This document shows, in pieces, positions 1 to 59,090 of a DNA stretch of 59,090 bases (its first letter is position 1; each line of letters starts with the position of its first letter). Below the pieces are notes generated by a model, which saw nothing but the letters and a program-made list of their open reading frames with translations, searched no databases and was not told the origin of the DNA. The DNA is taken from positions 1 through 59,090 of the forward strand of contig DAHVEJ010000003.1 in assembly GCA_027313145.1 (NCBI GenBank), read 5' to 3'. Source of the stretch: Phycisphaerales bacterium (GTDB taxonomy: Bacteria > Planctomycetota > Phycisphaerae > WQYP01). The translations under genes were made by a program, and so were the position numbers.

Positions 1-213
1 GTTCTCAGCGGCAGGTGGGAATCGCGACACCGTCAACAGAAGCATACGATCCTGAACATGGAGTTCAAGCGATTCCGCAACGTGATGCTGCGAATACCCT
101 GCCAGATTGTCAAGACGGGTCGGCGCATCATCTACCGCATCATGTCTTGGAACCCGTGGACTTCATGCCTCTTGCGATTGGCCGAAGCCATGCACTATCC
201 CATACGCTGTTAG
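1..213 (+). pseudogene. C-terminal fragment of an IS1380-type DDE transposase
   Basis: An open frame enters from the left edge and ends at TAG 211-213, giving about 70 residues. It contains the stretches RHRQQKHTILNMEFKRF and QIVKTGRRIIYRI, followed by SWNPW. This basic tail matches my memory of the C-terminus of IS1380-like transposases, which end with an 'RTGRRIIYRLL-WNPW' type segment. Only the tail is in the window, so I cannot tell whether the full gene is intact to the left. A separate N-terminal fragment of what looks like the same family lies at 44795-45040. Family assignment is from pattern memory, not alignment. The remaining bases to 409 show no convincing gene. Confidence 0.6.
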
Positions 214-409
214 CACCATGCAACCATGATGTCGGGGTAAGGATGCCCCGATCCGCCGCGGAAGCCCAGCCCCAGGAGACGCCCCGATAAACAAGCACAA
301 CATTGAACCTCGACCAGCCGCAAACACCCCGCTGCAAGGGACGCGGTGCGCGCCCGTTCTGCACATCATAAATACGAAGAACGCTCTAAAAATCTCGCTT
401 GTTTAAGGA

Positions 410-2104
410 CTAGGTTGTTGTTCCACCACCTGCCGGCCCCGACGGCGGCGGTTCTGAAGTCGCTGCGACTGGAATAATCAGGCTGAAGGTGGCCCCTTTG
501 CCCAAGTCACTGATAAGTTCAATAGTCGCGTGCAGCATGTCTGCGAGTTCCTGACTGATGGTCAGCCCCAGGCCGGTGCCGCCGTGCCGCCGGGTAACGG
601 AAGCATCCAATTGATTAAATTTTTCAAAAATGCTGGCGTGATGTTCCGGCGCAATACCCGGGCCGGTATCGGTAACCGCGATTTTCACATGTTCCGCATC
701 GGGGGTTGAAATGGTGAGCGTGACGCGACCATCAGGGGGCGTAAATTTAATGGCGTTAGACAGAAAATTATAGAGAATCTGCTGAAATCTCGCCGGATCG
801 GTGCTCACGAGCGGAACCGGTGCCTGCACCACCAGCGATAATTCGATATTTTTTTTCTGGGCCAGCGGACGCATGAAATTCACCAACGATTCGCAAACAT
901 CGGGCACGTTAATGCGTTCCGTGCGGAGAACAATTTTTCCGGCCTCAATTTTGGCCAAGTCCAATAAGTCGTTAATCAAATCCAGAAGTTGTCGGGCGCT
1001 GGTGAGAATGTTGTCAATATAACGGTTCGACCGCGGGTCGTCCGGGGCGGGCTTGGCGGTGGTGAGCAGTTCGGCAAAGCCGATGATGGCGTTAAGCGGC
1101 GTGCGCAATTCGTGGCTGACATTGGTAAGGAATTCCGATTTCATCTTGCTGGCTTGAAATAAATCAGTGTTGGATTGCGCTAATTCACCAACCCGGGTAT
1201 CCAAACTGCGGTTGGTCGCTTCCAATTGATCCTGCGATGCCTTTAAGGTGGCCAGCATGGTGTTAAAGGTGTCGGACAATTGCTCAAATTCATCACCCGT
1301 GGAAATGGCCGAACGAATATCCATATCCCCTTTGGCCACTTTTTCAGCGGTGTTTCGCAGCACCCGCACCGGCTGGAGAATCAGCCGGGTGGTAATAAGA
1401 TAAAAGACGATGATGGCTAATGACCCGCCTATGAGGCCGGAAACCACAATCACCACGCGATTCAGAAGTAGCTGATCCAGATCAGGGGTGACGGGCATGG
1501 CCACTTGCACAATCGCAACCAGCGGCGCAGCCGAGGAGTTCGCCGGTGCGGCCGGTGCTGTGGCAGTGGCATGCAATTGCCGGTCTTTCGCCGCGGCGGG
1601 CGGTTTGGCACCGGCGGGATACAGCCAACTGTGCCATTGGCTATGGCATCGCAGGCAGCTCACTGACGCGCGCACCGCGGCGGCATATTTATAAACCGGA
1701 TGGTGGGTAATGCTTTGCGATAATTCGCCGTACTGATTCTGCCGCGCATGTTTGAGAAAATATCGAATGGCGGCAGCTTGAAAAGCGGTGGCATGAGGCC
1801 AGGGCGTGCCGGGTTTTGGCAGTAACTCAATGGTGGGCTGGGGATATTGCAATTGGCGTAGATGGGCCGCCTGCCACCGTGCCGCTGAATTGGCGCTATT
1901 GCTGGAAGCCCCGTTGTTAACATGCGCCTCCCGCAGCGTCATGTCCGCCGCAATGCGCGCTTCGTATACCGGCTCCCGGCTGGTAAGCTGTTCCATGCGT
2001 TGCCACGGAACTGCCAAGGCTCCGGCGATGATCACCAGCACGGCAAAGCCGAAGAGCAACTGGCATTTTGCGGCCAGGGAAATCGTAAGCTCTTTTTTTG
2101 CCAT
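410..2104 (-). CDS. Membrane sensor histidine kinase with periplasmic heme-c (CxxCH) domain
   Basis: A 564-residue kinase read from ATG at 2104; an in-frame TTG at 2122 has no better ribosome site. Residues about 14-34 form a transmembrane segment. A periplasmic domain of about 180 residues follows, with CLRCH at 150-154, a single c-type heme-binding motif as in DUF3365/Tll0287-like sensors. A second membrane helix lies at about 217-240, then HAMP (245-290), a coiled-coil linker and HisKA with the phospho-acceptor His331 in NVSHELRTPLNAIIGF. HATPase_c has an N-box (LSNAIKF), DTGPGIAPEH and GGTGLGLTIS. It should autophosphorylate in response to redox state or a gas ligand and pass phosphate to a regulator. 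No response regulator is encoded in the window, so it is an orphan here. It is last in a minus-strand run after the membrane protein ending at 2185. Signal and output are unknown. Confidence 0.9.
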   Translation of the reverse strand: MAKKELTISLAAKCQLLFGFAVLVIIAGALAVPWQRMEQLTSREPVYEARIAADMTLREAHVNNGASSNSANSAARWQAAHLRQLQYPQPTIELLPKPGTPWPHATAFQAAAIRYFLKHARQNQYGELSQSITHHPVYKYAAAVRASVSCLRCHSQWHSWLYPAGAKPPAAAKDRQLHATATAPAAPANSSAAPLVAIVQVAMPVTPDLDQLLLNRVVIVVSGLIGGSLAIIVFYLITTRLILQPVRVLRNTAEKVAKGDMDIRSAISTGDEFEQLSDTFNTMLATLKASQDQLEATNRSLDTRVGELAQSNTDLFQASKMKSEFLTNVSHELRTPLNAIIGFAELLTTAKPAPDDPRSNRYIDNILTSARQLLDLINDLLDLAKIEAGKIVLRTERINVPDVCESLVNFMRPLAQKKNIELSLVVQAPVPLVSTDPARFQQILYNFLSNAIKFTPPDGRVTLTISTPDAEHVKIAVTDTGPGIAPEHHASIFEKFNQLDASVTRRHGGTGLGLTISQELADMLHATIELISDLGKGATFSLIIPVAATSEPPPSGPAGGGTTT

Positions 2105-2184
2105 GCCGATTGTTCTTTTCAATTAACAGGCTGCAAGGCCGCATCCCCGCAACAATCCACGTGTTGCCGTTGCGCTGATGATGG

Positions 2185-3201
2185 TCATGCTGAAGCGTTG
2201 GAATCGGGTGCTTCCATAACCCGGCGATAGTGCATACGCACGGCCGCGTAATATCCGAAAATGGCCCCCGCTAATCCGGCGGAACTGTAATAAATCGGCA
2301 ACGAGCGCATCAGAAACAAACCGGTATGCGCCGGATAGGGTTGCGCCACATGCGGCGCGATAATTCCGCCAATGGCCGCGATCACCGGCGGCGTAATCCA
2401 GATCACCCAGGCATCCGCCTGTGGTGCCGCGGTGGAACTGACAAACGCCGCCGCGGCAAACGCCACCGAACAGGCGAAAATGGCCTGCCCGGGCTGCTGC
2501 GATTTAAGCAACAGGAACAGGATAACCGCCGCCACGATCAGTGTGGTAATAAAAGCCAATAGATTTTGTGCCATCCGTCGGCCAAAGGGGCGGTAAGGGA
2601 TGTTATCGACCAAAACCTCAGCAAACGACGGATAATCCGCGGTGACTAAAGCAGCGTGGGTGCCGTGCGGCCGAACGGGCCATGGCAGGCCCAGATAAAG
2701 CGGCCAGTTTCGCGATCCAATTAGTTCGTAAATTCCCCGCGAAACCGCCTCGCCAATGAGAATATAAAATATCCAAAAGATATTCTGCAAGGCCAGTGTG
2801 TGGTACGCTCCCACCAAGTCGGTGTGGTGCAGAGCCAGCAGCAAAGTGATCGGCCCCCAATGGCATGCCAGAAAAATCAATCCGACCGATGCAATAAATA
2901 GTCCCGCATGTGGCGCATCGGGCCAGGTTAGCAGCGTACCAATCACAATCGCGGCCACCAAGCCCCCGATCATGACCAACTCCGCTACCAGCGATATCGC
3001 CGGTCCCGCCGCCAAAGCTCTGGTACCATCCATATTGGGGGACGGAATAACTTTCCCCGCCAGATAGATGAAAAACATTCCCACGACAATACACGCCACC
3101 ACATATCGCAGTTGCCGCAGAAATCCCAGCAGCACATGATGTTGGGAGACGGAAGTCTCCATGTGATTGCCTGGTATATTATGCGCTGTATCAACGGTCA
3201 C
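2185..3201 (-). CDS. Polytopic membrane protein of unknown function
   Basis: 338 residues from a GTG at 3201, chosen because AAGGAG sits seven bases upstream. The chain is strongly hydrophobic, with about eight predicted membrane spans (for example around 34-53, 68-91, 98-116, 139-158 and 215-236) and short polar loops. I recognise no catalytic motif. It begins 76 bp downstream of the 1522-residue TPR/PQQ gene and ends 80 bp before the heme kinase, all on the minus strand. It could therefore be co-transcribed with either and act as a membrane partner. That link is inferred from position only. Confidence 0.75.
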   Translation of the reverse strand: MTVDTAHNIPGNHMETSVSQHHVLLGFLRQLRYVVACIVVGMFFIYLAGKVIPSPNMDGTRALAAGPAISLVAELVMIGGLVAAIVIGTLLTWPDAPHAGLFIASVGLIFLACHWGPITLLLALHHTDLVGAYHTLALQNIFWIFYILIGEAVSRGIYELIGSRNWPLYLGLPWPVRPHGTHAALVTADYPSFAEVLVDNIPYRPFGRRMAQNLLAFITTLIVAAVILFLLLKSQQPGQAIFACSVAFAAAAFVSSTAAPQADAWVIWITPPVIAAIGGIIAPHVAQPYPAHTGLFLMRSLPIYYSSAGLAGAIFGYYAAVRMHYRRVMEAPDSNASA

Positions 3202-3277
3202 AATTCAACTCCTTATTGCGTCATCCGCATTGTTTCGTCCGCGTCAGGGTCGGCCCGCGTGGTTTAACACGCGTCTA

Positions 3278-6200
3278 TTATGTATGGCAATAGAATACGA
3301 CGCCATTGATTTCAAATAAAATTCCGCCGTTGACCAGCAGCCATGACTGGATATCGGGAGCCGCCGCATCAGATCCCGACCGCGTTAACTGCTGATCCAG
3401 AACAATGGAACCATTGTCCAGCCGTCCCTGCCGGTCTTTCTGGTTGATCAGGTAAAGATGCATGATATTGGGCGTCGGTCCGACCGGCCCGTGCGCCAAT
3501 GCGACAATATCCGGATCGCCGATTTGTGCCGCTGTCAGCGGTGGTCGCGATTGCATCACAAATTCCGCTTTCCATGCAATCTGACCTGTGCGTGTCGCGA
3601 TGGCCATTAAATTCCGCGGTGTCAGCATGACCAGCGTGTTGCGGTTCAGGGCTGTCTGCATCCAGATCACGCCGCTGGAGGTGAGTCCCGCATTGAGTCC
3701 CGGCTGATTCCACAGCCGGGCACCGCTGGTAACATCCATACATGTCATGCCGGTGGCGGTGGGCGTTATTAACCCGTCCACCGACAAACTTGCGGCCGTC
3801 GGAAATGGATCATGCAGATTGTTTCTACTCCAGATCGGAGCCGATAAACTGATGGCCGGATCAAACATCGCCACGCCCTTTTGGCCGCAAAGCAGCAGTC
3901 TGCCGGCCGGGTCGGCCTGAATCCAATAAAAATGATCTCCGGCTTCGGCGGGTAAAACGCCGGCGACGCGTCCGCTCGAGCGATCAAGTAATACCACTTG
4001 ATCAAAGGGAAGGTTCATGGCAACCGCGAAGTAACGCCGCGTTTGCCGGATACAGGAAACGGTTCCATATTTCCCCAGCGTTACCGGTGACTTCCAGACA
4101 GGTTGTCCATTGGCTGGGCTGTAAAGTGCCAGATCACGCTCTCCCGCCACCAGAAGACCGGCCGGCAGCATCTTTATCAGGCGGTAGCTGACCACGCCGA
4201 GATCCCGTTGAATAGATGCTTGACGCCATTGCGCTGCAATCTTGGGCGATAAAATATTGTATCCCGGAATGCCGCCGTTAATCATCATGCCGTTTTGTAT
4301 CATCATCATCCGCTGCATCGCCGGCAGCGCGGCATTGACCCCTGGCACCAGAACTCCGGGGTGCCTCCCATTTGACGGTATTTGTTGTTTCCATTGCAAA
4401 CGGCCGGATTGCGCATCGATGGCCAACAGTTGATTGTCCGTAGCCAGAATCGCCAGCTTTTTCCAGTAACCCACCAGCATCGCCCGCCTCGCATGGGCTA
4501 CGAGATATTGCCACATCGGCTTTAACCCTCGAACACGCCGCGCGGAAATCTGATACCCTCCGTTTGCTTTGTTTCCCAGTAGAAACATGCCGTAGCGACG
4601 ATACCGCGGCGCATGCTCCAGCGGTTGCAGCAGCGTACCGTGCAGAGCGCCGGATACCCCGAGCTGTGACCCAATTTTGGCATTCAGGCTGGCGCGCCGG
4701 GCCAGCGCGCCGGGCGTCGCGGTCTGCTTGATATGTTGGGTATACCGGGCGAATGTCCACGTCCGGCTGTGCGTCCAATGGTACGCCGGAAAATCTTGGG
4801 TGCCGCGCATAGCCAGAACCAACGCCTGATTCCAATGCCGCAAATGCGCCAGCGCCGAACACAGCCGCGAAAGCCGCCATGCCTTATCGGATTGGGACTC
4901 TGCGCCAAACCGCGTCCACAACAGCATGTCGTAGGCTTTCGCCCATTGCCCGTGCGCTGCAAAATGCCGGGAAAGCAAACGGGCCGCCTGCAGCGCCGCC
5001 GCGCTATTGGGGTATTGCACCACAATCTGCCGCAATGGTCGCCATGATTTTACACGTTGCGCCTGCACCAGAAGTTTCTGCGCAAGAGTTTCCCACGGGG
5101 CATAAACTTCTGTTCCGAATGTACGAATGACATCCCGTTGAATCATCGATCGCGCTGCGGTGGACGCCGCCAGCGTAACACCGCGATAATCCACCCCCGT
5201 TGCCCGCAGCGATCCGTGTGCGAGAATCTGCTCCAGCAGCGTCATGGCTTTTGCGGGATGTTTTGCCGCCAGATAACAACGAGCCATCGCCATGCGCCAT
5301 TTCACCTGCTGCTCCGGCAGCCGGGCAATAGCACTGGCCTTTTGGAGATAAAAAAGTTCCGCCGCATTGGCACCGGCTTTATTCGTCACATCGGCGGCAA
5401 AAGTCATGCACACGTGAAATATGCGGTCCGCCGCCGCCGGTGCGGCGGTGATCCGCGGCAGTGCTAAATCCACCGCTCTGCTAAGCATCTGCTGAGCCAA
5501 AGTATCATGACTGGACCGGAAGGCTACCTCGGCGAGCGTCAGGTATGCTTCGGGCTTCGTGGGATGGGCTTTAATTCGTCCGGTCAGATAGGCCAGAGCG
5601 TCTTTCCATCGGGCGTAACCGGCGGCGCGATGATCATTCACGACGACAACCTCATGCGCGGTAACCAGTAGATTGCCGGCGGAATCAGCGTTTCCGGCGG
5701 GCCATTTGGCCATGTTGTCAATGGCCCCGCTGCGGGTGTTCACCAGCAGCAGACCCGTGTTCAAGGGTATGTAAATATCTTTTCGTGTTAAAAATGGCCG
5801 GCCGGAAATTGCTCCGAACGAATGTATCGGACGGCTGGACCATATCTGCTTTCCGGTGCGAATATTGACCGCGCAAATTTTGCTGCCCGCCAAAAGCATT
5901 TCCCCATGAATGACTCCCAGAAGCATGTTGGCGTGGTACAGCCGTTCGCAGGGCAGCGACAGGAGTTTTGCTCCGGTCCATCGATTATATATATGCAGGG
6001 TCGATGCGCTTCCGAAGTTGTTGTCCATTGAAATCAGGCGCGAGCCCGCAACAACCGGCGCATTAAGACGCCACGGCAAGGGCCGTCGGACAATGCCATA
6101 TTGCATATTGTTAAACGGCGTATAGGCCACTTTGTTCAGTTGCAGCCATTGCACTTGCCCAGAGTCGGCGTTCACCGCCATATCCGCGCCCAATCCGGTG

Positions 6201-7846
6201 GAGATGTAAATGGTATTGTCGGCCATGGTGGGAATAATATTAATGGTGTTAAACGGCGATACTCCGTAGGCCGGCCCGGTAATGGTGCACAAATAATGGC
6301 TCCATTGCACAGTGCCGGTGGCGGCGTTTAATCGCACCAGGCTTAGTTCGTTCATTCCCGTACCCGGCTGCGTGGCGGCTACGACCAGAAATACCGCGCG
6401 CCGATTGGCCATCGGAATACACGCCGGCCAGATATTTCGGCCTCCTTCGCCGGATACCAGGCGGGATGCCGATATTTTCCATTGTAAATTCCCGCCGTCC
6501 GCGTTGAGGCACACAACGTCAAGTTTGGGGGTGCTAAATCCGAATTGCGTCGGAAACTGCGCGGGTTCGCCGGGCCGTGTCATAACGGTATACAATTTTC
6601 CATGAGCCAGCGTGCAGGAGTAATGATCCAGTTCATTAGCCAGCGTCGCAATATTCGCCGTGGAGCTATTCGTCGGCAGTCGTCCGTGGGGATACTGCCA
6701 CAGCGTATAGCCGGAATTGATATCCACCGCTTTGATGCGATCCTGCAGGTTCAGATACAGTGTACCCTTGCGGCACGTGGGGAATGAAAACAACACATCC
6801 CCCGAAGTTTTTCCCGTGGCCGGATCCATGGTCAGGCCGAATGCGGGCAAAAATTGCCGCAACTCGTTTTGATATTGCATGGTAGCCGCACTGGTCGCGG
6901 GGTTTTTCCCAAAGGCGTTCAATCGCTTGGTCCACATGATGGCGGCGGGCAGCGTTCCCCGCGCCGCCACGCCATTGCGCTGGAAATTTCCCTCAAATGT
7001 CGGCCAGGTTCCGGCTGTTGTAACACGCTGGTAAAGCGCCCAACGGTGCAGGGCGATTTGTGCATCGGCCAGAAGATTGACCTGCTTCCCGGCGATCAAG
7101 CCCGTCGCATGGGGCGCATTTTTCGCCAGCTCCGCCAGCAATTTTTTCGCCATATGCCTGTCGCCCGCTAACGACGCCGCCACCGCGGCATTATGCAAGA
7201 GCATAGGATGATCAGACGTCAGGCCCGGATGGTTCAGCAACTGTAACCATAGTCGCGCCGCCAGGGCAAAGCGCCCCCGTTCAAACTGCCGCGCCGCCAC
7301 AAATTGCAGGCCCTTGCCGGCGGCATCGGTGGCAAAATAGCGTTCACAGGCCGTGGTCAGGGAAAATAGCGACCCGCTTTGCCGCGCTTTTTCAATGACC
7401 TGCCGGGCTTTTAATCCATAGAGCTGATTATACAAACCATGCTGTACAGCCGGCATCGCCAATAAAGCGGTCCAGACATACTTTCGCACCGATTCATACG
7501 TACCATCCGGCTTCTTAATGACACTGGTGCCATATTTACGGGCAATATGCTGATAACTTCGCACGGCTTGCGTCAGGTGGCCGCTGGCGATGAGCCGCAG
7601 GGCCGTGCGCAGCAAGTCCTTGGCACCAAAGGAATCGTTGACTTGAATATGCGAAAAACTACCGGGCGCGCCATCATTGGGTTGGGGTGGAACCACGCGA
7701 ACTCGCAATGCGGGTTTGGCCGGACCAATGATAACCATTTGGGCCAGCCCCCCGGATGGCCGGAGCATACAGCAGCACGCCGCTACAGCCAATCCTGCCA
7801 CCCACAACATGATCTGCGATGTTTTGCCTGCCGGCCCGGATTTCAT
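3278..7846 (-). CDS. Giant exported TPR and PQQ-like beta-propeller protein
   Basis: 1522 residues from ATG 7846 (GGAG ten bases upstream). The N-terminus has a basic tip and a hydrophobic stretch (IMLWVAGLAVAACCC), consistent with a signal peptide or membrane anchor. The first 260 residues are helical and TPR-like. They are followed by PQQ/BamB-type strands such as KAVDINSGYTLWQY and CAVNIRTGKQIWSS. The middle (about 740-1080) is again TPR-like, and a second propeller follows with LAIDAQSGRLQWKQ, CMDVTSGARLWNQ and IATRTGQIAWKAE. These repeats fold as eight-bladed propellers, but nothing here proves cofactor binding or enzyme activity. BamB-like scaffolding or a protein-binding role is as likely. 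It starts 52 bp after mtnP and is probably co-transcribed with it and the following membrane protein. Two propellers split by TPRs in one chain is an unusual size and order. Confidence 0.8.
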   Translation of the reverse strand: MKSGPAGKTSQIMLWVAGLAVAACCCMLRPSGGLAQMVIIGPAKPALRVRVVPPQPNDGAPGSFSHIQVNDSFGAKDLLRTALRLIASGHLTQAVRSYQHIARKYGTSVIKKPDGTYESVRKYVWTALLAMPAVQHGLYNQLYGLKARQVIEKARQSGSLFSLTTACERYFATDAAGKGLQFVAARQFERGRFALAARLWLQLLNHPGLTSDHPMLLHNAAVAASLAGDRHMAKKLLAELAKNAPHATGLIAGKQVNLLADAQIALHRWALYQRVTTAGTWPTFEGNFQRNGVAARGTLPAAIMWTKRLNAFGKNPATSAATMQYQNELRQFLPAFGLTMDPATGKTSGDVLFSFPTCRKGTLYLNLQDRIKAVDINSGYTLWQYPHGRLPTNSSTANIATLANELDHYSCTLAHGKLYTVMTRPGEPAQFPTQFGFSTPKLDVVCLNADGGNLQWKISASRLVSGEGGRNIWPACIPMANRRAVFLVVAATQPGTGMNELSLVRLNAATGTVQWSHYLCTITGPAYGVSPFNTINIIPTMADNTIYISTGLGADMAVNADSGQVQWLQLNKVAYTPFNNMQYGIVRRPLPWRLNAPVVAGSRLISMDNNFGSASTLHIYNRWTGAKLLSLPCERLYHANMLLGVIHGEMLLAGSKICAVNIRTGKQIWSSRPIHSFGAISGRPFLTRKDIYIPLNTGLLLVNTRSGAIDNMAKWPAGNADSAGNLLVTAHEVVVVNDHRAAGYARWKDALAYLTGRIKAHPTKPEAYLTLAEVAFRSSHDTLAQQMLSRAVDLALPRITAAPAAADRIFHVCMTFAADVTNKAGANAAELFYLQKASAIARLPEQQVKWRMAMARCYLAAKHPAKAMTLLEQILAHGSLRATGVDYRGVTLAASTAARSMIQRDVIRTFGTEVYAPWETLAQKLLVQAQRVKSWRPLRQIVVQYPNSAAALQAARLLSRHFAAHGQWAKAYDMLLWTRFGAESQSDKAWRLSRLCSALAHLRHWNQALVLAMRGTQDFPAYHWTHSRTWTFARYTQHIKQTATPGALARRASLNAKIGSQLGVSGALHGTLLQPLEHAPRYRRYGMFLLGNKANGGYQISARRVRGLKPMWQYLVAHARRAMLVGYWKKLAILATDNQLLAIDAQSGRLQWKQQIPSNGRHPGVLVPGVNAALPAMQRMMMIQNGMMINGGIPGYNILSPKIAAQWRQASIQRDLGVVSYRLIKMLPAGLLVAGERDLALYSPANGQPVWKSPVTLGKYGTVSCIRQTRRYFAVAMNLPFDQVVLLDRSSGRVAGVLPAEAGDHFYWIQADPAGRLLLCGQKGVAMFDPAISLSAPIWSRNNLHDPFPTAASLSVDGLITPTATGMTCMDVTSGARLWNQPGLNAGLTSSGVIWMQTALNRNTLVMLTPRNLMAIATRTGQIAWKAEFVMQSRPPLTAAQIGDPDIVALAHGPVGPTPNIMHLYLINQKDRQGRLDNGSIVLDQQLTRSGSDAAAPDIQSWLLVNGGILFEINGVVFYCHT

Positions 7847-7898
7847 TTCTGTGAGGCTCCAACCAGAATAGATCGGTCCAATGTTTCATCGTTCGCGC

Positions 7899-8804
7899 TT
7901 AGCCGGGACGTGGGAAATACTTTCCCCAAATCGCATCAAGCCGCTGTCGCGCTTCGGCACTTATTTTCGCTTTATCCGAAAAAATCGCCAACTCCAGTGC
8001 CCGATGCGAGGGGAATTCTTCCGCCCGGGATTCCCAGATACGTCCCAGGGCCGCCCGGATTAAATGCAGCGCGTTTTCCGAGGCCACTTGCAGATGGCTG
8101 AGGATTTCCCGCATCAGTTCCATCGGGGCCTGTCCCGGCGTATGGGGTTTCCACGCATCGTAGTCCGTGATCAGGGCAATGGAGGCGTAACTGATTTCCG
8201 CCTCACGCGCCAGTTTTGCTTCCGGCAAAAGCGTCATGCCGATTAAATCTCCGCCCCAACTCCGGTGCAGTCGGGATTCCGCACGCGTGGAGAACGCCGG
8301 GCCTTCCATGCACACATACGTTCCACGCGGATGAACCATCGCATCGGCGGTAAGTTCAGAGCGGCTTTCATAAACAATATTTCGCAATTTCCCGCACACC
8401 GGCTCCGCGAAATCCACGTGCACCGCGGCGTGATCAAAAAAGCTTCCCACGCGATGCACGGTGCGATCAATAGCCTGATCCACCAGGGCCAGTTGCCGCG
8501 GATGCATGTTTTCATTCAAGCTGCCCACCGCTCCGGAGGCCAGAATCCATCGGCATCCCAACATTTTCAGAGCATAGATATTGGCGCGATAGGGAATTTG
8601 CGTGGGGTTGAACACATGGCCCGCGCCGTGACGGGCCAGAATCGCCACGGGAATGCCTTTCCAACTGGCCAGAATCGGCGGTGCCGCCGGCGGCCCGAAG
8701 GGCGTTTGAATTTCTACCGCCTCACCATCGCCGGGCATAAGCAGATGCTGGCCCAGCCCCGATCCGCCTATGATGCCGATCCGCTGCGTTTGTTCCATGT
8801 TCAT
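7899..8804 (-). CDS. mtnP: S-methyl-5'-thioadenosine phosphorylase
   Basis: About 301 residues in the trimeric purine nucleoside phosphorylase/MTAP family. It cleaves methylthioadenosine with phosphate to adenine and methylthioribose-1-phosphate, a cytosolic step of methionine salvage and polyamine by-product recycling. Visible motifs are IGIIGGSGLG at the N-terminus (phosphate loop), ARHGAGHVFNPTQIPYRAN, SGAVGSLNE, CMEGPAFSTRAES (substrate Met and Ser) and ITDYDAWK (purine-contacting Asp). Two ATGs (8804 and 8798) lie just after AAAGGG; a TTG at 8819 is less likely. MTAP rather than ordinary purine phosphorylase is inferred from the DYDAW purine-site motif and overall match. It is divergent from leuS, with about 190 bp of shared upstream region, and leads a minus-strand run. 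Confidence 0.88.
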   Translation of the reverse strand: MNMEQTQRIGIIGGSGLGQHLLMPGDGEAVEIQTPFGPPAAPPILASWKGIPVAILARHGAGHVFNPTQIPYRANIYALKMLGCRWILASGAVGSLNENMHPRQLALVDQAIDRTVHRVGSFFDHAAVHVDFAEPVCGKLRNIVYESRSELTADAMVHPRGTYVCMEGPAFSTRAESRLHRSWGGDLIGMTLLPEAKLAREAEISYASIALITDYDAWKPHTPGQAPMELMREILSHLQVASENALHLIRAALGRIWESRAEEFPSHRALELAIFSDKAKISAEARQRLDAIWGKYFPRPG

Positions 8805-8998
8805 GAACCCTTTTAACAAGCCGCATCCATGCTAACGCCATGCGGGAACCGCCCAAGATTCCCAACCGGTGAATCATACCATAGTCTTCCCGGCGTGACG
8901 CCACGGCAATTCTTTTTTCTCTCAAGGCCGGCCGCTACTTGTGGCCCGACGCCGCCTTTCGTATCCTTTGTCCACATCAAGATTGGAGAACAGGACTC

Positions 8999-11989
8999 AT
9001 GGCGGGTTATAATCCCAGTAGTATTGAAAAGAAATGGCAGCGCGTTTGGCAGGAAAATCGCATATTCTCTGCCGATATGCGCCCGGCTACGCCTAAGTAT
9101 TATGTATTGGATATGTTTCCCTATCCGTCCGGGGAAGGATTGCATGTCGGACATCCCGAAGGATATACGGCTACCGACATTGTCGCGCGTTTCAAGCGAG
9201 CGGCCGGATTTAATGTCATGCACCCCATGGGCTGGGACGCATTTGGCCTGCCGGCCGAGCAGTACGCCATTAAAACCGACACGCATCCGGTTGTGATAAC
9301 CCGAAAAAATATAGATCGTTTTCGTGCCCAGCTTCAGGCCATCGGTTTCTCTTATGATTGGCAGCGCGAGGTCAATACCACAGACCCCGGCTATTACCGA
9401 TGGACACAATGGATATTCCTGCAATTATATGACACCTGGTATGACTCCAAGCTGCAAAAAGGGAGACCGATTGCCCAGCTCGCGGCGGAATTTGAATCCG
9501 GCCATCGGGCGCTACCGCCCTCCGCCGGAAATAAAAGCTGGTCACAGTTAGCGGCGCACCAGAAACGGCGGGTGCTCGACGAGTACCGCCTGGCCTATGA
9601 AATTGAAGCGCCTGTCAATTGGTGCCAAGCCCTGGGCACGGTCCTGGCCAATGAAGAGGTAATCGACGGCAAAAGCGAAGTAGGGGGCTTCCCGGTAGAG
9701 CGCCGCCCCATGCGGCAATGGATGCTGCGCATCACCGCGTACGCCCAGCGATTGCTGGACGGTTTGGACGCGTTGGACTGGTCCGAATCATTAAAAATGA
9801 TGCAGCGGAACTGGATTGGCCGTTCGGAAGGGGCGTTGGTGCGGTTTGCCGTCGCTCATTGCCCGCCGGAAGTCACCGTCTTTACGACGCGTCCTGATAC
9901 GCTCTTCGGGGCCACATATCTGGTTCTGGCACCGGAGCATCCCTTGGTGGACTTAAGCGCGGAACAAAACATCATACCCGCCGCGTGGCCGGCCGGAATT
10001 CCGGACCGCTGGCGCTCCATCGCCGGTTCACCACGGGAGGCGGTTGCGGCGTATCAGAAAACTGCCGCCGCGCGCTCCGAGCGGCAACGCCAGGAAGACA
10101 ACGCCAAAACCGGAACATTTACCGGGGCCTATGCCATCAACCCCGTGAATAATGAACGTATACCGATATTTATTTCTGATTATGTGTTAATGGGTTATGG
10201 CACCGGTGCCATCATGGCCGTTCCCGCGCATGATCAGCGCGACTTTGATTTTGCCCATGCCATGGAACTCCCAATTCGCCGCGTGGTTAGCGCGGCGGCG
10301 GATCAGCCCGAGGCCGGAAAACTGCCGCTGGAATCCCCGGGCTTTGCCGTGAATTCCGCACAGCTTAATGGCTTATCCACCGCCGAGGCCAAAACCAGAA
10401 TCTGTGAGCATCTGGAACATAAGTCATTGGGAACCCGGCAGATCAATTATAAAATCCGGGACTGGCTTTTTTCCCGGCAACGTTACTGGGGCGAACCATT
10501 TCCGCTTATACATCTGCCGGATGGTACGACTGTTCCATTGGCGGAATCCCAGTTGCCCCTGACGCTACCGGAAGTGAAGGACTTTAAGCCCACCGGCACC
10601 ATGGAGCCACCTTTATTTAAAGCTGCCGACTGGCATCAGGTGCATGTGCTATTGGATGGTCCACCTGAAAATCTGCAGGCGCGCGTGGTACCGCCCGGAA
10701 CGCCCGGCGCGATCCCCGCGCGGCGGGAGCTTAACACCATGCCGCAATGGGCCGGCTCATGCTGGTATTATCTGCGTTACATTGACCCGGAGAATACCAC
10801 GCGCTTCTGCGATCCGGAAAAAGAAAAATACTGGATGGCCGGCGGCGTGGATTTATATGTTGGCGGCGTGGAACACGCCGTTCTGCATCTGCTGTACGCG
10901 CGGTTTTGGCACAAGGTGCTCTTTGATCGCGGTCTGGTAAGCTCGGAAGAACCATTCCGTAAGCTGGTGAATCAAGGCCTGATTCTCGGCGAAGCTGAGT
11001 ATACGGTCTTCGTATTAGAAAGCGGCCAATACGTGTCGCTTGCGGATATTGATCCGGAGTTCTCCACGCAAGTAGGGGAAGATGGCAAATCACAGATTAT
11101 CAGCCGCCACAAATCAACCGGAGCCTTGGTCGTGGGAAAACCCTGTGACCCCGCCACGGTGGAAAAACGCGGCGACGGCTTTGTCCTGAAAACGGATAAC
11201 AGCATTCAGGTGGATGCCCGATCCTTCAAAATGAGTAAATCGCGCGGCAATGTGGTAAATCCCGATGATGTCATCGCGGAATATGGGGCCGACTCTCTGC
11301 GGCTCTTTGAAATGTTCATGGGGCCGCTGGAACAGGTAAAGCCCTGGAGCACCGCCGGCGTTGAAGGTGTGTACCGCTTTTTGCAGCGCGTCTGGAGAAA
11401 TCTTCTCGGCGGCGATGACAACGTATTTCGCGTGGTGCGGCAACATGCCGATGGAAAGTGGACCTGCCACGGGCGTGAATTGTCCGCGCCGGACGTGGAG
11501 GTTGCCCTGCGGGATGTGGCGGCAATTCTGCGACCGATGCACCGGCTGATTCGCAAAGTCACAGCCGATATCGACCGTCTGGCGTTTAATACCGCCATCA
11601 GCGCGATGATGGAATTTAACAATGCTTTGACCAAGCTGACATTTGTACCCCTGGACGCGGCATTGAATCTCCTGCGGGTACTTGAGCCGTTCGCGCCGCA
11701 TATCGCCGATGAACTGTATCACGAATTAGCCGGCCCCGACGCGGCGGTATCCATCGCCTTGTTGCCCTGGCCCACATTTGATGAACGCCTGTGTGTGGAT
11801 GAAGAACTGGATGTGCCGGTACAGATTAACGGCAAGCTGGTGGGGCGTATTCGTATTGCCGCAACCAGCGATGAGCCGGAAGTATTCAGCGCGGCATTGG
11901 CTGATCCGCAGGTCGTCAATCGTTTGGCGCAGCGCCCAATAAAGAAGAAAATCTATATTAAAGGCCGCATGATTAATCTTGTGGTCTAA
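8999..11989 (+). CDS. leuS: Leucyl-tRNA synthetase, enlarged form
   Basis: 996 residues; charges tRNA-Leu with leucine in the cytosol. The start is ATG 8999 after GGAG; upstream in-frame codons are ignored. The class I signatures are HVGH in the first 60 residues (HIGH box) and KMSKSRGNVVNPDD late (KMSKS). The CP1 editing domain shows TTRPDTLFGATYLVLAPEHPLVD and GYGTGAIMAVPAHDQRDFDFA with its conserved Asp. It is about 130 residues longer than the E. coli enzyme. An extra segment of some 50 residues interrupts the region before VNWCQALGTVLANEEV, and another precedes the KMSKS loop. The usual ZN-1 cysteine cluster after VIDG is absent; that stretch reads GKSEVGGFPVERRP. It heads the lpxK-hldE run, with lpxK 20 bp downstream. 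Confidence 0.97.
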   Translation: MAGYNPSSIEKKWQRVWQENRIFSADMRPATPKYYVLDMFPYPSGEGLHVGHPEGYTATDIVARFKRAAGFNVMHPMGWDAFGLPAEQYAIKTDTHPVVITRKNIDRFRAQLQAIGFSYDWQREVNTTDPGYYRWTQWIFLQLYDTWYDSKLQKGRPIAQLAAEFESGHRALPPSAGNKSWSQLAAHQKRRVLDEYRLAYEIEAPVNWCQALGTVLANEEVIDGKSEVGGFPVERRPMRQWMLRITAYAQRLLDGLDALDWSESLKMMQRNWIGRSEGALVRFAVAHCPPEVTVFTTRPDTLFGATYLVLAPEHPLVDLSAEQNIIPAAWPAGIPDRWRSIAGSPREAVAAYQKTAAARSERQRQEDNAKTGTFTGAYAINPVNNERIPIFISDYVLMGYGTGAIMAVPAHDQRDFDFAHAMELPIRRVVSAAADQPEAGKLPLESPGFAVNSAQLNGLSTAEAKTRICEHLEHKSLGTRQINYKIRDWLFSRQRYWGEPFPLIHLPDGTTVPLAESQLPLTLPEVKDFKPTGTMEPPLFKAADWHQVHVLLDGPPENLQARVVPPGTPGAIPARRELNTMPQWAGSCWYYLRYIDPENTTRFCDPEKEKYWMAGGVDLYVGGVEHAVLHLLYARFWHKVLFDRGLVSSEEPFRKLVNQGLILGEAEYTVFVLESGQYVSLADIDPEFSTQVGEDGKSQIISRHKSTGALVVGKPCDPATVEKRGDGFVLKTDNSIQVDARSFKMSKSRGNVVNPDDVIAEYGADSLRLFEMFMGPLEQVKPWSTAGVEGVYRFLQRVWRNLLGGDDNVFRVVRQHADGKWTCHGRELSAPDVEVALRDVAAILRPMHRLIRKVTADIDRLAFNTAISAMMEFNNALTKLTFVPLDAALNLLRVLEPFAPHIADELYHELAGPDAAVSIALLPWPTFDERLCVDEELDVPVQINGKLVGRIRIAATSDEPEVFSAALADPQVVNRLAQRPIKKKIYIKGRMINLVV

Positions 11990-12009
11990 GAAATCGTCAG
12001 GATGCGTAT

Positions 12010-13053
12010 ATGCAGCAATGGTACAACCGCGTAATTACCGGTGAGGCGGTGGGTGTCCTTGCCGCGTTGCTGCGCTGGGTGCTGTCGGCTGTTTCATTGA
12101 TCTTCGGCGACATTGTGCACTGGCGCAATGTCGCCTATGACCGCGGATGGAAATCCGTTACGCGTTTGCCTGTGCCGGTCATTTCCGTAGGTAATATCAC
12201 CACCGGCGGCACGGGAAAAACTCCCACCGTCATCATGATTGCCAAGTGCCTCACCGACGCCGGATTAAAGCCGGCGATATTGACCCGGGGCTACGGTGCC
12301 CCCAGGGGCCAACGCTCGGATGAAGTCATGGTCATGGAATTGGAATGTCCCGGCGTGCCGGTGATAGTGAATCCAGACCGAATTGCCGGCGGCCGGGAAG
12401 CCCTCGCCCGGCATCAGGCTAATGTACTGATATTGGATGATGGATTCCAGCATCGACGCCTGGGGCGTGATCTGGACATTGTCCTCATTGATGCCACAAA
12501 TCCGCTGGGGGTGCCGGGAATGTTTCCGCGCGGCACGTGGCGGGAAGGCCCGGCCTCCCTTTCGCGGGCCCACCAAATTATTCTCACGCGCTGCGAGCAG
12601 GTTTCCGGCGAACTCACGGATTTGGCCGCCGGATTATTAACGCAGTGGGTGAACCCGCGGCGTATTTTTAAGCAGGTCACGGAAGTTCTGGGCGTATTTG
12701 ATCAACATGGAAATCCCGTTGACGTGCGGAATCAGACGGTTCTGGCGTTCGCCGGTATTGCCAATCCCGATGGTTTTGTCCGGACACTCTCCGATCTGGG
12801 GCTTCAGGTTTCCGCAGGGTGCTGGTTTGATGATCACCACCGCTATGTGACAGAGCGGGATTTTCCGGAAATGTTAAAGCTCACCGCCGACCGCCGGCCC
12901 GCCGCGTGGATTACAACCTCCAAAGACTGGGTCAAACTACGAGATTTTACGCCCCCGGTACCCCTCTGGCATGTGTGTATTGCCGCCCGAATCACCGGGG
13001 TGGCTGGAGAATTGTGGCGGCAGTCGCTGGCCGATTTAGCTGACAAAAAGTAA
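12010..13053 (+). CDS. lpxK: Tetraacyldisaccharide 4'-kinase (lipid A)
   Basis: 347 residues. It phosphorylates the 4'-position of the lipid A disaccharide at the inner-membrane face. VPVISVGNITTGGTGKTPTV is the family P-loop and is followed by LTRGYGA. DDGFQHRRLGRDLDIVLIDA contains the catalytic and metal-contacting region. The N-terminal part (about 10-30) is hydrophobic, consistent with the membrane anchor of LpxK. The length is normal. The start is ATG 12010 with AGGA upstream. It lies between leuS and hldE with gaps of 20 and 6 bp, so it is probably one transcript, and it implies that the organism makes lipid A. Confidence 0.95.
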   Translation: MQQWYNRVITGEAVGVLAALLRWVLSAVSLIFGDIVHWRNVAYDRGWKSVTRLPVPVISVGNITTGGTGKTPTVIMIAKCLTDAGLKPAILTRGYGAPRGQRSDEVMVMELECPGVPVIVNPDRIAGGREALARHQANVLILDDGFQHRRLGRDLDIVLIDATNPLGVPGMFPRGTWREGPASLSRAHQIILTRCEQVSGELTDLAAGLLTQWVNPRRIFKQVTEVLGVFDQHGNPVDVRNQTVLAFAGIANPDGFVRTLSDLGLQVSAGCWFDDHHRYVTERDFPEMLKLTADRRPAAWITTSKDWVKLRDFTPPVPLWHVCIAARITGVAGELWRQSLADLADKK

Positions 13054-13059
13054 AGTGAT

Positions 13060-14553
13060 ATGATGATTCATCCTTCCAGTGAATTACTTGCCTGCGTTGA
13101 GGCCTTCGGTAAACCGCGAATTTTGGTGGTCGGGGACCTTATTCTCGATCAATATGTCTACGGCGATGCCGAGCGTTTAAGTCCTGAAGCGCCGGTGCCC
13201 GTGGTGCGGGAACGGTACCGGCAAATGCGCGTGGGTGGCGCGGCCAATGTGGCCGTGTTTCTCGCGGCGCTAGGTGCCGTGCCGGTGCTGGCCGGCGTCA
13301 TCGGAAATGACTCATCCGGTGCCGCCTTGAAGGATCTTCTGGCACAGGCGCAAGTCAATGCCGATGCGGTGATTGCCGCAACGGATCGCCCGACATCCAC
13401 CAAAACTCGCTTTATTGGCCTGGCACAACATCGGCATCAGCAGCAGATGCTGCGCCTGGATCATGAAACGCTCGAGCCGGTTGACGCATCCGTGGAACAG
13501 CGGCTGCTGGCGGCCTTGGAAGCGGAAATTCCCGCGTGCCACCTGGTGTGTATTGAAGACTACAACAAAGGCCTGCTGTCCGATGCGCTATGCCAAAAAA
13601 TCATTTCCATGGCCCGCGCCGCCGGCCGCGAAGTGCTGGTGGATCCGGCCGCTATTAAAGATTATCGCCGCTATCAGGGCGCTTCCGCCATTACACCCAA
13701 TCGCACGGAAGCCGAACTGGCCGCCGGATGGCGCTTGGAAAATGTTCAGGAAGAAACCCCCCGGCTGGCGGCCCAGCTTCTAGAGCAATTACATCTGGAC
13801 GTATGTGTTTTAACTCTGGATCGGCACGGCATGTACCGGCTACAGCGCGGTCAACCCGGCTTGCTGCACCCCACGCGCCCGCGCAATGTCTACGATGTCA
13901 CCGGTGCTGGAGATATGGTGCTGGCCATGCTGGCCATGGCCCGAGCCAACGGGGCCTCATGGAGCGTCGCAATCGATTTGGGAAATATTGCCGGCGGGCT
14001 GGAGGTCGAGAAATTCGGCTGCGTGCCGTTAGCGCGCACGGAAATTGTGGATGAACTGCTGCAAATGGATTCCGCCGGCCGGCGAAAAATACTATCACTG
14101 CCCCGGCTGCTGGAGCGCCTGCATTCCCGCCACAGCTCGCAGCGGATCGTGTTTACCAATGGCGTATTTGATATTATCCACGCCGGGCATGTCCAATATT
14201 TGAACTTCGCCCGGGGCCAGGGCGATTTACTGGTGGTGGCGGTTAATTCGGATGAATCCGTCCGGCGGCTTAAAGGCCCCACCCGCCCTATTAACTCTTT
14301 GGATGATCGCATGGCGGTCCTGGCGGGTCTGGAGGCGGTCAGCTATGTGACGGCGTTCCATGAGGATACACCGCTGGAATTGATATCCGCGATAACTCCT
14401 GCGATATTGGTGAAAGGTGCCGATTATCAGGATAAGCCCGTGGTGGGGCGGGAATGTGTTGAAGCGGCGGGGGGCAAAGTGGTGCTGGCTCCGTTTTTAC
14501 AGGGGCGCTCCACGACGCGCGTGGTGGAAAAATCCCGATCCGGCGTTGATTAG
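13060..14553 (+). CDS. hldE: Bifunctional heptose-7-phosphate kinase / heptose-1-phosphate adenylyltransferase
   Basis: 497 residues with the two domains of HldE (RfaE). Residues about 15-330 are a PfkB/ribokinase-fold kinase that makes heptose 1,7-bisphosphate: VVGDLILDQYVYGDAERLSPEAP, an MRVGGAANVA substrate loop and DVTGAGDMVLAML with the catalytic Asp. Residues about 350-497 are a nucleotidyltransferase that makes ADP-heptose: RIVFTNGVFDIIHAGHV, where HAGH is the HxGH motif, then LLVVAVNSDESVRRLKGP. It supplies ADP-heptose for the LPS inner core. It starts 6 bp after lpxK. The adjacent gmhB encodes the phosphatase acting between its two activities. Confidence 0.96.
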   Translation: MMIHPSSELLACVEAFGKPRILVVGDLILDQYVYGDAERLSPEAPVPVVRERYRQMRVGGAANVAVFLAALGAVPVLAGVIGNDSSGAALKDLLAQAQVNADAVIAATDRPTSTKTRFIGLAQHRHQQQMLRLDHETLEPVDASVEQRLLAALEAEIPACHLVCIEDYNKGLLSDALCQKIISMARAAGREVLVDPAAIKDYRRYQGASAITPNRTEAELAAGWRLENVQEETPRLAAQLLEQLHLDVCVLTLDRHGMYRLQRGQPGLLHPTRPRNVYDVTGAGDMVLAMLAMARANGASWSVAIDLGNIAGGLEVEKFGCVPLARTEIVDELLQMDSAGRRKILSLPRLLERLHSRHSSQRIVFTNGVFDIIHAGHVQYLNFARGQGDLLVVAVNSDESVRRLKGPTRPINSLDDRMAVLAGLEAVSYVTAFHEDTPLELISAITPAILVKGADYQDKPVVGRECVEAAGGKVVLAPFLQGRSTTRVVEKSRSGVD

Positions 14554-14630
14554 CCTGTGGTAAAGCAGTCAGAGTTGTGGCATAAATAAGCCCTGATGCC
14601 CGGGGCAGGATGTTCCAGGGAAGGTGATAT

Positions 14631-15674
14631 ATGTCTGAACGTGCCGTTTTTTTGGATCGGGACAATACCATCATCGCCAACGACGGATACCTCGGTGATC
14701 CCACCGGTGTTAAATTACTTCCGGGTGCCGCCGCGGCCATTGCGTCGCTGCGACGGTTGGGATTTCGCATTATTGTGGTAAGCAATCAAAGTGGCGTGGC
14801 GCGGGGAATGTTTGATGAAGCGGCTGTCGAATCCGTCAATCAGGAAATGATTCGTCAACTTAAAGAACAGGCCGGTGCCCATGTGGACGCCAGTTATTAC
14901 TGCCCCTACCATCCCGATGCCACAGTCCCTGAATATAAATTGGATCATGAATGGCGCAAGCCCAAGCCCGGAATGCTCAAAGCCGCGCGGGAGGATTTTA
15001 ATCTGGATCTTGCCCAGTGCTGGATGATCGGAGATCAGCCCCGTGATGTCGCGGCTGGAGCCTCGGCGGGGTGCCGGACGATTCTCCTTTCTGATCCGGA
15101 AAAGCAAATGGAAGGCAATGACAATGTGCCGGCAATTACGCCGAACTTTATTGTCCGCTCATTGGCGGATGCGGCGCGTATTATTGTCCGCGAAGGCAAT
15201 AGTGCCAATCGTGATCCCGCCCCGGTGCCCTTGCTGCCGGCGGATGTTGCAGCCGTTGCGGAAGATGCTGCCGCCCGCCCCGATCCATCCGTTGGCCGAA
15301 ACCTGCCCGCGGATACCGAAGCACTGGCCGCCGCGGTTGCGGCTAAATTAACGTACCACCCCCCTGAAACCATCAAACCCGTGCTGGAGGATATTCTTCA
15401 GCAATTGCGCAGCGCTCATAGAAAAAGCGATATTGCCGAATTCTCCCTCTCCTTATTGCTGGCCACGATCATTCAAGCTCTCGCCGTGCTGTGCCTGGTG
15501 CTGGGAGCCTGGGATGCGCTTGCGGCAATTCACAGTGTCGCCACCGCCCGAAATCCTTACTGGTGGAATTATCGCATCATGCATCAGCTTACGGCGTTGG
15601 AATGGATGGCCGCCGGCTTAATCCTCCAGGTGATGGTCGTGGCGCTGTTGTTGCGCTACCGCAACAAGCAATAG
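14631..15674 (+). CDS. gmhB: Heptose-1,7-bisphosphate 7-phosphatase fused to a membrane tail
   Basis: 347 residues, ATG 14631 after AAGG. Residues 1-185 are a complete HAD-superfamily GmhB. FLDRDNTII supplies the nucleophile and acid Asp, VSNQSGVARG is motif II, the CPYHPD segment resembles the GmhB zinc loop but has fewer ligands, KPKPGM is motif III and MIGDQPRDVAAGASAGC is motif IV. It removes the 7-phosphate between the two steps of HldE. Residues about 200-270 are an Ala/Pro-rich linker. The last 75 residues hold two hydrophobic helices (LLLATIIQALAVLCLVLGAW and AAGLILQVMVVALLL). Free-standing GmhB is about 190 residues, so the C-terminal membrane extension is a real oddity. The fusion is in a single frame and shows no sign of a lost stop. 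Confidence 0.9.
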   Translation: MSERAVFLDRDNTIIANDGYLGDPTGVKLLPGAAAAIASLRRLGFRIIVVSNQSGVARGMFDEAAVESVNQEMIRQLKEQAGAHVDASYYCPYHPDATVPEYKLDHEWRKPKPGMLKAAREDFNLDLAQCWMIGDQPRDVAAGASAGCRTILLSDPEKQMEGNDNVPAITPNFIVRSLADAARIIVREGNSANRDPAPVPLLPADVAAVAEDAAARPDPSVGRNLPADTEALAAAVAAKLTYHPPETIKPVLEDILQQLRSAHRKSDIAEFSLSLLLATIIQALAVLCLVLGAWDALAAIHSVATARNPYWWNYRIMHQLTALEWMAAGLILQVMVVALLLRYRNKQ

Positions 15675-15697
15675 CTCATTCCTTGGAGATTATCCTT

Positions 15698-16441
15698 ATG
15701 CTCAGAGGGCCAGTTATTGGTATATCCCCCGACAATCAAGCTGCCGACCAACCCCATCCGGTTTATGAACTCCCAAGCGCCTACGCCGTGGCGATTGAAA
15801 AAGCCGGCGGCATTCCCATCTTGCTGCCCCATACTGCGGACCCGGCGACCCAGGCTGCTTACATGCACCTTATTGATGGCCTGCTGATTCCGGGAGGCAA
15901 CGACCTGGATCCGTCGCTTTACGGCCAGGCTCCGCATCCGACCCTGCGCCGCCTGGATTCGCTGCGTGAAAAATTTGATCTGGCCATGCTGGCCTTGGCG
16001 CAGGCACGCAATATGCCGGTGCTTGGAATATGTTTGGGCTGTCAGGCTATGAATGTGCGGCGGGGCGGATCGTTGCATCAGTACCTTCCCGAGGTGCCGC
16101 GCGATCAAAGCATCCGTCACACCGGAAACCCGGCTGACTCAACTGACAAAAATGCCTGGCACAGCGTTTCGCTGTCGCAAGGGTCAAAATTGCGCGCTAT
16201 ACTCAAGTGTGATCAGTTGACCGTCAACAGCCGCCATCGTCAGGCTGTTGATCGACTGGGCACGGGATTGACCGCGTGTGCGGCCAGTCCTGATGGCGTG
16301 ATGGAAGCCATCGAAGACAACACTATGAAGTTTTGGATCGGCGTGCAGTGGCATGCCGAAACGCTCACTGATCCGCCGCACGCGGGGTTATTTAACGCAT
16401 TTGTCGCTGCGGCCGCGACAAACATTGATCCCTCACGCTGA
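15698..16441 (+). CDS. Class I glutamine amidotransferase-like (peptidase C26) hydrolase
   Basis: 247 residues from ATG 15698 (GGAG nine bases upstream); the open frame before it overlaps gmhB and is not coding. The fold is that of gamma-glutamyl-gamma-aminobutyrate hydrolase (PuuD) and its relatives. LIPGGNDLDPSLYG forms the oxyanion region, GICLGCQAMNV has the nucleophilic Cys, VNSRHRQAV follows, and WIGVQWHAE carries the catalytic His and Glu. Relatives cleave gamma-glutamyl amides in polyamine catabolism. The true substrate cannot be read from the sequence. A Pro is usual in QWHPE and is Ala here. It follows gmhB by 23 bp and precedes the thioredoxin-like gene by 15 bp. Confidence 0.85.
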   Translation: MLRGPVIGISPDNQAADQPHPVYELPSAYAVAIEKAGGIPILLPHTADPATQAAYMHLIDGLLIPGGNDLDPSLYGQAPHPTLRRLDSLREKFDLAMLALAQARNMPVLGICLGCQAMNVRRGGSLHQYLPEVPRDQSIRHTGNPADSTDKNAWHSVSLSQGSKLRAILKCDQLTVNSRHRQAVDRLGTGLTACAASPDGVMEAIEDNTMKFWIGVQWHAETLTDPPHAGLFNAFVAAAATNIDPSR

Positions 16442-16456
16442 CAGGAGACGCCATAC

Positions 16457-17053
16457 ATGGCCTTTGATTTTAAGCCTTTTTTCAATCAGGCATTACCCTA
16501 TAACCCGTTGCTCCGGCAGTGTGCCACCGCCGAGCAGCGGCAGCGCTGGCAGAACGTCTATGACAGTGTAACACTGACGCCGGAACAAAAATCTCTGCTG
16601 CAGAGCTTTCGCAGAAAAATGGATGTCTTGTGTCTTGTCGGGGTCTGGTGCGGTGATTGCGTAAACGCCTGCCCTATTTTCCAACGATTTGCCGAACTTA
16701 CCGATAAAATTGATCTGCGCTTTGTAAATCGTGAACAGAAATTTGATCCGACCGCCTCCGACGCGGGAACGCATCTGGCCGGCCAATTGTCTATTTGCGG
16801 CGGACCACGGGTACCTGTTCTGGTATTTCTTTCACAGGACGGCTTTGAATGCGAACGTTTTGGTGAACGCACATTGGCAACCTATCGCTCCAAGGTGGCT
16901 GCCATGCAGGGGGCTTCGTGTTCCACTGGCCTGTTTGGTCCGCCCGCGGATTTGCTGCAAGCCAACATTGCGGAATGGTTAACGCATTTTGAACGGGTGC
17001 AACTCATGCTGCAGACCAGCCCGCGCTTAATTCGGCTTAATGGCGAAGCCTGA
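16457..17053 (+). CDS. Thioredoxin-fold protein with WCGDC motif
   Basis: 198 residues, with AGGAG upstream of ATG 16457. After about 50 helical residues comes a thioredoxin domain with VWCGDCVNACP, the CxxC active site in its CGDC form, then an RVPVLVFLSQDG strand with the cis-Pro. No signal peptide is visible, so it is probably cytosolic. Proteins of this group (thioredoxin_9-like) are assumed to be thiol-disulfide reductases, but their partners are generally unknown. It is the last gene of the tightly spaced leuS-to-thioredoxin run. Confidence 0.82.
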   Translation: MAFDFKPFFNQALPYNPLLRQCATAEQRQRWQNVYDSVTLTPEQKSLLQSFRRKMDVLCLVGVWCGDCVNACPIFQRFAELTDKIDLRFVNREQKFDPTASDAGTHLAGQLSICGGPRVPVLVFLSQDGFECERFGERTLATYRSKVAAMQGASCSTGLFGPPADLLQANIAEWLTHFERVQLMLQTSPRLIRLNGEA

Positions 17054-17288
17054 CGCATTGCGTTTTTCCGCCAACGGCCAGTGCGGTGCCGTTGCGCTCC
17101 AATAAAAATAGGGCGTGGCAATCAATCCACGTAGGCATCTGAGGTGCGAGTTTCCGGGCCGAACTCTTCTCTTCGCGTCGGCATATATGCCGTCAATTTC
17201 GCCGTCAGCAGCCTCGCACTGTACATAAACTCTCCGCTGGTGCACAATATAAGCAGGCCATGGATGGTGCTCAATTGGATGATTGCCA

Positions 17289-17792
17289 ATGCGTCGCGTT
17301 AAGCATACGAACAGATTTCTAATTATGCCGCTGGTTTTAAGCGTGGGCGTCATCAGTTGGGCGGTTTTACTGGCGTCCCTGCTGGCGGTAGCTCTGATTG
17401 TTCTTTCCCCGGCGATCCATGATATGCATCAGGCGCAGGTGACGCGCAATAATCTCCGCGCTACCCTGGCGTTGATCAATGAAAAAATCGCCCTGCAAAA
17501 CCGTTTTATCAAACTGGCGGATACCGATCAGCGGCTTATGCAGCGCCTGGCGGACCGACAGCTAAACATCGTGAACCCCAATGAACAAGTGCTTCCCCTG
17601 GCCAACGACACCCGCCCGCGCGACGTTCAAAGTCTGATTGACGAAGCCCTTAAACCCATCGAACCCAAACCCGTACCCCCCATTCCCTGGATCATCAACA
17701 TCGCCCGCTTCAACGTAATCCGCGGCCCCCTGATCATCTTAGCCCTATTTGGCTTCGTCGTAGCCTTCCTCCTGGACATCCGCCGCGCCTAA
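17289..17792 (+). CDS. Small two-span membrane protein, unknown
   Basis: 167 residues from ATG 17289. An N-terminal membrane span (about 12-40, LVLSVGVISWAVLLASLLAVALI region) is followed by a charged, probably coiled-coil stretch (50-100, RNNLRATLALINEKIALQNR). A Pro-rich segment (PIEPKPVPPIP) precedes a second span near the C-terminus (GPLIILALFGFVVAFLLDI). This organisation resembles septum- or envelope-associated coiled-coil proteins, but I recognise no family. It is separated from the thioredoxin-like gene by 235 bp with no evident gene. Confidence 0.6.
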   Translation: MRRVKHTNRFLIMPLVLSVGVISWAVLLASLLAVALIVLSPAIHDMHQAQVTRNNLRATLALINEKIALQNRFIKLADTDQRLMQRLADRQLNIVNPNEQVLPLANDTRPRDVQSLIDEALKPIEPKPVPPIPWIINIARFNVIRGPLIILALFGFVVAFLLDIRRA

Positions 17793-17946
17793 ACAATGAA
17801 CGAAATCAAAAATGATCAATGACCGATGAACAATGTTGAGGCATGGATGCCGAAATCTCCCGACAAGTCGGGACAGGCCTTATGTCGATTGGATCAGCGT
17901 ATCGGGTACCAACGCAAAAATCACCGGCATTTCTGACAAGTGACAT

Positions 17947-17976
17947 CCAAATTTGATCCGTGATCATTGGTCTTTG
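17947..17976 (+). repeat. Intergenic repeat copy 1 (GATCCGTGATC motif)
   Basis: This 30 bp is nearly identical to 18455-18486. Both read CCAAATTT, then GATCCGTGATC, then a T-rich stretch ending TCTTTG; the second copy has two extra bases after CCAAATTT. A further shared word, AATGATCAATGA, occurs at about 17811 and 18426. The repeats bracket the IS4-type remnant. Confidence 0.6.
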
Positions 17977-18020
17977 ACCAGTGAATTACGATTTCCGCAT
18001 CCCACTAAGCCGCGGGCGTC

Positions 18021-18320
18021 GTGCCCGCGCGCCCGCTCCCGCAACCCCCCGCACCGCGCCCCATTAATCCCCGTGCACCGGGAGTCTCATTGATCATTGC
18101 CCATCGCTCGCAGCGCCGCCCGCCGGATCCCATCAACTTTCTCATCGCCGAGGCGGTGCCCGACGAAACATTAACCACGCTGATGGTCAATCCCAAAAGA
18201 CCCGGAAGATTTGAGCCGCGCGTGCGTACACGCCGCCGTAACGGCTACCGTGTCATGACACGTCCAAGGTCCGAACTCAAGGCGATGATCGCACGCGGAG
18301 AGGAGATCAAATGTCGTTAA
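18021..18320 (+). pseudogene. Remnant of an IS4-type transposase C-terminus
   Basis: A 99-codon frame whose last 50 residues (from about 18165) read RPGRFEPRVRTRRRNGYRVM followed by TRPRSELK. To me this is the characteristic basic C-terminus of IS4-family transposases ('RPxRxEPRxxKRRxxxYxLLxxPR'). The Pro-rich first half is unlike a transposase and is probably not coding. No DDE catalytic core is left, and the surrounding sequence is repeat-rich, so this is most likely a decayed insertion. The alternative is a real short basic protein. Confidence 0.45.
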
Positions 18321-18427
18321 TTCCATTGCTTTTTCTGCTTAAGTTAATGGCACTCGCGGCTGTCTACAGTATTTTCCCGCCACAAGGGCGCGAAGACACG
18401 ACGCGGCGCTCAATAACCAATGAATAA
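18311..18427 (+). CDS. Possible 38-residue hydrophobic peptide
   Basis: ATG 18311 lies five bases after GGAG and overlaps the end of the IS4-like frame. The peptide has one hydrophobic helix (MSLIPLLFLLKLMALAAVYS) and a short polar tail ending at TAA 18425-18427. The good ribosome site and the membrane-helix composition make it worth noting. It sits in decayed DNA, and its tail runs into the intergenic repeat, so it may be fortuitous. Confidence 0.25.
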   Translation: MSLIPLLFLLKLMALAAVYSIFPPQGREDTTRRSITNE

Positions 18428-18454
18428 TGATCAATGAATAAATCATCGGAACTT

Positions 18455-18486
18455 CCAAATTTCTGATCCGTGATCTTTGATCTTTG
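18455..18486 (+). repeat. Intergenic repeat copy 2 (GATCCGTGATC motif)
   Basis: Second copy of the 17947-17976 repeat, 508 bp downstream in the same orientation, on the far side of the IS4-type remnant. Confidence 0.6.
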
Positions 18487-18507
18487 GAGATTGTAAACAT
18501 CCACCCC

Positions 18508-18548
18508 GGCTCGCCCGGGATAAACTCCTTTGAGGAACCCGGCGAGTC
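18508..18548 (+). other. Hairpin in the leader of the exported glycosidase
   Basis: GGCTCGCC plus GGG (18508-18519, one bulged C) pairs with CCC plus GGCGAGTC (18538-18548), giving an 11-bp stem with one G-T pair. The 18-base loop can itself form a short CTC/GAG stem. It lies about 200 bp before the start of the gene at 18752. There is no U-tract, so it is not a standard terminator; an mRNA leader structure is possible. The rest of 18549-18736 shows nothing I recognise. Confidence 0.35.
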
Positions 18549-18751
18549 GAGACGTTCTCAAGGGGCTCTGCGGGATTCGCGGCCCTGTGCCAAAAATATG
18601 GGCACACCCCATTCTCCCAACTGACTGCGGAAATCCTTGCAACAGATCTTCCACGCCCCTACACTTTCGGTTTAACATCGTCGCAAAAATCGGCGGATGC
18701 GGAAGTATTGCGGCGGCAATATCCGGAAGATAAGAAATGGAGAATTCTGTC

Positions 18752-20992
18752 ATGGGCAATTTGTGCCGGCGCTTGATTTTCCGAAATTACCTCAGGGTGA
18801 TTTTTTCATCCATACTTGCTGTGGGCTTTTTACCCGGTAAACCAAGTATGGCCCAAGCGGCATCGATGGCCATCCCCGGTGTGACCATACATATTAATGC
18901 GGCCACGGGGGAGTATCTTTTTACGTCCGCATCGCCCGCGTGGACATTTCGCGGTACGGTAGGCTCGGCAATGAGACATATTCAGCGTTCATCGGGACGC
19001 GACAATCTGGGGGCATTCAAGGAAATTAAATTCACCTGGGGGCCAACATCTCATCGGCGCATCGGCGTCCTGAAATGTTACATGCACAGCGGCACGTTGC
19101 TTGCCGGTATTACCGGTGCTTCGCCGCGCACGGTATTTCCTGATTTTACTTCCATTCCATCAAAGCTGCGGGTGCTGAGTTTTAAGAACGCGGTGTTCGC
19201 CGGGCCGGAATTTCACGCGCAGGCTGATTCCATGCCCTGGGTTTTGTTTAATCGCCACGCCGATACCGCCATTATTTCACCAGCCTCGGCATTTCTTATC
19301 TCACGGCTGGCCGGCAATGCGAAAACCAGTATCGGTACGGAGCTAAATCCGAATGTTTCCGATTCCACCGCCGCGCGCATGCGGTGGACAATTCTTATGA
19401 TGGGCCGCGGCATAGAGCGCACGCTTCATTCCTGGGGGCATGCTCTGGACCGACTATACAATCGTCCGCGCATCGGTAATGAGGGTAATGTGGTGCTGCG
19501 TAATTTTGGCTATTGGACAGATAATGGCGCATGTTACTATTACAATTATGTGCCCAAGCTCGGATATGCCGGAACATTGGAAGCGGTGGCGCGCCAATTC
19601 GACCGGCATAAGGTCCCTCTGGCATATATGGAATTGGACAGTTGGTGGTACCGCAAAAGTGATCGCTATGTCGATGGGACAATTCTCAAAGCCAAGGCCG
19701 GCAAATTTCCCCCGGGGCGCTGGAATATTTACGGCGGCATCTGGCAATATCGAGCCTCACACCAATTGTTTCCACAGGGACTGGGCGCATTTCAAAAGAA
19801 ACTCGGCGTCCCGCTGGTTTGCCACGGTCGATGGATTGATCCGCACAGCCCCTACCATAAAAAGTACGCCATTTCAGGTATTGCGCCCATCGATCCGGCG
19901 TGGTGGAAATCCACGGCGGATTATTTCGCGCGAAGTGGGGTCATCGGCTACGAACAGGATTGGCTCAATGACATTTATCGATATTCTCCTGCCATGCAAA
20001 TATCACGCCATGTTGGCGATGCCTTCACTGGAAATATGGCTGCGGTTCTGGCGCGGCATCATATGAGCCTGATATATTGCATGCCGCTGCCCCGGTTTTT
20101 CCTGCAAAGTGCGGCGACGCCGAATCTTTCAATGATTCGCTGTTCCAATGACTATTTTATTCAGCAGCGCTGGCGGCATTTTGTCTACACATCCAGCCTC
20201 GCGCATGCGATGGGGCTGTGGCCATGGACAGATACACTCATGAGCCGCAATACCGGCGATATTCTTTTAGCCACTTTATCCGGCGGGCCGGTTGGTGTGG
20301 GCGATCAAATGGGACATGAGTCCTGGAGCAATATCAGAAAAGTGATTCGCTCCGACGGCCGAATCGTAAAGCCGGATGCGCCATTGCTTCCAACGGATCA
20401 AACAATTATGGCGGAAGCTGCGGGAAAGCATCGCCCTTTTGTCGCCGACACCTGTTCAAATCAGGGAATAAAAACAACCTATGTGTTTGTCTGGCGGCAG
20501 AAAGGCGACCATCCGTCCGTACGCATCAGTCCCACGGAACTGGGCTTGCCCGCCACTGGCCGTTACATCGTCTACAACTATTTCACCCACGCGGTAAGGC
20601 ATCTTGATGCTAAGCGCCCCTTGACCATTAATCTGCATCCCAACCAATGGCAATATGATATTGTCGCCCCGCAACAAGCCGGCGGCATGGCTCTTTTCGG
20701 TGATCTGAACCAGTTCGTGCCAATGGGCCGCCAGAGAATCGCCAAGGCTGCTGTACGAAAATCCGACGTTAATCTGACGGTCATTGTCGCGAAGGGTGAA
20801 AAGTCGGTTGTCATCAGCGGATACAGTAAGCATGGCATTTCAGCATCCATTCGCGGTGGATCCGTTTCCACCAGCGCCGACGGCCAAACCGGCCTATTTA
20901 CCGTCACGGTAAGCCCCAGCGCCAACACCCCGGAACAGAACGATTATGATAAACCGATTCAGGAAATTGCGGTACAACTTTCCAGCCGCTGA
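18752..20992 (+). CDS. Exported putative glycoside hydrolase, clan GH-D-like, family unassigned
   Basis: 746 residues from ATG 18752 (GGAG nine bases upstream) or 751 from ATG 18737. An N-terminal signal peptide of about 35 residues ends near KPSMAQA. About 200 residues of beta-rich sequence precede a barrel-like region with YWTDNGACYYYN (259-270), YMELDSWWY (297-305; numbering from ATG 18737), CHGRWIDPHSPYHKKYAI and GYEQDWLNDIY (404-414). Then come a long Arg/Trp-rich segment and a beta-rich C-terminus. The paired Asp-bearing strand ends (D301, D408) and the acid-Trp pattern recall GH36/GH31-type retaining alpha-glycosidases. No family fits exactly, so the catalytic residues are proposals. 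It is convergent with the beta-galactosidase-like gene, with only four bases between the stop codons. Confidence 0.65.
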   Translation: MGNLCRRLIFRNYLRVIFSSILAVGFLPGKPSMAQAASMAIPGVTIHINAATGEYLFTSASPAWTFRGTVGSAMRHIQRSSGRDNLGAFKEIKFTWGPTSHRRIGVLKCYMHSGTLLAGITGASPRTVFPDFTSIPSKLRVLSFKNAVFAGPEFHAQADSMPWVLFNRHADTAIISPASAFLISRLAGNAKTSIGTELNPNVSDSTAARMRWTILMMGRGIERTLHSWGHALDRLYNRPRIGNEGNVVLRNFGYWTDNGACYYYNYVPKLGYAGTLEAVARQFDRHKVPLAYMELDSWWYRKSDRYVDGTILKAKAGKFPPGRWNIYGGIWQYRASHQLFPQGLGAFQKKLGVPLVCHGRWIDPHSPYHKKYAISGIAPIDPAWWKSTADYFARSGVIGYEQDWLNDIYRYSPAMQISRHVGDAFTGNMAAVLARHHMSLIYCMPLPRFFLQSAATPNLSMIRCSNDYFIQQRWRHFVYTSSLAHAMGLWPWTDTLMSRNTGDILLATLSGGPVGVGDQMGHESWSNIRKVIRSDGRIVKPDAPLLPTDQTIMAEAAGKHRPFVADTCSNQGIKTTYVFVWRQKGDHPSVRISPTELGLPATGRYIVYNYFTHAVRHLDAKRPLTINLHPNQWQYDIVAPQQAGGMALFGDLNQFVPMGRQRIAKAAVRKSDVNLTVIVAKGEKSVVISGYSKHGISASIRGGSVSTSADGQTGLFTVTVSPSANTPEQNDYDKPIQEIAVQLSSR

Positions 20993-20996
20993 GGAT

Positions 20997-23195
20997 TTAT
21001 CCAGGCACAACGCGCAGCAGCTTCGTCTGAAAGCGGCGCATGAGGAACTTGAAGGTGTTAACATGGCTCGCCAAACACTTCCCATTCAGCAAATCGTAGA
21101 TGGAACTTCTGTGGGGTAAAGTGATGGTGCGATCGCCTGCTGTGCCATCACTACTGATCATCATCAGGCTTCCATCGGTTTCAAAGGCATCGTTGGTGTT
21201 CAGGTAAACCGGCACGCCAAGGTGTGGGAAAAGTGATCTCCAGAACGCCGCGGAAGGCCGTGGATCCCCGATAAAGACGGAGGTGTATTGTTTGTGCCGC
21301 AGCAGGGCAACCGAGACGGAAGGGGAATGGTCATACGTCGCGAGAGAAATGGCGGAAGGATCCACCACGGCGAAGCTGGGGGTATCGGCGGCATGACTGA
21401 AAATTCCAAACTTGGCAACTGAGGCGTTGAGTCCCGAAATACGTTGCTTTGGAAGCCCCAGTCTGTTTCCGACGGTAACTTCGCTTCCGGGAAGTGCACT
21501 TGGTGGCATCAGTCGCAACCCCATGCCGACAAGCCTACTGGCGGCGGCCACGTCAATTTTTCCATGCCTCATGAATCCCGCGCCGTAGAGCCAAATGAGC
21601 GTACGCCCGTGCGATTCCAATTGGGACTTGATTTCCCTGCGCAATGCAGCACCTACGTGCCAGGCGTTGAGGAAAATAATAACCTTTGCAGGTGGAAAAT
21701 GGCGGTTGGCAATATCGGAAAGCAGGTAGCTTCCAACACTGGTTCCGCATCGGAAGAACTGCCCAGGATTGAACGTAAGGGCACCCAAAAGCGGCATGTC
21801 TACAGGCCCGACGCGAGCATAATAGGAAGACCGCTCGTCCAGAATGACCGCCACGTCAGGCTTGTACGGGGATTTTCCACCATACTTCACGTATATTTTG
21901 CGTAGCGTGCCAATATTTTTCCATATTCCACTGCTGTTTAACCATCCTTTTCCCTGCAGGTCCATCCACCACATTCCCATGCGGTGAATCAGCACCTGGC
22001 CGAAATTTCTGCGATGAACGTCAATGGTCTGGGTGAGATTCGCACATCGGGCGTAAAATCCGGGACCAGAATGCTTTGTGGTATCTAGAAACGTGCTGGT
22101 GTCATCTTCCATCATCCACAGCTTGCCATGCAGGGCAGCGCTGTCCTGCGCCCCCTCGAGTGGTGGTGCTCCGCCGGGCTGCCGGAAAGCGTAATCCACA
22201 GGGCATGCAACTGCATCAACGTAGGGCAACCGAAGCAGTTTGCCTAGCGCGTCATCGGAACTGTTGGGCGTGGGAAGAGAAAATCCGTAGCCGTAAAAGG
22301 TTACAACCAGAGAATGTCCGGCGGTTTGTCGCTTGATGACCCTGGCGAACTGGGATATCCGGTGAACGGCCATGTCGCTTTGATACCTCATATAGTCAAT
22401 GCAGCGACGCTCGTCAGGGCGATAAAACGGATAGGCGTTGGCGGCTCGTGGCGGAGGAACATCCGCCAAGCTGAAACGGATATGCTTTTGGTGCCATGCG
22501 GCGCGCAGCACGGCGTTTGTTTTATACCGCCGCCGCAGCCATTTTTTGAAACCCGCCTCATTGGGTTTGGAATAATCAAATCCTGGCCGAATAGGTCCCC
22601 AATAATTGGGGGTAAACCACTCCCCGGTGTTCCCGTGGCAGATGTGGTAACCGATTACGCGACTTGCGAGAATTGGGGAAGATTTGATGTGGGCGATAAA
22701 TACTTTAAGGTCATTTGCGACGGCGTGGTACCAAAGGCGGGACGCCGGTGAGCACTGGGGACGTTGTCCGTCGGCGTACTTAACTAACTGGGATGGATGC
22801 CTAGCGTCAAAGCCCGGCACCCCGCACCAGACTCGCGGCAACAACCACGCTTTGGGGTTGTTCTTGAGGATAAACGAGCAGAGTCGGTCCAGGGAATCGT
22901 GGATAAACGGATGAGCTGGATTTGGCAGGCCAACTGGGAATGTGACAATATTAATACCGCGCTGTGCGGCAAGCCGAATTTCCGCAGCCGATTGCGCTAC
23001 GCTCCGTTGATATTGAAAATTGATGTAGACGTAAAGCGCCAAAGGGGGAACTCGCCGCCCCGCGATAAATAAATTTGGACAGCCGTCAACGGATCTCACG
23101 CGTGCATCAATTAACGTATGAGCAGTCGCCGCTGCGGTACCGGTGCCCGCGAACGCCAAGAGGCAAGCGACAATCCGGCAAGTTGATCTGAACAA
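20997..23195 (-). CDS. Exported GH42-like (clan GH-A) glycoside hydrolase
   Basis: 732 residues from a TTG at 23195 supported by AAAGGAG seven to eight bases upstream. The signal peptide ends near TAAATAHT. A TIM-barrel N-terminal half shows HICHGNTGEWFTPNYWG, where E192 is the candidate acid/base, and KLWMMEDDTSTFL, where E363 is the candidate nucleophile. This spacing and context match GH42-type beta-galactosidases. The C-terminal half has a trimerisation-like alpha/beta domain (PDVAVILDERSSYYA, KVIIFLNAWHVG, RTLIWLYGAGF) and a final beta domain. Such enzymes remove terminal beta-galactose or related residues, but many uncharacterised relatives exist and the substrate is not provable. Export suggests periplasmic or surface action. 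Confidence 0.75.
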   Translation of the reverse strand: MFRSTCRIVACLLAFAGTGTAAATAHTLIDARVRSVDGCPNLFIAGRRVPPLALYVYINFQYQRSVAQSAAEIRLAAQRGINIVTFPVGLPNPAHPFIHDSLDRLCSFILKNNPKAWLLPRVWCGVPGFDARHPSQLVKYADGQRPQCSPASRLWYHAVANDLKVFIAHIKSSPILASRVIGYHICHGNTGEWFTPNYWGPIRPGFDYSKPNEAGFKKWLRRRYKTNAVLRAAWHQKHIRFSLADVPPPRAANAYPFYRPDERRCIDYMRYQSDMAVHRISQFARVIKRQTAGHSLVVTFYGYGFSLPTPNSSDDALGKLLRLPYVDAVACPVDYAFRQPGGAPPLEGAQDSAALHGKLWMMEDDTSTFLDTTKHSGPGFYARCANLTQTIDVHRRNFGQVLIHRMGMWWMDLQGKGWLNSSGIWKNIGTLRKIYVKYGGKSPYKPDVAVILDERSSYYARVGPVDMPLLGALTFNPGQFFRCGTSVGSYLLSDIANRHFPPAKVIIFLNAWHVGAALRREIKSQLESHGRTLIWLYGAGFMRHGKIDVAAASRLVGMGLRLMPPSALPGSEVTVGNRLGLPKQRISGLNASVAKFGIFSHAADTPSFAVVDPSAISLATYDHSPSVSVALLRHKQYTSVFIGDPRPSAAFWRSLFPHLGVPVYLNTNDAFETDGSLMMISSDGTAGDRTITLPHRSSIYDLLNGKCLASHVNTFKFLMRRFQTKLLRVVPG

Positions 23196-23286
23196 AAGTA
23201 TTCTCCTTTAGAGCGTCCAAGTTTTCACATTTGGGCATACGGGCGCAGACGATCAAGCCTAACCGCCGATGTGCAACGACTAATTA

Positions 23287-23332
23287 AGCCAGCCCCCTGC
23301 GGCCCGCCTACTTCGCCGCGCGGGGGCTGGCT
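23287..23332 (-). terminator. Hairpin downstream of the prepilin-like gene
   Basis: A perfect 11-bp inverted repeat (AGCCAGCCCCC at 23287-23297 and GGGGGCTGGCT at 23322-23332) with a 24-base loop. It lies between the end of the prepilin-like gene and the start of the GH42-like gene, both on the minus strand. On that strand it is followed by TTAATTAG rather than a strong U-run, so termination is likely but not certain. Confidence 0.55.
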
Positions 23333-23405
23333 ATCCGATGAATCTTTCAGGCCCCGGTGGGCGGCCCGGATTGGCTCACCTGGCGCTGTTGTGTTGTCAG
23401 GAATA

Positions 23406-24275
23406 TCACCTGATCGTTACGTTATAGTAACGTAGCGTGTTAGCTTGGACCGGAGCGGCGTGGCCGTCACAGAAGACCGCATTGGCATACCCGGTGTCGG
23501 CGTTGGAGGCTCCTAACCCCGCGCCAAGGCCTGGAACATTGACCGGTGTCAGCCCGTGCCGATAGCGGAGTCCGCAGGTATTCCAGTCCTCGGCATCGGT
23601 GTTGCTCTGGCCCTCCGGCCAGCCCGCCGGGATCACTTCGGTCGTGGGTGTGGTGGTCGGCAGCCAGCCGGGTGTTGTCCAGTTAAATATGGCCTCGCTA
23701 CTTCCCTGCGGGGCATCCTGATTGGCATCTCCCATCATAATGACGTGCGAAGGAGATTTGATTTCAGCATCTCGGACCATGCTCGGTTCAGGTCCGCCGC
23801 CAAACCACCAAGCTGGCTCGTTTACATAGACGAATATGTTGGGATTGGCACCATATTCTACAGCTTGCAAGAGTGTGGGCGTTATATCCGCCGATGGGCA
23901 GTAAAATAATCCCTGCCATTTCTGGATAACTGGCGGGGTGTAGTTGTTTGGAAGATTCCACCATCCGACGTAAGGTACGTTTCCGATATAATAATCATTC
24001 AGCATATCGAACCAACTGCTGCCGGCTGCAAGGTCACCTGCCCCGGTCCCTGCGTTGTAACCATACGGGTAAATTCCAGCACTGGTGTTTACATATTCTT
24101 CTGTAAGTTGACCCAACGACCGCAGTTTTGCCGTACACTGTATCGCTTGGGCATCCTTCTGGGCTGCGGCAAGCGCGGGGAGCAGAAGTGCGATCAACAG
24201 CGAAATAATGGAAATCACCACTAAAAGTTCAATGAGCGTAAAGCCGCGTTTCATTTGCGAAAATGGAAATGCCAT
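23406..24275 (-). CDS. Prepilin-type N-terminal, H-X9-DG-like surface protein
   Basis: 289 residues from ATG 24275 with AAGGAG eight bases upstream. Residues 8-40 are a type IV prepilin leader: KRGFTLIELLVVISIISLLI has the processing site after Gly and the Glu at mature position 5. A KDAQAIQCTAKLRSLGQ helix follows. The C-terminal part contains YANAVFCDGHAAPV, like the DG-containing C-terminal motif of the expanded planctomycete family of such proteins. They are processed by a prepilin peptidase and are presumed pseudopilins or surface proteins. Their individual roles are unknown. The Trp/Tyr/Pro-rich middle could bind glycans; that is speculation. The neighbouring PEP-CTERM gene is separated from it by a clear terminator. 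Confidence 0.88.
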   Translation of the reverse strand: MAFPFSQMKRGFTLIELLVVISIISLLIALLLPALAAAQKDAQAIQCTAKLRSLGQLTEEYVNTSAGIYPYGYNAGTGAGDLAAGSSWFDMLNDYYIGNVPYVGWWNLPNNYTPPVIQKWQGLFYCPSADITPTLLQAVEYGANPNIFVYVNEPAWWFGGGPEPSMVRDAEIKSPSHVIMMGDANQDAPQGSSEAIFNWTTPGWLPTTTPTTEVIPAGWPEGQSNTDAEDWNTCGLRYRHGLTPVNVPGLGAGLGASNADTGYANAVFCDGHAAPVQANTLRYYNVTIR

Positions 24276-24346
24276 GTATGTATCTCCTTAAAATAGGGAC
24301 ATCTGTATGTCCGGCAACGACGCTAAAACAACTACAGCCTGACTAA

Positions 24347-24388
24347 AAGGTATGGCCGTCGCCTCAGGCCAGGCTGCGGCCATACCTT
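24347..24388 (-). terminator. Intrinsic terminator of the PEP-CTERM gene
   Basis: A perfect 12-bp stem (AAGGTATGGCCG at 24347-24358 and CGGCCATACCTT at 24377-24388) immediately after the PEP-CTERM stop codon at 24397. Reading on the minus strand, the stem ends in CCTTTTAG, giving a short U-tract. Confidence 0.8.
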
Positions 24389-24396
24389 GGGAGGCA

Positions 24397-25170
24397 TCAA
24401 ACCCTTTTCCGTAGCACTCTTTTCCGGGCAATCAACGCTACAGAGCCGGCTAGGGCTACCAGGCCGATCGTTGTCGGCTCTGGCACCGCGGTGACAGTCA
24501 CCGCCTGGATGCCGATATTGGCAAACTGCCCGGTACTCACCGCCGTGTCGGAGAAAGTCAGTGTATCCCCAGGTGCGCCCGCAATATTTAATGTAAGCTC
24601 ACCGGCGAGGCTGCTTTGTGGCAGCGCATTATTGAAGGTATAACTTCCGCCGGAGCTAAGGCTTGCGGTAATGTCATGGTTCGCATTGTAGGAGTTGAGA
24701 TAAACGTCCATAACCTCCGACGAGCCCAGAAGCGTCTGGGTGAATGAAAAAGACGAAGGTGTAAAGCTCGAATAGGCGTAGATATTTGATGTGTCAGAAG
24801 ACGTTGGCGATCCGCCACTGAAGGATAGAAAGTTAAACCCGGTTGCGTATTGTGGAGCGGTGCCGTTTTGAAATCCGTCGACTAAATTACCGCCGGTCAA
24901 CGCACTAAAAGAGTTCGGGCCACCCGCCTTGGTGCTGGGTGTAATGCTGTATGAGCCGGCGCTGTTGAGACCGAAATACACCCAATCCGAAGCACCAGTG
25001 CTGATATCAATGGGGCTGGCGGCCGAACTTGCCGGTGCCGCGGCCATTGTGCCGGAAATGGTTCCGCCGTCAGCACCCGCCGTGGACAGTGCTATCCCGG
25101 CGACGGCGATGCCAACTACCGCCGAGACCTTTGACATGGGATAACGCGCGAAAGAAATTTTTGAAAACAT
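24397..25170 (-). CDS. PEP-CTERM sorted surface protein
   Basis: 257 residues. ATG 25170 is preferred over ATG 25176 because GGAG lies eight bases before it and only two before the other. A signal peptide (VSAVVGIAVAGIALSTAGA) leads a Ser/Gly/Thr-rich beta-type domain with no cysteine. The C-terminus is the sorting signal: VPEPTT, a hydrophobic helix (IGLVALAGSVALIA) and RKRVLRKRV. Exosortase cleaves such proteins at the PEP site for display in the envelope or exopolysaccharide. No exosortase gene is in the window. The low-complexity body gives no function. It lies divergent from the XylR-like regulator, with 600 bp between. Confidence 0.9.
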   Translation of the reverse strand: MFSKISFARYPMSKVSAVVGIAVAGIALSTAGADGGTISGTMAAAPASSAASPIDISTGASDWVYFGLNSAGSYSITPSTKAGGPNSFSALTGGNLVDGFQNGTAPQYATGFNFLSFSGGSPTSSDTSNIYAYSSFTPSSFSFTQTLLGSSEVMDVYLNSYNANHDITASLSSGGSYTFNNALPQSSLAGELTLNIAGAPGDTLTFSDTAVSTGQFANIGIQAVTVTAVPEPTTIGLVALAGSVALIARKRVLRKRV

Positions 25171-25772
25171 GGTCATTTCTCCAAAAAAGTCAGAACCTCA
25201 GCTCCCACCCAACCACGCGGTCAGAAATTGTGGAGCGTTAACTCCGTAGCATGCACTGCTCGGCCGAAAAACCGGGCGGCAATTACGGACCTTATTTATC
25301 CGCCTACGGTTCAAGGGCTACCCGCCTTGGCCATGTAGCTGCGGCGGCCACATGGGATCCGGGAGTCATGCGGTCCAGTAACCTCCTTTCCTGTTCAGCC
25401 AACCTTCTAACCGCCACCTTCTGCAGAATTGCTTTGGTGACAGCCATTTTACAAAATCTTGGCGTGCAGATCGCTTCCGCCAATGAACTTACTATAACTC
25501 GTCAAATTGGCTTAACGCGGCAAAACTATGTGCGTTTCGCGCAAGTGACTTAGACGCCGGGTTCATCCTGGATTTGAGGTTGTTCCTACCGGTTTTCGGC
25601 CAATGCGTCAACGTACTCCAACGCTTAGATGTTCGTGGCCTGGAATGCGGAATGCCCTGGGGCCGAGCAGTTCCCTGCCGCCAAGTGAATCCGCAGTAAC
25701 TTATCTGCGGGCCGTTTGACCGGCATAGTTAACGTGGGGTACGCTGTGGCAACTGATAACTTGGAGATATCC
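25171..25772. other. Divergent intergenic region, no gene seen
   Basis: About 600 bp between the minus-strand PEP-CTERM gene and the plus-strand regulator. Open frames here are short, have no ribosome site and no recognisable sequence. It probably holds the two divergent promoters. I see no convincing operator. Confidence 0.5.
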
Positions 25773-26927
25773 ATGACCGCGAAGCGTATCGCCATCGTCA
25801 TCGAACTGGCCGTTGGTTACAGAGAAGATGTAATTCGAGGACTTCTGCGATTCATGGAAACGCGCCCCAATTGGTTATATCAAGGCTGTGAATTAAAATC
25901 CAAAGAACTGCAAGCGCTTCACAGGTGGTGCCCTGATGGAATTGTGGTCGGCTACCATGATCAGAGCGTAAAACAGTTGCTGCGAGGATTTTCGTTGCCA
26001 ACCATTGATGTCTTCAACTGGTTTGACCTTCCTGATTCAACCCGCGTGAGCATAGATGATGTTGCGGTTGGACGAATGGCCGCCGAGTATTTATTGCAGC
26101 GGGGATTTAAAAATCTGGCTATTATCGGTGAAACCTCAGCAAAATTTGCCATCGAACGGCGCGATGGATTTGTCGCGGCTCTTGCCGCCGCCAACGTAAA
26201 CTGTTTCAGAATCGGTGAAGTGGCCCGGCCAACTGTCTCATGGTCGGTGGCGTTCCGTACCACGCCGGACAAAACATTGCGTAAATGGCTGCGTGAGCTT
26301 CCGAAGCCCGTCGGAATTTTTGCGATTGACGATGACTGGGCGCTGACACTTTCGGAATTGTGTAATCAGGAGGGAATTCGAGTCCCGGATCAAGCGGCCA
26401 TTCTTGGAGTTGACGATGAGGAACTTCTCTGCCAAATGTCACGGCCCCCACTGTCCAGCATTGATACCGGTGCCGAGCGGATCGGGTGGGAGGCCGGAAA
26501 GGCGTTGGCAGAACTCATGGAGGGCAAACGTGTTGCCAATCCGTTGCTTTTACAACCCGTGCGGGTGGTGGAGCGACAATCCACGGACATTTTTGCCATT
26601 GAGGACACCGAGGTCTTATCCGCCGTCAGATTTATTCAGACCAACGCTCACCGTGGAATTGGCGTTACCGAAGTGCTGCGAATGGTGCCCACCCGTAGGC
26701 GTACATTGGAGCACCGCTTCCGCGAGCTTATTGGCCGTAGTATTCTTGATGAAGTTCAGCGATGTCGTATCGCGCGCGCGAAAAACCTTCTGGTTACCAC
26801 GGATATTAAACTTTCTGTAGTGGCACAACGCAGCGGATTCAGCAGCGCGGGCCGCCTTTGCCGCGTCTTTCGGCAAGTCACCGGTGAAACCCCCGCCGCA
26901 TTTCGCCGCCATCAGGCGCTGGAATAA
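25773..26927 (+). CDS. XylR/AraC-type sugar-sensing transcriptional regulator
   Basis: 384 residues from ATG 25773 (GGAG six bases upstream); the in-frame extension to 25716 is rejected. Residues 1-270 form a LacI/periplasmic-binding-like effector domain without the usual N-terminal helix-turn-helix: DGIVVGYHDQ, VSIDDVAVGRMAAEYLLQRG, VGIFAIDDDWAL and AILGVDDEELLC. The C-terminal 100 residues form an AraC-type double helix-turn-helix (RRRTLEHRFRELIGRS, IKLSVVAQRSGFSSAGRLCR, VFRQVTGETPAAFRR). This is the architecture of E. coli XylR, which activates xylose genes. The adjacent xyloglucan block suggests that it senses a xylose-containing product. A 21-bp-spaced direct repeat before the GH31 gene is a candidate site. 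Confidence 0.88.
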   Translation: MTAKRIAIVIELAVGYREDVIRGLLRFMETRPNWLYQGCELKSKELQALHRWCPDGIVVGYHDQSVKQLLRGFSLPTIDVFNWFDLPDSTRVSIDDVAVGRMAAEYLLQRGFKNLAIIGETSAKFAIERRDGFVAALAAANVNCFRIGEVARPTVSWSVAFRTTPDKTLRKWLRELPKPVGIFAIDDDWALTLSELCNQEGIRVPDQAAILGVDDEELLCQMSRPPLSSIDTGAERIGWEAGKALAELMEGKRVANPLLLQPVRVVERQSTDIFAIEDTEVLSAVRFIQTNAHRGIGVTEVLRMVPTRRRTLEHRFRELIGRSILDEVQRCRIARAKNLLVTTDIKLSVVAQRSGFSSAGRLCRVFRQVTGETPAAFRRHQALE

Positions 26928-27284
26928 TCTAGCAGGTATTCTGCCGCCGATGAATACGGTCAGCTGATTACCGTCACGTTTAAGCCTCGGGGCCGGTGCG
27001 GATAAACAATGGGTAGGCAGGGAGAAGAGTGGCAATAAATCCGGTCAGGCCACTGGAGCGCCTGTTCCAAGAGAAACCATTCTCTTATCGCCGACAATGA
27101 TGCCATCAATGTCGCTGCCCGCCCGGAAATATCGCTACGCTCCAGTGAGGCCGTATGGCCGCGAGAGGTGTGGTTTGGGGGATCTGCCCTAAATTCTTGA
27201 TGGGACAGAGCCTGAGTGACTGTCCGAGTAATGGCCGTGGCAACCTGGCAATTACGCGCACTGACGCATGGCGATGCAAAGTTC
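26928..27284. other. Intergenic region, no gene seen
   Basis: First part of a 670-bp gap between the regulator and the alpha-xylosidase. No frame here has a ribosome site or a recognisable product. The later part holds the direct repeat at 27285. Confidence 0.4.
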
Positions 27285-27317
27285 ACTTTTGCGCTGGTGG
27301 TAAAAACTTTTGCGCTG
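27285..27317 (+). promoter_or_regulatory. Candidate XylR-type operator: perfect 12-bp direct repeat, 21-bp period
   Basis: ACTTTTGCGCTG occurs at 27285-27296 and again at 27306-27317, exactly 21 bp apart, or two helical turns. AraC/XylR-type regulators bind such same-face direct half-sites. It is 283 bp upstream of the GH31 alpha-xylosidase and 358 bp downstream of the XylR-like regulator gene. No matching -10/-35 box was assigned. Confidence 0.5.
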
Positions 27318-27599
27318 TACGTAGTGGCGGAAGCCTTGGCCCGCTGTAAACTAAATGTTCAAGGTTCGGCGGCGGATTGGTTCCGTTGGGCACTAGATTA
27401 TCGGCCGTCCGTGGAAAAAGAGAGCGGTTAATAACATGCGCGGAATGCGGGCAGATCTGCACGTTGCTATAACGCCAGCGCTCCTCGCCATTACCGCCTG
27501 AAGGCTGGTAAAACAGTCGCCTAATCAACGGGGTTGTGCCGATTTAATGGCAGGATCGTCGATAGCCGATTCAAAAATCGATTGTAACGGGTGTGTGAT

Positions 27600-30032
27600 A
27601 TGAAATTCAGGCATGGTGCATGGCGGTGGCGACCTGAGGTAACCCCATCCGTGGCCAAGAGACTTTATCGCCACCGTATTGAAAAAAATGCCGTTCGGCT
27701 CTGGACACTGGACCACGCCGGAACGCAAGGGGCTGATAGGTTTGAAGGAACGATTCTGGAATTATGTATTTCCTCTCCCATGCCTGATGTTGCGCGTGTG
27801 CAAATTCATCATCACAAACCAGCCGACGCGTTACCTGCCGGGTTTGATTTGGATTATCAGGCGGCCAGTTCCAATTGGGCGGTGAAAGATCAGCCGACGG
27901 AGATTCTTTTAACGACCGGTAATCTGACGGTCCGCATCGATAAAGAAAGTTGGGGCATGCACTTTCTGGACTCGCAGGGGAATGTCATTACCCAGGCCGG
28001 TCCTGAAAGCCTTGGATACATGCAGGTTCAGGCCTCGGGCGCGTTTATGATGCAGCGGTTGACCATGGCCGTGGGGGAGTGCATTTATGCGTTGGGGGAA
28101 CGCTTCGGCCCACTTGTAAAAAACGGGCAGAACGTGGTCATCTGGAATGAGGACGGCGGTACCGCCAGTGACTTGGCGTATAAAAACATACCCTTTTACC
28201 TGTCGAGCCGCGGCTATGGCGTACTGGTGAATTCGCCGGGAAAAGTGGATTTTGAAATTGGCACTGAGCGTGTCTCGCAAATGCAATTTAGCGTTCCCGG
28301 AGAGGCCTTGGATTATTACCTGTTCCATGGGCCGGACCTGAAAGACGTTTTAAGTAAGTACACCTTGTTAAGCGGACGTCCCGCGGTGCCGCCCGCATGG
28401 TCGTTTGGCTTGTGGCTTAGCACCTCGTTTACCACCCGATATGATGAGAAAACCGTGATGGAATTTGTCGATGGCATGGCCCGGCGCGGCACTCCATTAA
28501 GCGTATTTCATTTCGACTGTTTCTGGATGAAAGAGCGGCAATGGTGCGATTTTCAGTGGGATCGCACGGCCTTTCCCGATCCGGAAGGGATGCTCAAACG
28601 CCTGAAAGCCAAAGGGTTGAAAATATGTGTATGGATTAATCCATATATATCCCAACTTTCTGTGCTGTTTACGGAAGGGCGAAAAAATAACTATTTCATC
28701 CGCCGGCGGGATGGTTCGGTATTTCAGCGCGACGCCTGGCAGCCCGGCATGGCGCTGGTGGATTTTACCAATCCCGCTGCGCGACAGTGGTATTGCGGCA
28801 AGCTGCAGGCACTGCTGGACATGGGGGTGGACGCCTTTAAGACGGATTTTGGTGAATATATTCCAATCGATGGGGTTGAGTATTTTGATGGCTCTGATCC
28901 GGAAAATATGCACAACTATTATAGTTATCTGTATAACAAGTGCGTATTTGAACTGCTGGAAAAGCATCATGGCCAAGGCCAGGCACTGGTATTCGGCAGA
29001 TCGGGCACAACCGGCATTCAAAAATTCCCTGTATCCTGGGGCGGTGATTGCGAAGCTACGTTTGAATCCATGGCGGAGGATCTTCGCGGAGGCCTAAGCT
29101 TCTGCATGTCCGGCCCGGCATTTTGGAGTCATGACATCGGAGGATTCACGGGCAAAGCGGATGCGGGGTTGTATAAGCGCTGGATTGCGTTTGGGTTGTT
29201 GTCTACCCATAGCCGACTGCACGGATCGGAATCGTATCGGGTGCCGTGGCTGTTTGATGAAGAATCGGTAGATGTCATGCGGCATTTTACGGCGCTAAAA
29301 AATCGCCTGTTCCCCTATCTTTATTCCTCCGCGCAAGATGCCGCGCAATATGGTTGGCCGGTGTTGCGAGCCATGGTATTGGAGTATCCGGACGATCCGG
29401 CATGCCGATATTTAGACCGACAATATATGCTCGGTTCATCCCTGTTGGTTGCGCCGATATTCCGCGCCGACGGCGTGGCGGAATATTATCTGCCGCAGGG
29501 ATATTGGACCGATTTCCTGACCAACCGGGTGGTTGAAGGCGGCAGTTGGAGACGGGAAAAGATGAACTTTATGGAATTGCCGCTATTTGTGAAGGCCAAT
29601 TCCATTATCCCGATTTCCGGCGAAACGCAACGACCGCATTGGTCGTGTGGGGAGCCGTTAACGCTGGATATATTTGATCTGGATGTGGGCACCGAACTTA
29701 ATGTGCGTGTGGCGGCAGTCAACGCAGAGGAGGCGGTCTTTCATGTTCAGCGCCGACCCGGTGAGATTGTTTTCAAATCGGATGGCAAAGCGAAGTGTGT
29801 AAGCGTGACGCTGCGGCATTGCCGCGCCGTTAGGGATGTCATTAATGGCCGCGAGTCGGGGGAAACACCGGAAGGGTGGCGTGTTGAATGGCAGCACACC
29901 GGGGAGCCGTTGATTGTGGCATTTCCGGAATCGCTTGGTCACGCCGGGCATGGGACATCAGCCGATCGCGCAGGCACTTTGGCACCCGTGCGCCTGGGCC
30001 ATGGCCAAAATGGCGATTCCGCGCGGTATTGA
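27600..30032 (+). CDS. yicI: GH31 alpha-xylosidase, YicI type
   Basis: 810 residues from ATG 27600; the N-terminus MKFRHGAWRWRPEV aligns with the start of YicI-type enzymes. It removes alpha-1,6-linked xylose from the non-reducing end of xyloglucan oligosaccharides. VDAFKTDFGEYIP supplies the nucleophile, D416 in this numbering, and VSWGGDCEAT the acid/base, D483. Also present are WSFGLWLSTSFTTRYDE and FHFDCFWMKERQWCDFQWD, the subsite residues typical of alpha-xylosidases, and a C-terminal beta domain. No signal peptide is visible, so it probably acts in the cytosol on imported oligosaccharides. It is first in a co-directional block with GH74 and GH28 and follows the 21-bp direct repeat. Confidence 0.93.
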   Translation: MKFRHGAWRWRPEVTPSVAKRLYRHRIEKNAVRLWTLDHAGTQGADRFEGTILELCISSPMPDVARVQIHHHKPADALPAGFDLDYQAASSNWAVKDQPTEILLTTGNLTVRIDKESWGMHFLDSQGNVITQAGPESLGYMQVQASGAFMMQRLTMAVGECIYALGERFGPLVKNGQNVVIWNEDGGTASDLAYKNIPFYLSSRGYGVLVNSPGKVDFEIGTERVSQMQFSVPGEALDYYLFHGPDLKDVLSKYTLLSGRPAVPPAWSFGLWLSTSFTTRYDEKTVMEFVDGMARRGTPLSVFHFDCFWMKERQWCDFQWDRTAFPDPEGMLKRLKAKGLKICVWINPYISQLSVLFTEGRKNNYFIRRRDGSVFQRDAWQPGMALVDFTNPAARQWYCGKLQALLDMGVDAFKTDFGEYIPIDGVEYFDGSDPENMHNYYSYLYNKCVFELLEKHHGQGQALVFGRSGTTGIQKFPVSWGGDCEATFESMAEDLRGGLSFCMSGPAFWSHDIGGFTGKADAGLYKRWIAFGLLSTHSRLHGSESYRVPWLFDEESVDVMRHFTALKNRLFPYLYSSAQDAAQYGWPVLRAMVLEYPDDPACRYLDRQYMLGSSLLVAPIFRADGVAEYYLPQGYWTDFLTNRVVEGGSWRREKMNFMELPLFVKANSIIPISGETQRPHWSCGEPLTLDIFDLDVGTELNVRVAAVNAEEAVFHVQRRPGEIVFKSDGKAKCVSVTLRHCRAVRDVINGRESGETPEGWRVEWQHTGEPLIVAFPESLGHAGHGTSADRAGTLAPVRLGHGQNGDSARY

Positions 30033-30100
30033 TTATCGCAAGCTGATCGTATTTTACAGTTATTATCATTTATATTGAGATCCGTTCAGAGGATAGTGCG

Positions 30101-32371
30101 ATGGCGAAATTCAGATGTTCCTTGGAAAGCAGACCGGCGGCCGGTTTTTCTCGCCGGAAAGTATTGGCTTCAGCCACTGCGATCGCCGCAGGGCAGGCTT
30201 TCGGCCTTTTCGACCGTTCCGTAACTTTGCCCGCGCGAGGCGCGGATGCTATGGCGGTTCCGAATTCATCCGGATATCGCTGGACCAATGTTGCCATCCA
30301 TGGCGGTGGATTTGTTGTGGGAATTATTCCGCACCCCACGGTGCGCGGGCTGATCTATGCCCGCACGGATGTGGGCGGGGCGTATCGTCTGGATCCCGGC
30401 AGCGATCGCTGGACGCCCATTACGGATTGGGTTGGTGGGCCGGATTGGTATTTATCCGGGATTGAGAGCGTTGCCGTGGATCCAACCGATCCAAGCCGCG
30501 TGTATATCGCCGCGGGCATGTACACTCAGCCGTGGGCCAAACCTGGAGCCATTTTACGTTCAATGGATCAGGGGAAAACGTGGCAAAAAACCAATTTGCC
30601 CATCAAACTTGGGGGAAACGAAGCCGGACGATTTAATGGTGAGCGCCTGGCGGTGGATCCCCACGCGCCGGCCACGCTTTTTTTCGGCTCCCGGCTCAAT
30701 GGTCTGTGGAAAAGTCGGGACCACGGCGAATCCTGGCATCAGGTAAAAAGTTTTCCACTTCCGCAGGATACCGGCGGAGTGGGCACGGTTTTCGTCATTT
30801 ATGACACCCGCAGCGACAACCCCGGCCACCCTACGCCGATCATCTACGCCGGGGCATCAACACCGCATGGCGGCATGTATCGCAGCACCGATGCCGGAAT
30901 CACATGGCATAAACTCGCCGGACAACCGCTTGGCCTGCGGCCCAACCACGCGGCATTAGCCGCCGATGGCTCACTTTACATCAGTTATGGCAAACAACCC
31001 GGCCCCAACAGTATGACCGATGGTGCCGTCTGGAAATTTAATACCCATGAAGGAACCTGGACCGATATTACACCATTATCCCCAAAAAAAGATCGGCGCA
31101 GTTTTGGTTATGGAACCGTGGCTATTGATGTAAACCATCCCGGTACCGTGATGGCCGGTACATTCTGCCGCTGGAACGGCGGCGACATTATTTTCCGTTC
31201 CACCGATGGCGGCAAACAGTGGAAGCCGATAAGCCCCAACCATGGCGGCATCTGGTCCGTGGAATCCGCCCCCTGGCTGAATTTTCATTCCGCGCATCCG
31301 ATGGTCACAAACTGGATCGGCAGTTTGCAAATAGATCCCCACAATTCCAATCGTGTGCTGTACACCACGGGGTGGGGCATATTTGAAACGACGGATGTCA
31401 TGGCGGCGGACTCCGGCTCTCCTACGCATTGGAAATTTTATTGTGATGGCGTTGAGGAAACCGTCGTCCTGGATTTAATCAGTCCACCCGCCGGAGCGCA
31501 TTTGCTGAGTTCTCTGGGGGATATTGGTGGGTTTAAGCAGGACAATTTACGGATATCACCTCCGGCCGGCATGTTAAATCCCAACTATGGCAGCAACACC
31601 TGCATTGATTTTGCGGAGCATGATCCATTATTTATGGTGCGCGCGTTCGGTGGCCAGCCTGTCAATGCGGCGTACTCTACGAACGGTGGTACAAGTTGGG
31701 TCCCCTTCAAGAACACTCCGCGGGGTGCAATGTACGGCAGAATTGCCGTTTCATCGGATGCCAAAGCCATTGTCTGGACCGCCGGGCAGGGACCTTGGAG
31801 CGGACCGGACCGAGTTGCTCATGTCACACATGATCGCGGTGAATCCTGGAAAGCTTGCCGTGGGGTACAGGCGGGCTGGCAGGTGATTTCCGATCGCGTT
31901 GATCCGCGGCAATTTTATGCGTTTAGTCCGCCGAAGGGCCGCGTTTATATAAGCGCGGATGCGGGCGTATCGTTTCATCGCATGGACAGACAGTTTCCGC
32001 GTGGTGGGGCTGCCCTGCGGAGCACGCCTGGGCGGGCCGGCGATCTGTGGCTGGCGTCCGCGCATGGGCTGTATCACTGCCGTGCATACGGTGCGGCGGT
32101 GTCAAAGATTTCCAACATTGATTCGGCCAGTCAGATCGGCTTTGGCCGTGCCGCGCCGGGGTTAAGTTACCCCGCCATATTCGTGGTAGGCCGCCTGAAC
32201 GGCGTTTATGGCTTTTACCGATCCGATGATGCCGGTGCCAACTGGGTGCGCATCAACGATTATCAGCACCAGTTTTTCACCATTAATGCCATTACCGGCG
32301 ATCCCCGTATTTATGGCCGCGTGTATCTCGCAACCAGTGGCCGCGGGATTATTTATGGTGATCGGGTATAG
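30101..32371 (+). CDS. Exported GH74 xyloglucanase
   Basis: 756 residues, GAGG upstream of ATG 30101. A Tat signal (SRRKVLASATAIAAGQAFG) leads the twin seven-bladed propeller of GH74, with YRWTNVAIHGGGFVVGIIPH, IYARTDVGGAYR and a GIESVAVDP repeat. BNR-like blades follow (SMDQGKTW, SRDHGESW, STDAGITW, STDGGKQW, SYSTNGGTSW-like). D90 in ARTDVGG is one catalytic acid candidate. The second is D474 in GDIGGF or D503 in CIDFAEHDP; I cannot decide between them without alignment. GH74 enzymes cut the beta-1,4-glucan backbone of xyloglucan. Folded export by Tat to periplasm or surface fits a first attack on polymer, with the alpha-xylosidase trimming the imported pieces. Confidence 0.9.
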   Translation: MAKFRCSLESRPAAGFSRRKVLASATAIAAGQAFGLFDRSVTLPARGADAMAVPNSSGYRWTNVAIHGGGFVVGIIPHPTVRGLIYARTDVGGAYRLDPGSDRWTPITDWVGGPDWYLSGIESVAVDPTDPSRVYIAAGMYTQPWAKPGAILRSMDQGKTWQKTNLPIKLGGNEAGRFNGERLAVDPHAPATLFFGSRLNGLWKSRDHGESWHQVKSFPLPQDTGGVGTVFVIYDTRSDNPGHPTPIIYAGASTPHGGMYRSTDAGITWHKLAGQPLGLRPNHAALAADGSLYISYGKQPGPNSMTDGAVWKFNTHEGTWTDITPLSPKKDRRSFGYGTVAIDVNHPGTVMAGTFCRWNGGDIIFRSTDGGKQWKPISPNHGGIWSVESAPWLNFHSAHPMVTNWIGSLQIDPHNSNRVLYTTGWGIFETTDVMAADSGSPTHWKFYCDGVEETVVLDLISPPAGAHLLSSLGDIGGFKQDNLRISPPAGMLNPNYGSNTCIDFAEHDPLFMVRAFGGQPVNAAYSTNGGTSWVPFKNTPRGAMYGRIAVSSDAKAIVWTAGQGPWSGPDRVAHVTHDRGESWKACRGVQAGWQVISDRVDPRQFYAFSPPKGRVYISADAGVSFHRMDRQFPRGGAALRSTPGRAGDLWLASAHGLYHCRAYGAAVSKISNIDSASQIGFGRAAPGLSYPAIFVVGRLNGVYGFYRSDDAGANWVRINDYQHQFFTINAITGDPRIYGRVYLATSGRGIIYGDRV

Positions 32372-32611
32372 GAACAGACCACGCTACGGCTGTCGCGGAT
32401 CCCATTTGTCCCGTCCGCCGAGAAAGTTCTCAGCACTGCACGTTCTGACCTGCCGATCGGTTGAGCGACTATGTGCCGCCTTCCTTCGTCGCGGCTAATT
32501 CTGCAATAGATTCAACTGAAAGTATACAGGCAAGAGTTTTCAAGTTCGGCCAATCATCGTAGCATCTAAATAGTCTGAATTGGCGGACGTGTATTTTCAG
32601 GAGTTCAATCA

Positions 32612-33949
32612 ATGGCATCACTTCGTTCCACCGGCGCGGCGGCATTCGGCTTCTGTCTGGCACTTTTAACGCTCCCCCTGGCCGCAGCCACCGCTGCTAT
32701 TGCCGCGCCGACTCCGGCATTGCCCGTCATACCCCACCGTGTTTTCAACATCACGCGATATGGAGCTTCAGCCGATAGCACGTTACCCGCGACAGTAGCT
32801 ATTGAGAAGGCGATTAGCGCCTGCGACCACGCCGGGGGCGGTACGGTGCTAATTCCGCGGGGTACATTTCTCTGCGGCCCGATTCGTCTGGCCAACCATG
32901 TGGATTTACGTCTGGCCAAAGGCGCACTGTTAAAAATGTTGCCTTATGGCAAATATCCCTTTATTCACGGCAGGTATCCTGATTTTATCCGCGCCTCCAA
33001 TATGCACGATATCGCCATCACGGGCCACGGTACCATCAATGGCCAAGGTGCCCCCTGGTGGGCTTTATACCGTCGCCGGCCCAATGGCACGGTCCCGAAA
33101 TTGCCGCACCGGCCTCAGATGCTTTCGATGAATAACATCACACGATTATTGATTCAGGGCGTGCGGCTGCAGGATCCCTCCAATACCCATATTTCCATTC
33201 AAAATGCCTGCAGGGACGTCACGATTGAACATATTATCATTCATACACCGCACAATTCTCCCAATACCGATGGTATTGACCTTTCCGGCCATGATGTACT
33301 GATCACGCATTGCCGCATTTCCGATGGAGATGACTGCATCGCCATTGGCGGAAGCGGACATCGCAGCCAGAGTCATTTTGAAAGCCAAAATATTGTCATT
33401 ACCCATTGCGCCTTTGGTTATGGCCATGGCATGTCCATCGGCAGCTTTACCAGCGGCGGAATTCGCAATCTGCTGGTGGAGAATTGCACGTTTAATCACA
33501 CCACCGCCGGCATACGCCTGAAATCCAATCTGGGGCGCGCGGGCATCGTGGAAAATCTTACCTATGAAAATATCACCATGCGTAATGTCCGTTGGCCGAT
33601 TTTTATTTCCAGCTATTATCCGCACGCACCGAAAAACTCCTGGCTTCAGTCGCCAAAGCCCATCGGACGTTACACGCCGATCTGGCGCAATATCCGCATT
33701 ATCAATCTCACCTCGCTCCACTCGCCGGTGGCGGGGCACATCATTGGAATGCCCGGTGCCCCGGTAGCCAACGTGCTTTTGCGTAACGTGCATATAAAAG
33801 CCAAAACCGGCATGATTATCGCGGACGCTCGCGATATACGGTTTCAAAACAGCGGCATAACCGCCACTCACGGGCCGGCCGTTCTAGTGCATGATGCGCA
33901 AATTACCGGGATCAGCGCCGCCGGAATGGCTATAGCCGCCACCCGCTGA
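32612..33949 (+). CDS. Exported GH28 polygalacturonase-like pectinase
   Basis: 445 residues, AGGAG eight bases before ATG 32612, with a Sec signal peptide ending near AIAAPTPA. The right-handed beta-helix of GH28 is evident from repeated hydrophobic strands. All four signatures are present: NTDG (218-221), DGDD (238-241), GHG (271-273) and RLK (302-304). The three Asp residues catalyse hydrolysis of alpha-1,4-galacturonan with inversion. RLK instead of RIK is a common conservative change. Related GH28 enzymes act on rhamnogalacturonan or xylogalacturonan, so the exact pectin substrate is open. It is separated by 240 bp from GH74 and may have its own promoter. Confidence 0.9.
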   Translation: MASLRSTGAAAFGFCLALLTLPLAAATAAIAAPTPALPVIPHRVFNITRYGASADSTLPATVAIEKAISACDHAGGGTVLIPRGTFLCGPIRLANHVDLRLAKGALLKMLPYGKYPFIHGRYPDFIRASNMHDIAITGHGTINGQGAPWWALYRRRPNGTVPKLPHRPQMLSMNNITRLLIQGVRLQDPSNTHISIQNACRDVTIEHIIIHTPHNSPNTDGIDLSGHDVLITHCRISDGDDCIAIGGSGHRSQSHFESQNIVITHCAFGYGHGMSIGSFTSGGIRNLLVENCTFNHTTAGIRLKSNLGRAGIVENLTYENITMRNVRWPIFISSYYPHAPKNSWLQSPKPIGRYTPIWRNIRIINLTSLHSPVAGHIIGMPGAPVANVLLRNVHIKAKTGMIIADARDIRFQNSGITATHGPAVLVHDAQITGISAAGMAIAATR

Positions 33950-34058
33950 TATTTTACCGCGGGTCAATATTCGCATGCGACATTGTGTACAAGCGCCAGG
34001 GATTGTGAAATAGTGCGTGCCTCCAGGGGCCGAAAACATCTTATCACAGGAGGTATTC

Positions 34059-34577
34059 ATGACTCGTAAACAAAACCTGGCACGTCGGGACTTTCTGGAA
34101 CTTGCCCTGCTGACAGGAGCGGGTGCGACCATCTTATCAGAACAACGAATATTTTTTCGCGTGGGATGACCCTGAAGTTCGTTGCGGCGCGTATTTCGGC
34201 GTGTCATGGTGGTGGACGCACCTGAATGTTCCCGAATCGTTCACGGTAAAAAAGTGTTATTGCGCGTGCGCGGGGCATGGCAGCGCGCGGAAGTTTGTTG
34301 GATGGGCAATTGGATTTTTGTCCGCAGCCATGCCCTGTATGCCGGACTGCCTGTCAACTGTGCCATGAAAGGTGATTACCAGGTGCCATTTTTCAATGCC
34401 GACGGTTTACTGCTTGGTGGGGACAACGTGGAGGTCGCCGCCGCCTACAGCCGGGATCATGTTCGCAACATCGGTGCCAAAGGCAAGGCGCAATTTTTCC
34501 TTGAATTTAGCGTTATTTCCATCTTTGGACCCAAAAAATACCACGCCTGCTGCCGAATAATGCCCCTAGTCGCTTGA
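34059..34577 (+). pseudogene. Broken GH2-like glycosidase gene with Tat leader
   Basis: A consensus ribosome site (AGGAGG) precedes ATG 34059 and a clear Tat leader (LARRDFLELALLTGAGATIL), but that frame stops at 34169. Downstream, two other frames continue a protein pattern. DDPEVRCGAYFGVSWWWTHL and NVPESF are in one, and VHGKKVLLRVRGAWQRAEVC, GNWIFVRSHALYAGLPV and GDNVEVAAAYSR in another. These resemble the jelly-roll sugar-binding domain of GH2 enzymes ('VP..W.GKRV.L...GV...AEVW.NG...H.GGY...DNV..V'). At least two frameshifts and loss of the whole catalytic part mark it as a dead gene. It follows the GH28 gene by 109 bp. GH2 is inferred from this domain only. Confidence 0.6.
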
Positions 34578-34733
34578 AAGCCTTGGCGTTGGCGGGTAAT
34601 ATCTTGGGTTTACCGATGGGTCGGGAACAGCGGTTCCCGCCATCGGGCTGATGAAAAATCCGATGTCGATCTCCGGTGCGTGGTGCCTGGAGCGGATCAG
34701 GTAAATTCATCCGGCAGGCAAACGAGGTATCGC

Positions 34734-35018
34734 GTGGCAGTAAAAATTCGGTTAAAACGCTTTGGTCGTAAAAATCGCGCATTCTGGCGTATAAATGCGG
34801 TGGATCACCGCTCTCCGCGGGATGGCAAGGTCATTGAAGAATTGGGCTATTATGATCCCATTGCCAAAGACCCCGCACGGCGCGTGGTGGTCAACAAAGC
34901 GCGGGTAGAGCATTGGATTAAAGTTGGTGCGTTGCCCAGCGATACGGTGGCCGGATTGCTGAAAACCGCCACGGATTCGGGCGCAGCGGCGGCCAATCCC
35001 GCCGGCGTTTCGGCCTGA
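34734..35018 (+). CDS. rpsP: 30S ribosomal protein S16
   Basis: 94 residues from GTG 34734, with GAGG six bases upstream; a longer in-frame start at 34680 would add a meaningless extension. VAVKIRLKRFGRKNRAFWRI and a later EELGYYDPIAKDP are the family hallmarks. The Ala/Gly-rich tail is ordinary. It is first in the widely conserved rpsP-trmD-rplS order (rimM is missing here between rpsP and trmD). Confidence 0.97.
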   Translation: MAVKIRLKRFGRKNRAFWRINAVDHRSPRDGKVIEELGYYDPIAKDPARRVVVNKARVEHWIKVGALPSDTVAGLLKTATDSGAAAANPAGVSA

Positions 35019-35068
35019 TTTGCTAAATCAGGGGCGTTGGTGGCTCGGCCGCATTGCGGGTTAAAACG

Positions 35069-35773
35069 ATGATGCGCGTCGATATCCTTACGCTTTTTCC
35101 GGAAATGTTTCCCGGTTTATTGGGAAGCAGCATTCTTAAGCGGGCTGCGGAAAAATCGCTGGCCCGTTATCATCTGCATCAGTTGCGGGATTACACCACG
35201 GATCCGCACCGAAAAGTGGATGATAGGCCTTTTGGCGGCGGCCCGGGTATGGTGCTGATGTGCCAACCGGTGCTGGATGCGGTATCGGCTATTGAAGCCA
35301 TGGATTCTGCACCCGCCACGCGGATTCTATTATGCCCGCAGGGCCGGAAAATGGATCAGGCTTTGGGGCATGAGCTGGCAGGCAAGCCCCGGCTGTTGCT
35401 GGTTTGCGGCCATTATGAAGGGTTTGATGAGCGGATCAGGCAGGTGCTTAATCCACTGGAAATAAGCATCGGCGATTATGTGCTGTCAGGCGGTGAATTA
35501 CCGGCCATGGTCGTTCTCGATGCGGTGATCCGTTTAATTCCCGGCGTGCTGGGCGATCACGCCAGCGCCGGGGCGGAATCGTTTGCGATTGCGGATGCGG
35601 AAATCAGCGGTGGATTGGAATATCCCCACTATACCCGCCCGCGAAATTATCAGGGCCTTGAAGTGCCGGAAATTTTAACTTCCGGCGATCATGCAGCCAT
35701 CGCCCGATGGCGGGCACAACAATCCAGGCAACGAACCGGTCAGCGTAGACCGGATTTATTGCCACCCCGGTGA
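35069..35773 (+). CDS. trmD: tRNA (guanine-37-N1) methyltransferase
   Basis: 234 residues (start at one of two adjacent ATGs, 35069 or 35072). A SPOUT-class trefoil-knot methyltransferase that uses S-adenosylmethionine to make m1G37 and prevent +1 frameshifting. Diagnostic stretches are [45 protein letters not shown] (knot and AdoMet site), [15 protein letters not shown] and [17 protein letters not shown]. The length matches the family. No strong ribosome site is visible. It lies between rpsP and rplS. Confidence 0.97.
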
Positions 35774-35856
35774 GGGGCGGAAAATAATGACCCCGCGGCA
35801 AATCAATGCCCCCGGGTAAACGGAACCGGGAATCAATATCCGAATTGGAGTTATCC

Positions 35857-36273
35857 ATGCGTAATGCACTACTTAGTCATGTTGAATCCAAACACCTGCT
35901 GGCCAAGCCGCCGCAATTCGCCATCGGCGATCTTGTGGATGTGCACTGCCGCATTGTGGAAGGTGACAAAGAACGTATTCAGGTTTTCTCCGGAACGGTG
36001 ATCTCGCGCAAAGGTGCGGGCATCAGCGGGACGTTTACCGTCCGCCGGATCGTCAACAACGAAGGCGTGGAACGTATTTTCCCCGTGCATTCTCCGAAAA
36101 TTGAAAAGCTGGAGGTGCGTCGGAAGAGCAAGATTCGCCGCGCTAAGCTTTATTATCTTCGCGATCTAACCGGCAAGGCCACCCGCTTAAAGGAGGGAGC
36201 ACCCATGGTTCCATCTGATAAGCCGGCGGAAGCGCCCGTTGCCGCCCCGGCCGCCCCCGCGCCACAGGCCTGA
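35857..36273 (+). CDS. rplS: 50S ribosomal protein L19
   Basis: 138 residues from ATG 35857 (GGAG six bases upstream). Core signatures are FAIGDLVDVHCRIVEGDKER, QVFSGTVISRKG, GVERIFPVHSPKI and KIRRAKLYYLRDLTGKA. After the standard core of about 115 residues there is an Ala/Pro-rich tail of about 20 (EAPVAAPAAPAPQA) that most bacterial L19 proteins lack; such tails are common in planctomycete ribosomal proteins. The stop codon is 40 bp before the lipoprotein start. Confidence 0.97.
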   Translation: MRNALLSHVESKHLLAKPPQFAIGDLVDVHCRIVEGDKERIQVFSGTVISRKGAGISGTFTVRRIVNNEGVERIFPVHSPKIEKLEVRRKSKIRRAKLYYLRDLTGKATRLKEGAPMVPSDKPAEAPVAAPAAPAPQA

Positions 36274-36313
36274 TGAGCCGTTGCGATCCGACTGGGTTCA
36301 TGGAGAACCGCTC

Positions 36314-37084
36314 ATGCGAAAATGGATGTTCGGACTGGGAATTCTTACCACCATCGGTCTGATTTCAGGCTGTGCTGCGCCGCCCTCGCAAACCACGAGT
36401 TTGGCTTCGGGGTATCAGGCCTATCAGCAGGGACAATTTATGGCCGCCGAAACTACCGCGCGGGCCTATATTGCCCAGGATACCACCGGGCGGAATTTGG
36501 CCGAGGCATATTACCTTGCCGCCATTTCTGAAGAACACCAGGCTGAATTAGCTTTGGCTGCCCGGGATTACCGCTTGGCGATCAGCCATTCTCAACGCCC
36601 GGATCTACAGGGAAAATCTTACAAAGCGCTGGGTGATATTTCTTATGTACAGGCTCGGTTCAATCGCGCCGCCACGGATTATAGAAATTCGCTCTCTGTG
36701 GACCCATCCGCCCAGCCCGATCAACGAATGCTTTATCGCTTGGGAACGTCACTGGAAAATACCGGCCACTGGAATGCCGCCCGGCAATATCTGGATCAAT
36801 TAGTTGCTAATTTTCCGCAGTCGCCCTTGGCTAAAAGTGCTCTACAACGATTGTCCATGAATCACTTTACTCTGCAATTTGGTGCATGGAATAACGCTCC
36901 GGCCGCATGGAAGCAGGCGGCCGCACTGAAGGCACAAGGCTTACAGGCGGCGGTAATGCCGCACTTGGTTGCGGGCACAACCCTGTTTCTGGTGCAGGGT
37001 GGCGTCTACATGACCTATTCCGCTGCCATGGCCGCGCGCGGCACCGCCGCGGAGCGCATTCCTCAAGTGATCATTGTGCCATAA
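36314..37084 (+). CDS. TPR lipoprotein with C-terminal SPOR-like domain
   Basis: 256 residues from ATG 36314 (GGAG eight bases upstream). The signal peptide ends in a lipobox, GLISGC, giving a lipidated Cys at about residue 20. Residues 30-180 form TPR-like helices (EAYYLAAISEEHQAELALAA, KSYKALGDISYVQARF, MLYRLGTSLENTGHWNAAR). The C-terminal 75 residues resemble a SPOR domain (FTLQFGAWNNAPAAW, then QAAALKAQGLQA, then LFLVQGGVYMTYSAA), which binds denuded septal peptidoglycan. An outer-membrane or septum-associated scaffold is likely. A terminator follows at 37095. Confidence 0.8.
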   Translation: MRKWMFGLGILTTIGLISGCAAPPSQTTSLASGYQAYQQGQFMAAETTARAYIAQDTTGRNLAEAYYLAAISEEHQAELALAARDYRLAISHSQRPDLQGKSYKALGDISYVQARFNRAATDYRNSLSVDPSAQPDQRMLYRLGTSLENTGHWNAARQYLDQLVANFPQSPLAKSALQRLSMNHFTLQFGAWNNAPAAWKQAAALKAQGLQAAVMPHLVAGTTLFLVQGGVYMTYSAAMAARGTAAERIPQVIIVP

Positions 37085-37094
37085 TGTTAAGGTA

Positions 37095-37128
37095 CACCGC
37101 CACTTTTGAAGTAAGGCGGTGCATTTTT
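37095..37128 (+). terminator. Intrinsic terminator of the rpsP-rplS-lipoprotein run
   Basis: CACCGCC (37095-37101) pairs with GGCGGTG (37115-37121) around a 13-base loop and is followed by CATTTTTG. It lies eleven bases after the lipoprotein stop codon. Confidence 0.75.
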
Positions 37129-37259
37129 GAACTTATTTATTTTATATAAAACCGCAGGCCCCAAACGCTTGCAGAAGAATCCTACGCATCAATGCCCGCT
37201 TGGCCGGCATTGAAAAATTGGATCGCATCGCACAGCAGGGACTCATGTGGCGCAGTTGC

Positions 37260-37589
37260 TTAGGCGCTAAACGAGGAACCGCAGCCACAGGTGTGCGTGG
37301 CATTAGGATTCTTAAACACAAATCCGCGGCCCATGACTTCATCTTTAAAGTCAATTTCCGTACCATTGAGATACAAATAACTTTTCCGATCAGCCAGTAC
37401 TTTGACGCCTTGAGATTCCATGACTTCATCGGTTTCCACGGCATCTTCAGTTAAATCCAGGACATAGCTGAATCCAGAGCAGCCGCCGCCCTTGACGCCC
37501 ACGCGCAAGGCCGCCCGCTCAGAAAGCCCCTGATCTTTGATAATGTTCTTGATTTCTCTCGCCGCTGTTTCCGTTAATGCAATTGCCAT
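37260..37589 (-). CDS. A-type iron-sulfur carrier (IscA/ErpA/HesB family)
   Basis: 109 residues from ATG 37589 (GGAG nine bases upstream). The three invariant cysteines are present: GGGCSGFSYVLDL supplies the first, and THTCGCGSSF the final CGC pair. These small cytosolic proteins bind 2Fe-2S or 4Fe-4S clusters and pass them to apo-enzymes. The Glu-rich loop (AVETDEVMESQG) and YLNGTEIDFKDEVMGRGFVF are typical. ErpA and IscA cannot be told apart here, as no isc or suf genes are nearby. Confidence 0.93.
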   Translation of the reverse strand: MAIALTETAAREIKNIIKDQGLSERAALRVGVKGGGCSGFSYVLDLTEDAVETDEVMESQGVKVLADRKSYLYLNGTEIDFKDEVMGRGFVFKNPNATHTCGCGSSFSA

Positions 37590-37785
37590 CTTTTTGGACT
37601 CCTAAATAACACTTCAGTATTCTACGCAACGCGCCGCCCAAAGAAAAGCGACAGAGATTTTTCTGCCAGTTTTTCACGCTTGGGAATTTTCCCCGCAAGT
37701 CGTCGGTCTACACACCGCGCGACCATTGGTGATACTTGGACACAAAGCAGGGATGGCGTAGCTACCGTCCCGGTGCGAGCCGGGA

Positions 37786-37880
37786 TCCCGCCTGCTTTTT
37801 CGTGTCGCCGATGCTGGCAAGATGCCTGCGGTACGCTGCATTGCATCGCCTAATTGTCCCATTGAAGGACAATCGGAGGA
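37786..37880 (-). repeat. Dispersed repeat, copy A
   Basis: On the minus strand this reads CCTTCAATGGGACAA, TTAGGCG, TGCAATGC, then GCATCTTGCC, GCATCGG, ACACGA and AAAGCAGGCGGGA. The same sequence in the same order occurs on the plus strand at 54909-55004, with about four bases in five identical by eye. It fills most of the gap between the Fe-S carrier and DJ-1-like genes. No protein is encoded; 37590-37785 and 37881-37911 show nothing else. Confidence 0.75.
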
Positions 37881-37911
37881 TATATCCGGTAATCAACCGA
37901 ATTATAAGACT

Positions 37912-38439
37912 TCACGCCGTCAGTACCTGCAAAATGGATTTGCAGAATGCCGGCAGATCGTCCGGCTTTCGGCTTGAGACAAAATGTCGGTCCACAACGG
38001 CGGGCGCATCAATCCAAATACAACCCGCATTTTCCAGGTCGTCTTTAATTCCCGGTGAACTAGTAACGCGGACGCCCCGGTATACACCGGCAGAAATGGG
38101 AATCCAACCGCCATGGCAAATCGCGGCAACCAACTGCCCCTTATTGGCGAAGTGACTCACGAGGGATTTCACCTTGGGATCGCGGCGCAGTTTATCCGGA
38201 GCGAAACCGCCGGCGCAAACCACGCCGATAAAATCGTTGCCGTTTACATCCGCAATTGCCGCGTCAGATATTGCAGGATATCCGTGCTTCCCACTATAGG
38301 TAATCCCGGCTTTCGGTCCCGCCAGCACGACAGTCATGCCGGCTTCTTCCAGTCGGAGTTTGGGATACCAGAGTTCCAGATCCTCGTATATGTTCTCAAC
38401 AAACATGAGAATTTTTTTGCCGGTAATATTTGTGGGCAT
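37912..38439 (-). CDS. DJ-1/PfpI family protein
   Basis: 175 residues from ATG 38439 with AAGGAG six bases upstream. KILMFVENIYEDLELWYPKL at the N-terminus includes the conserved Glu (E18-type) and LVAAICHGGWIP has the nucleophile-elbow Cys followed by His. GVVCAGGFAPDKLR and VTSSPGIKDDLENAG complete the PfpI pattern. Members are proteases, glyoxalases, deglycase-like repair enzymes or chaperones; the residues here fit the YhbO/PfpI subgroup. It is a single cytosolic gene on the minus strand. It has no visible operon partner apart from flanking small minus-strand genes. Confidence 0.88.
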   Translation of the reverse strand: MPTNITGKKILMFVENIYEDLELWYPKLRLEEAGMTVVLAGPKAGITYSGKHGYPAISDAAIADVNGNDFIGVVCAGGFAPDKLRRDPKVKSLVSHFANKGQLVAAICHGGWIPISAGVYRGVRVTSSPGIKDDLENAGCIWIDAPAVVDRHFVSSRKPDDLPAFCKSILQVLTA

Positions 38440-38544
38440 CAGGCTCTCCTTGGAAATTGAGAGATCAAAAAGAGCAACCCACCGAAATTAACAATGGCGG
38501 GAAGCAAGCATGAAACGCCGCGAAAGACAAGAAACTTTCTTGCT

Positions 38545-38781
38545 TCAATTATGCGAACCACATCCCCCGGCTCCGCAGCAGCAACCGCCGCCTCCAGCAC
38601 CGCCGGGCATCGCCGCACCTGAAACCTGAGCATTAGCCACTGCGAAGACGGAAACTTTACGGATCGTGTTCTTGGACTGGCATTGCGGGCAAAGTGCCTT
38701 TTGATTCGTAGACTGCATAGAAGGCGCAAGATGGTCAAACGTTTTGCCGCAATCTTTGCATTCAAATTCATAAATAGGCAT
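38545..38781 (-). CDS. FmdB-family zinc-ribbon protein
   Basis: 78 residues from ATG 38781 (GGAG seven bases upstream); longer frames upstream are spurious. MPIYEFECKDCGKTFDHL begins the zinc ribbon, with the second pair in LCPQCQSKNTIRK: two CxxC knuckles. The last 25 residues are Gly/Cys-rich (GGAGGGGCCCGAGGCGSHN) and could bind extra metal. The family is named after a putative regulator of formamidase, but its role is generally unknown. Confidence 0.88.
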   Translation of the reverse strand: MPIYEFECKDCGKTFDHLAPSMQSTNQKALCPQCQSKNTIRKVSVFAVANAQVSGAAMPGGAGGGGCCCGAGGCGSHN

Positions 38782-39181
38782 GAGATAACTCCATATACCG
38801 GCCAGTCTATATACACTCACCATACAATTACTAGCATAGGCTCTGCTACGGGGGGAAAGCAAGTCCGCGGGCGGCACGTTCTGCCGGGATCCTGCCTGGT
38901 GCGGTAGCGCCATGGTTTGAAGCGGAACACCGCCGCGGAGAACGCCCCCGTTCCAATATGGCGCGCACCGGGCCACTGGCGACGTGCCCAAGCTTAGCGC
39001 ATCATGAAATGCCACTTCCGCTGCGAACTCAACGCTGCCGCTTTGAGCCAATAAGTCGCGTCGCAATTCTTCGGAATATTCTGCCTGCCGACGGCGGCAA
39101 TTCCGGTTTCGCGTGCCGATGGTTTCCCAGTTGCGAATTATCGTGTAGAATTTCGTTGCGCTCTTAATAGGAGTTTATATC
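38782..39181. other. Divergent intergenic region, no gene seen
   Basis: 400 bp between the FmdB gene (minus) and the exported GH31 gene (plus). I see no coding frame with a ribosome site and no clear repeat or operator. Confidence 0.5.
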
Positions 39182-41590
39182 ATGAGCGAAACGGGACTTC
39201 TGGCCCTCACCACGGATCGGCGTATTTTTCTCAAGGCGGTGGCCGCGACTTCCACCGTGGTGGCGGGTGCGTCGGTTTCCAGGGCGGCGAAGCGGGCGAC
39301 GGTTGGCGGCGCTTTAAAAGTGACCGCAATCAGGCAGGAATCCCATGGCGTCCTGCTGACACTGGCCACTGGAGCCATGCGCGTGATGGTCTATTCGGAT
39401 CGGGTCATTCGCGTTCTTTTTTCGCCCACTGGCGATAACCCGCAACATGAAAGTCTGGCGGTCATCCACGGCCCGATTAAAACCACCTGGCAACTGCGCA
39501 AAACGGCGACCCATGTGGTCGTTTCAGCAAAATATATTTCCGCACGCATCGACCGCGCCGCCGGTGTGGTTGAATTTCTGGATGCACATGGAAAGGTGTT
39601 TCTGGCGGAAAGCAACGGCGGGCGCAGCATGTTGCCGGTGAAGTTTAAAGATGTCGCCACCTACCGGGTCCGCCAGAAATTTGTCCTTCAGCCCAATGAG
39701 GCCATTTTCGGATTAGGCGAACATCCGCGCGGTGTCGCCAATAACCGGGGAGAAATTGTCCATCTGGCCCAGCGCAATCCGACACACATCGGCATTCCTT
39801 TTATGATGTCCAGCATGGGCTATGGCCTGTTCTGGGATAATCCGGCCATGACCGTCGTCAAAGTAGGTGCCGGTAAAGAACCAAATGTTTTAAATTGGCA
39901 TTCGCATGTGGGTTCGGTCATTGATTACTATGTTATGTATGGCCCGGACCTGGACGTCGCCATGGCCCAATGGCGAAATTTAAGCGGCGCTGCTCCGATG
40001 ATGGGGCGGTGGGTTTGGGGATATTGGCAAAGCAAAAATCGGTATGAAAATCAGTTGCAGGTGCTGGGGGTCGCCAGTGAATATCGCTCCCTAAAAATCC
40101 CCATAGATGGCATCGTGCAGGACTGGTTTTACTGGTATCCGCATCCATGGGGTTCCAACATCCTCGATCCGCTGCGTTATCCGCGGCCCACGGAAATGAT
40201 TAACCAGTTGCACCGGGAAAACCTGCACTTCATGATTTCAGTCTGGGCGAAGTTTGCCCCGGGGTCCAGTAATTATAATCTTCTCAAGCAGGCGGGGGCG
40301 TTATATCCATTGACCGGCGGCAGCAGCAAAATGTGGAATCCCGCCACCGCATACTACGACGCCTTTAATCCTCTGGCGCGTAAACTCTACTGGTCCCTGC
40401 TCAATAAAGACTTATTTTCCAAAGGCGTTGACGCCTGGTGGCTTGATGCCAGTGAGCCGGAACTCGGTGGAAAATGGGGCGAATTTGCTGACGTTAAAAC
40501 CTACGCCGGCTGGGGGGCCTTTGTTTACAACGCCTACCCGCTCATGCACACCGGCGCGGTATATAACGGCCAGCGCAGCACCACAGATGTTAAACGGGTC
40601 ATGATTTTAACCCGCTCCGCATGGGCCGGGCAGCAGCGCCATTCGGCCATTACCTGGTCCGGTGATGTGGCGGGAAATCTGCCAACCCTGGCTTTGCAGA
40701 TTCCGGCGGGAATTAATTTCTGCTTAAGCGGCATCCCGTATTGGAACACGGATATTGGCGGCTATGTCAGCGGGAATCCCCAGGATCCGGTTTACCGTGA
40801 ATGCTTTATCCGCTGGTTCCAGTTCGGGGCATTTTGTCCCATGTTCCGCGTGCATGGCTGCAATTATCCGAAGGAAATGTGGCGATTTGGCCCGCCGGCG
40901 ATGGCCATATTGGAAAAATTTGACCGCCTGCGCTATCACCTCCTGCCTTACATTTATTCGGTGGCATGGATGGTAACCAATCAGGGCTACACCATGTTGC
41001 GTGGTTTGGTGATGGATTTCCGCACCGATTCCAAAGTCTATGACATACCGGATCAATTCATGTTTGGCCCGGCGGTTCTGGTCAACCCCGTCACGAAAGC
41101 CGGGGCGGTTTCACGTCAGGTATATCTGCCGGAGTCGACACAGTGGATTGATTTCTGGACCGGCCGCAAATTAAAGGGCGGCCAACACGTCGAAGCACCG
41201 GCGGCTCTGGATTCGCTGCCGCTGTATATTCGCGCGGGATCCATTCTTCCATTCGGGCCGTCGGTGCAGAATGCTCAGGAACCGGCTGATCCGATAGAAT
41301 TGCGCGTCTACGACGGTGCCAACGGCGAATTCACACTGTATGAGGATGAAGGCGATTCCTACGATTATGAAAAGGGCACCTACGCCACCATCACGTTTAC
41401 CTGGGATGATAAAGCCGGAAAACTGACCATTGGCCAACGCCATGGCACCTTCCCGGACATGCTTGATCATCGCACGTTCCGCATTGTGTTTGTCAGCCCT
41501 GATCATGGCGTGGGCATTGAACCGGCCCAACCGGATCAGATTGTGCATTATGACGGCCACGCAGTGGTGTTGCACCGGGCTGGTGCCTGA
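39182..41590 (+). CDS. Tat-exported GH31 alpha-xylosidase-like enzyme
   Basis: 802 residues, GGAG eight bases before ATG 39182. A Tat leader TTDRRIFLKAVAATSTVVAG is followed by the GH31 N-terminal beta domain (IFGLGEHPRGVANNRG) and barrel. VDAWWLDASEPELGGKWGEF carries the nucleophile D422. RSAWAGQQRHSAITWSGDV carries the acid/base D495. IPIDGIVQDWFYWYPHPWG and CLSGIPYWNTDIGGY are typical of the alpha-xylosidase and alpha-glucosidase branches. The Trp-rich +1 region favours xyloglucan oligosaccharides, by analogy with CjXyl31-type enzymes. The PA14 insert found in some of those is absent. Unlike the cytosolic YicI-type enzyme it is exported, so the two would act on different sides of the membrane. 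It converges on the rhamnosidase gene. Confidence 0.88.
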   Translation: MSETGLLALTTDRRIFLKAVAATSTVVAGASVSRAAKRATVGGALKVTAIRQESHGVLLTLATGAMRVMVYSDRVIRVLFSPTGDNPQHESLAVIHGPIKTTWQLRKTATHVVVSAKYISARIDRAAGVVEFLDAHGKVFLAESNGGRSMLPVKFKDVATYRVRQKFVLQPNEAIFGLGEHPRGVANNRGEIVHLAQRNPTHIGIPFMMSSMGYGLFWDNPAMTVVKVGAGKEPNVLNWHSHVGSVIDYYVMYGPDLDVAMAQWRNLSGAAPMMGRWVWGYWQSKNRYENQLQVLGVASEYRSLKIPIDGIVQDWFYWYPHPWGSNILDPLRYPRPTEMINQLHRENLHFMISVWAKFAPGSSNYNLLKQAGALYPLTGGSSKMWNPATAYYDAFNPLARKLYWSLLNKDLFSKGVDAWWLDASEPELGGKWGEFADVKTYAGWGAFVYNAYPLMHTGAVYNGQRSTTDVKRVMILTRSAWAGQQRHSAITWSGDVAGNLPTLALQIPAGINFCLSGIPYWNTDIGGYVSGNPQDPVYRECFIRWFQFGAFCPMFRVHGCNYPKEMWRFGPPAMAILEKFDRLRYHLLPYIYSVAWMVTNQGYTMLRGLVMDFRTDSKVYDIPDQFMFGPAVLVNPVTKAGAVSRQVYLPESTQWIDFWTGRKLKGGQHVEAPAALDSLPLYIRAGSILPFGPSVQNAQEPADPIELRVYDGANGEFTLYEDEGDSYDYEKGTYATITFTWDDKAGKLTIGQRHGTFPDMLDHRTFRIVFVSPDHGVGIEPAQPDQIVHYDGHAVVLHRAGA

Positions 41591-41609
41591 CGCCGAAAAA
41601 GATACTGGG

Positions 41610-44429
41610 TCAACCGACGGATGACAGTGTCACCGGTCCTAAGAGGCCGGAGTCCATAATCGGCCAATGCGCCGCGTTAAATGGGCGGTAGTCGATATTC
41701 ACGAAATTGGCGTCGCGGAATATCTTCCACGCGATACGCTTACGGTCCATATACCGGATTCGATTGGCCGGCAGGTTGGTAACTTCAACCTCCAGCACAT
41801 TATCCGTCGGTTTCAGGCTGTGGATGACCAGCTCATACGGAGCCTGAATCAATGCGCCGATATTCTCAGCATTCAGCCGCACGCGCGCGGTGTTGCAGAC
41901 TTTTCCCAGATTCAACACCCACGGCCCGGTGCCGGCCGGCGCGTTGAAAGTCAGTGTATAACGCGCTGTGCCGGAGAAGTATTGCGCAGCCGGATCACTA
42001 TGGCGGGTCCAGGAGGCAGGCTCGGTGATTTCATAGCCCCGCGGCAAGGTCGGGCCGCCCTCAATAAAGTCCACGTCCCAGACACCGGTAAGGCGTTGCG
42101 CTGGGGCGGCAGAACTGTAGAACGTCCAGGTTTTACCGGCATTCAGCGGCGTGTCCAAGGTGCGCAGTATCAGCGATGTATCGCTTTGCATAGAAATGTT
42201 CAGCGACGGTCGCCCTTGCGCATCGCGCGTTATCTTGGCCGGTGCGCAATGGCCCGTCATGGGATCCATTATCACCACAGCCTTGGCCGGTGTGGCCAAT
42301 GTGATGCGGGTATCCAGCCGCGTTTTCCCCTGATAGGCCAGAAAATAATGCCGCCCGCCCTGATAGCTTCGACGGATGTACATTAGTCCGGCGTGTGTGG
42401 TCAGCGTTTCACCGGAAACTTCGGCGCTGGCCAGTGTTTGCACCAGCGATCCCACAAAAATAGTTCCCCGTCCAATCTTCGCGGATCGCGGCTTGCCGCG
42501 GGCATTTGATGCTGCGGCAGTCAGGTGGAGACTGCCGACCATCGCGCGCATGTGATCCTGCCGAGCCGGCAAGTCGGTTAATCCCGGCGGCTCAACAGGA
42601 ATACTATTCTCAAAAATTATCTTCCCACCCGCGGCGGCCAAAGCGAGGAGTTTTTCCAAAGTCTTCGGTGGCATATATTTGGCGGTGGGTATGACAATAG
42701 CCTGATAGCTGCAGCCCGGTGTGTTGATGCGTCCATTGGCAACGGTCGCGTGCTCTAGCAACTTATCAGAAACGTAATCAAAGCCGATGCCGCGGTGCCA
42801 CAAAAACTGTGCCGCGCGGCCGATGGCATGGCCATAAAACCACTGATCAAAATTGGTCATGGTCTGGTACTGGCCCAGACCTTCGGGATTGTGCCATTGG
42901 TCATAAATCGGCCAGTACAGCAGCACGTCACTGTCGGGCCGGCCTTCCTGCAAAATGCTTTGGCTGCGGGCGATATAATTGTTGAGCGTCGGCACATCAT
43001 GCCAGATACTCATGCGCGGATTCATATCCGTGGATGCATAAAACAGCCATCCCGGCCACGCGGCATCATCACGGGAAAAGCTGGTGCCGTGATAAAATAG
43101 ATGATTCACACCGCCGACAAAAAATTGATCCACCAGCTTTTTCATATCGGCCAGCGTGACCTTAAAATGCTCGGCCAGCCACGTGCCCGTTTCCGATGAA
43201 ACCCAACGCTTGCCCGGTACATGGGCCGCGGAGGAAGCAAATTTGGCAATCAACGGATCACAATGGCCGACCGTGTCAGGTGTGCCGAAATTATTTTCCG
43301 GCTCGGGCATATCCGCGACAGCATAAAAATCCAGCAGATTCGTCGGTGACCCGTGCGCCTGATTATGATTGAGCATTCCATGCTGGTGGCACCAGTGCGT
43401 CCACTGGGAAAATACCTCATCGACCATGACGTCAGAAACCGTTTCCCGATAATCGGATTTTACCCGCGCAACCGTTTCCGGATCGCCATGGCCCGCCAAA
43501 GCCGGCAGTTGATCCTCCAGAGAATACTTCCGCAGTTTTTTGAAACTGTCGAAGAAATTCACGGACCACTCTCCGTAACCGCCCGGAACACTGGTCATGT
43601 ATTCATACGAATCATGAAACATCGTTTGCGGTATCTGCACGCCTGGCGTGGCAAATGCTTTGGTAAACCGCTGCAGATAAAACGCCATGGCAGGGGGGTA
43701 GACCGTATTAAGCATCATGCCCCAACCGCCGGGGGCGGCGCGTTTGACATGCGCGCCGGGGTGGCCCACCAGCGCCACCAGCACCCATGCGCCGGCGGGG
43801 CGCTGCCAGTTGACGGTGCCGTCAGAATCGATCTGGCTCGGTTTGATCTCCTCGCGCCGCCCGTCTTGGCTAAATGCCGCCAGGTGAAGAACTTTTTCCC
43901 GTGGCAGATCAACATGCCATGCCGTCGCCGCATCCGCCGGGGATTCAAAGGCGATTGCTTTGGCAAATAATGATGCGTAATCCCCCACAATTCCCGGTCC
44001 GCCCATATTCCAACCGGTGCCTTGCGTCATGTCTACGCCCATGTTGAGCCGCCGGGCTTCCACCACGTCAAAGCTCATCATCTGCAGCCATTGCGGACTT
44101 AAGTATTGTATATATTCCTTTTCCCATCCGCGGGCACCGTAAATGGGAATAATTCGCACGCCGCCCAAACCGCCCGCTTTATACCGCCGCAGTTCCTCCG
44201 CCAGATTATCCTGATCTACCGCAGAACCCATCCACCAGTTAAAGCACCAAGGACGGCACACCGCGGTAATCGGCGGCCACGCAAGCGGATGCAGCGCAGA
44301 ACTTTCTCCCGCATCGCCGGTATCTTGAATTGCCGCCATGGCTGGCTCGGATAATGCAAGGGCCGACGCCGCAAGAGCCGATGTTAAAAGAAATTCACGG
44401 CGTGAAGATTCCAACGGATTGCAGGACAT
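41610..44429 (-). CDS. Tat-exported GH106 alpha-L-rhamnosidase-like protein
   Basis: 939 residues from ATG 44429 (GGAG six bases upstream); in-frame starts up to 44549 lie before the leader and are rejected. The Tat leader is SSRREFLLTSALAASALALS. GH106 features are CFNWWMGSAVDQDNLAEELR, RYKAGGLGGVRIIPIYG, YLSPQWLQMMSFDVVEARRL and GVDMTQGTGWNMGGP near the N-terminus. A long barrel, the VLLYWPIYDQW segment and a C-terminal jelly roll (GVWDVDFIEGGPTLP, YTLTFNAPAGTGPWVLNLGK) follow. These enzymes release terminal L-rhamnose from rhamnogalacturonans and plant glycosides by inversion. Together with GH28 it suggests pectin side-chain removal. Substrate is inferred from family. Confidence 0.88.
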   Translation of the reverse strand: MSCNPLESSRREFLLTSALAASALALSEPAMAAIQDTGDAGESSALHPLAWPPITAVCRPWCFNWWMGSAVDQDNLAEELRRYKAGGLGGVRIIPIYGARGWEKEYIQYLSPQWLQMMSFDVVEARRLNMGVDMTQGTGWNMGGPGIVGDYASLFAKAIAFESPADAATAWHVDLPREKVLHLAAFSQDGRREEIKPSQIDSDGTVNWQRPAGAWVLVALVGHPGAHVKRAAPGGWGMMLNTVYPPAMAFYLQRFTKAFATPGVQIPQTMFHDSYEYMTSVPGGYGEWSVNFFDSFKKLRKYSLEDQLPALAGHGDPETVARVKSDYRETVSDVMVDEVFSQWTHWCHQHGMLNHNQAHGSPTNLLDFYAVADMPEPENNFGTPDTVGHCDPLIAKFASSAAHVPGKRWVSSETGTWLAEHFKVTLADMKKLVDQFFVGGVNHLFYHGTSFSRDDAAWPGWLFYASTDMNPRMSIWHDVPTLNNYIARSQSILQEGRPDSDVLLYWPIYDQWHNPEGLGQYQTMTNFDQWFYGHAIGRAAQFLWHRGIGFDYVSDKLLEHATVANGRINTPGCSYQAIVIPTAKYMPPKTLEKLLALAAAGGKIIFENSIPVEPPGLTDLPARQDHMRAMVGSLHLTAAASNARGKPRSAKIGRGTIFVGSLVQTLASAEVSGETLTTHAGLMYIRRSYQGGRHYFLAYQGKTRLDTRITLATPAKAVVIMDPMTGHCAPAKITRDAQGRPSLNISMQSDTSLILRTLDTPLNAGKTWTFYSSAAPAQRLTGVWDVDFIEGGPTLPRGYEITEPASWTRHSDPAAQYFSGTARYTLTFNAPAGTGPWVLNLGKVCNTARVRLNAENIGALIQAPYELVIHSLKPTDNVLEVEVTNLPANRIRYMDRKRIAWKIFRDANFVNIDYRPFNAAHWPIMDSGLLGPVTLSSVG

Positions 44430-44794
44430 GATGATCTCCAGATGAAATGGTGCCGGCAGCGATGCGCTGCAAATACCATTTAGCAAACAGATAGGACACG
44501 CGCCACGCAGTATCACGCCGCAGCGCAATCGCGTCAACAGCGCTGCCAACCAGCCACCGGGTTATTACCAAGTTGCTCTATAACGCGACGTTCCGCCAGG
44601 AAGCCAGAAGTCATGCCGGCACGCATTGATCGCAACCCGTAATTATGGCTGGAACAGCGCACTAGTCCCTAAACCAGCGTGATATTTTTCGACAGGCCGG
44701 TGAATTTTTTAAAAATGAACTGAAACGCTCTGCTTTTCGTAATAGTATAGTGTTGTAGACATCAACACGTATATTGCTTAAGGAGGCGTTTCAA
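44430..44794. other. Intergenic region upstream of the IS remnant
   Basis: No gene seen. An AT-rich stretch with TAATAGTATAGT at about 44742 lies just before the transposase fragment and could be its promoter. I could not define insertion-sequence terminal repeats. Confidence 0.35.
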
Positions 44795-45040
44795 GTGAAA
44801 AGAAAAACTCATCAATGGATGGCTTGTCGCGGGCGTCGCATCCGGGATCGCCTGGCCCGCAGACGCTGGAAGGATCAGCCCCATCCCATGCTCCGGGCAG
44901 GCAACATCCGTTATGAACTGGCCCAGCGCGACCGTGCCATCACCTGCGGCGGTATCGGGGCGATGCACCTGCTGGCGCAGCATGTCGGCTTGCCGCAGGC
45001 CATTAACACTACAACGCAACAAATGCTCAAGAACGTATAG
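44795..45040 (+). pseudogene. N-terminal fragment of an IS1380-type transposase
   Basis: GTG 44795 has a textbook AGGAGG eight bases upstream. A basic start (VKRKTHQWMACRGRRIRDRL) is followed by NIRYELAQRDRAITCGGIGA and MHLLAQHVGLPQAIN. This last pattern ('YEL..R..A...GGIGA.H.L...LGLP.AID') is the conserved N-terminus of IS1380-type transposases. The similarity stops after about 75 residues and the frame ends at 45040, where the element has been cut off. The same family's C-terminal tail is at 1-213. Not functional. Confidence 0.65.
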
Positions 45041-45093
45041 TTGGCTGGCCGATGAAGCCTTTCAGGAGCCGTATTTCTGAAAGGATCCCCGGC

Positions 45094-45360
45094 ATGGAAG
45101 CTGAAGCGATTCTGAGAATTCGACCGGCGTTGATGCACTATCTGCACCAGTACGACGATTGTGTCGGTCGCTGCACGGCGCGGCGGCCGATGCACACAAG
45201 CTCTGGCCCAGATGATCTCCCAGATGCTGGTTTGGACGCAACGCCGCAATGTCGCTGCCGAATGCAGCCACCGCAAGCGGACACTTCGACGTTTGCACAC
45301 GCTGGGGTTGAAATTGAAGGACATGATAGTCTGCGATTGGAGTCACTTATAGCGTACTAA
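45094..45360 (+). pseudogene. Remnant of a second transposase type
   Basis: MEAEAILRIRPALMHYLHQY and DDCVGRCTARRPMHT resemble the start of an IS701-like transposase ('RP.L..FL..F.DCF.R..TR..L..Y'). The similarity is lost after about 35 residues, and the rest reads as unrelated or frameshifted sequence. Family assignment is tentative and no ends could be defined. It lies between the IS1380-type fragment and the truncated porter. Confidence 0.35.
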
Positions 45361-45382
45361 TAGCATCACCGCCTCGGTCCGG

Positions 45383-45781
45383 GTGCATGGACATACCCTG
45401 CAAAGCGCCACCGTCCATTTCAGCCATGTCCAAGTGCTGATTCTGCTTATCCGTGTGTTGACATTTACCGCCGCGTTCAACATGGCGTTGGGACCGATTC
45501 CCTGGATTATCATCTCTGAAATTTTTCCTGCGCGAATCCGTGGACGAGCCGCATCGGTTGGCGTGCTGGCACTCTGGGCGGCAACTTTCGTGGTTGCTCA
45601 GACATTTCCCATGTTGAAAAATGACATCGGAGTTACGGGTACTTACTTTATTTATGCGGGCTGTTCTCTGATCACCTTCCTATTTGTGTTGCTGGAGCTA
45701 CCGGAGACCAAAGGCAAGACACTGGAGCAAATTGAGGCGTATTGGCATCATCGACATCCGAGTAAAGCAGTTCAGGATTAG
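45383..45781 (+). pseudogene. C-terminal stub of an MFS sugar porter
   Basis: About 115 recognisable residues form the last three or four membrane helices of a sugar-porter (XylE/GLUT-type) transporter. The pieces are NMALGPIPWIIISEIFPARI, RGRAASVGVLALWAATFVV, GTYFIYAGCSLITFLFVLLE and the family end motif LPETKGKTLEQIE. The IISEIFPxRxRGRA loop is the classic PS00217-adjacent signature. The first eight helices are missing; their place is taken by transposase debris. It cannot transport. It may be the lost importer of an ancestral pentose or hexose operon, now replaced by the FucP-type permease at 50342. Confidence 0.75.
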
Positions 45782-45896
45782 ATTGGAGTGGCCAACAACA
45801 CGAGGTTCTTCCTATTGCCAACTTCGGAAAATCGTGGAAAGCGGCGCAGACGCGATTTGTACAGTTTGCTTTAATCCGGCGGAGTACCCGAAGATA

Positions 45897-45924
45897 TTAC
45901 GAAACAACGTAGTAATTTTACGAA
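45897..45924 (+). promoter_or_regulatory. Candidate operator: TTACGAA direct repeat, 21-bp period
   Basis: TTACGAA at 45897-45903 and at 45918-45924, exactly 21 bp apart, with partial similarity continuing for five bases (ACAAC, GAACC). It is about 115 bp upstream of the first gene of the sugar cluster, where an AraC/XylR-type activator would be expected to bind. The XylR-like gene at 51827 is the likely owner. Confidence 0.45.
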
Positions 45925-46038
45925 GAACCTCAATGACACGCCGCCTGGCAGGTGGTTATGCTAATGAGTATGGATGGTGACAGGCACTATGCAACCTGAC
46001 TTTTTTCGGTTGCCAAGTGCCTTCGTAGGAGAAACATC

Positions 46039-46749
46039 GTGAACCCGATTGTGCAAATTTCATTGGATTTGACAACCATTAATGAAGCATTGTCCACTGC
46101 GGACATGGCGATCCGCGCCGGCGTGGATTACCTGGAGGCCGGCACGCCTTTGATTATCGCCGAGGGGATGAATGGCGTGCGGGCGCTTCGTCGGCGGTTT
46201 CCAAACGTGCCAATCGTGGCGGATTTGAAAACGATGGATGGCGGCTACTTGGAAGCGCAAATGATGGCCCAGGCAGGAGCCACGCATGTGGTGGTTATGG
46301 CCCGTGCCCATGAGGAAACCATCCGCTGTGTGGTCAAGGCGGGGCATGACTACAGCCTGAAGGTTATGGGGGACAACTTGGCGTGTCCGGATATGGTGGC
46401 CGCGGCCAAATCCCTGGAAGATTTGGGATGCGATTATGTCATCCACCACATAGGATATGATGAACGCCGCGGCATTGCGGCGCGCGGGAAGCGTATGCCC
46501 AGTCCGCTGGATCAACTTCGCCAGGTCGTGGCCGCCGTTCGCGTTCCGGTGCAGGCCGTCGGTGGGCTGAGTATCGAGCAGGCGATCCGCGCACCGCAAT
46601 ATGGAGCGCCGCTGGTGGTGTTGGGCGCACCGCTGACCATTGACGCCGATGCTTTTAAGCTTGCCAGTGGTAACATGGAGGAATCGCTTCGGTTGATTTG
46701 TAATAAAGTCCATGCGTATGGTGATGTTGCAACAGGAGTCAGTTCATGA
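46039..46749 (+). CDS. HPS/KGPDC-type keto-sugar-phosphate decarboxylase or lyase
   Basis: 236 residues from GTG 46039 (AGGAG seven bases upstream). A member of the OMP-decarboxylase superfamily. DYLEAGTPLI (E33) and VADLKTMDGG supply the DxKxxD metal and proton-transfer motif (D62, K64, D67). GCDYVIHHIGYDERR and VPVQAVGGLSIEQA, then APLVVLGAPLT, make the phosphate grip. Two reactions share this fold: 3-keto-L-gulonate-6-phosphate decarboxylase (UlaD) and hexulose-6-phosphate synthase. No hexulose-phosphate isomerase is nearby, whereas a UlaG-like lactonase and UlaE-like barrels are, so a decarboxylase role is favoured. First gene of the cluster, overlapping the next by ATGA. Confidence 0.85.
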   Translation: MNPIVQISLDLTTINEALSTADMAIRAGVDYLEAGTPLIIAEGMNGVRALRRRFPNVPIVADLKTMDGGYLEAQMMAQAGATHVVVMARAHEETIRCVVKAGHDYSLKVMGDNLACPDMVAAAKSLEDLGCDYVIHHIGYDERRGIAARGKRMPSPLDQLRQVVAAVRVPVQAVGGLSIEQAIRAPQYGAPLVVLGAPLTIDADAFKLASGNMEESLRLICNKVHAYGDVATGVSS

Positions 46750-47768
46750 ACGAAATGGCGGTGGTTAATTTTGCTCGAACGAAACACGCGGTGGAATTAC
46801 GTTCGGTAAAGCGACCTGATATCGGTCCTCTGGATGTATTGCTAAGGGTTGAAGCGGTGGGCGTGTGCGGCAGCGATCTGCACCAGTGGACAGCTGACCA
46901 CAGCTGGCCGGTAAATTACCCGGTCATCCTAGGCCATGAATTCGCGGGTGTTATTCACGAGATCGGTACGGGCGTGACCGGATGGCAAACGGGCCAGAGG
47001 GTGGTTAGCGAAACCGCCGCGGTAATTGATTTGGACAATCCTATGTCCCGGCAGGGGTTTTACAACTTGGACCCCGGTCGTAAAGGATTTGGTTACGGGG
47101 TAGATGGTGCCATGACTCATTATGTGCGCGTGCCTGCCCGTTGCCTGCACCGGCTGCCGGATAATCTACCCTTGGAAACAGCGGCACTGACTGAACCTTG
47201 CTGTGTTGCGTACAACGCGGTGGTAAACAACGGACGAATTAAGCCGGGAGATCGCATCGTGGTTTTTGGTCCGGGAACCATCGGCATTCTTTGTGCCGCG
47301 ATGGCCCGATTGTGTGGTGCCACGGTGGCCATTGCCGGGTTGGAGCGCGACCGTAAGCGTCTTGAGAAATCGAAAAGCTATGGATGCATTCCAATTATCG
47401 GTGGTTTATCGGAATGGGCCATGTCGGGTGATGGATTGGGGGTCGATGGCGTTATTGATGCGGCCGGCGTTTCCGCAACACTGCAATCCGCACTGCAAAT
47501 AGTCCGTCCCAACGGATGGATCAGCAAGGTGGGATGGGGGCCGCAACCGCTGGGATTTTCGCTGGATCCGTTGGTGCAGAAGAATATCATACTACAAGGC
47601 AGTTTCAGCCACAATTGGCCCATCTGGGAGCGCGTGATAAGCCTGCTGACATCCGGGCAACTCGATGTCAAACCGATCATCGGCGGTATCTGGCCTCTGG
47701 ATCAATGGCAGGAAGCATTTGAAAAAATGCATGGCGGAGAAGTGATCAAAGCCATACTTAAACCGTAA
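46746..47768 (+). CDS. Zinc-dependent alcohol/polyol dehydrogenase lacking structural-zinc cysteines
   Basis: 340 residues in the medium-chain dehydrogenase family; ATG 46746 overlaps the previous stop, with AGGAG seven bases upstream. Catalytic-zinc ligands are C41 (VGVCGSDLH), H64-E65 (LGHEFAGVI) and E150. VVVFGPGTIGILCA is the NAD(P)-binding Rossmann glycine motif. In sorbitol/threonine dehydrogenases, four cysteines after the SET motif bind a structural zinc. Here residues 88-120 (SETAAVIDLDNPM onward) contain none. It probably oxidises a secondary hydroxyl of a sugar, polyol or sugar acid to the keto form used by the upstream decarboxylase; substrate unknown. Confidence 0.88.
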   Translation: MNEMAVVNFARTKHAVELRSVKRPDIGPLDVLLRVEAVGVCGSDLHQWTADHSWPVNYPVILGHEFAGVIHEIGTGVTGWQTGQRVVSETAAVIDLDNPMSRQGFYNLDPGRKGFGYGVDGAMTHYVRVPARCLHRLPDNLPLETAALTEPCCVAYNAVVNNGRIKPGDRIVVFGPGTIGILCAAMARLCGATVAIAGLERDRKRLEKSKSYGCIPIIGGLSEWAMSGDGLGVDGVIDAAGVSATLQSALQIVRPNGWISKVGWGPQPLGFSLDPLVQKNIILQGSFSHNWPIWERVISLLTSGQLDVKPIIGGIWPLDQWQEAFEKMHGGEVIKAILKP

Positions 47769-47786
47769 GTTGACAAGAACTCGACA

Positions 47787-48665
47787 ATGATGAATAAGTT
47801 GCCCTTATTTTCCGTCAGCGAATTTACTACTTGGGATCAGTCCTTTGAGCAGGATATGGCCCTGTATCGCCGCTTGGGTATTACCGGTATTGAAGTATGC
47901 GAACGCAAACTCTCTGCCGACCCGGTGCATGCCCGTGAACAATTGGCGCTGCTGCGCGAAAGTGGATTACGCCTTACCAGCGTCCAGCCCCGCGTGCATG
48001 CTCTTTTTAAGGATTCCATGTGCCCGGATATAGATGATCCAAAGGAGCGGATGCGACGGTATCGGCGGACTATTGATCTGTTTGCAGAAAGTTTTCCTGG
48101 CCAGAATCTTCCGTTGGTAACCATCGGAGGTAATGCTCCAGGCTATAATTTTCGTCTGGCCCATCAAACCGCGCGACAACTGTACGGCGATCTGGCCCGC
48201 TATGCGGCGGATCGCGGTGTGCGGATCATGTTTGAGCCGCTGCATCCGATTTTGATGAATAACGATACTTTCATTTGCTCACTGGATGAAGCGTTACACC
48301 TTATTGACGATATCCATCATCCGCAGTTCGGGCTGATGCTGGATGTCTGGCATATATGGCATGAACAGGATATCACCCGGCGAATCCGGACGTTGGGGCC
48401 GCTCATATTCGGCGTGCATATCTGTGATTGGCCTCGTGAACAGCCGCGCGGACCGGCTGATCGTGTTTTGCCGGGGCGGGGAATTATTGATCTGTCGGCG
48501 TTGCTTGGGGCTATCGAAGCAGCGGGTTACGACGGTGCCTATTGTCTGGAAATTTTCTCGGCACATCAGTGGCCGGATTCGCTGTGGCGTATCGATCCCG
48601 CCCGGGTGCTTGAGGATGGGCGGCAGGGATTTTACAAGGCTTGGAAGGCTCGAATATGCGATTGA
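47787..48665 (+). CDS. Xylose-isomerase-like TIM-barrel sugar isomerase/epimerase 1
   Basis: 292 residues. Members use a divalent metal to isomerise or epimerise sugars, sugar phosphates or inosose-type compounds. Visible features are LGITGIEVCERKLS, PLVTIGGNAPGYN, VRIMFEPLHPILM (metal Glu), FGLMLDVWHIW (metal Asp and His), FGVHICDWPRE (metal His) and GAYCLEIFSAH (metal Glu). The complete metal set argues for an active enzyme. UlaE, IolE and hydroxypyruvate isomerase belong here; none can be chosen by eye. ATG 47787 has only a weak ribosome site. Its last ten bases overlap the SDR start, so the two are translationally coupled. Confidence 0.82.
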   Translation: MMNKLPLFSVSEFTTWDQSFEQDMALYRRLGITGIEVCERKLSADPVHAREQLALLRESGLRLTSVQPRVHALFKDSMCPDIDDPKERMRRYRRTIDLFAESFPGQNLPLVTIGGNAPGYNFRLAHQTARQLYGDLARYAADRGVRIMFEPLHPILMNNDTFICSLDEALHLIDDIHHPQFGLMLDVWHIWHEQDITRRIRTLGPLIFGVHICDWPREQPRGPADRVLPGRGIIDLSALLGAIEAAGYDGAYCLEIFSAHQWPDSLWRIDPARVLEDGRQGFYKAWKARICD

Positions 48666-49432
48666 AAGACAAGGTGATAATCGTCACGGGCAGCACCACC
48701 GGCATTGGTGAAGCCATTGCCCGGCGCTGCATTGCCGAGGGAGCATCTGTCCTGATTCATGGCACGCGGCGCGACGCGGGTGAACAGGTCATTGCGTCCC
48801 TGGGTGCGGCGGCCACCCTGCATATTGACGATCTATCGGAGGCCGGCGCGGCACCGCGCCTGATCGCGGCGGCGCTATCCGCTTTTGGAAAGCTCGACGG
48901 TCTGGTCAATAACGCCGCTTGGCTGGTGCGCAGCAATATTCATACGACCGACGCCGCACTGTTCGATCGCGCCATGGCCATCAATGTGCGTGCGCCACTG
49001 CTGCTGATCAAGGCGGCGATGGAATCCCTTGAAGCCACCCGGGGCTCCGTGCTCAATATTGGTTCTATCAACGCTTATACCGGTGAAGCCAACCAGCTCG
49101 CCTACAGCGTTTCCAAGGGGGCGTTGATGACGTTATCCCGCAATTTAGCCGACGCACTGGGACGACAGGGCGTGCGCGTGAATCATTTTAACGTAGGCTG
49201 GGTCCTTACGCCTAATGAATATCAACTGAAAATATCAGAGGGGCTCAATCCTCACTGGCCGGAGCATATTCCCGCCGCGTACGCGCCGTCAGGCCGCATT
49301 CTCACCCCGGAGCACATCGCCGGGGCGGCGGTGTACTGGCTAAGTGACGAAAGCCGCCCCATTTCCGGCAGTGTTCTGGAACTGGAACAATATCCTGTCA
49401 TAGGCCGCAATCCACTGAAGGAGGAAAAATAA
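48656..49432 (+). CDS. Short-chain dehydrogenase/reductase
   Basis: 258 residues from ATG 48656 (GGAAGG upstream), overlapping the preceding gene. Classical SDR: VIIVTGSTTGIGEAIA is the nucleotide-binding TGxxxGIG, LDGLVNNAAW the NNAG-like motif, SVLNIGSINAY the catalytic Ser, and AYSVSKGALM the YxxxK pair. The C-terminal LTPEHIAGAAVYWLSDESRP and ISGSVLELEQ are typical of sugar, polyol and gluconate 5-dehydrogenase-like members. Cofactor preference is not evident. With the Zn-dehydrogenase it gives the cluster two redox steps, perhaps oxidising one position and reducing another. Confidence 0.9.
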   Translation: MRLKDKVIIVTGSTTGIGEAIARRCIAEGASVLIHGTRRDAGEQVIASLGAAATLHIDDLSEAGAAPRLIAAALSAFGKLDGLVNNAAWLVRSNIHTTDAALFDRAMAINVRAPLLLIKAAMESLEATRGSVLNIGSINAYTGEANQLAYSVSKGALMTLSRNLADALGRQGVRVNHFNVGWVLTPNEYQLKISEGLNPHWPEHIPAAYAPSGRILTPEHIAGAAVYWLSDESRPISGSVLELEQYPVIGRNPLKEEK

Positions 49433-50340
49433 TGCCACAATTGGCCGCATTTCCCAAAGCATTTCTCGATAGTTTATGTGTCGATGGGTCTATACCGCTG
49501 CGGCAGTGGATCGACATGTCGGCCACTCTGGATGTGGACGGATTGGAGTTTTACAGTGGCTTTCTCGATCTCAAAGACATCCGGAATTGGCCCATGTTTC
49601 GCAACATGGTGGAGGATCAGGGCCGAAGTATTCCCATGCTGTGCTGCTCACCAGATTTTACGCATCCCGATCCGGAGTTTCGGAAACGGCAGATTGAATT
49701 GGAAAAACATTGGATCGATATGACCGTCGGCCTGGGTGGGAGGTTTTGCCGCGTGCTTTCCGGCCAGCGCCGGCCGGAGGTGACGCGGAACGATGGTTTG
49801 CGCTACGCCACGGAGTGCATACAACAATGTCTGCCCTACGCGGCGGATCGCGGAATTACGCTGATTCTGGAAAATCACTACAAGGACGGCTATTGGACAT
49901 TCCCCGAATTCGCCCAGAAAATGGATGTTTTTTGCGAGTTGATCGGTTGCATTACAGCACCTAATTTCGGCGTAAACTATGATCCGAGCAATACCATTTT
50001 CGCGGGTGAAGACCCCTTGGAACTCCTGCGCCGAGTCAAAGACCGCGTTGTCACCATGCACGCCAGCGACCGCTATCTGGCACATGGAACCATCGAAGAT
50101 CTGCGCCGCCAGGAGGATGTGATCGGCTACGCCAAACTTCTGCGCCATGGTGTGATCGGCCAGGGGTTAAATGATTACGACGCCATCTTTACGGAATTGC
50201 GGTCGGTCGGCTTTGACGGCTGGATCAGCATCGAAGACGGTGTCGACGGCATGGAGCAATTGCGGCAAAGCGTGATTTTTCTGCGTGATAAAATACGCGC
50301 CCACTGGCCGGGGTTGGAAACCGTAGGAAAGGTAGTTTAG
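49432..50340 (+). CDS. Xylose-isomerase-like TIM-barrel sugar isomerase/epimerase 2
   Basis: 302 residues; ATG 49432 shares its A with the SDR stop codon, with AGGAGG upstream. Barrel and metal motifs are VDGLEFYSGFLDL, SIPMLCCSPDFTHPDPE, FCRVLSGQRRPEV, ITLILENHYKDGYW (metal Glu), FGVNYDPSNTIFAGEDP (metal Asp), VVTMHASDRYL (metal His) and DGWISIEDGVDGM (metal Glu). It is clearly paralogous in fold to the barrel at 47787 but differs in every loop, so the two probably act on different intermediates. The exact reaction is unknown. Confidence 0.82.
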   Translation: MPQLAAFPKAFLDSLCVDGSIPLRQWIDMSATLDVDGLEFYSGFLDLKDIRNWPMFRNMVEDQGRSIPMLCCSPDFTHPDPEFRKRQIELEKHWIDMTVGLGGRFCRVLSGQRRPEVTRNDGLRYATECIQQCLPYAADRGITLILENHYKDGYWTFPEFAQKMDVFCELIGCITAPNFGVNYDPSNTIFAGEDPLELLRRVKDRVVTMHASDRYLAHGTIEDLRRQEDVIGYAKLLRHGVIGQGLNDYDAIFTELRSVGFDGWISIEDGVDGMEQLRQSVIFLRDKIRAHWPGLETVGKVV

Positions 50341-50341
50341 G

Positions 50342-51775
50342 ATGGCGATGAACGTGAGTACTGTTTGCACGGTGGCTGATACGGCCGAACAGCCGGTAAA
50401 TCGTACCTACCGCGGTCCGTTTGCCATCATGACCATCCTATTTTTCATGTGGGGGTTCATGACGGTCTGGAATGATATTCTCATTCCACGTTTCAAAGAA
50501 GCCTTTACGCTGAATTACTTCCAAGTGATGCTGATCCAATTTGCATTTTTTGGGGCGTACACTTTCGGTTCCTTGATCTACTACTTGATTTCCATGTTCT
50601 GGGGCGATCCGATTAACCGTATCGGCTATAAGAACGGCGTCATCATCGGCCTGCTGATTGCGGCGGCGGGAAGCATTCTGTTTTACCCCGCGGCGATATT
50701 AATATCCTATCCGTTTTTCCTTATGGCGCTGTTTATCGTGGGCATCGGATTTGCCATGCTGCAAATTGCCGCCAATCCATACATTACTATTTTAGGGCCG
50801 GAGCGCACCGCTTCCAGTCGGCTGAATCTCTCGCAGGCCTTTAATTCCTTCGGCACCACCATCGGCCCGATTATTGCGGGCTGGTTGATTTTTAAAGTGT
50901 TTAATGGGCCGGGAAGTCATGGTGCCCAGTCGGTGAAAATTCCGTATCTTTGCGTAGGCGGTGTATTCCTGATACTGGCGGTCTGTTTTATGTTTGCCCA
51001 TTTGCCGAATTTTACGAATACCGAACACGTCACACGCGGCGCTGGTGCCCTAAAACACCCGCATACCGTACTGGGGATGGTCGCTATATTCATGTATGTT
51101 GGCGGTGAGGTTTGCGTGGGCAGTTCCATTATCAATTTTCTGAATCTGCCCAGGCTCGGCGGACTTAGCCATGAAGCCGCCTCCAAGTTTCTGGCATTTT
51201 ACTGGGGAGGATTAATGATTGGCCGTTTCATGGGGGCATTCGCGTTAAGCGATGTCCGAAGGTGGCTGCGAAACACGGTTGTGGTATTACTCCCGGTGGC
51301 GGCTTTTGTCACGATCTGGGTGCTCTCCGGGCAGGCGAACGCACTGCACTATGGTGTGATGCTGGCGGTGATGCTCGTGGCATTTTTTCTTGGATCAGCA
51401 AGCCCACAGCGGATGTTGGCGTTGTTCAGCTTTATTATTATCGCCCTGCTGCTGACGGGTATGTTGTCCGCCGGCGCTGCGGCGATATGGACCATACTGG
51501 GTATTGGTCTATTTGATTCCGTCATGTGGTCCAACATCTTTTCGCTGGCAATTGAGGGGCTTGGCGCACTGAAAAGCCAAGCGGCATCGTTGCTGATGAT
51601 GTCGGTATTCGGCGGTGCGCTGATGCCGCCATTGCAAGGTATTGTCGCGGATCATTTCGGAATTCAGTTCTCATTTATTGTTCCGATGATATCGTATGTG
51701 TATATCGCATTTTATGGATTGTATGGCTACCGCGCGGGGCGGCGGACACAAGCGGTTCCTGCTGGGACTGCATAG
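50342..51775 (+). CDS. FucP-type (FHS family) sugar:proton symporter
   Basis: 477 residues from ATG 50342, one base after the previous stop. A 12-helix major-facilitator protein of the fucose-galactose-glucose:H+ symporter branch. Signature regions are ILFFMWGFMTVWNDILIPRF, FAFFGAYTFGSLIYYLI, GVIIGLLIAAAGSILFYPAA, MLQIAANPYITILGPE and SSRLNLSQAFNSFGTTIGP. The 'FFxWGFxTxxND' and 'NPYxxxLGP' patterns define the family. It is the only intact importer in the window and presumably brings in the cluster's substrate. L-fucose, glucose/galactose or a related sugar are all possible. Confidence 0.92.
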   Translation: MAMNVSTVCTVADTAEQPVNRTYRGPFAIMTILFFMWGFMTVWNDILIPRFKEAFTLNYFQVMLIQFAFFGAYTFGSLIYYLISMFWGDPINRIGYKNGVIIGLLIAAAGSILFYPAAILISYPFFLMALFIVGIGFAMLQIAANPYITILGPERTASSRLNLSQAFNSFGTTIGPIIAGWLIFKVFNGPGSHGAQSVKIPYLCVGGVFLILAVCFMFAHLPNFTNTEHVTRGAGALKHPHTVLGMVAIFMYVGGEVCVGSSIINFLNLPRLGGLSHEAASKFLAFYWGGLMIGRFMGAFALSDVRRWLRNTVVVLLPVAAFVTIWVLSGQANALHYGVMLAVMLVAFFLGSASPQRMLALFSFIIIALLLTGMLSAGAAAIWTILGIGLFDSVMWSNIFSLAIEGLGALKSQAASLLMMSVFGGALMPPLQGIVADHFGIQFSFIVPMISYVYIAFYGLYGYRAGRRTQAVPAGTA

Positions 51776-51826
51776 CCTGTTTCCCAGCCATGGTCCGGCG
51801 GAAAAAATTATTGCGTGAGTTTAACA

Positions 51827-53023
51827 ATGCGTTCAAAACAAATGCTGACCGTGGCCTTGATCATTGAATCCGGACGCGCCTTTGGCCGCGGATTGTTACG
51901 TGGAATCGCCCGTTACGCCCGCACGCAAGGCAACTGGTCTATCGTGTACCACCCATGGGAATGGGATGATAAAACACCACGCTGGCTCATGCAGGCTAGA
52001 TGTGACGGTGTCATTGCGCGTATCGACTCCGTTGCACTGCTTCATGCGTTGCAGCGACTGAAGGTTCCTGTGGTCGACGTTCGTCGGAAATTCCGCACGC
52101 CGGGGATACCCATGGTCGGCAGCGAGTACCGCCTCATCGCCCAACTGGCCGCCGATCATTTGCGCGAGAGGGGATTCCGTAATTTTGCATATTGCGGCTA
52201 CGCCGGAGTAGACTATTCAGCCCGGCGTCGCGATGATTTCTCCGATTATCTCGGTAAACATCATTATAAAACGCTGATCTATGAAGGAGGCACGCCGCAT
52301 GTCACCGCGACGTGGGAGCGGGAATCCGCCGCCATGTACCACGAACGGGAACTCGGTGCGTGGCTGGCAAAACTTCCCAAGCCCATCGGTCTGATGGCAT
52401 GTAACGACATGCGCGGGCGACAAGTTCTTAATGCCTGCCGTATCCGCGATATTACGGTCCCTGACGAGGTGGCGGTTATCGGAGTGGATAATGATGAGGT
52501 GCTTTGCGATTTGGCTGATCCTCGGCTTAGCAGCGTCATTCCGGCCACGGATCGAATCGGATACCAGGCCGCGACGTTATTAGATGATATGATGCGAGGC
52601 ACTCGGTATCTATCTCAGGAAGTCTGTATTGCACCACTGGGCGTAGCGACGCGGCGATCCACTGATGTTCTGGCGGTGGAAGATCCCCGGGTGGCAATGG
52701 CGCTTCGTTTTATTCGTGACCATGCCTGTGAAGGTATTACTGTCGAAGATGTGCTGAACGATCTTAGCACTAATCATTCCATGGAAATGTCACGCAGTAC
52801 GCTTGATCACCGCTTTATTGAAATTTTGGAGCATTCTCCAAAGGTGGAAATAATGCTGGTACGACTCCAACGCATGAAGCAACTGCTGGTGGACACAGAT
52901 TGGACCTTGCCGGAAATTGCTGCGCGGGTGGGAATTCAGCATGCCGAATATTTGAGCACGTTGTTCAAAAGCAAGTTTGGTCAGACGCCGGGAGAATTCC
53001 GCCGATCTATGCGGCATCCATAA
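51827..53023 (+). CDS. XylR/AraC-type sugar-sensing regulator 2
   Basis: 398 residues from ATG 51827 (GTG 51815 and ATG 51842 are alternatives; none has a strong ribosome site). As in XylR, a LacI-like effector domain (LIIESGRAFGRGLLRGIARY, RCDGVIARID, YRLIAQLAADHLRERGFRNF, GLMACNDMRGRQVLNACR, VAVIGVDNDEVLCDLADPRL) is followed by a C-terminal AraC double helix-turn-helix (SRSTLDHRFIEILEHSP, WTLPEIAARVGIQHAEYLST, FKSKFGQTPGEFRR). It is about 25-30% like the regulator at 25773 by eye, so it is a paralogue with a different effector. It sits inside the sugar cluster between permease and kinase, and the TTACGAA repeat before the cluster is its candidate target. Confidence 0.88.
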   Translation: MRSKQMLTVALIIESGRAFGRGLLRGIARYARTQGNWSIVYHPWEWDDKTPRWLMQARCDGVIARIDSVALLHALQRLKVPVVDVRRKFRTPGIPMVGSEYRLIAQLAADHLRERGFRNFAYCGYAGVDYSARRRDDFSDYLGKHHYKTLIYEGGTPHVTATWERESAAMYHERELGAWLAKLPKPIGLMACNDMRGRQVLNACRIRDITVPDEVAVIGVDNDEVLCDLADPRLSSVIPATDRIGYQAATLLDDMMRGTRYLSQEVCIAPLGVATRRSTDVLAVEDPRVAMALRFIRDHACEGITVEDVLNDLSTNHSMEMSRSTLDHRFIEILEHSPKVEIMLVRLQRMKQLLVDTDWTLPEIAARVGIQHAEYLSTLFKSKFGQTPGEFRRSMRHP

Positions 53024-53056
53024 TAAATAACACCGTTGGTATTGAGGAAACTAGCC

Positions 53057-53977
53057 TTGTACAAGCATAAAGCCACGGAGCCGACCTTAATCGGCATCGG
53101 CAAGATTCTATGGGATCAACTTCCAATGGGGCGGAAACTCGGTGGCGCGCCGGCTAATTTTGCCTACCATGTTCAGGTGTTGGGGTCGCATGCCACCGTC
53201 ATCAGTGCTGTCGGAAAGGATGAAGCAGGTAAAGATATTCTGAAAGCTATGGAGCAGCTCGGACTCAACCGTAAGTTTGTCGCGCTGGATAGTCAACATC
53301 CCACCGGAATCGTAACAGTGAGCATTGATAACCAAGGCATTCCAGCCTACAGCATCCGTGAAAATACCGCATGGGATTTTATATCTTTTCATCCGGAGAT
53401 GGAATCTCTGGCGCATACGGCGGATGTGGTCTGCTTTGGATCGCTATGCCAGCGATCTCCGGAATCCCGTAGAACAATACAGAGTGTTCTCGGCGCTACC
53501 CGGAAGCACTGCAAACGTATTTTCGACATCAATCTGCGGCAATCTTATTATTCACAATCGGTGATTGAAGAAAGTCTGCAATTATCAAACGTTCTTAAAA
53601 TCAACGATGACGAACTCAATATTCTGACGAAAATGCTGGACCTGCGCGAAAGCACATCAAACCAGATTACACAACTGTTTCGGATGTTTCCGCTGGAACT
53701 GATAGCTCTGACACGCGGCGAACATGGTGCAGTTGTATACACGCCATCGGCAATATCCGAATGCAGCGGCTTCCCGGTAGTCGTTGTCGATACAGTGGGT
53801 GCTGGCGATGCCTACACGGCGGCTCTGGCCTTGGGACTTCTGGCCGGAGATTCTCTCGATGATATTAATCGCCGGGCCTGCTGTCTGGCGGCGTTTGTCT
53901 GTTCGCGACAGGGAGCTACGCCGGAACTACCAACGGAACTTGCATCAAAACTTTTTGTAACAGATATAGGAGGTTAA
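53057..53977 (+). CDS. PfkB-family sugar kinase (fructokinase-like)
   Basis: 306 residues from TTG 53057, preferred because GAGG lies nine bases before it; TTG 53036 and 53042 are earlier in-frame codons. LIGIGKILWDQLPMGRKLGG and APANFAYHVQVLGSHA form the substrate loop as in fructokinases. VVVDTVGAGDAYTAALALG is the ATP and catalytic-Asp signature, and RIFDINLRQSYYS is the usual DxNxR strand. It phosphorylates a keto sugar or keto acid with ATP. Within the cluster it would make the phosphate required by the decarboxylase. Ends three bases before the lactonase start. Confidence 0.88.
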   Translation: MYKHKATEPTLIGIGKILWDQLPMGRKLGGAPANFAYHVQVLGSHATVISAVGKDEAGKDILKAMEQLGLNRKFVALDSQHPTGIVTVSIDNQGIPAYSIRENTAWDFISFHPEMESLAHTADVVCFGSLCQRSPESRRTIQSVLGATRKHCKRIFDINLRQSYYSQSVIEESLQLSNVLKINDDELNILTKMLDLRESTSNQITQLFRMFPLELIALTRGEHGAVVYTPSAISECSGFPVVVVDTVGAGDAYTAALALGLLAGDSLDDINRRACCLAAFVCSRQGATPELPTELASKLFVTDIGG

Positions 53978-53980
53978 TGG

Positions 53981-54796
53981 ATGCCAATTGGACGTGACCT
54001 TATCGACGACATCGACCAATTCTTGCCGAAACAAAATGAACTGGGTATCTGGTGGCTCGGGCAACATAGCTTCGTTTTGAAGATCGCGGATAAAATCATT
54101 TATCTGGATCCGTTCCTCAGCGGCGTCGAAGGGCGACAAGTGGCACCGCTGCTGGAAGCCTCGCAGATTCACCATGCTTATGTGATTTGCGGTTCGCATG
54201 ATCATGCCGACCATATTGACCGTCCCGTCTGGCCAGCGATGGCGATGGCGGCACCAGATGCGAAATTCGTCGTGCCCGAACTGCTGCGTTTGAGTTTGGC
54301 ACGAGATCTCAGCATAACTCCAGATCGCTTCGTGGGCCTCAATGACGGCCAAACCGCGGATATTGGGGCAGTACGCGTTAGCGCCATTGCGGCGGCACAT
54401 GAACTGCTGGCTCCCGACCCAGTGAGCGGTCAGTATCCTTGTTTGGGATTCATTATCGAGGCTGCAGGCTGGACGATCTATCACGCTGGCGATACGTGTT
54501 TATATGAAGGTATGACCACAAAACTGCGGCGATGGCAGCACGATCTAATGATTTTGCCGATCAATGGCCGTGATGCGAAACGTCACGCCGCCGGGATTAT
54601 AGGTAACATGACTTACCAAGAGGCGGCCGACCTCGCCGGTGCCTTACGACCGCGCTGGGTAATACCGGCACACTACGAGATGTTCGCATCTAACAGCGTC
54701 GATCCCCGTGATTTCGTGGAATTCTGCCGAGTCAAATATCCCGCAATTCAAACCCATGTCTGTATGCACGGGGATCGCCTGGTATTGTGCAAATGA
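53981..54796 (+). CDS. UlaG-like metallo-beta-lactamase-fold lactonase
   Basis: 271 residues from ATG 53981 (AGGAGG seven bases upstream). WWLGQHSFVLKIADKIIYLD and GSHDHADHID (H73, H75, D77, H78) supply the HxHxDH metal site. IAAAHELLAPD and WTIYHAGDTCLYEG supply the later His and Asp ligands. LPINGRDAKRHAAGIIGNMT, then ALRPRWVIPAHYEMF, match UlaG, the L-ascorbate-6-phosphate lactonase. UlaG is longer (about 350 residues), so this is a compact relative. It would open a sugar lactone or lactone phosphate; the substrate is not proven. It is the last gene of the cluster. Confidence 0.85.
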   Translation: MPIGRDLIDDIDQFLPKQNELGIWWLGQHSFVLKIADKIIYLDPFLSGVEGRQVAPLLEASQIHHAYVICGSHDHADHIDRPVWPAMAMAAPDAKFVVPELLRLSLARDLSITPDRFVGLNDGQTADIGAVRVSAIAAAHELLAPDPVSGQYPCLGFIIEAAGWTIYHAGDTCLYEGMTTKLRRWQHDLMILPINGRDAKRHAAGIIGNMTYQEAADLAGALRPRWVIPAHYEMFASNSVDPRDFVEFCRVKYPAIQTHVCMHGDRLVLCK

Positions 54797-54908
54797 GCGA
54801 CTGGTCGAGGAAGTGAATACAGACAACCGTTCGCTTGGAAGTATACACCACGAAACCGGCTCCCATGGAAGCACCGGGAAATGCGCCAATCTTGATCGCG
54901 TGGATTAT

Positions 54909-55004
54909 ACTCCAATCGGCCTTCAATGGGACAAATTAGGCGGTGCAATGCGTTGTACCGTAGACATCTTGCCTGCATCGGGAACACGACAAAAGCAGGC
55001 GGGA
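54909..55004 (+). repeat. Dispersed repeat, copy B
   Basis: Plus-strand counterpart of the repeat at 37786-37880, in inverted orientation relative to it, 17 kb away. It ends in GCAGGCGGGA, which here extends into a GCAGGCGGGACGCCTGC palindrome. It lies just after the lactonase gene and contains no gene. Confidence 0.75.
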
Positions 55005-55228
55005 CGCCTGCGGTATTTACGCCGTCCTTGCCTTCGTGACTGAGTTTCATCAATGGCCGCGAGGAGTATAGACCGGAATTTTGGCGAGAAAAACACATAA
55101 CACCTTTTTAAATAACGATTTATATCGATTTTCGGATTCTTGGCATTGGAACAAGAACCATTGAAAATCAAGGAAATTTGCGTTTTTTTACATGGGTGCA
55201 TATTCCCGCCAAAAAACGCCCTGGAAAT

Positions 55229-55300
55229 TCACTAAAAGCAATGACATCAAGGGTTTTATCGTAAAAAAATCAGATTTTTCGGGCTAAACTCCAGTTTAGG
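55229..55300 (+). repeat. Two-palindrome direct repeat, copy 1
   Basis: Contains AAAAATCAGATTTTT followed by CTAAACTCCAGTTTAG. The same order of blocks recurs at 55440-55514. It lies in an AT-rich, gene-free tract between the sugar cluster and the serine recombinase. Confidence 0.6.
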
Positions 55301-55439
55301 TTTTGCGAGGCGTTACAGCTTTCACCGGACGAAATTGCACAAGGTGCCTCGAAAACAAGCGGTTTTGTCCGCAATTCATCAGAAGGATTGGTAGAAAATA
55401 GCCAGAAATCGTTGTAAATCATGATTCCTTATCTCGAAC

Positions 55440-55514
55440 TCACGTTAAAAACACAACACCATCAGGGGTTTTCTCTTCTGAAAACGAAAATTTCGCGGCT
55501 AAACTCCGGTTTGG
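55440..55514 (+). repeat. Two-palindrome direct repeat, copy 2
   Basis: Contains CGAAAATTTCG followed by CTAAACTCCGGTTTGG. The first palindrome differs in sequence from copy 1 but is again self-complementary, and the second is nearly identical. Offset from copy 1 is 211 bp. The rest of 55005-55550 shows no gene. Confidence 0.6.
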
Positions 55515-55554
55515 ATGGCAGCTCGAAAAAAACATTTCTCAACCCTAAAATATA

Positions 55555-55773
55555 TCATGGAATATGCGATGCAGGCGGCATATTGTCATCGGATAATGGC
55601 ACGGTTTGATCATTTATTTTTCGCCATGGAGATTCCAGATTCATTAAATGCGATGGGTGTCTATTAGAAAGCCTCCGTGCTCTGCGGCGACCATGAACCG
55701 CAAAAATCACCGCGAACACCAGAGGCTGTGCGGCCACAATCCATAACAATGTCATCATATTTTCTGACCCCAT
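55555..55773 (-). CDS. Possible small membrane protein
   Basis: A 72-residue frame with one strong hydrophobic helix (MMTLLWIVAAQPLVFAVIFA) followed by an Arg-rich stop-transfer segment (VHGRRRARRL). There is no clear ribosome site and no recognisable family. It sits downstream of the recombinase on the same strand and may be cargo or chance. Confidence 0.25.
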   Translation of the reverse strand: MGSENMMTLLWIVAAQPLVFAVIFAVHGRRRARRLSNRHPSHLMNLESPWRKINDQTVPLSDDNMPPASHIP

Positions 55774-55910
55774 TTGGACGCATAAGACATCCCCAGTCCG
55801 AAACACAATATCCGGTATTACTGAGGGGCAACGACAGCTAACTTGTTCACACTTCCCGTAGTAATGTTTATCGGACAGACTGGCGGAAAAGGTTTAAAGA
55901 TTGCACCAGT

Positions 55911-57869
55911 TCACGCGGCCAGTGGTAAGCGGCGGCACTTGACGCACCCATCGTGACGAACGTCCTCTTTCCTACAAGTAAAAACAGCCAAAATAACGCT
56001 ATTTTCGGGGTGGGTCTCGATGAGTGGTTTGTATACAGATAGCGCATCGAGACCCACCTGCGGCGAAGACTTGCAGGCTTGAGCCATCCAAGATGGCAAG
56101 GCAAAGACGATTTCCACCTCGCGGGTCTCCAAGTCAACTTCCATCCGTTCAACCAGTAGCTCCAGCAATTTAGCAATTCCGGGTATATCCATGGGATCAA
56201 GTTTCTGGCCAAATTCTTGCAAATCATTGGCTAGTTTTTCAATTGAAACTTTGGGGTCACTACGTGGCTGTTGCGGATCGGTCTGGGCATACTTCACTCG
56301 CTGTTCCATGTCGCTTATTTTTCTCTTGATTTCGGCGACTTTGCGGCTTAATGCATCATCTTCGTTTTCTACATTGACATCATCGGCCAATAGGGCAAGC
56401 TGGTTGCGAAAACGCTTCATTTCCTTGCGATATTGCTCCACATTCTGCCGTTCGGGTTGCTGCTTTTGCTCATTGGCGAGTATCTGTTTTAGCCCCTCCA
56501 TGAGGTCTGGTTTGTTTAGTAGCGTTGCGCGAAGGATTTCCATAACAGCCTGTTCCAACGGTTCAGCGGGGATACGATGTCGGAGAAGATTATCGCTTTT
56601 TGGTACCGACTGGGCGCGTGAGACTGCGTAATACTGATGCGTATGGCCTTTTTTGCCGCTCTGTCTGCCCGTCATCGGGTGGTGTCCCTGCTTGCTATGG
56701 AGTATGCGTTTGAGGAGATATTGACTTTGCAGGTGCCGATCACGCTGGGGATGGGGCGATTTCCCATCGGCTATGGAATCCAGATACCGTTCAATTCTGG
56801 CCGTGGCCAATTCGCGGATTTCGGTTGGCAGAAATTCCACCAACTGCGGCTGCGCCTGCTCCACCCATTGATCGCGCGTTCTTCGTCGCTGCCGGGGCCG
56901 CCGACGATTGGCCAGTTCGGCCATATCCACTTCTGATGGAATGGGTTGCGCTTCCCCACCATTGAAGAAGATCCCTGTTTTTCGGCGATAGCGAATCCCT
57001 CGGCCTACATAGATGGGGTTACGGAGAATGTGTTGTACCGCACTGGTATTCCATTCCCGTCCAGAGGGAGATGCGATTCCAGTATCGTTAAGATGTTTTG
57101 CAATTTTATGGGGACTTTTATGTTGAACATCGTGAAGATGAAAAATCAGAACGACCACCGCCACCAACTTGGGATCTCCGGGAATTAGCCGTACCTGCTC
57201 GCTTTTCTGTTTGAGATAATGATTCGGGATTCCCCGGTGCGTGTTACGCCCGAACCGACGCATAAGCTCACCGGTCTTGGCATTCCATTGCTCTTGCGTA
57301 CCATCGGGTAGATTGCGTATAAAATGTTGATCTTCATTATTTTCGGAATACATGCGGTCTATTCCGAATGGGGGCTTGCGGCTATACGGTGAACGACCGG
57401 CCAAAAAGCTATTGGTGGTGCCCGACGTGGCACCATAGGCAATTCGTTTGACCGACTCCCTCGCAGCACTGAATAGAAAGGAGATGTACATTTCGGCCAT
57501 CTCGTTATCCACAAGGATGTTTTCGGCTAAAAAGTAGACCATAATGCCCGCTGCGCGCAGATCATAGATAAGTTTCTGGCCATGCCCTTGACCGGCACGG
57601 GTGAACCGTGTTGCATCCTGCACGATGAGCAGTTGGAAGTCATCGCGTGTTTTTTTCCGTTGGATGATTGTGTCAATATCGGTGCGGTTTCCGGGAATCG
57701 ATCCGGTCACACCCTCCAGTAACTCTTCATGGACGACATAAAGTTGGTTTTCACGGATACAGTCCTCCGTGGTCAGCCCTTGGTTCGTGATGCTGGTGGC
57801 GACCTGCGCCGAACTACTGCAACGCTTTAGTACGACGCAGTGCATACCCTTAATCTTTGGCTGTAGCAT
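55911..57869 (-). CDS. Large serine recombinase
   Basis: 652 residues from ATG 57869 with GGAG seven bases upstream; the frame extension to 58016 overlaps the 65-residue gene and is rejected. The resolvase N-terminal domain has VVLKRCSSSAQVATSITNQG, with the catalytic Ser in the CSSS run. FQLLIVQDATRFTRAGQGHG carries the catalytic Arg, and GIMVYFLAENILVDNEMAEM and SAARESVKRIAYGATSG follow. The recombinase domain includes KIAKHLNDTGIASPSGREWN and VQHILRNPIYVGRGIRY. A long coiled coil lies at about 520-580. Such enzymes integrate and excise mobile DNA at att sites. The usual zinc-ribbon cysteine cluster is not evident, apart from a C-terminal CVKCRR after CRKEDVRHDG. Gene order suggests one transcript with the two genes upstream. 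Confidence 0.92.
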   Translation of the reverse strand: MLQPKIKGMHCVVLKRCSSSAQVATSITNQGLTTEDCIRENQLYVVHEELLEGVTGSIPGNRTDIDTIIQRKKTRDDFQLLIVQDATRFTRAGQGHGQKLIYDLRAAGIMVYFLAENILVDNEMAEMYISFLFSAARESVKRIAYGATSGTTNSFLAGRSPYSRKPPFGIDRMYSENNEDQHFIRNLPDGTQEQWNAKTGELMRRFGRNTHRGIPNHYLKQKSEQVRLIPGDPKLVAVVVLIFHLHDVQHKSPHKIAKHLNDTGIASPSGREWNTSAVQHILRNPIYVGRGIRYRRKTGIFFNGGEAQPIPSEVDMAELANRRRPRQRRRTRDQWVEQAQPQLVEFLPTEIRELATARIERYLDSIADGKSPHPQRDRHLQSQYLLKRILHSKQGHHPMTGRQSGKKGHTHQYYAVSRAQSVPKSDNLLRHRIPAEPLEQAVMEILRATLLNKPDLMEGLKQILANEQKQQPERQNVEQYRKEMKRFRNQLALLADDVNVENEDDALSRKVAEIKRKISDMEQRVKYAQTDPQQPRSDPKVSIEKLANDLQEFGQKLDPMDIPGIAKLLELLVERMEVDLETREVEIVFALPSWMAQACKSSPQVGLDALSVYKPLIETHPENSVILAVFTCRKEDVRHDGCVKCRRLPLAA

Positions 57870-58047
57870 AAATGTGCTCCTCCTGGCTGATACGCTGACG
57901 AACCCATTCCGCCAGAAACGTATTGACAGCCATCGTGAATCGCCGTTCTTCCTCTTGCGTTTGGAGTCGAACGCTGATCCTACATTTACCTCTGTTCGAG
58001 AATTGAGGTACAACATCCTTTATTTGGTTTTCGTTTTGATCAGTCAT
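57850..58047 (-). CDS. 65-residue accessory protein of the recombinase
   Basis: ATG 58047 has GAGG seven bases upstream, and the gene overlaps the recombinase start by 20 bp, a sign of translational coupling. The sequence is polar with a basic strand (RGKCRISVRLQTQEEERRF) and a helix (TMAVNTFLAEWVRQRISQEE). This could be a small ribbon-helix-helix-like DNA-binding fold, but no family is recognised. A directionality or regulatory role is inferred from position only. Confidence 0.6.
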   Translation of the reverse strand: MTDQNENQIKDVVPQFSNRGKCRISVRLQTQEEERRFTMAVNTFLAEWVRQRISQEEHIYATAKD

Positions 58048-58051
58048 GGGA

Positions 58052-58978
58052 TTACCTCAATTCTGGCCAAGTCTGAAATACTGCTGCCTCCAGAGTATCG
58101 CAGGGAACTATGCGTACCGATTCCGACGAGGTGAACTCTGCCGCTGACAAAGGATGGAGAAATAATGTCACCGGAGTGGCGATGTCGCCAGCATCAATCG
58201 CGGCTTTAAGCGACTGACTAATGGCCGGGGCAATAGCTCGGACATTCCTGAATAGATCAATTTCCCCGATGTAAATGTTTTTTCCGGGGACAGCTTTTTG
58301 GATGTACGATCCGATCAATGCAATGCATAGCGGCAAACCCAAGATTGGGTTGTACTGTGCGCTGCCGGGAAGGCGGCAGTTAATCGAATAATTCAACTCC
58401 CCAAAGTCCATATCTTTCATCTGGCTGATGCAACTCACGAGTTGTTCAATTTCTTTTCGCGGTAGGCCCGGTGCGGTCATTCGCCCGCGTGAACCATCAC
58501 CGGGAATCGTGGCCGAAGCCTGTAATTCCAGTTCACCCGTTCCCGCCCCGGCGTATGTACGGGCCATCGCAGGTTTCGCCTCGCAGTGCGGTGCTGGCTC
58601 CAAACGAATGGTCACAGGATCAAAACGCAAAGGCATCGGCTGGAGTAGGGGTGCGCCGTAACGATTCTTGCGTACCGCGAGCAACGAGAATTGCATCGCC
58701 CGGCGCAGGATGAGGCTCGTGTCAACACTATGTTCCAGAGATTTCGGGCCAGCGAGATCACCGCGTTTTGTTTGATGACACAATAAAATCGTGGTAATGG
58801 CATGTTCTTCACACATCCGGGCAAAATCTAGCACTTTTGCATAGCTTTTGGTGGCGCTGGCAGCCAAGCCCTGGCCCTGAATACTGTCGAGGACAATGAG
58901 CTTCACCCCGTGATATGCCCCTCCCGGCGCAAGCACTTGACGCATTAAAAAATCCGGAAGTGCCGTCACGTCAAACAA
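58052..58978 (-). CDS. Divergent RadA/Sms-like protein, C-terminal part
   Basis: 308 residues from a TTG at 58978 without a ribosome site; the true gene must begin beyond the right edge. GVKLIVLDSIQGQGLAA is the RecA-fold Walker B. ILLCHQTKRGDLAGPKSLEH resembles 'HVTKEGxIAGPxxLEH' of RadA, and AVRKNRYGA is the RadA KNRFG motif. The C-terminal 110 residues match the Lon-like domain (GLPLCIALIGSYIQKAVPGK, NIYIGEIDLFRNVRAI). RadA promotes branch migration in recombination. Walker A and the zinc finger are off the window. The same frame continues to the edge but is broken by TGA at 59003-59005. It ends five bases before the 65-residue gene, which suggests it belongs to the recombinase module. Confidence 0.7.
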   Translation of the reverse strand: MFDVTALPDFLMRQVLAPGGAYHGVKLIVLDSIQGQGLAASATKSYAKVLDFARMCEEHAITTILLCHQTKRGDLAGPKSLEHSVDTSLILRRAMQFSLLAVRKNRYGAPLLQPMPLRFDPVTIRLEPAPHCEAKPAMARTYAGAGTGELELQASATIPGDGSRGRMTAPGLPRKEIEQLVSCISQMKDMDFGELNYSINCRLPGSAQYNPILGLPLCIALIGSYIQKAVPGKNIYIGEIDLFRNVRAIAPAISQSLKAAIDAGDIATPVTLFLHPLSAAEFTSSESVRIVPCDTLEAAVFQTWPELR

Positions 58979-59090
58979 ACTGTGATCGACATGTACATTG
59001 GATCAGGGTCTTTTAGTACTACAGCGCAATATTTGCTCAAGCTTTAGCCGTATGTGGACCGATAGATCAGTCATTGAACAAGGAGGTTCG

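Follow-up and report, generated by a model that had tools for sequence, protein, structure and literature searches.

Introduction

RadA (RadA/Sms, TIGR00416) is regarded as a conserved housekeeping motor. It is a DnaB-type helicase (PMC5512693), and in E. coli mutants of the zinc finger (C28Y), the Walker A motif and the KNRFG motif have all been shown to lose branch migration (PMC4786428). In pneumococcal RadA, T215 and K216 contact DNA and, among DNA-binding ATPases, the Lon-like domain has been described in RadA and ComM only (PMC11612176).

Several described systems resemble the locus reported here. Islander-type tRNA islands (PMC4383910) carry an integrase by a tRNA gene, a repeat of the displaced tRNA 3' end and metabolic cargo; the islands described below share these features and add a Gam/RadA-like/recombinase cassette at the integrase end. 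With phage Mu Gam (PF07352) and the phage recombination clusters that have Sak4 they share a DNA-end-binding protein encoded near a RecA-superfamily ATPase, but the ATPase of the islands is of the full RadA type with a Lon-like domain rather than Sak4 or an annealase. SCC elements have, ahead of the large serine recombinases (LSRs), either a hexameric helicase and a small protein that binds ssDNA (pattern 1) or an operon with a helicase (pattern 2), and the origin lies near the helicase gene (PMC7581432). SCC (SCCmec) and the present cassette share the order of ring helicase, small protein and LSR, with an LSR that is distantly CcrB-like; they differ in that the cassette has a RadA-type helicase instead of the MCM-like Cch/Cch2, a Gam gene, tRNA sites in place of rlmH, a second integrase and another host phylum. 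In the open literature, with subscription journals outside the coverage, no description of a Gam/RadA-like/integrase combination was found.

Results

Genes at the right end of the window

The window, i.e., the whole stretch of 59,090 bp that was analyzed, is the entire contig C269 of a draft assembly that comprises 4.43 Mb in 335 contigs. At its right end, a RadA-like gene, a gene for a 65-aa protein and a gene for a 652-aa LSR follow each other on the minus strand, with the following features:

58052 to 59003, minus strand: RadA-like ATPase, C-terminal two thirds (Walker B DSIQ, KNRYG, Lon-like domain); TIGR00416 match, E 1.5e-14
57850 to 58047, minus strand: 65-aa protein, translationally coupled; relatives directly upstream of LSR genes elsewhere
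55911 to 57869, minus strand: LSR, 652 aa (PF07508, PF00239, PHROG 95); frame open back to 58016
55656 to 55910: module tail, 255 bp past the LSR stop, still homologous to G006
58994 to 59003: 10-bp target-site duplication, ATCCAATGTA on the gene strand, repeated at the end of contig C29
59004 to 59090: end of an inserted transposable element, starting CAGGGTCTTTTAGT, which recurs at other contig ends

Three minus-strand genes lying within five bases of each other or overlapping had been reported here, and this is borne out by a 4-bp gap between the RadA-like stop and the start of the 65-aa gene and by a 20-bp overlap of the latter with the LSR gene. DNA homology to the same-genus genome G006 spans window positions 55656 to ~59002 and stops at both ends; position 55656 is the boundary of the unit shared with G006. 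Gene order and spacing are identical in G006 and also in G101, which has a related small gene, and dN/dS values of 0.05 (RadA-like) and 0.08 (LSR) indicate strong purifying selection. Recurring order and spacing, together with this selection, argue that the three genes are not a chance pattern of open reading frames.

The LSR matches the Recombinase (PF07508, E 9e-13) and Resolvase (PF00239, E 2e-6) families, both over the cut-off, has a weak zinc ribbon and belongs with the integrases of PHROG 95 (E 1.6e-48); its catalytic Ser18 and the flanking arginines are invariant in 6 homologs (alignment A2). Matches of the LSRs to NCBIfam CcrB are weak (E 2e-4; E 1.8e-9 for the G005 LSR), the CcrB and CcrC models scoring 20 and 16 bits, far under the cut-off of 900, and a search against plasmids gave three weak matches and nothing more. 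Full-length homologs (28-94% identical) follow the Gam and RadA-like genes in six genomes. LSRs lacking a RadA-like gene were also found in G175, G277, G232 and G343, and the LSR of G111 is accompanied only by Gam, which indicates that the cassette is modular; the RadA-less LSRs are often accompanied by a tyrosine integrase (G175, G277 and the second and third copies in G388). Contig C121 of the same genome as the window (L041:6213-6922) carries a 710-bp LSR 3'-end fragment with 96% DNA identity beside a rhamnulokinase gene, and this fragment is the remnant of a second element copy.

Relatives of the 65-aa protein are encoded directly upstream of the LSR in G006 and G101, and more distant ones in G091, G004 and G232. 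The protein matches no Pfam, NCBIfam or PHROG family over threshold, and a YicC-like (Pfam) assignment was rejected because the match was under the cut-off. It may be a directionality factor or a loader.

An extension of the sequence to the right had been proposed in search of the Walker A motif. The 5' part of the RadA-like gene with this motif is indeed missing from the window, but the gene does not merely run off the contig, since the homology ends at ~59002, at the inserted element. Beyond the right end, the missing half-gene with the Walker A motif GSPGGGKS was located at the end of contig C29 (L140, to 12669). The 10-bp target duplication, ATCCAATGTA, is present on both contigs, and so is the inverted repeat, CAGGGTCTTTTAGT; the junctions read ATCCAATGTA-CAGGGTCTTTTAG... 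on C29 and ...CTAAAAGACCCTG-ATCCAATGTA-CATGTC on C269, and the frame matches that of the intact homolog. Target duplication, matching inverted repeats and frame together indicate that the RadA-like gene was split by an insertion. The link from C29 through the transposon to C269 is predicted from these three features. The element end (59013-59090) recurs at ~16 other contig ends of the genome, and the contig stops here because the element repeats broke the assembly. A longer element copy on contig C222 has a transposase-like frame, IS701-like as judged by eye.

Since the gene is split, the RadA-like copy of this genome is very probably inactive. Its window part is 90% identical in amino acids to the intact 459-aa G006 protein. 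Gam has decayed to a fragment on C29, and the cassette of this genome has decayed, with Gam deleted, the RadA-like gene split and the LSR still open.

A family of RadA paralogs

A check for a second, canonical radA had been proposed, and one is present on contig C51, with a zinc finger and 512 bits vs 54 bits for the window gene; in a tree, the C51 protein groups with the RadAs of its genus. As judged from sequence, the window protein is a paralog of canonical RadA. Ten intact relatives were found, all in Planctomycetota (G006, G005, G101, G091, three in G050, G388, G616 and G476); among 397 genomes sampled from the class, seven have the family, the present one included, and 2 more were found among 392 sampled phylum-wide. 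Family members score 332-710 bits and canonical RadAs at most 130; in a scan of genome contigs, two of the 80 loci listed were true family members and the others were canonical RadA. The ten paralogs form one long-branched clade against 92 canonical RadAs (SH-aLRT 100).

The C4 zinc finger (CxxC before Walker A) is found in 0 of 10 paralogs vs 69 of 69 canonical RadAs. KNR[FYH]G is kept in all ten, and DSIQG is invariant across the 8 rows of alignment A1. Walker A has the form GxxxxGK[ST] in six paralogs and GxPGSRK[ST], with arginine replacing the glycine before the lysine, in four (G091 and the three of G050; L046, L047, L048, L049). Three intact paralogs score 98.8, 91.1 and 78.5 bits against TIGR00416 and the window part 54 bits, all under the equivalog cut-off of 403. 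The family profile matches solved RadA structures (5lkm/8rxc, E 5e-30) and aligns through residue 451 of 5lkm; this alignment and a structure model both indicate that the C-terminal Lon-like domain is kept. The best PDB matches of the model (pLDDT 82.9), which was built from an input alignment that included canonical RadAs, are RadA 8rxc and 5lkm over the full length, with 419 columns for 8rxc. The invariant T/K of the HxTK loop (A1) are the counterparts of the DNA-contacting T215/K216, and PHROG DnaB-like helicases match the ATPase core of the paralogs (E 1e-11 to 1e-14).

Compared with RadA/Sms, the paralogs thus share the RecA-like core, Walker A/B, KNRxG, the Lon-like domain and the T/K of the HxTK loop, and differ by the absent C4 zinc finger, scores of 78-99 bits vs 403, a separate clade and a location on mobile islands in addition to the canonical radA. 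The protein is no plain RadA, as the zinc finger is absent. The window protein had no match in IMG/VR, and alignment A1 had one (28%); the tblastn matches in phages all stayed under 30% across most of the protein, with no phage version of the clade seen.

Gam and integrase partners

No other partner of the RadA-like gene is as constant as a Mu-Gam-like gene (PF07352; PHROG "Mu Gam-like end protection"), which adjoins it at 9 of 9 Phycisphaerae loci. Gam is intact at seven of these (G005, G101, G091, G388 and three in G050) and decayed at two (G006 and C29 of the present genome); the decay at two loci that keep a RadA-like gene indicates that the pair is non-obligate. The G005, G101, G091 and G388 proteins score above the PF07352 gathering threshold and the three from G050 below it (16.5-24.4 bits), the latter being 36-44% identical to the G101 protein and clearly homologous. 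Each Phycisphaerae locus also has an integrase, either an LSR or a tRNA-associated tyrosine integrase, and in some cases both; tyrosine integrases replace the LSR in G050, the third locus of which has a remnant only. By comparison, none of these types of Gam, LSR and tyrosine integrase was found by tblastn at 103 control loci, which span 1.2 Mb and are almost all canonical radA loci.

The notion of the three genes as an element by themselves was dropped once Gam and the tRNA integrases appeared. The order RadA-like gene, small gene and LSR does recur in other genomes (G006, G101), but the unit is larger, and three genes are too narrow a definition.

Two family members, in G616 and G476, have neither Gam nor LSR beside them and are surrounded by defence genes (AbiEii; HmaA/DrmD-like helicase). 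The G616 gene (L210:6680-10207) directly follows an AbiEii-type gene pair and precedes genes for a coiled-coil protein and a transposase. The G476 gene (L211:6087-16301) lies between an HmaA/DrmD-like SNF2 helicase and three partial N-terminus copies of a protein assigned by eye to the DUF1156 type; the arrangement gives the impression of an exchange of gene ends.

In three genomes, the first gene of the cassette (L140:11702-12016, L043:10321-10632 and L044:13193-13504) codes for a conserved, acidic protein of 104 aa that belongs to no known family. Upstream of the cassette, five TCTAG sites with near-constant spacing lie within ~130 bp in the present genome (L140:11518-11648), G006 and G005, the 59-kb window having 10 such sites in all; this cluster is a candidate operator or set of iterons. 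TCTAG also occurs near the tyrosine integrase starts of the present genome and G006. No convincing comparable repeat cluster was found near the cassette in G101, G388, G091 and G050.

tRNA islands

The genes at the integrase end are tRNA-Gly (C29), tRNA-Leu (G006), tRNA-Pro (G005) and two tRNA-Ser (G101, G388). The displaced tRNA 3' end forms a 14-bp direct repeat (E 0.04) in the ~18.5-kb island of G101 and a 21-bp direct repeat (E 4e-6) in the 17.8-kb island of G388. The 50-kb island at tRNA-Leu of G006 (C31:311-50686; L195, L196, L043) has a 320-bp direct repeat (99.4%) that comprises the integrase 3' end in addition to that of the tRNA, possibly reflecting tandem islands. As assigned by eye, its cargo is ~30 genes of polysaccharide degradation and regulation, that of G388 is a sulfate/cysteine and chromate-transport set, and no phage structural genes were recognized in the G006, G388 and G101 islands.

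The genomes compared are mostly multi-contig drafts. For mobility, G006 provides the strongest test. Core DNA of the present genome and G006 is 96-100% (~97%) identical. It is colinear at 97.6% identity over 8.9 kb (window 35772-44665) and reaches 100% in the trmD region; for the C29 flank the value is 96.3%, and there the match breaks off within tRNA-Gly, past the 43-bp 3' half. The module is 88% identical and sits at different tRNAs, and dS between the two genomes is 1.23 for the RadA-like gene and 0.36 for the LSR. A module at 88% and at another tRNA against a core at ~97% indicates that the modules were acquired horizontally and separately and are mosaic, and the low dN/dS indicates that both genes were under selection until recently. 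The claim of a mobile element is thereby upheld, as the module moves between genomes.

A repeat of tRNA-Gly that would mark the far end of the island was absent from the window and the genome, nor did the joined flanks, used as a query, reveal a clean empty site. Colinearity with G006 breaks at window position 44665 and within tRNA-Gly on C29, the two flanks lying on different G006 contigs; positions 44666-55655 hold sugar-catabolism genes, which may be cargo of the same island. G006 contig C38 (L226 near 6874) has only the 43-bp 3' half of tRNA-Gly, beside unrelated genes, and the present genome has the whole tRNA; this site is probably another island at the same tRNA.

Discussion

The comparisons above show zinc-finger-less, monophyletic RadA paralogs that are carried by Phycisphaerae mobile islands beside Gam, an LSR and/or a tRNA-targeting tyrosine integrase. 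The original prediction of a recombinase-linked, non-housekeeping RadA was right, in that the genome has another radA, the neighbours are not housekeeping genes and the recombinase is present in relatives.

As to function, the chances are about even that these genes represent the recombination cassette of a tRNA-integrated island, in which Gam would shield ends, the RadA-like ring would perform RecA-dependent branch migration and the recombinases would perform site-specific integration. Where excision or entry into a new cell leaves island DNA linear or broken, Gam would coat its ends against host nucleases. A RadA-like hexamer on D-loops formed by host RecA would then drive branch migration, allowing the island DNA to be repaired, joined to or exchanged with homologous DNA, while the LSR, possibly with the 65-aa protein as directionality factor, and the tyrosine integrase would carry out the site-specific steps. 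The activity of the RadA-like protein is predicted, and the branch-migration reading is weakened because E. coli RadA needs its zinc finger (PMC4786428), which this family lacks, and because four members carry the altered Walker A (GxPGSRK). The family would thus need another loading route or have another task. The expectation of an element with its own recombination helper was right as to a RadA-like paralog on mobile islands, but the zinc finger is absent, the copy is split here and the partners extend beyond the LSR.

A bolder form of this explanation, which we put forward tentatively and consider somewhat doubtful, is a new class of island recombination machine, in which a zinc-finger-less RadA ring and a Ku-like Gam taking the role of the zinc finger would supply islands that bear two site-specific recombinases with a homologous-recombination pathway of their own, e.g., to capture or exchange large metabolic gene clusters.

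The RadA-like ring could instead be a DnaB-like initiator helicase that copies the excised circle in an SCC-type replication module, with the 65-aa protein as its small partner, analogous to LP1413, and the TCTAG sites as origin iterons. The gene order of SCC, the weak CcrB matches of the LSRs, the DnaB-type nature of RadA itself together with the PHROG match, and the TCTAG cluster in three genomes are consistent with such a module, but the Lon-like domain and KNRxG are RadA features, no gene adjoining the cassette was recognized as a primase or polymerase, the TCTAG cluster was found at three same-genus loci only and could be an operator, and Gam suits end protection better than circle replication. 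With respect to Cch/Cch2, ccr recombinases and rlmH integration, the cassette falls outside SCC, and we consider this replication role unlikely. That the Gam/RadA-like pair is defence or repair cargo beside integrases, with no role in island movement, would fit the G616 and G476 paralogs as well as the LSRs without RadA and the G111 LSR with only Gam; this is quite improbable given that the RadA-like gene lies in the integrase-proximal block, on the same strand as Gam, at 9 of 9 Phycisphaerae loci and shares the orientation of the LSR wherever one is present (6 of 6 genomes). A functionless remnant with a mere RadA-like pseudogene describes the C269 copy, with its transposon-split gene, deleted Gam and fragmentary second LSR, but is very improbable for the family, which has intact homologs elsewhere and kept dN/dS low up to the recent split.

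The interest lies in the paralog family rather than in the broken C269 copy. The family represents a clade of RadA relatives without a part held to be essential, on mobile DNA beside a gene for an end-protecting Gam. If active, these proteins would offer a natural test of the role of the zinc finger and would mean that islands carry homologous-recombination helpers besides integrases. The cassette is also the mark of one family of tRNA islands, by which genes for polysaccharides and other metabolic genes are moved among Phycisphaerae.
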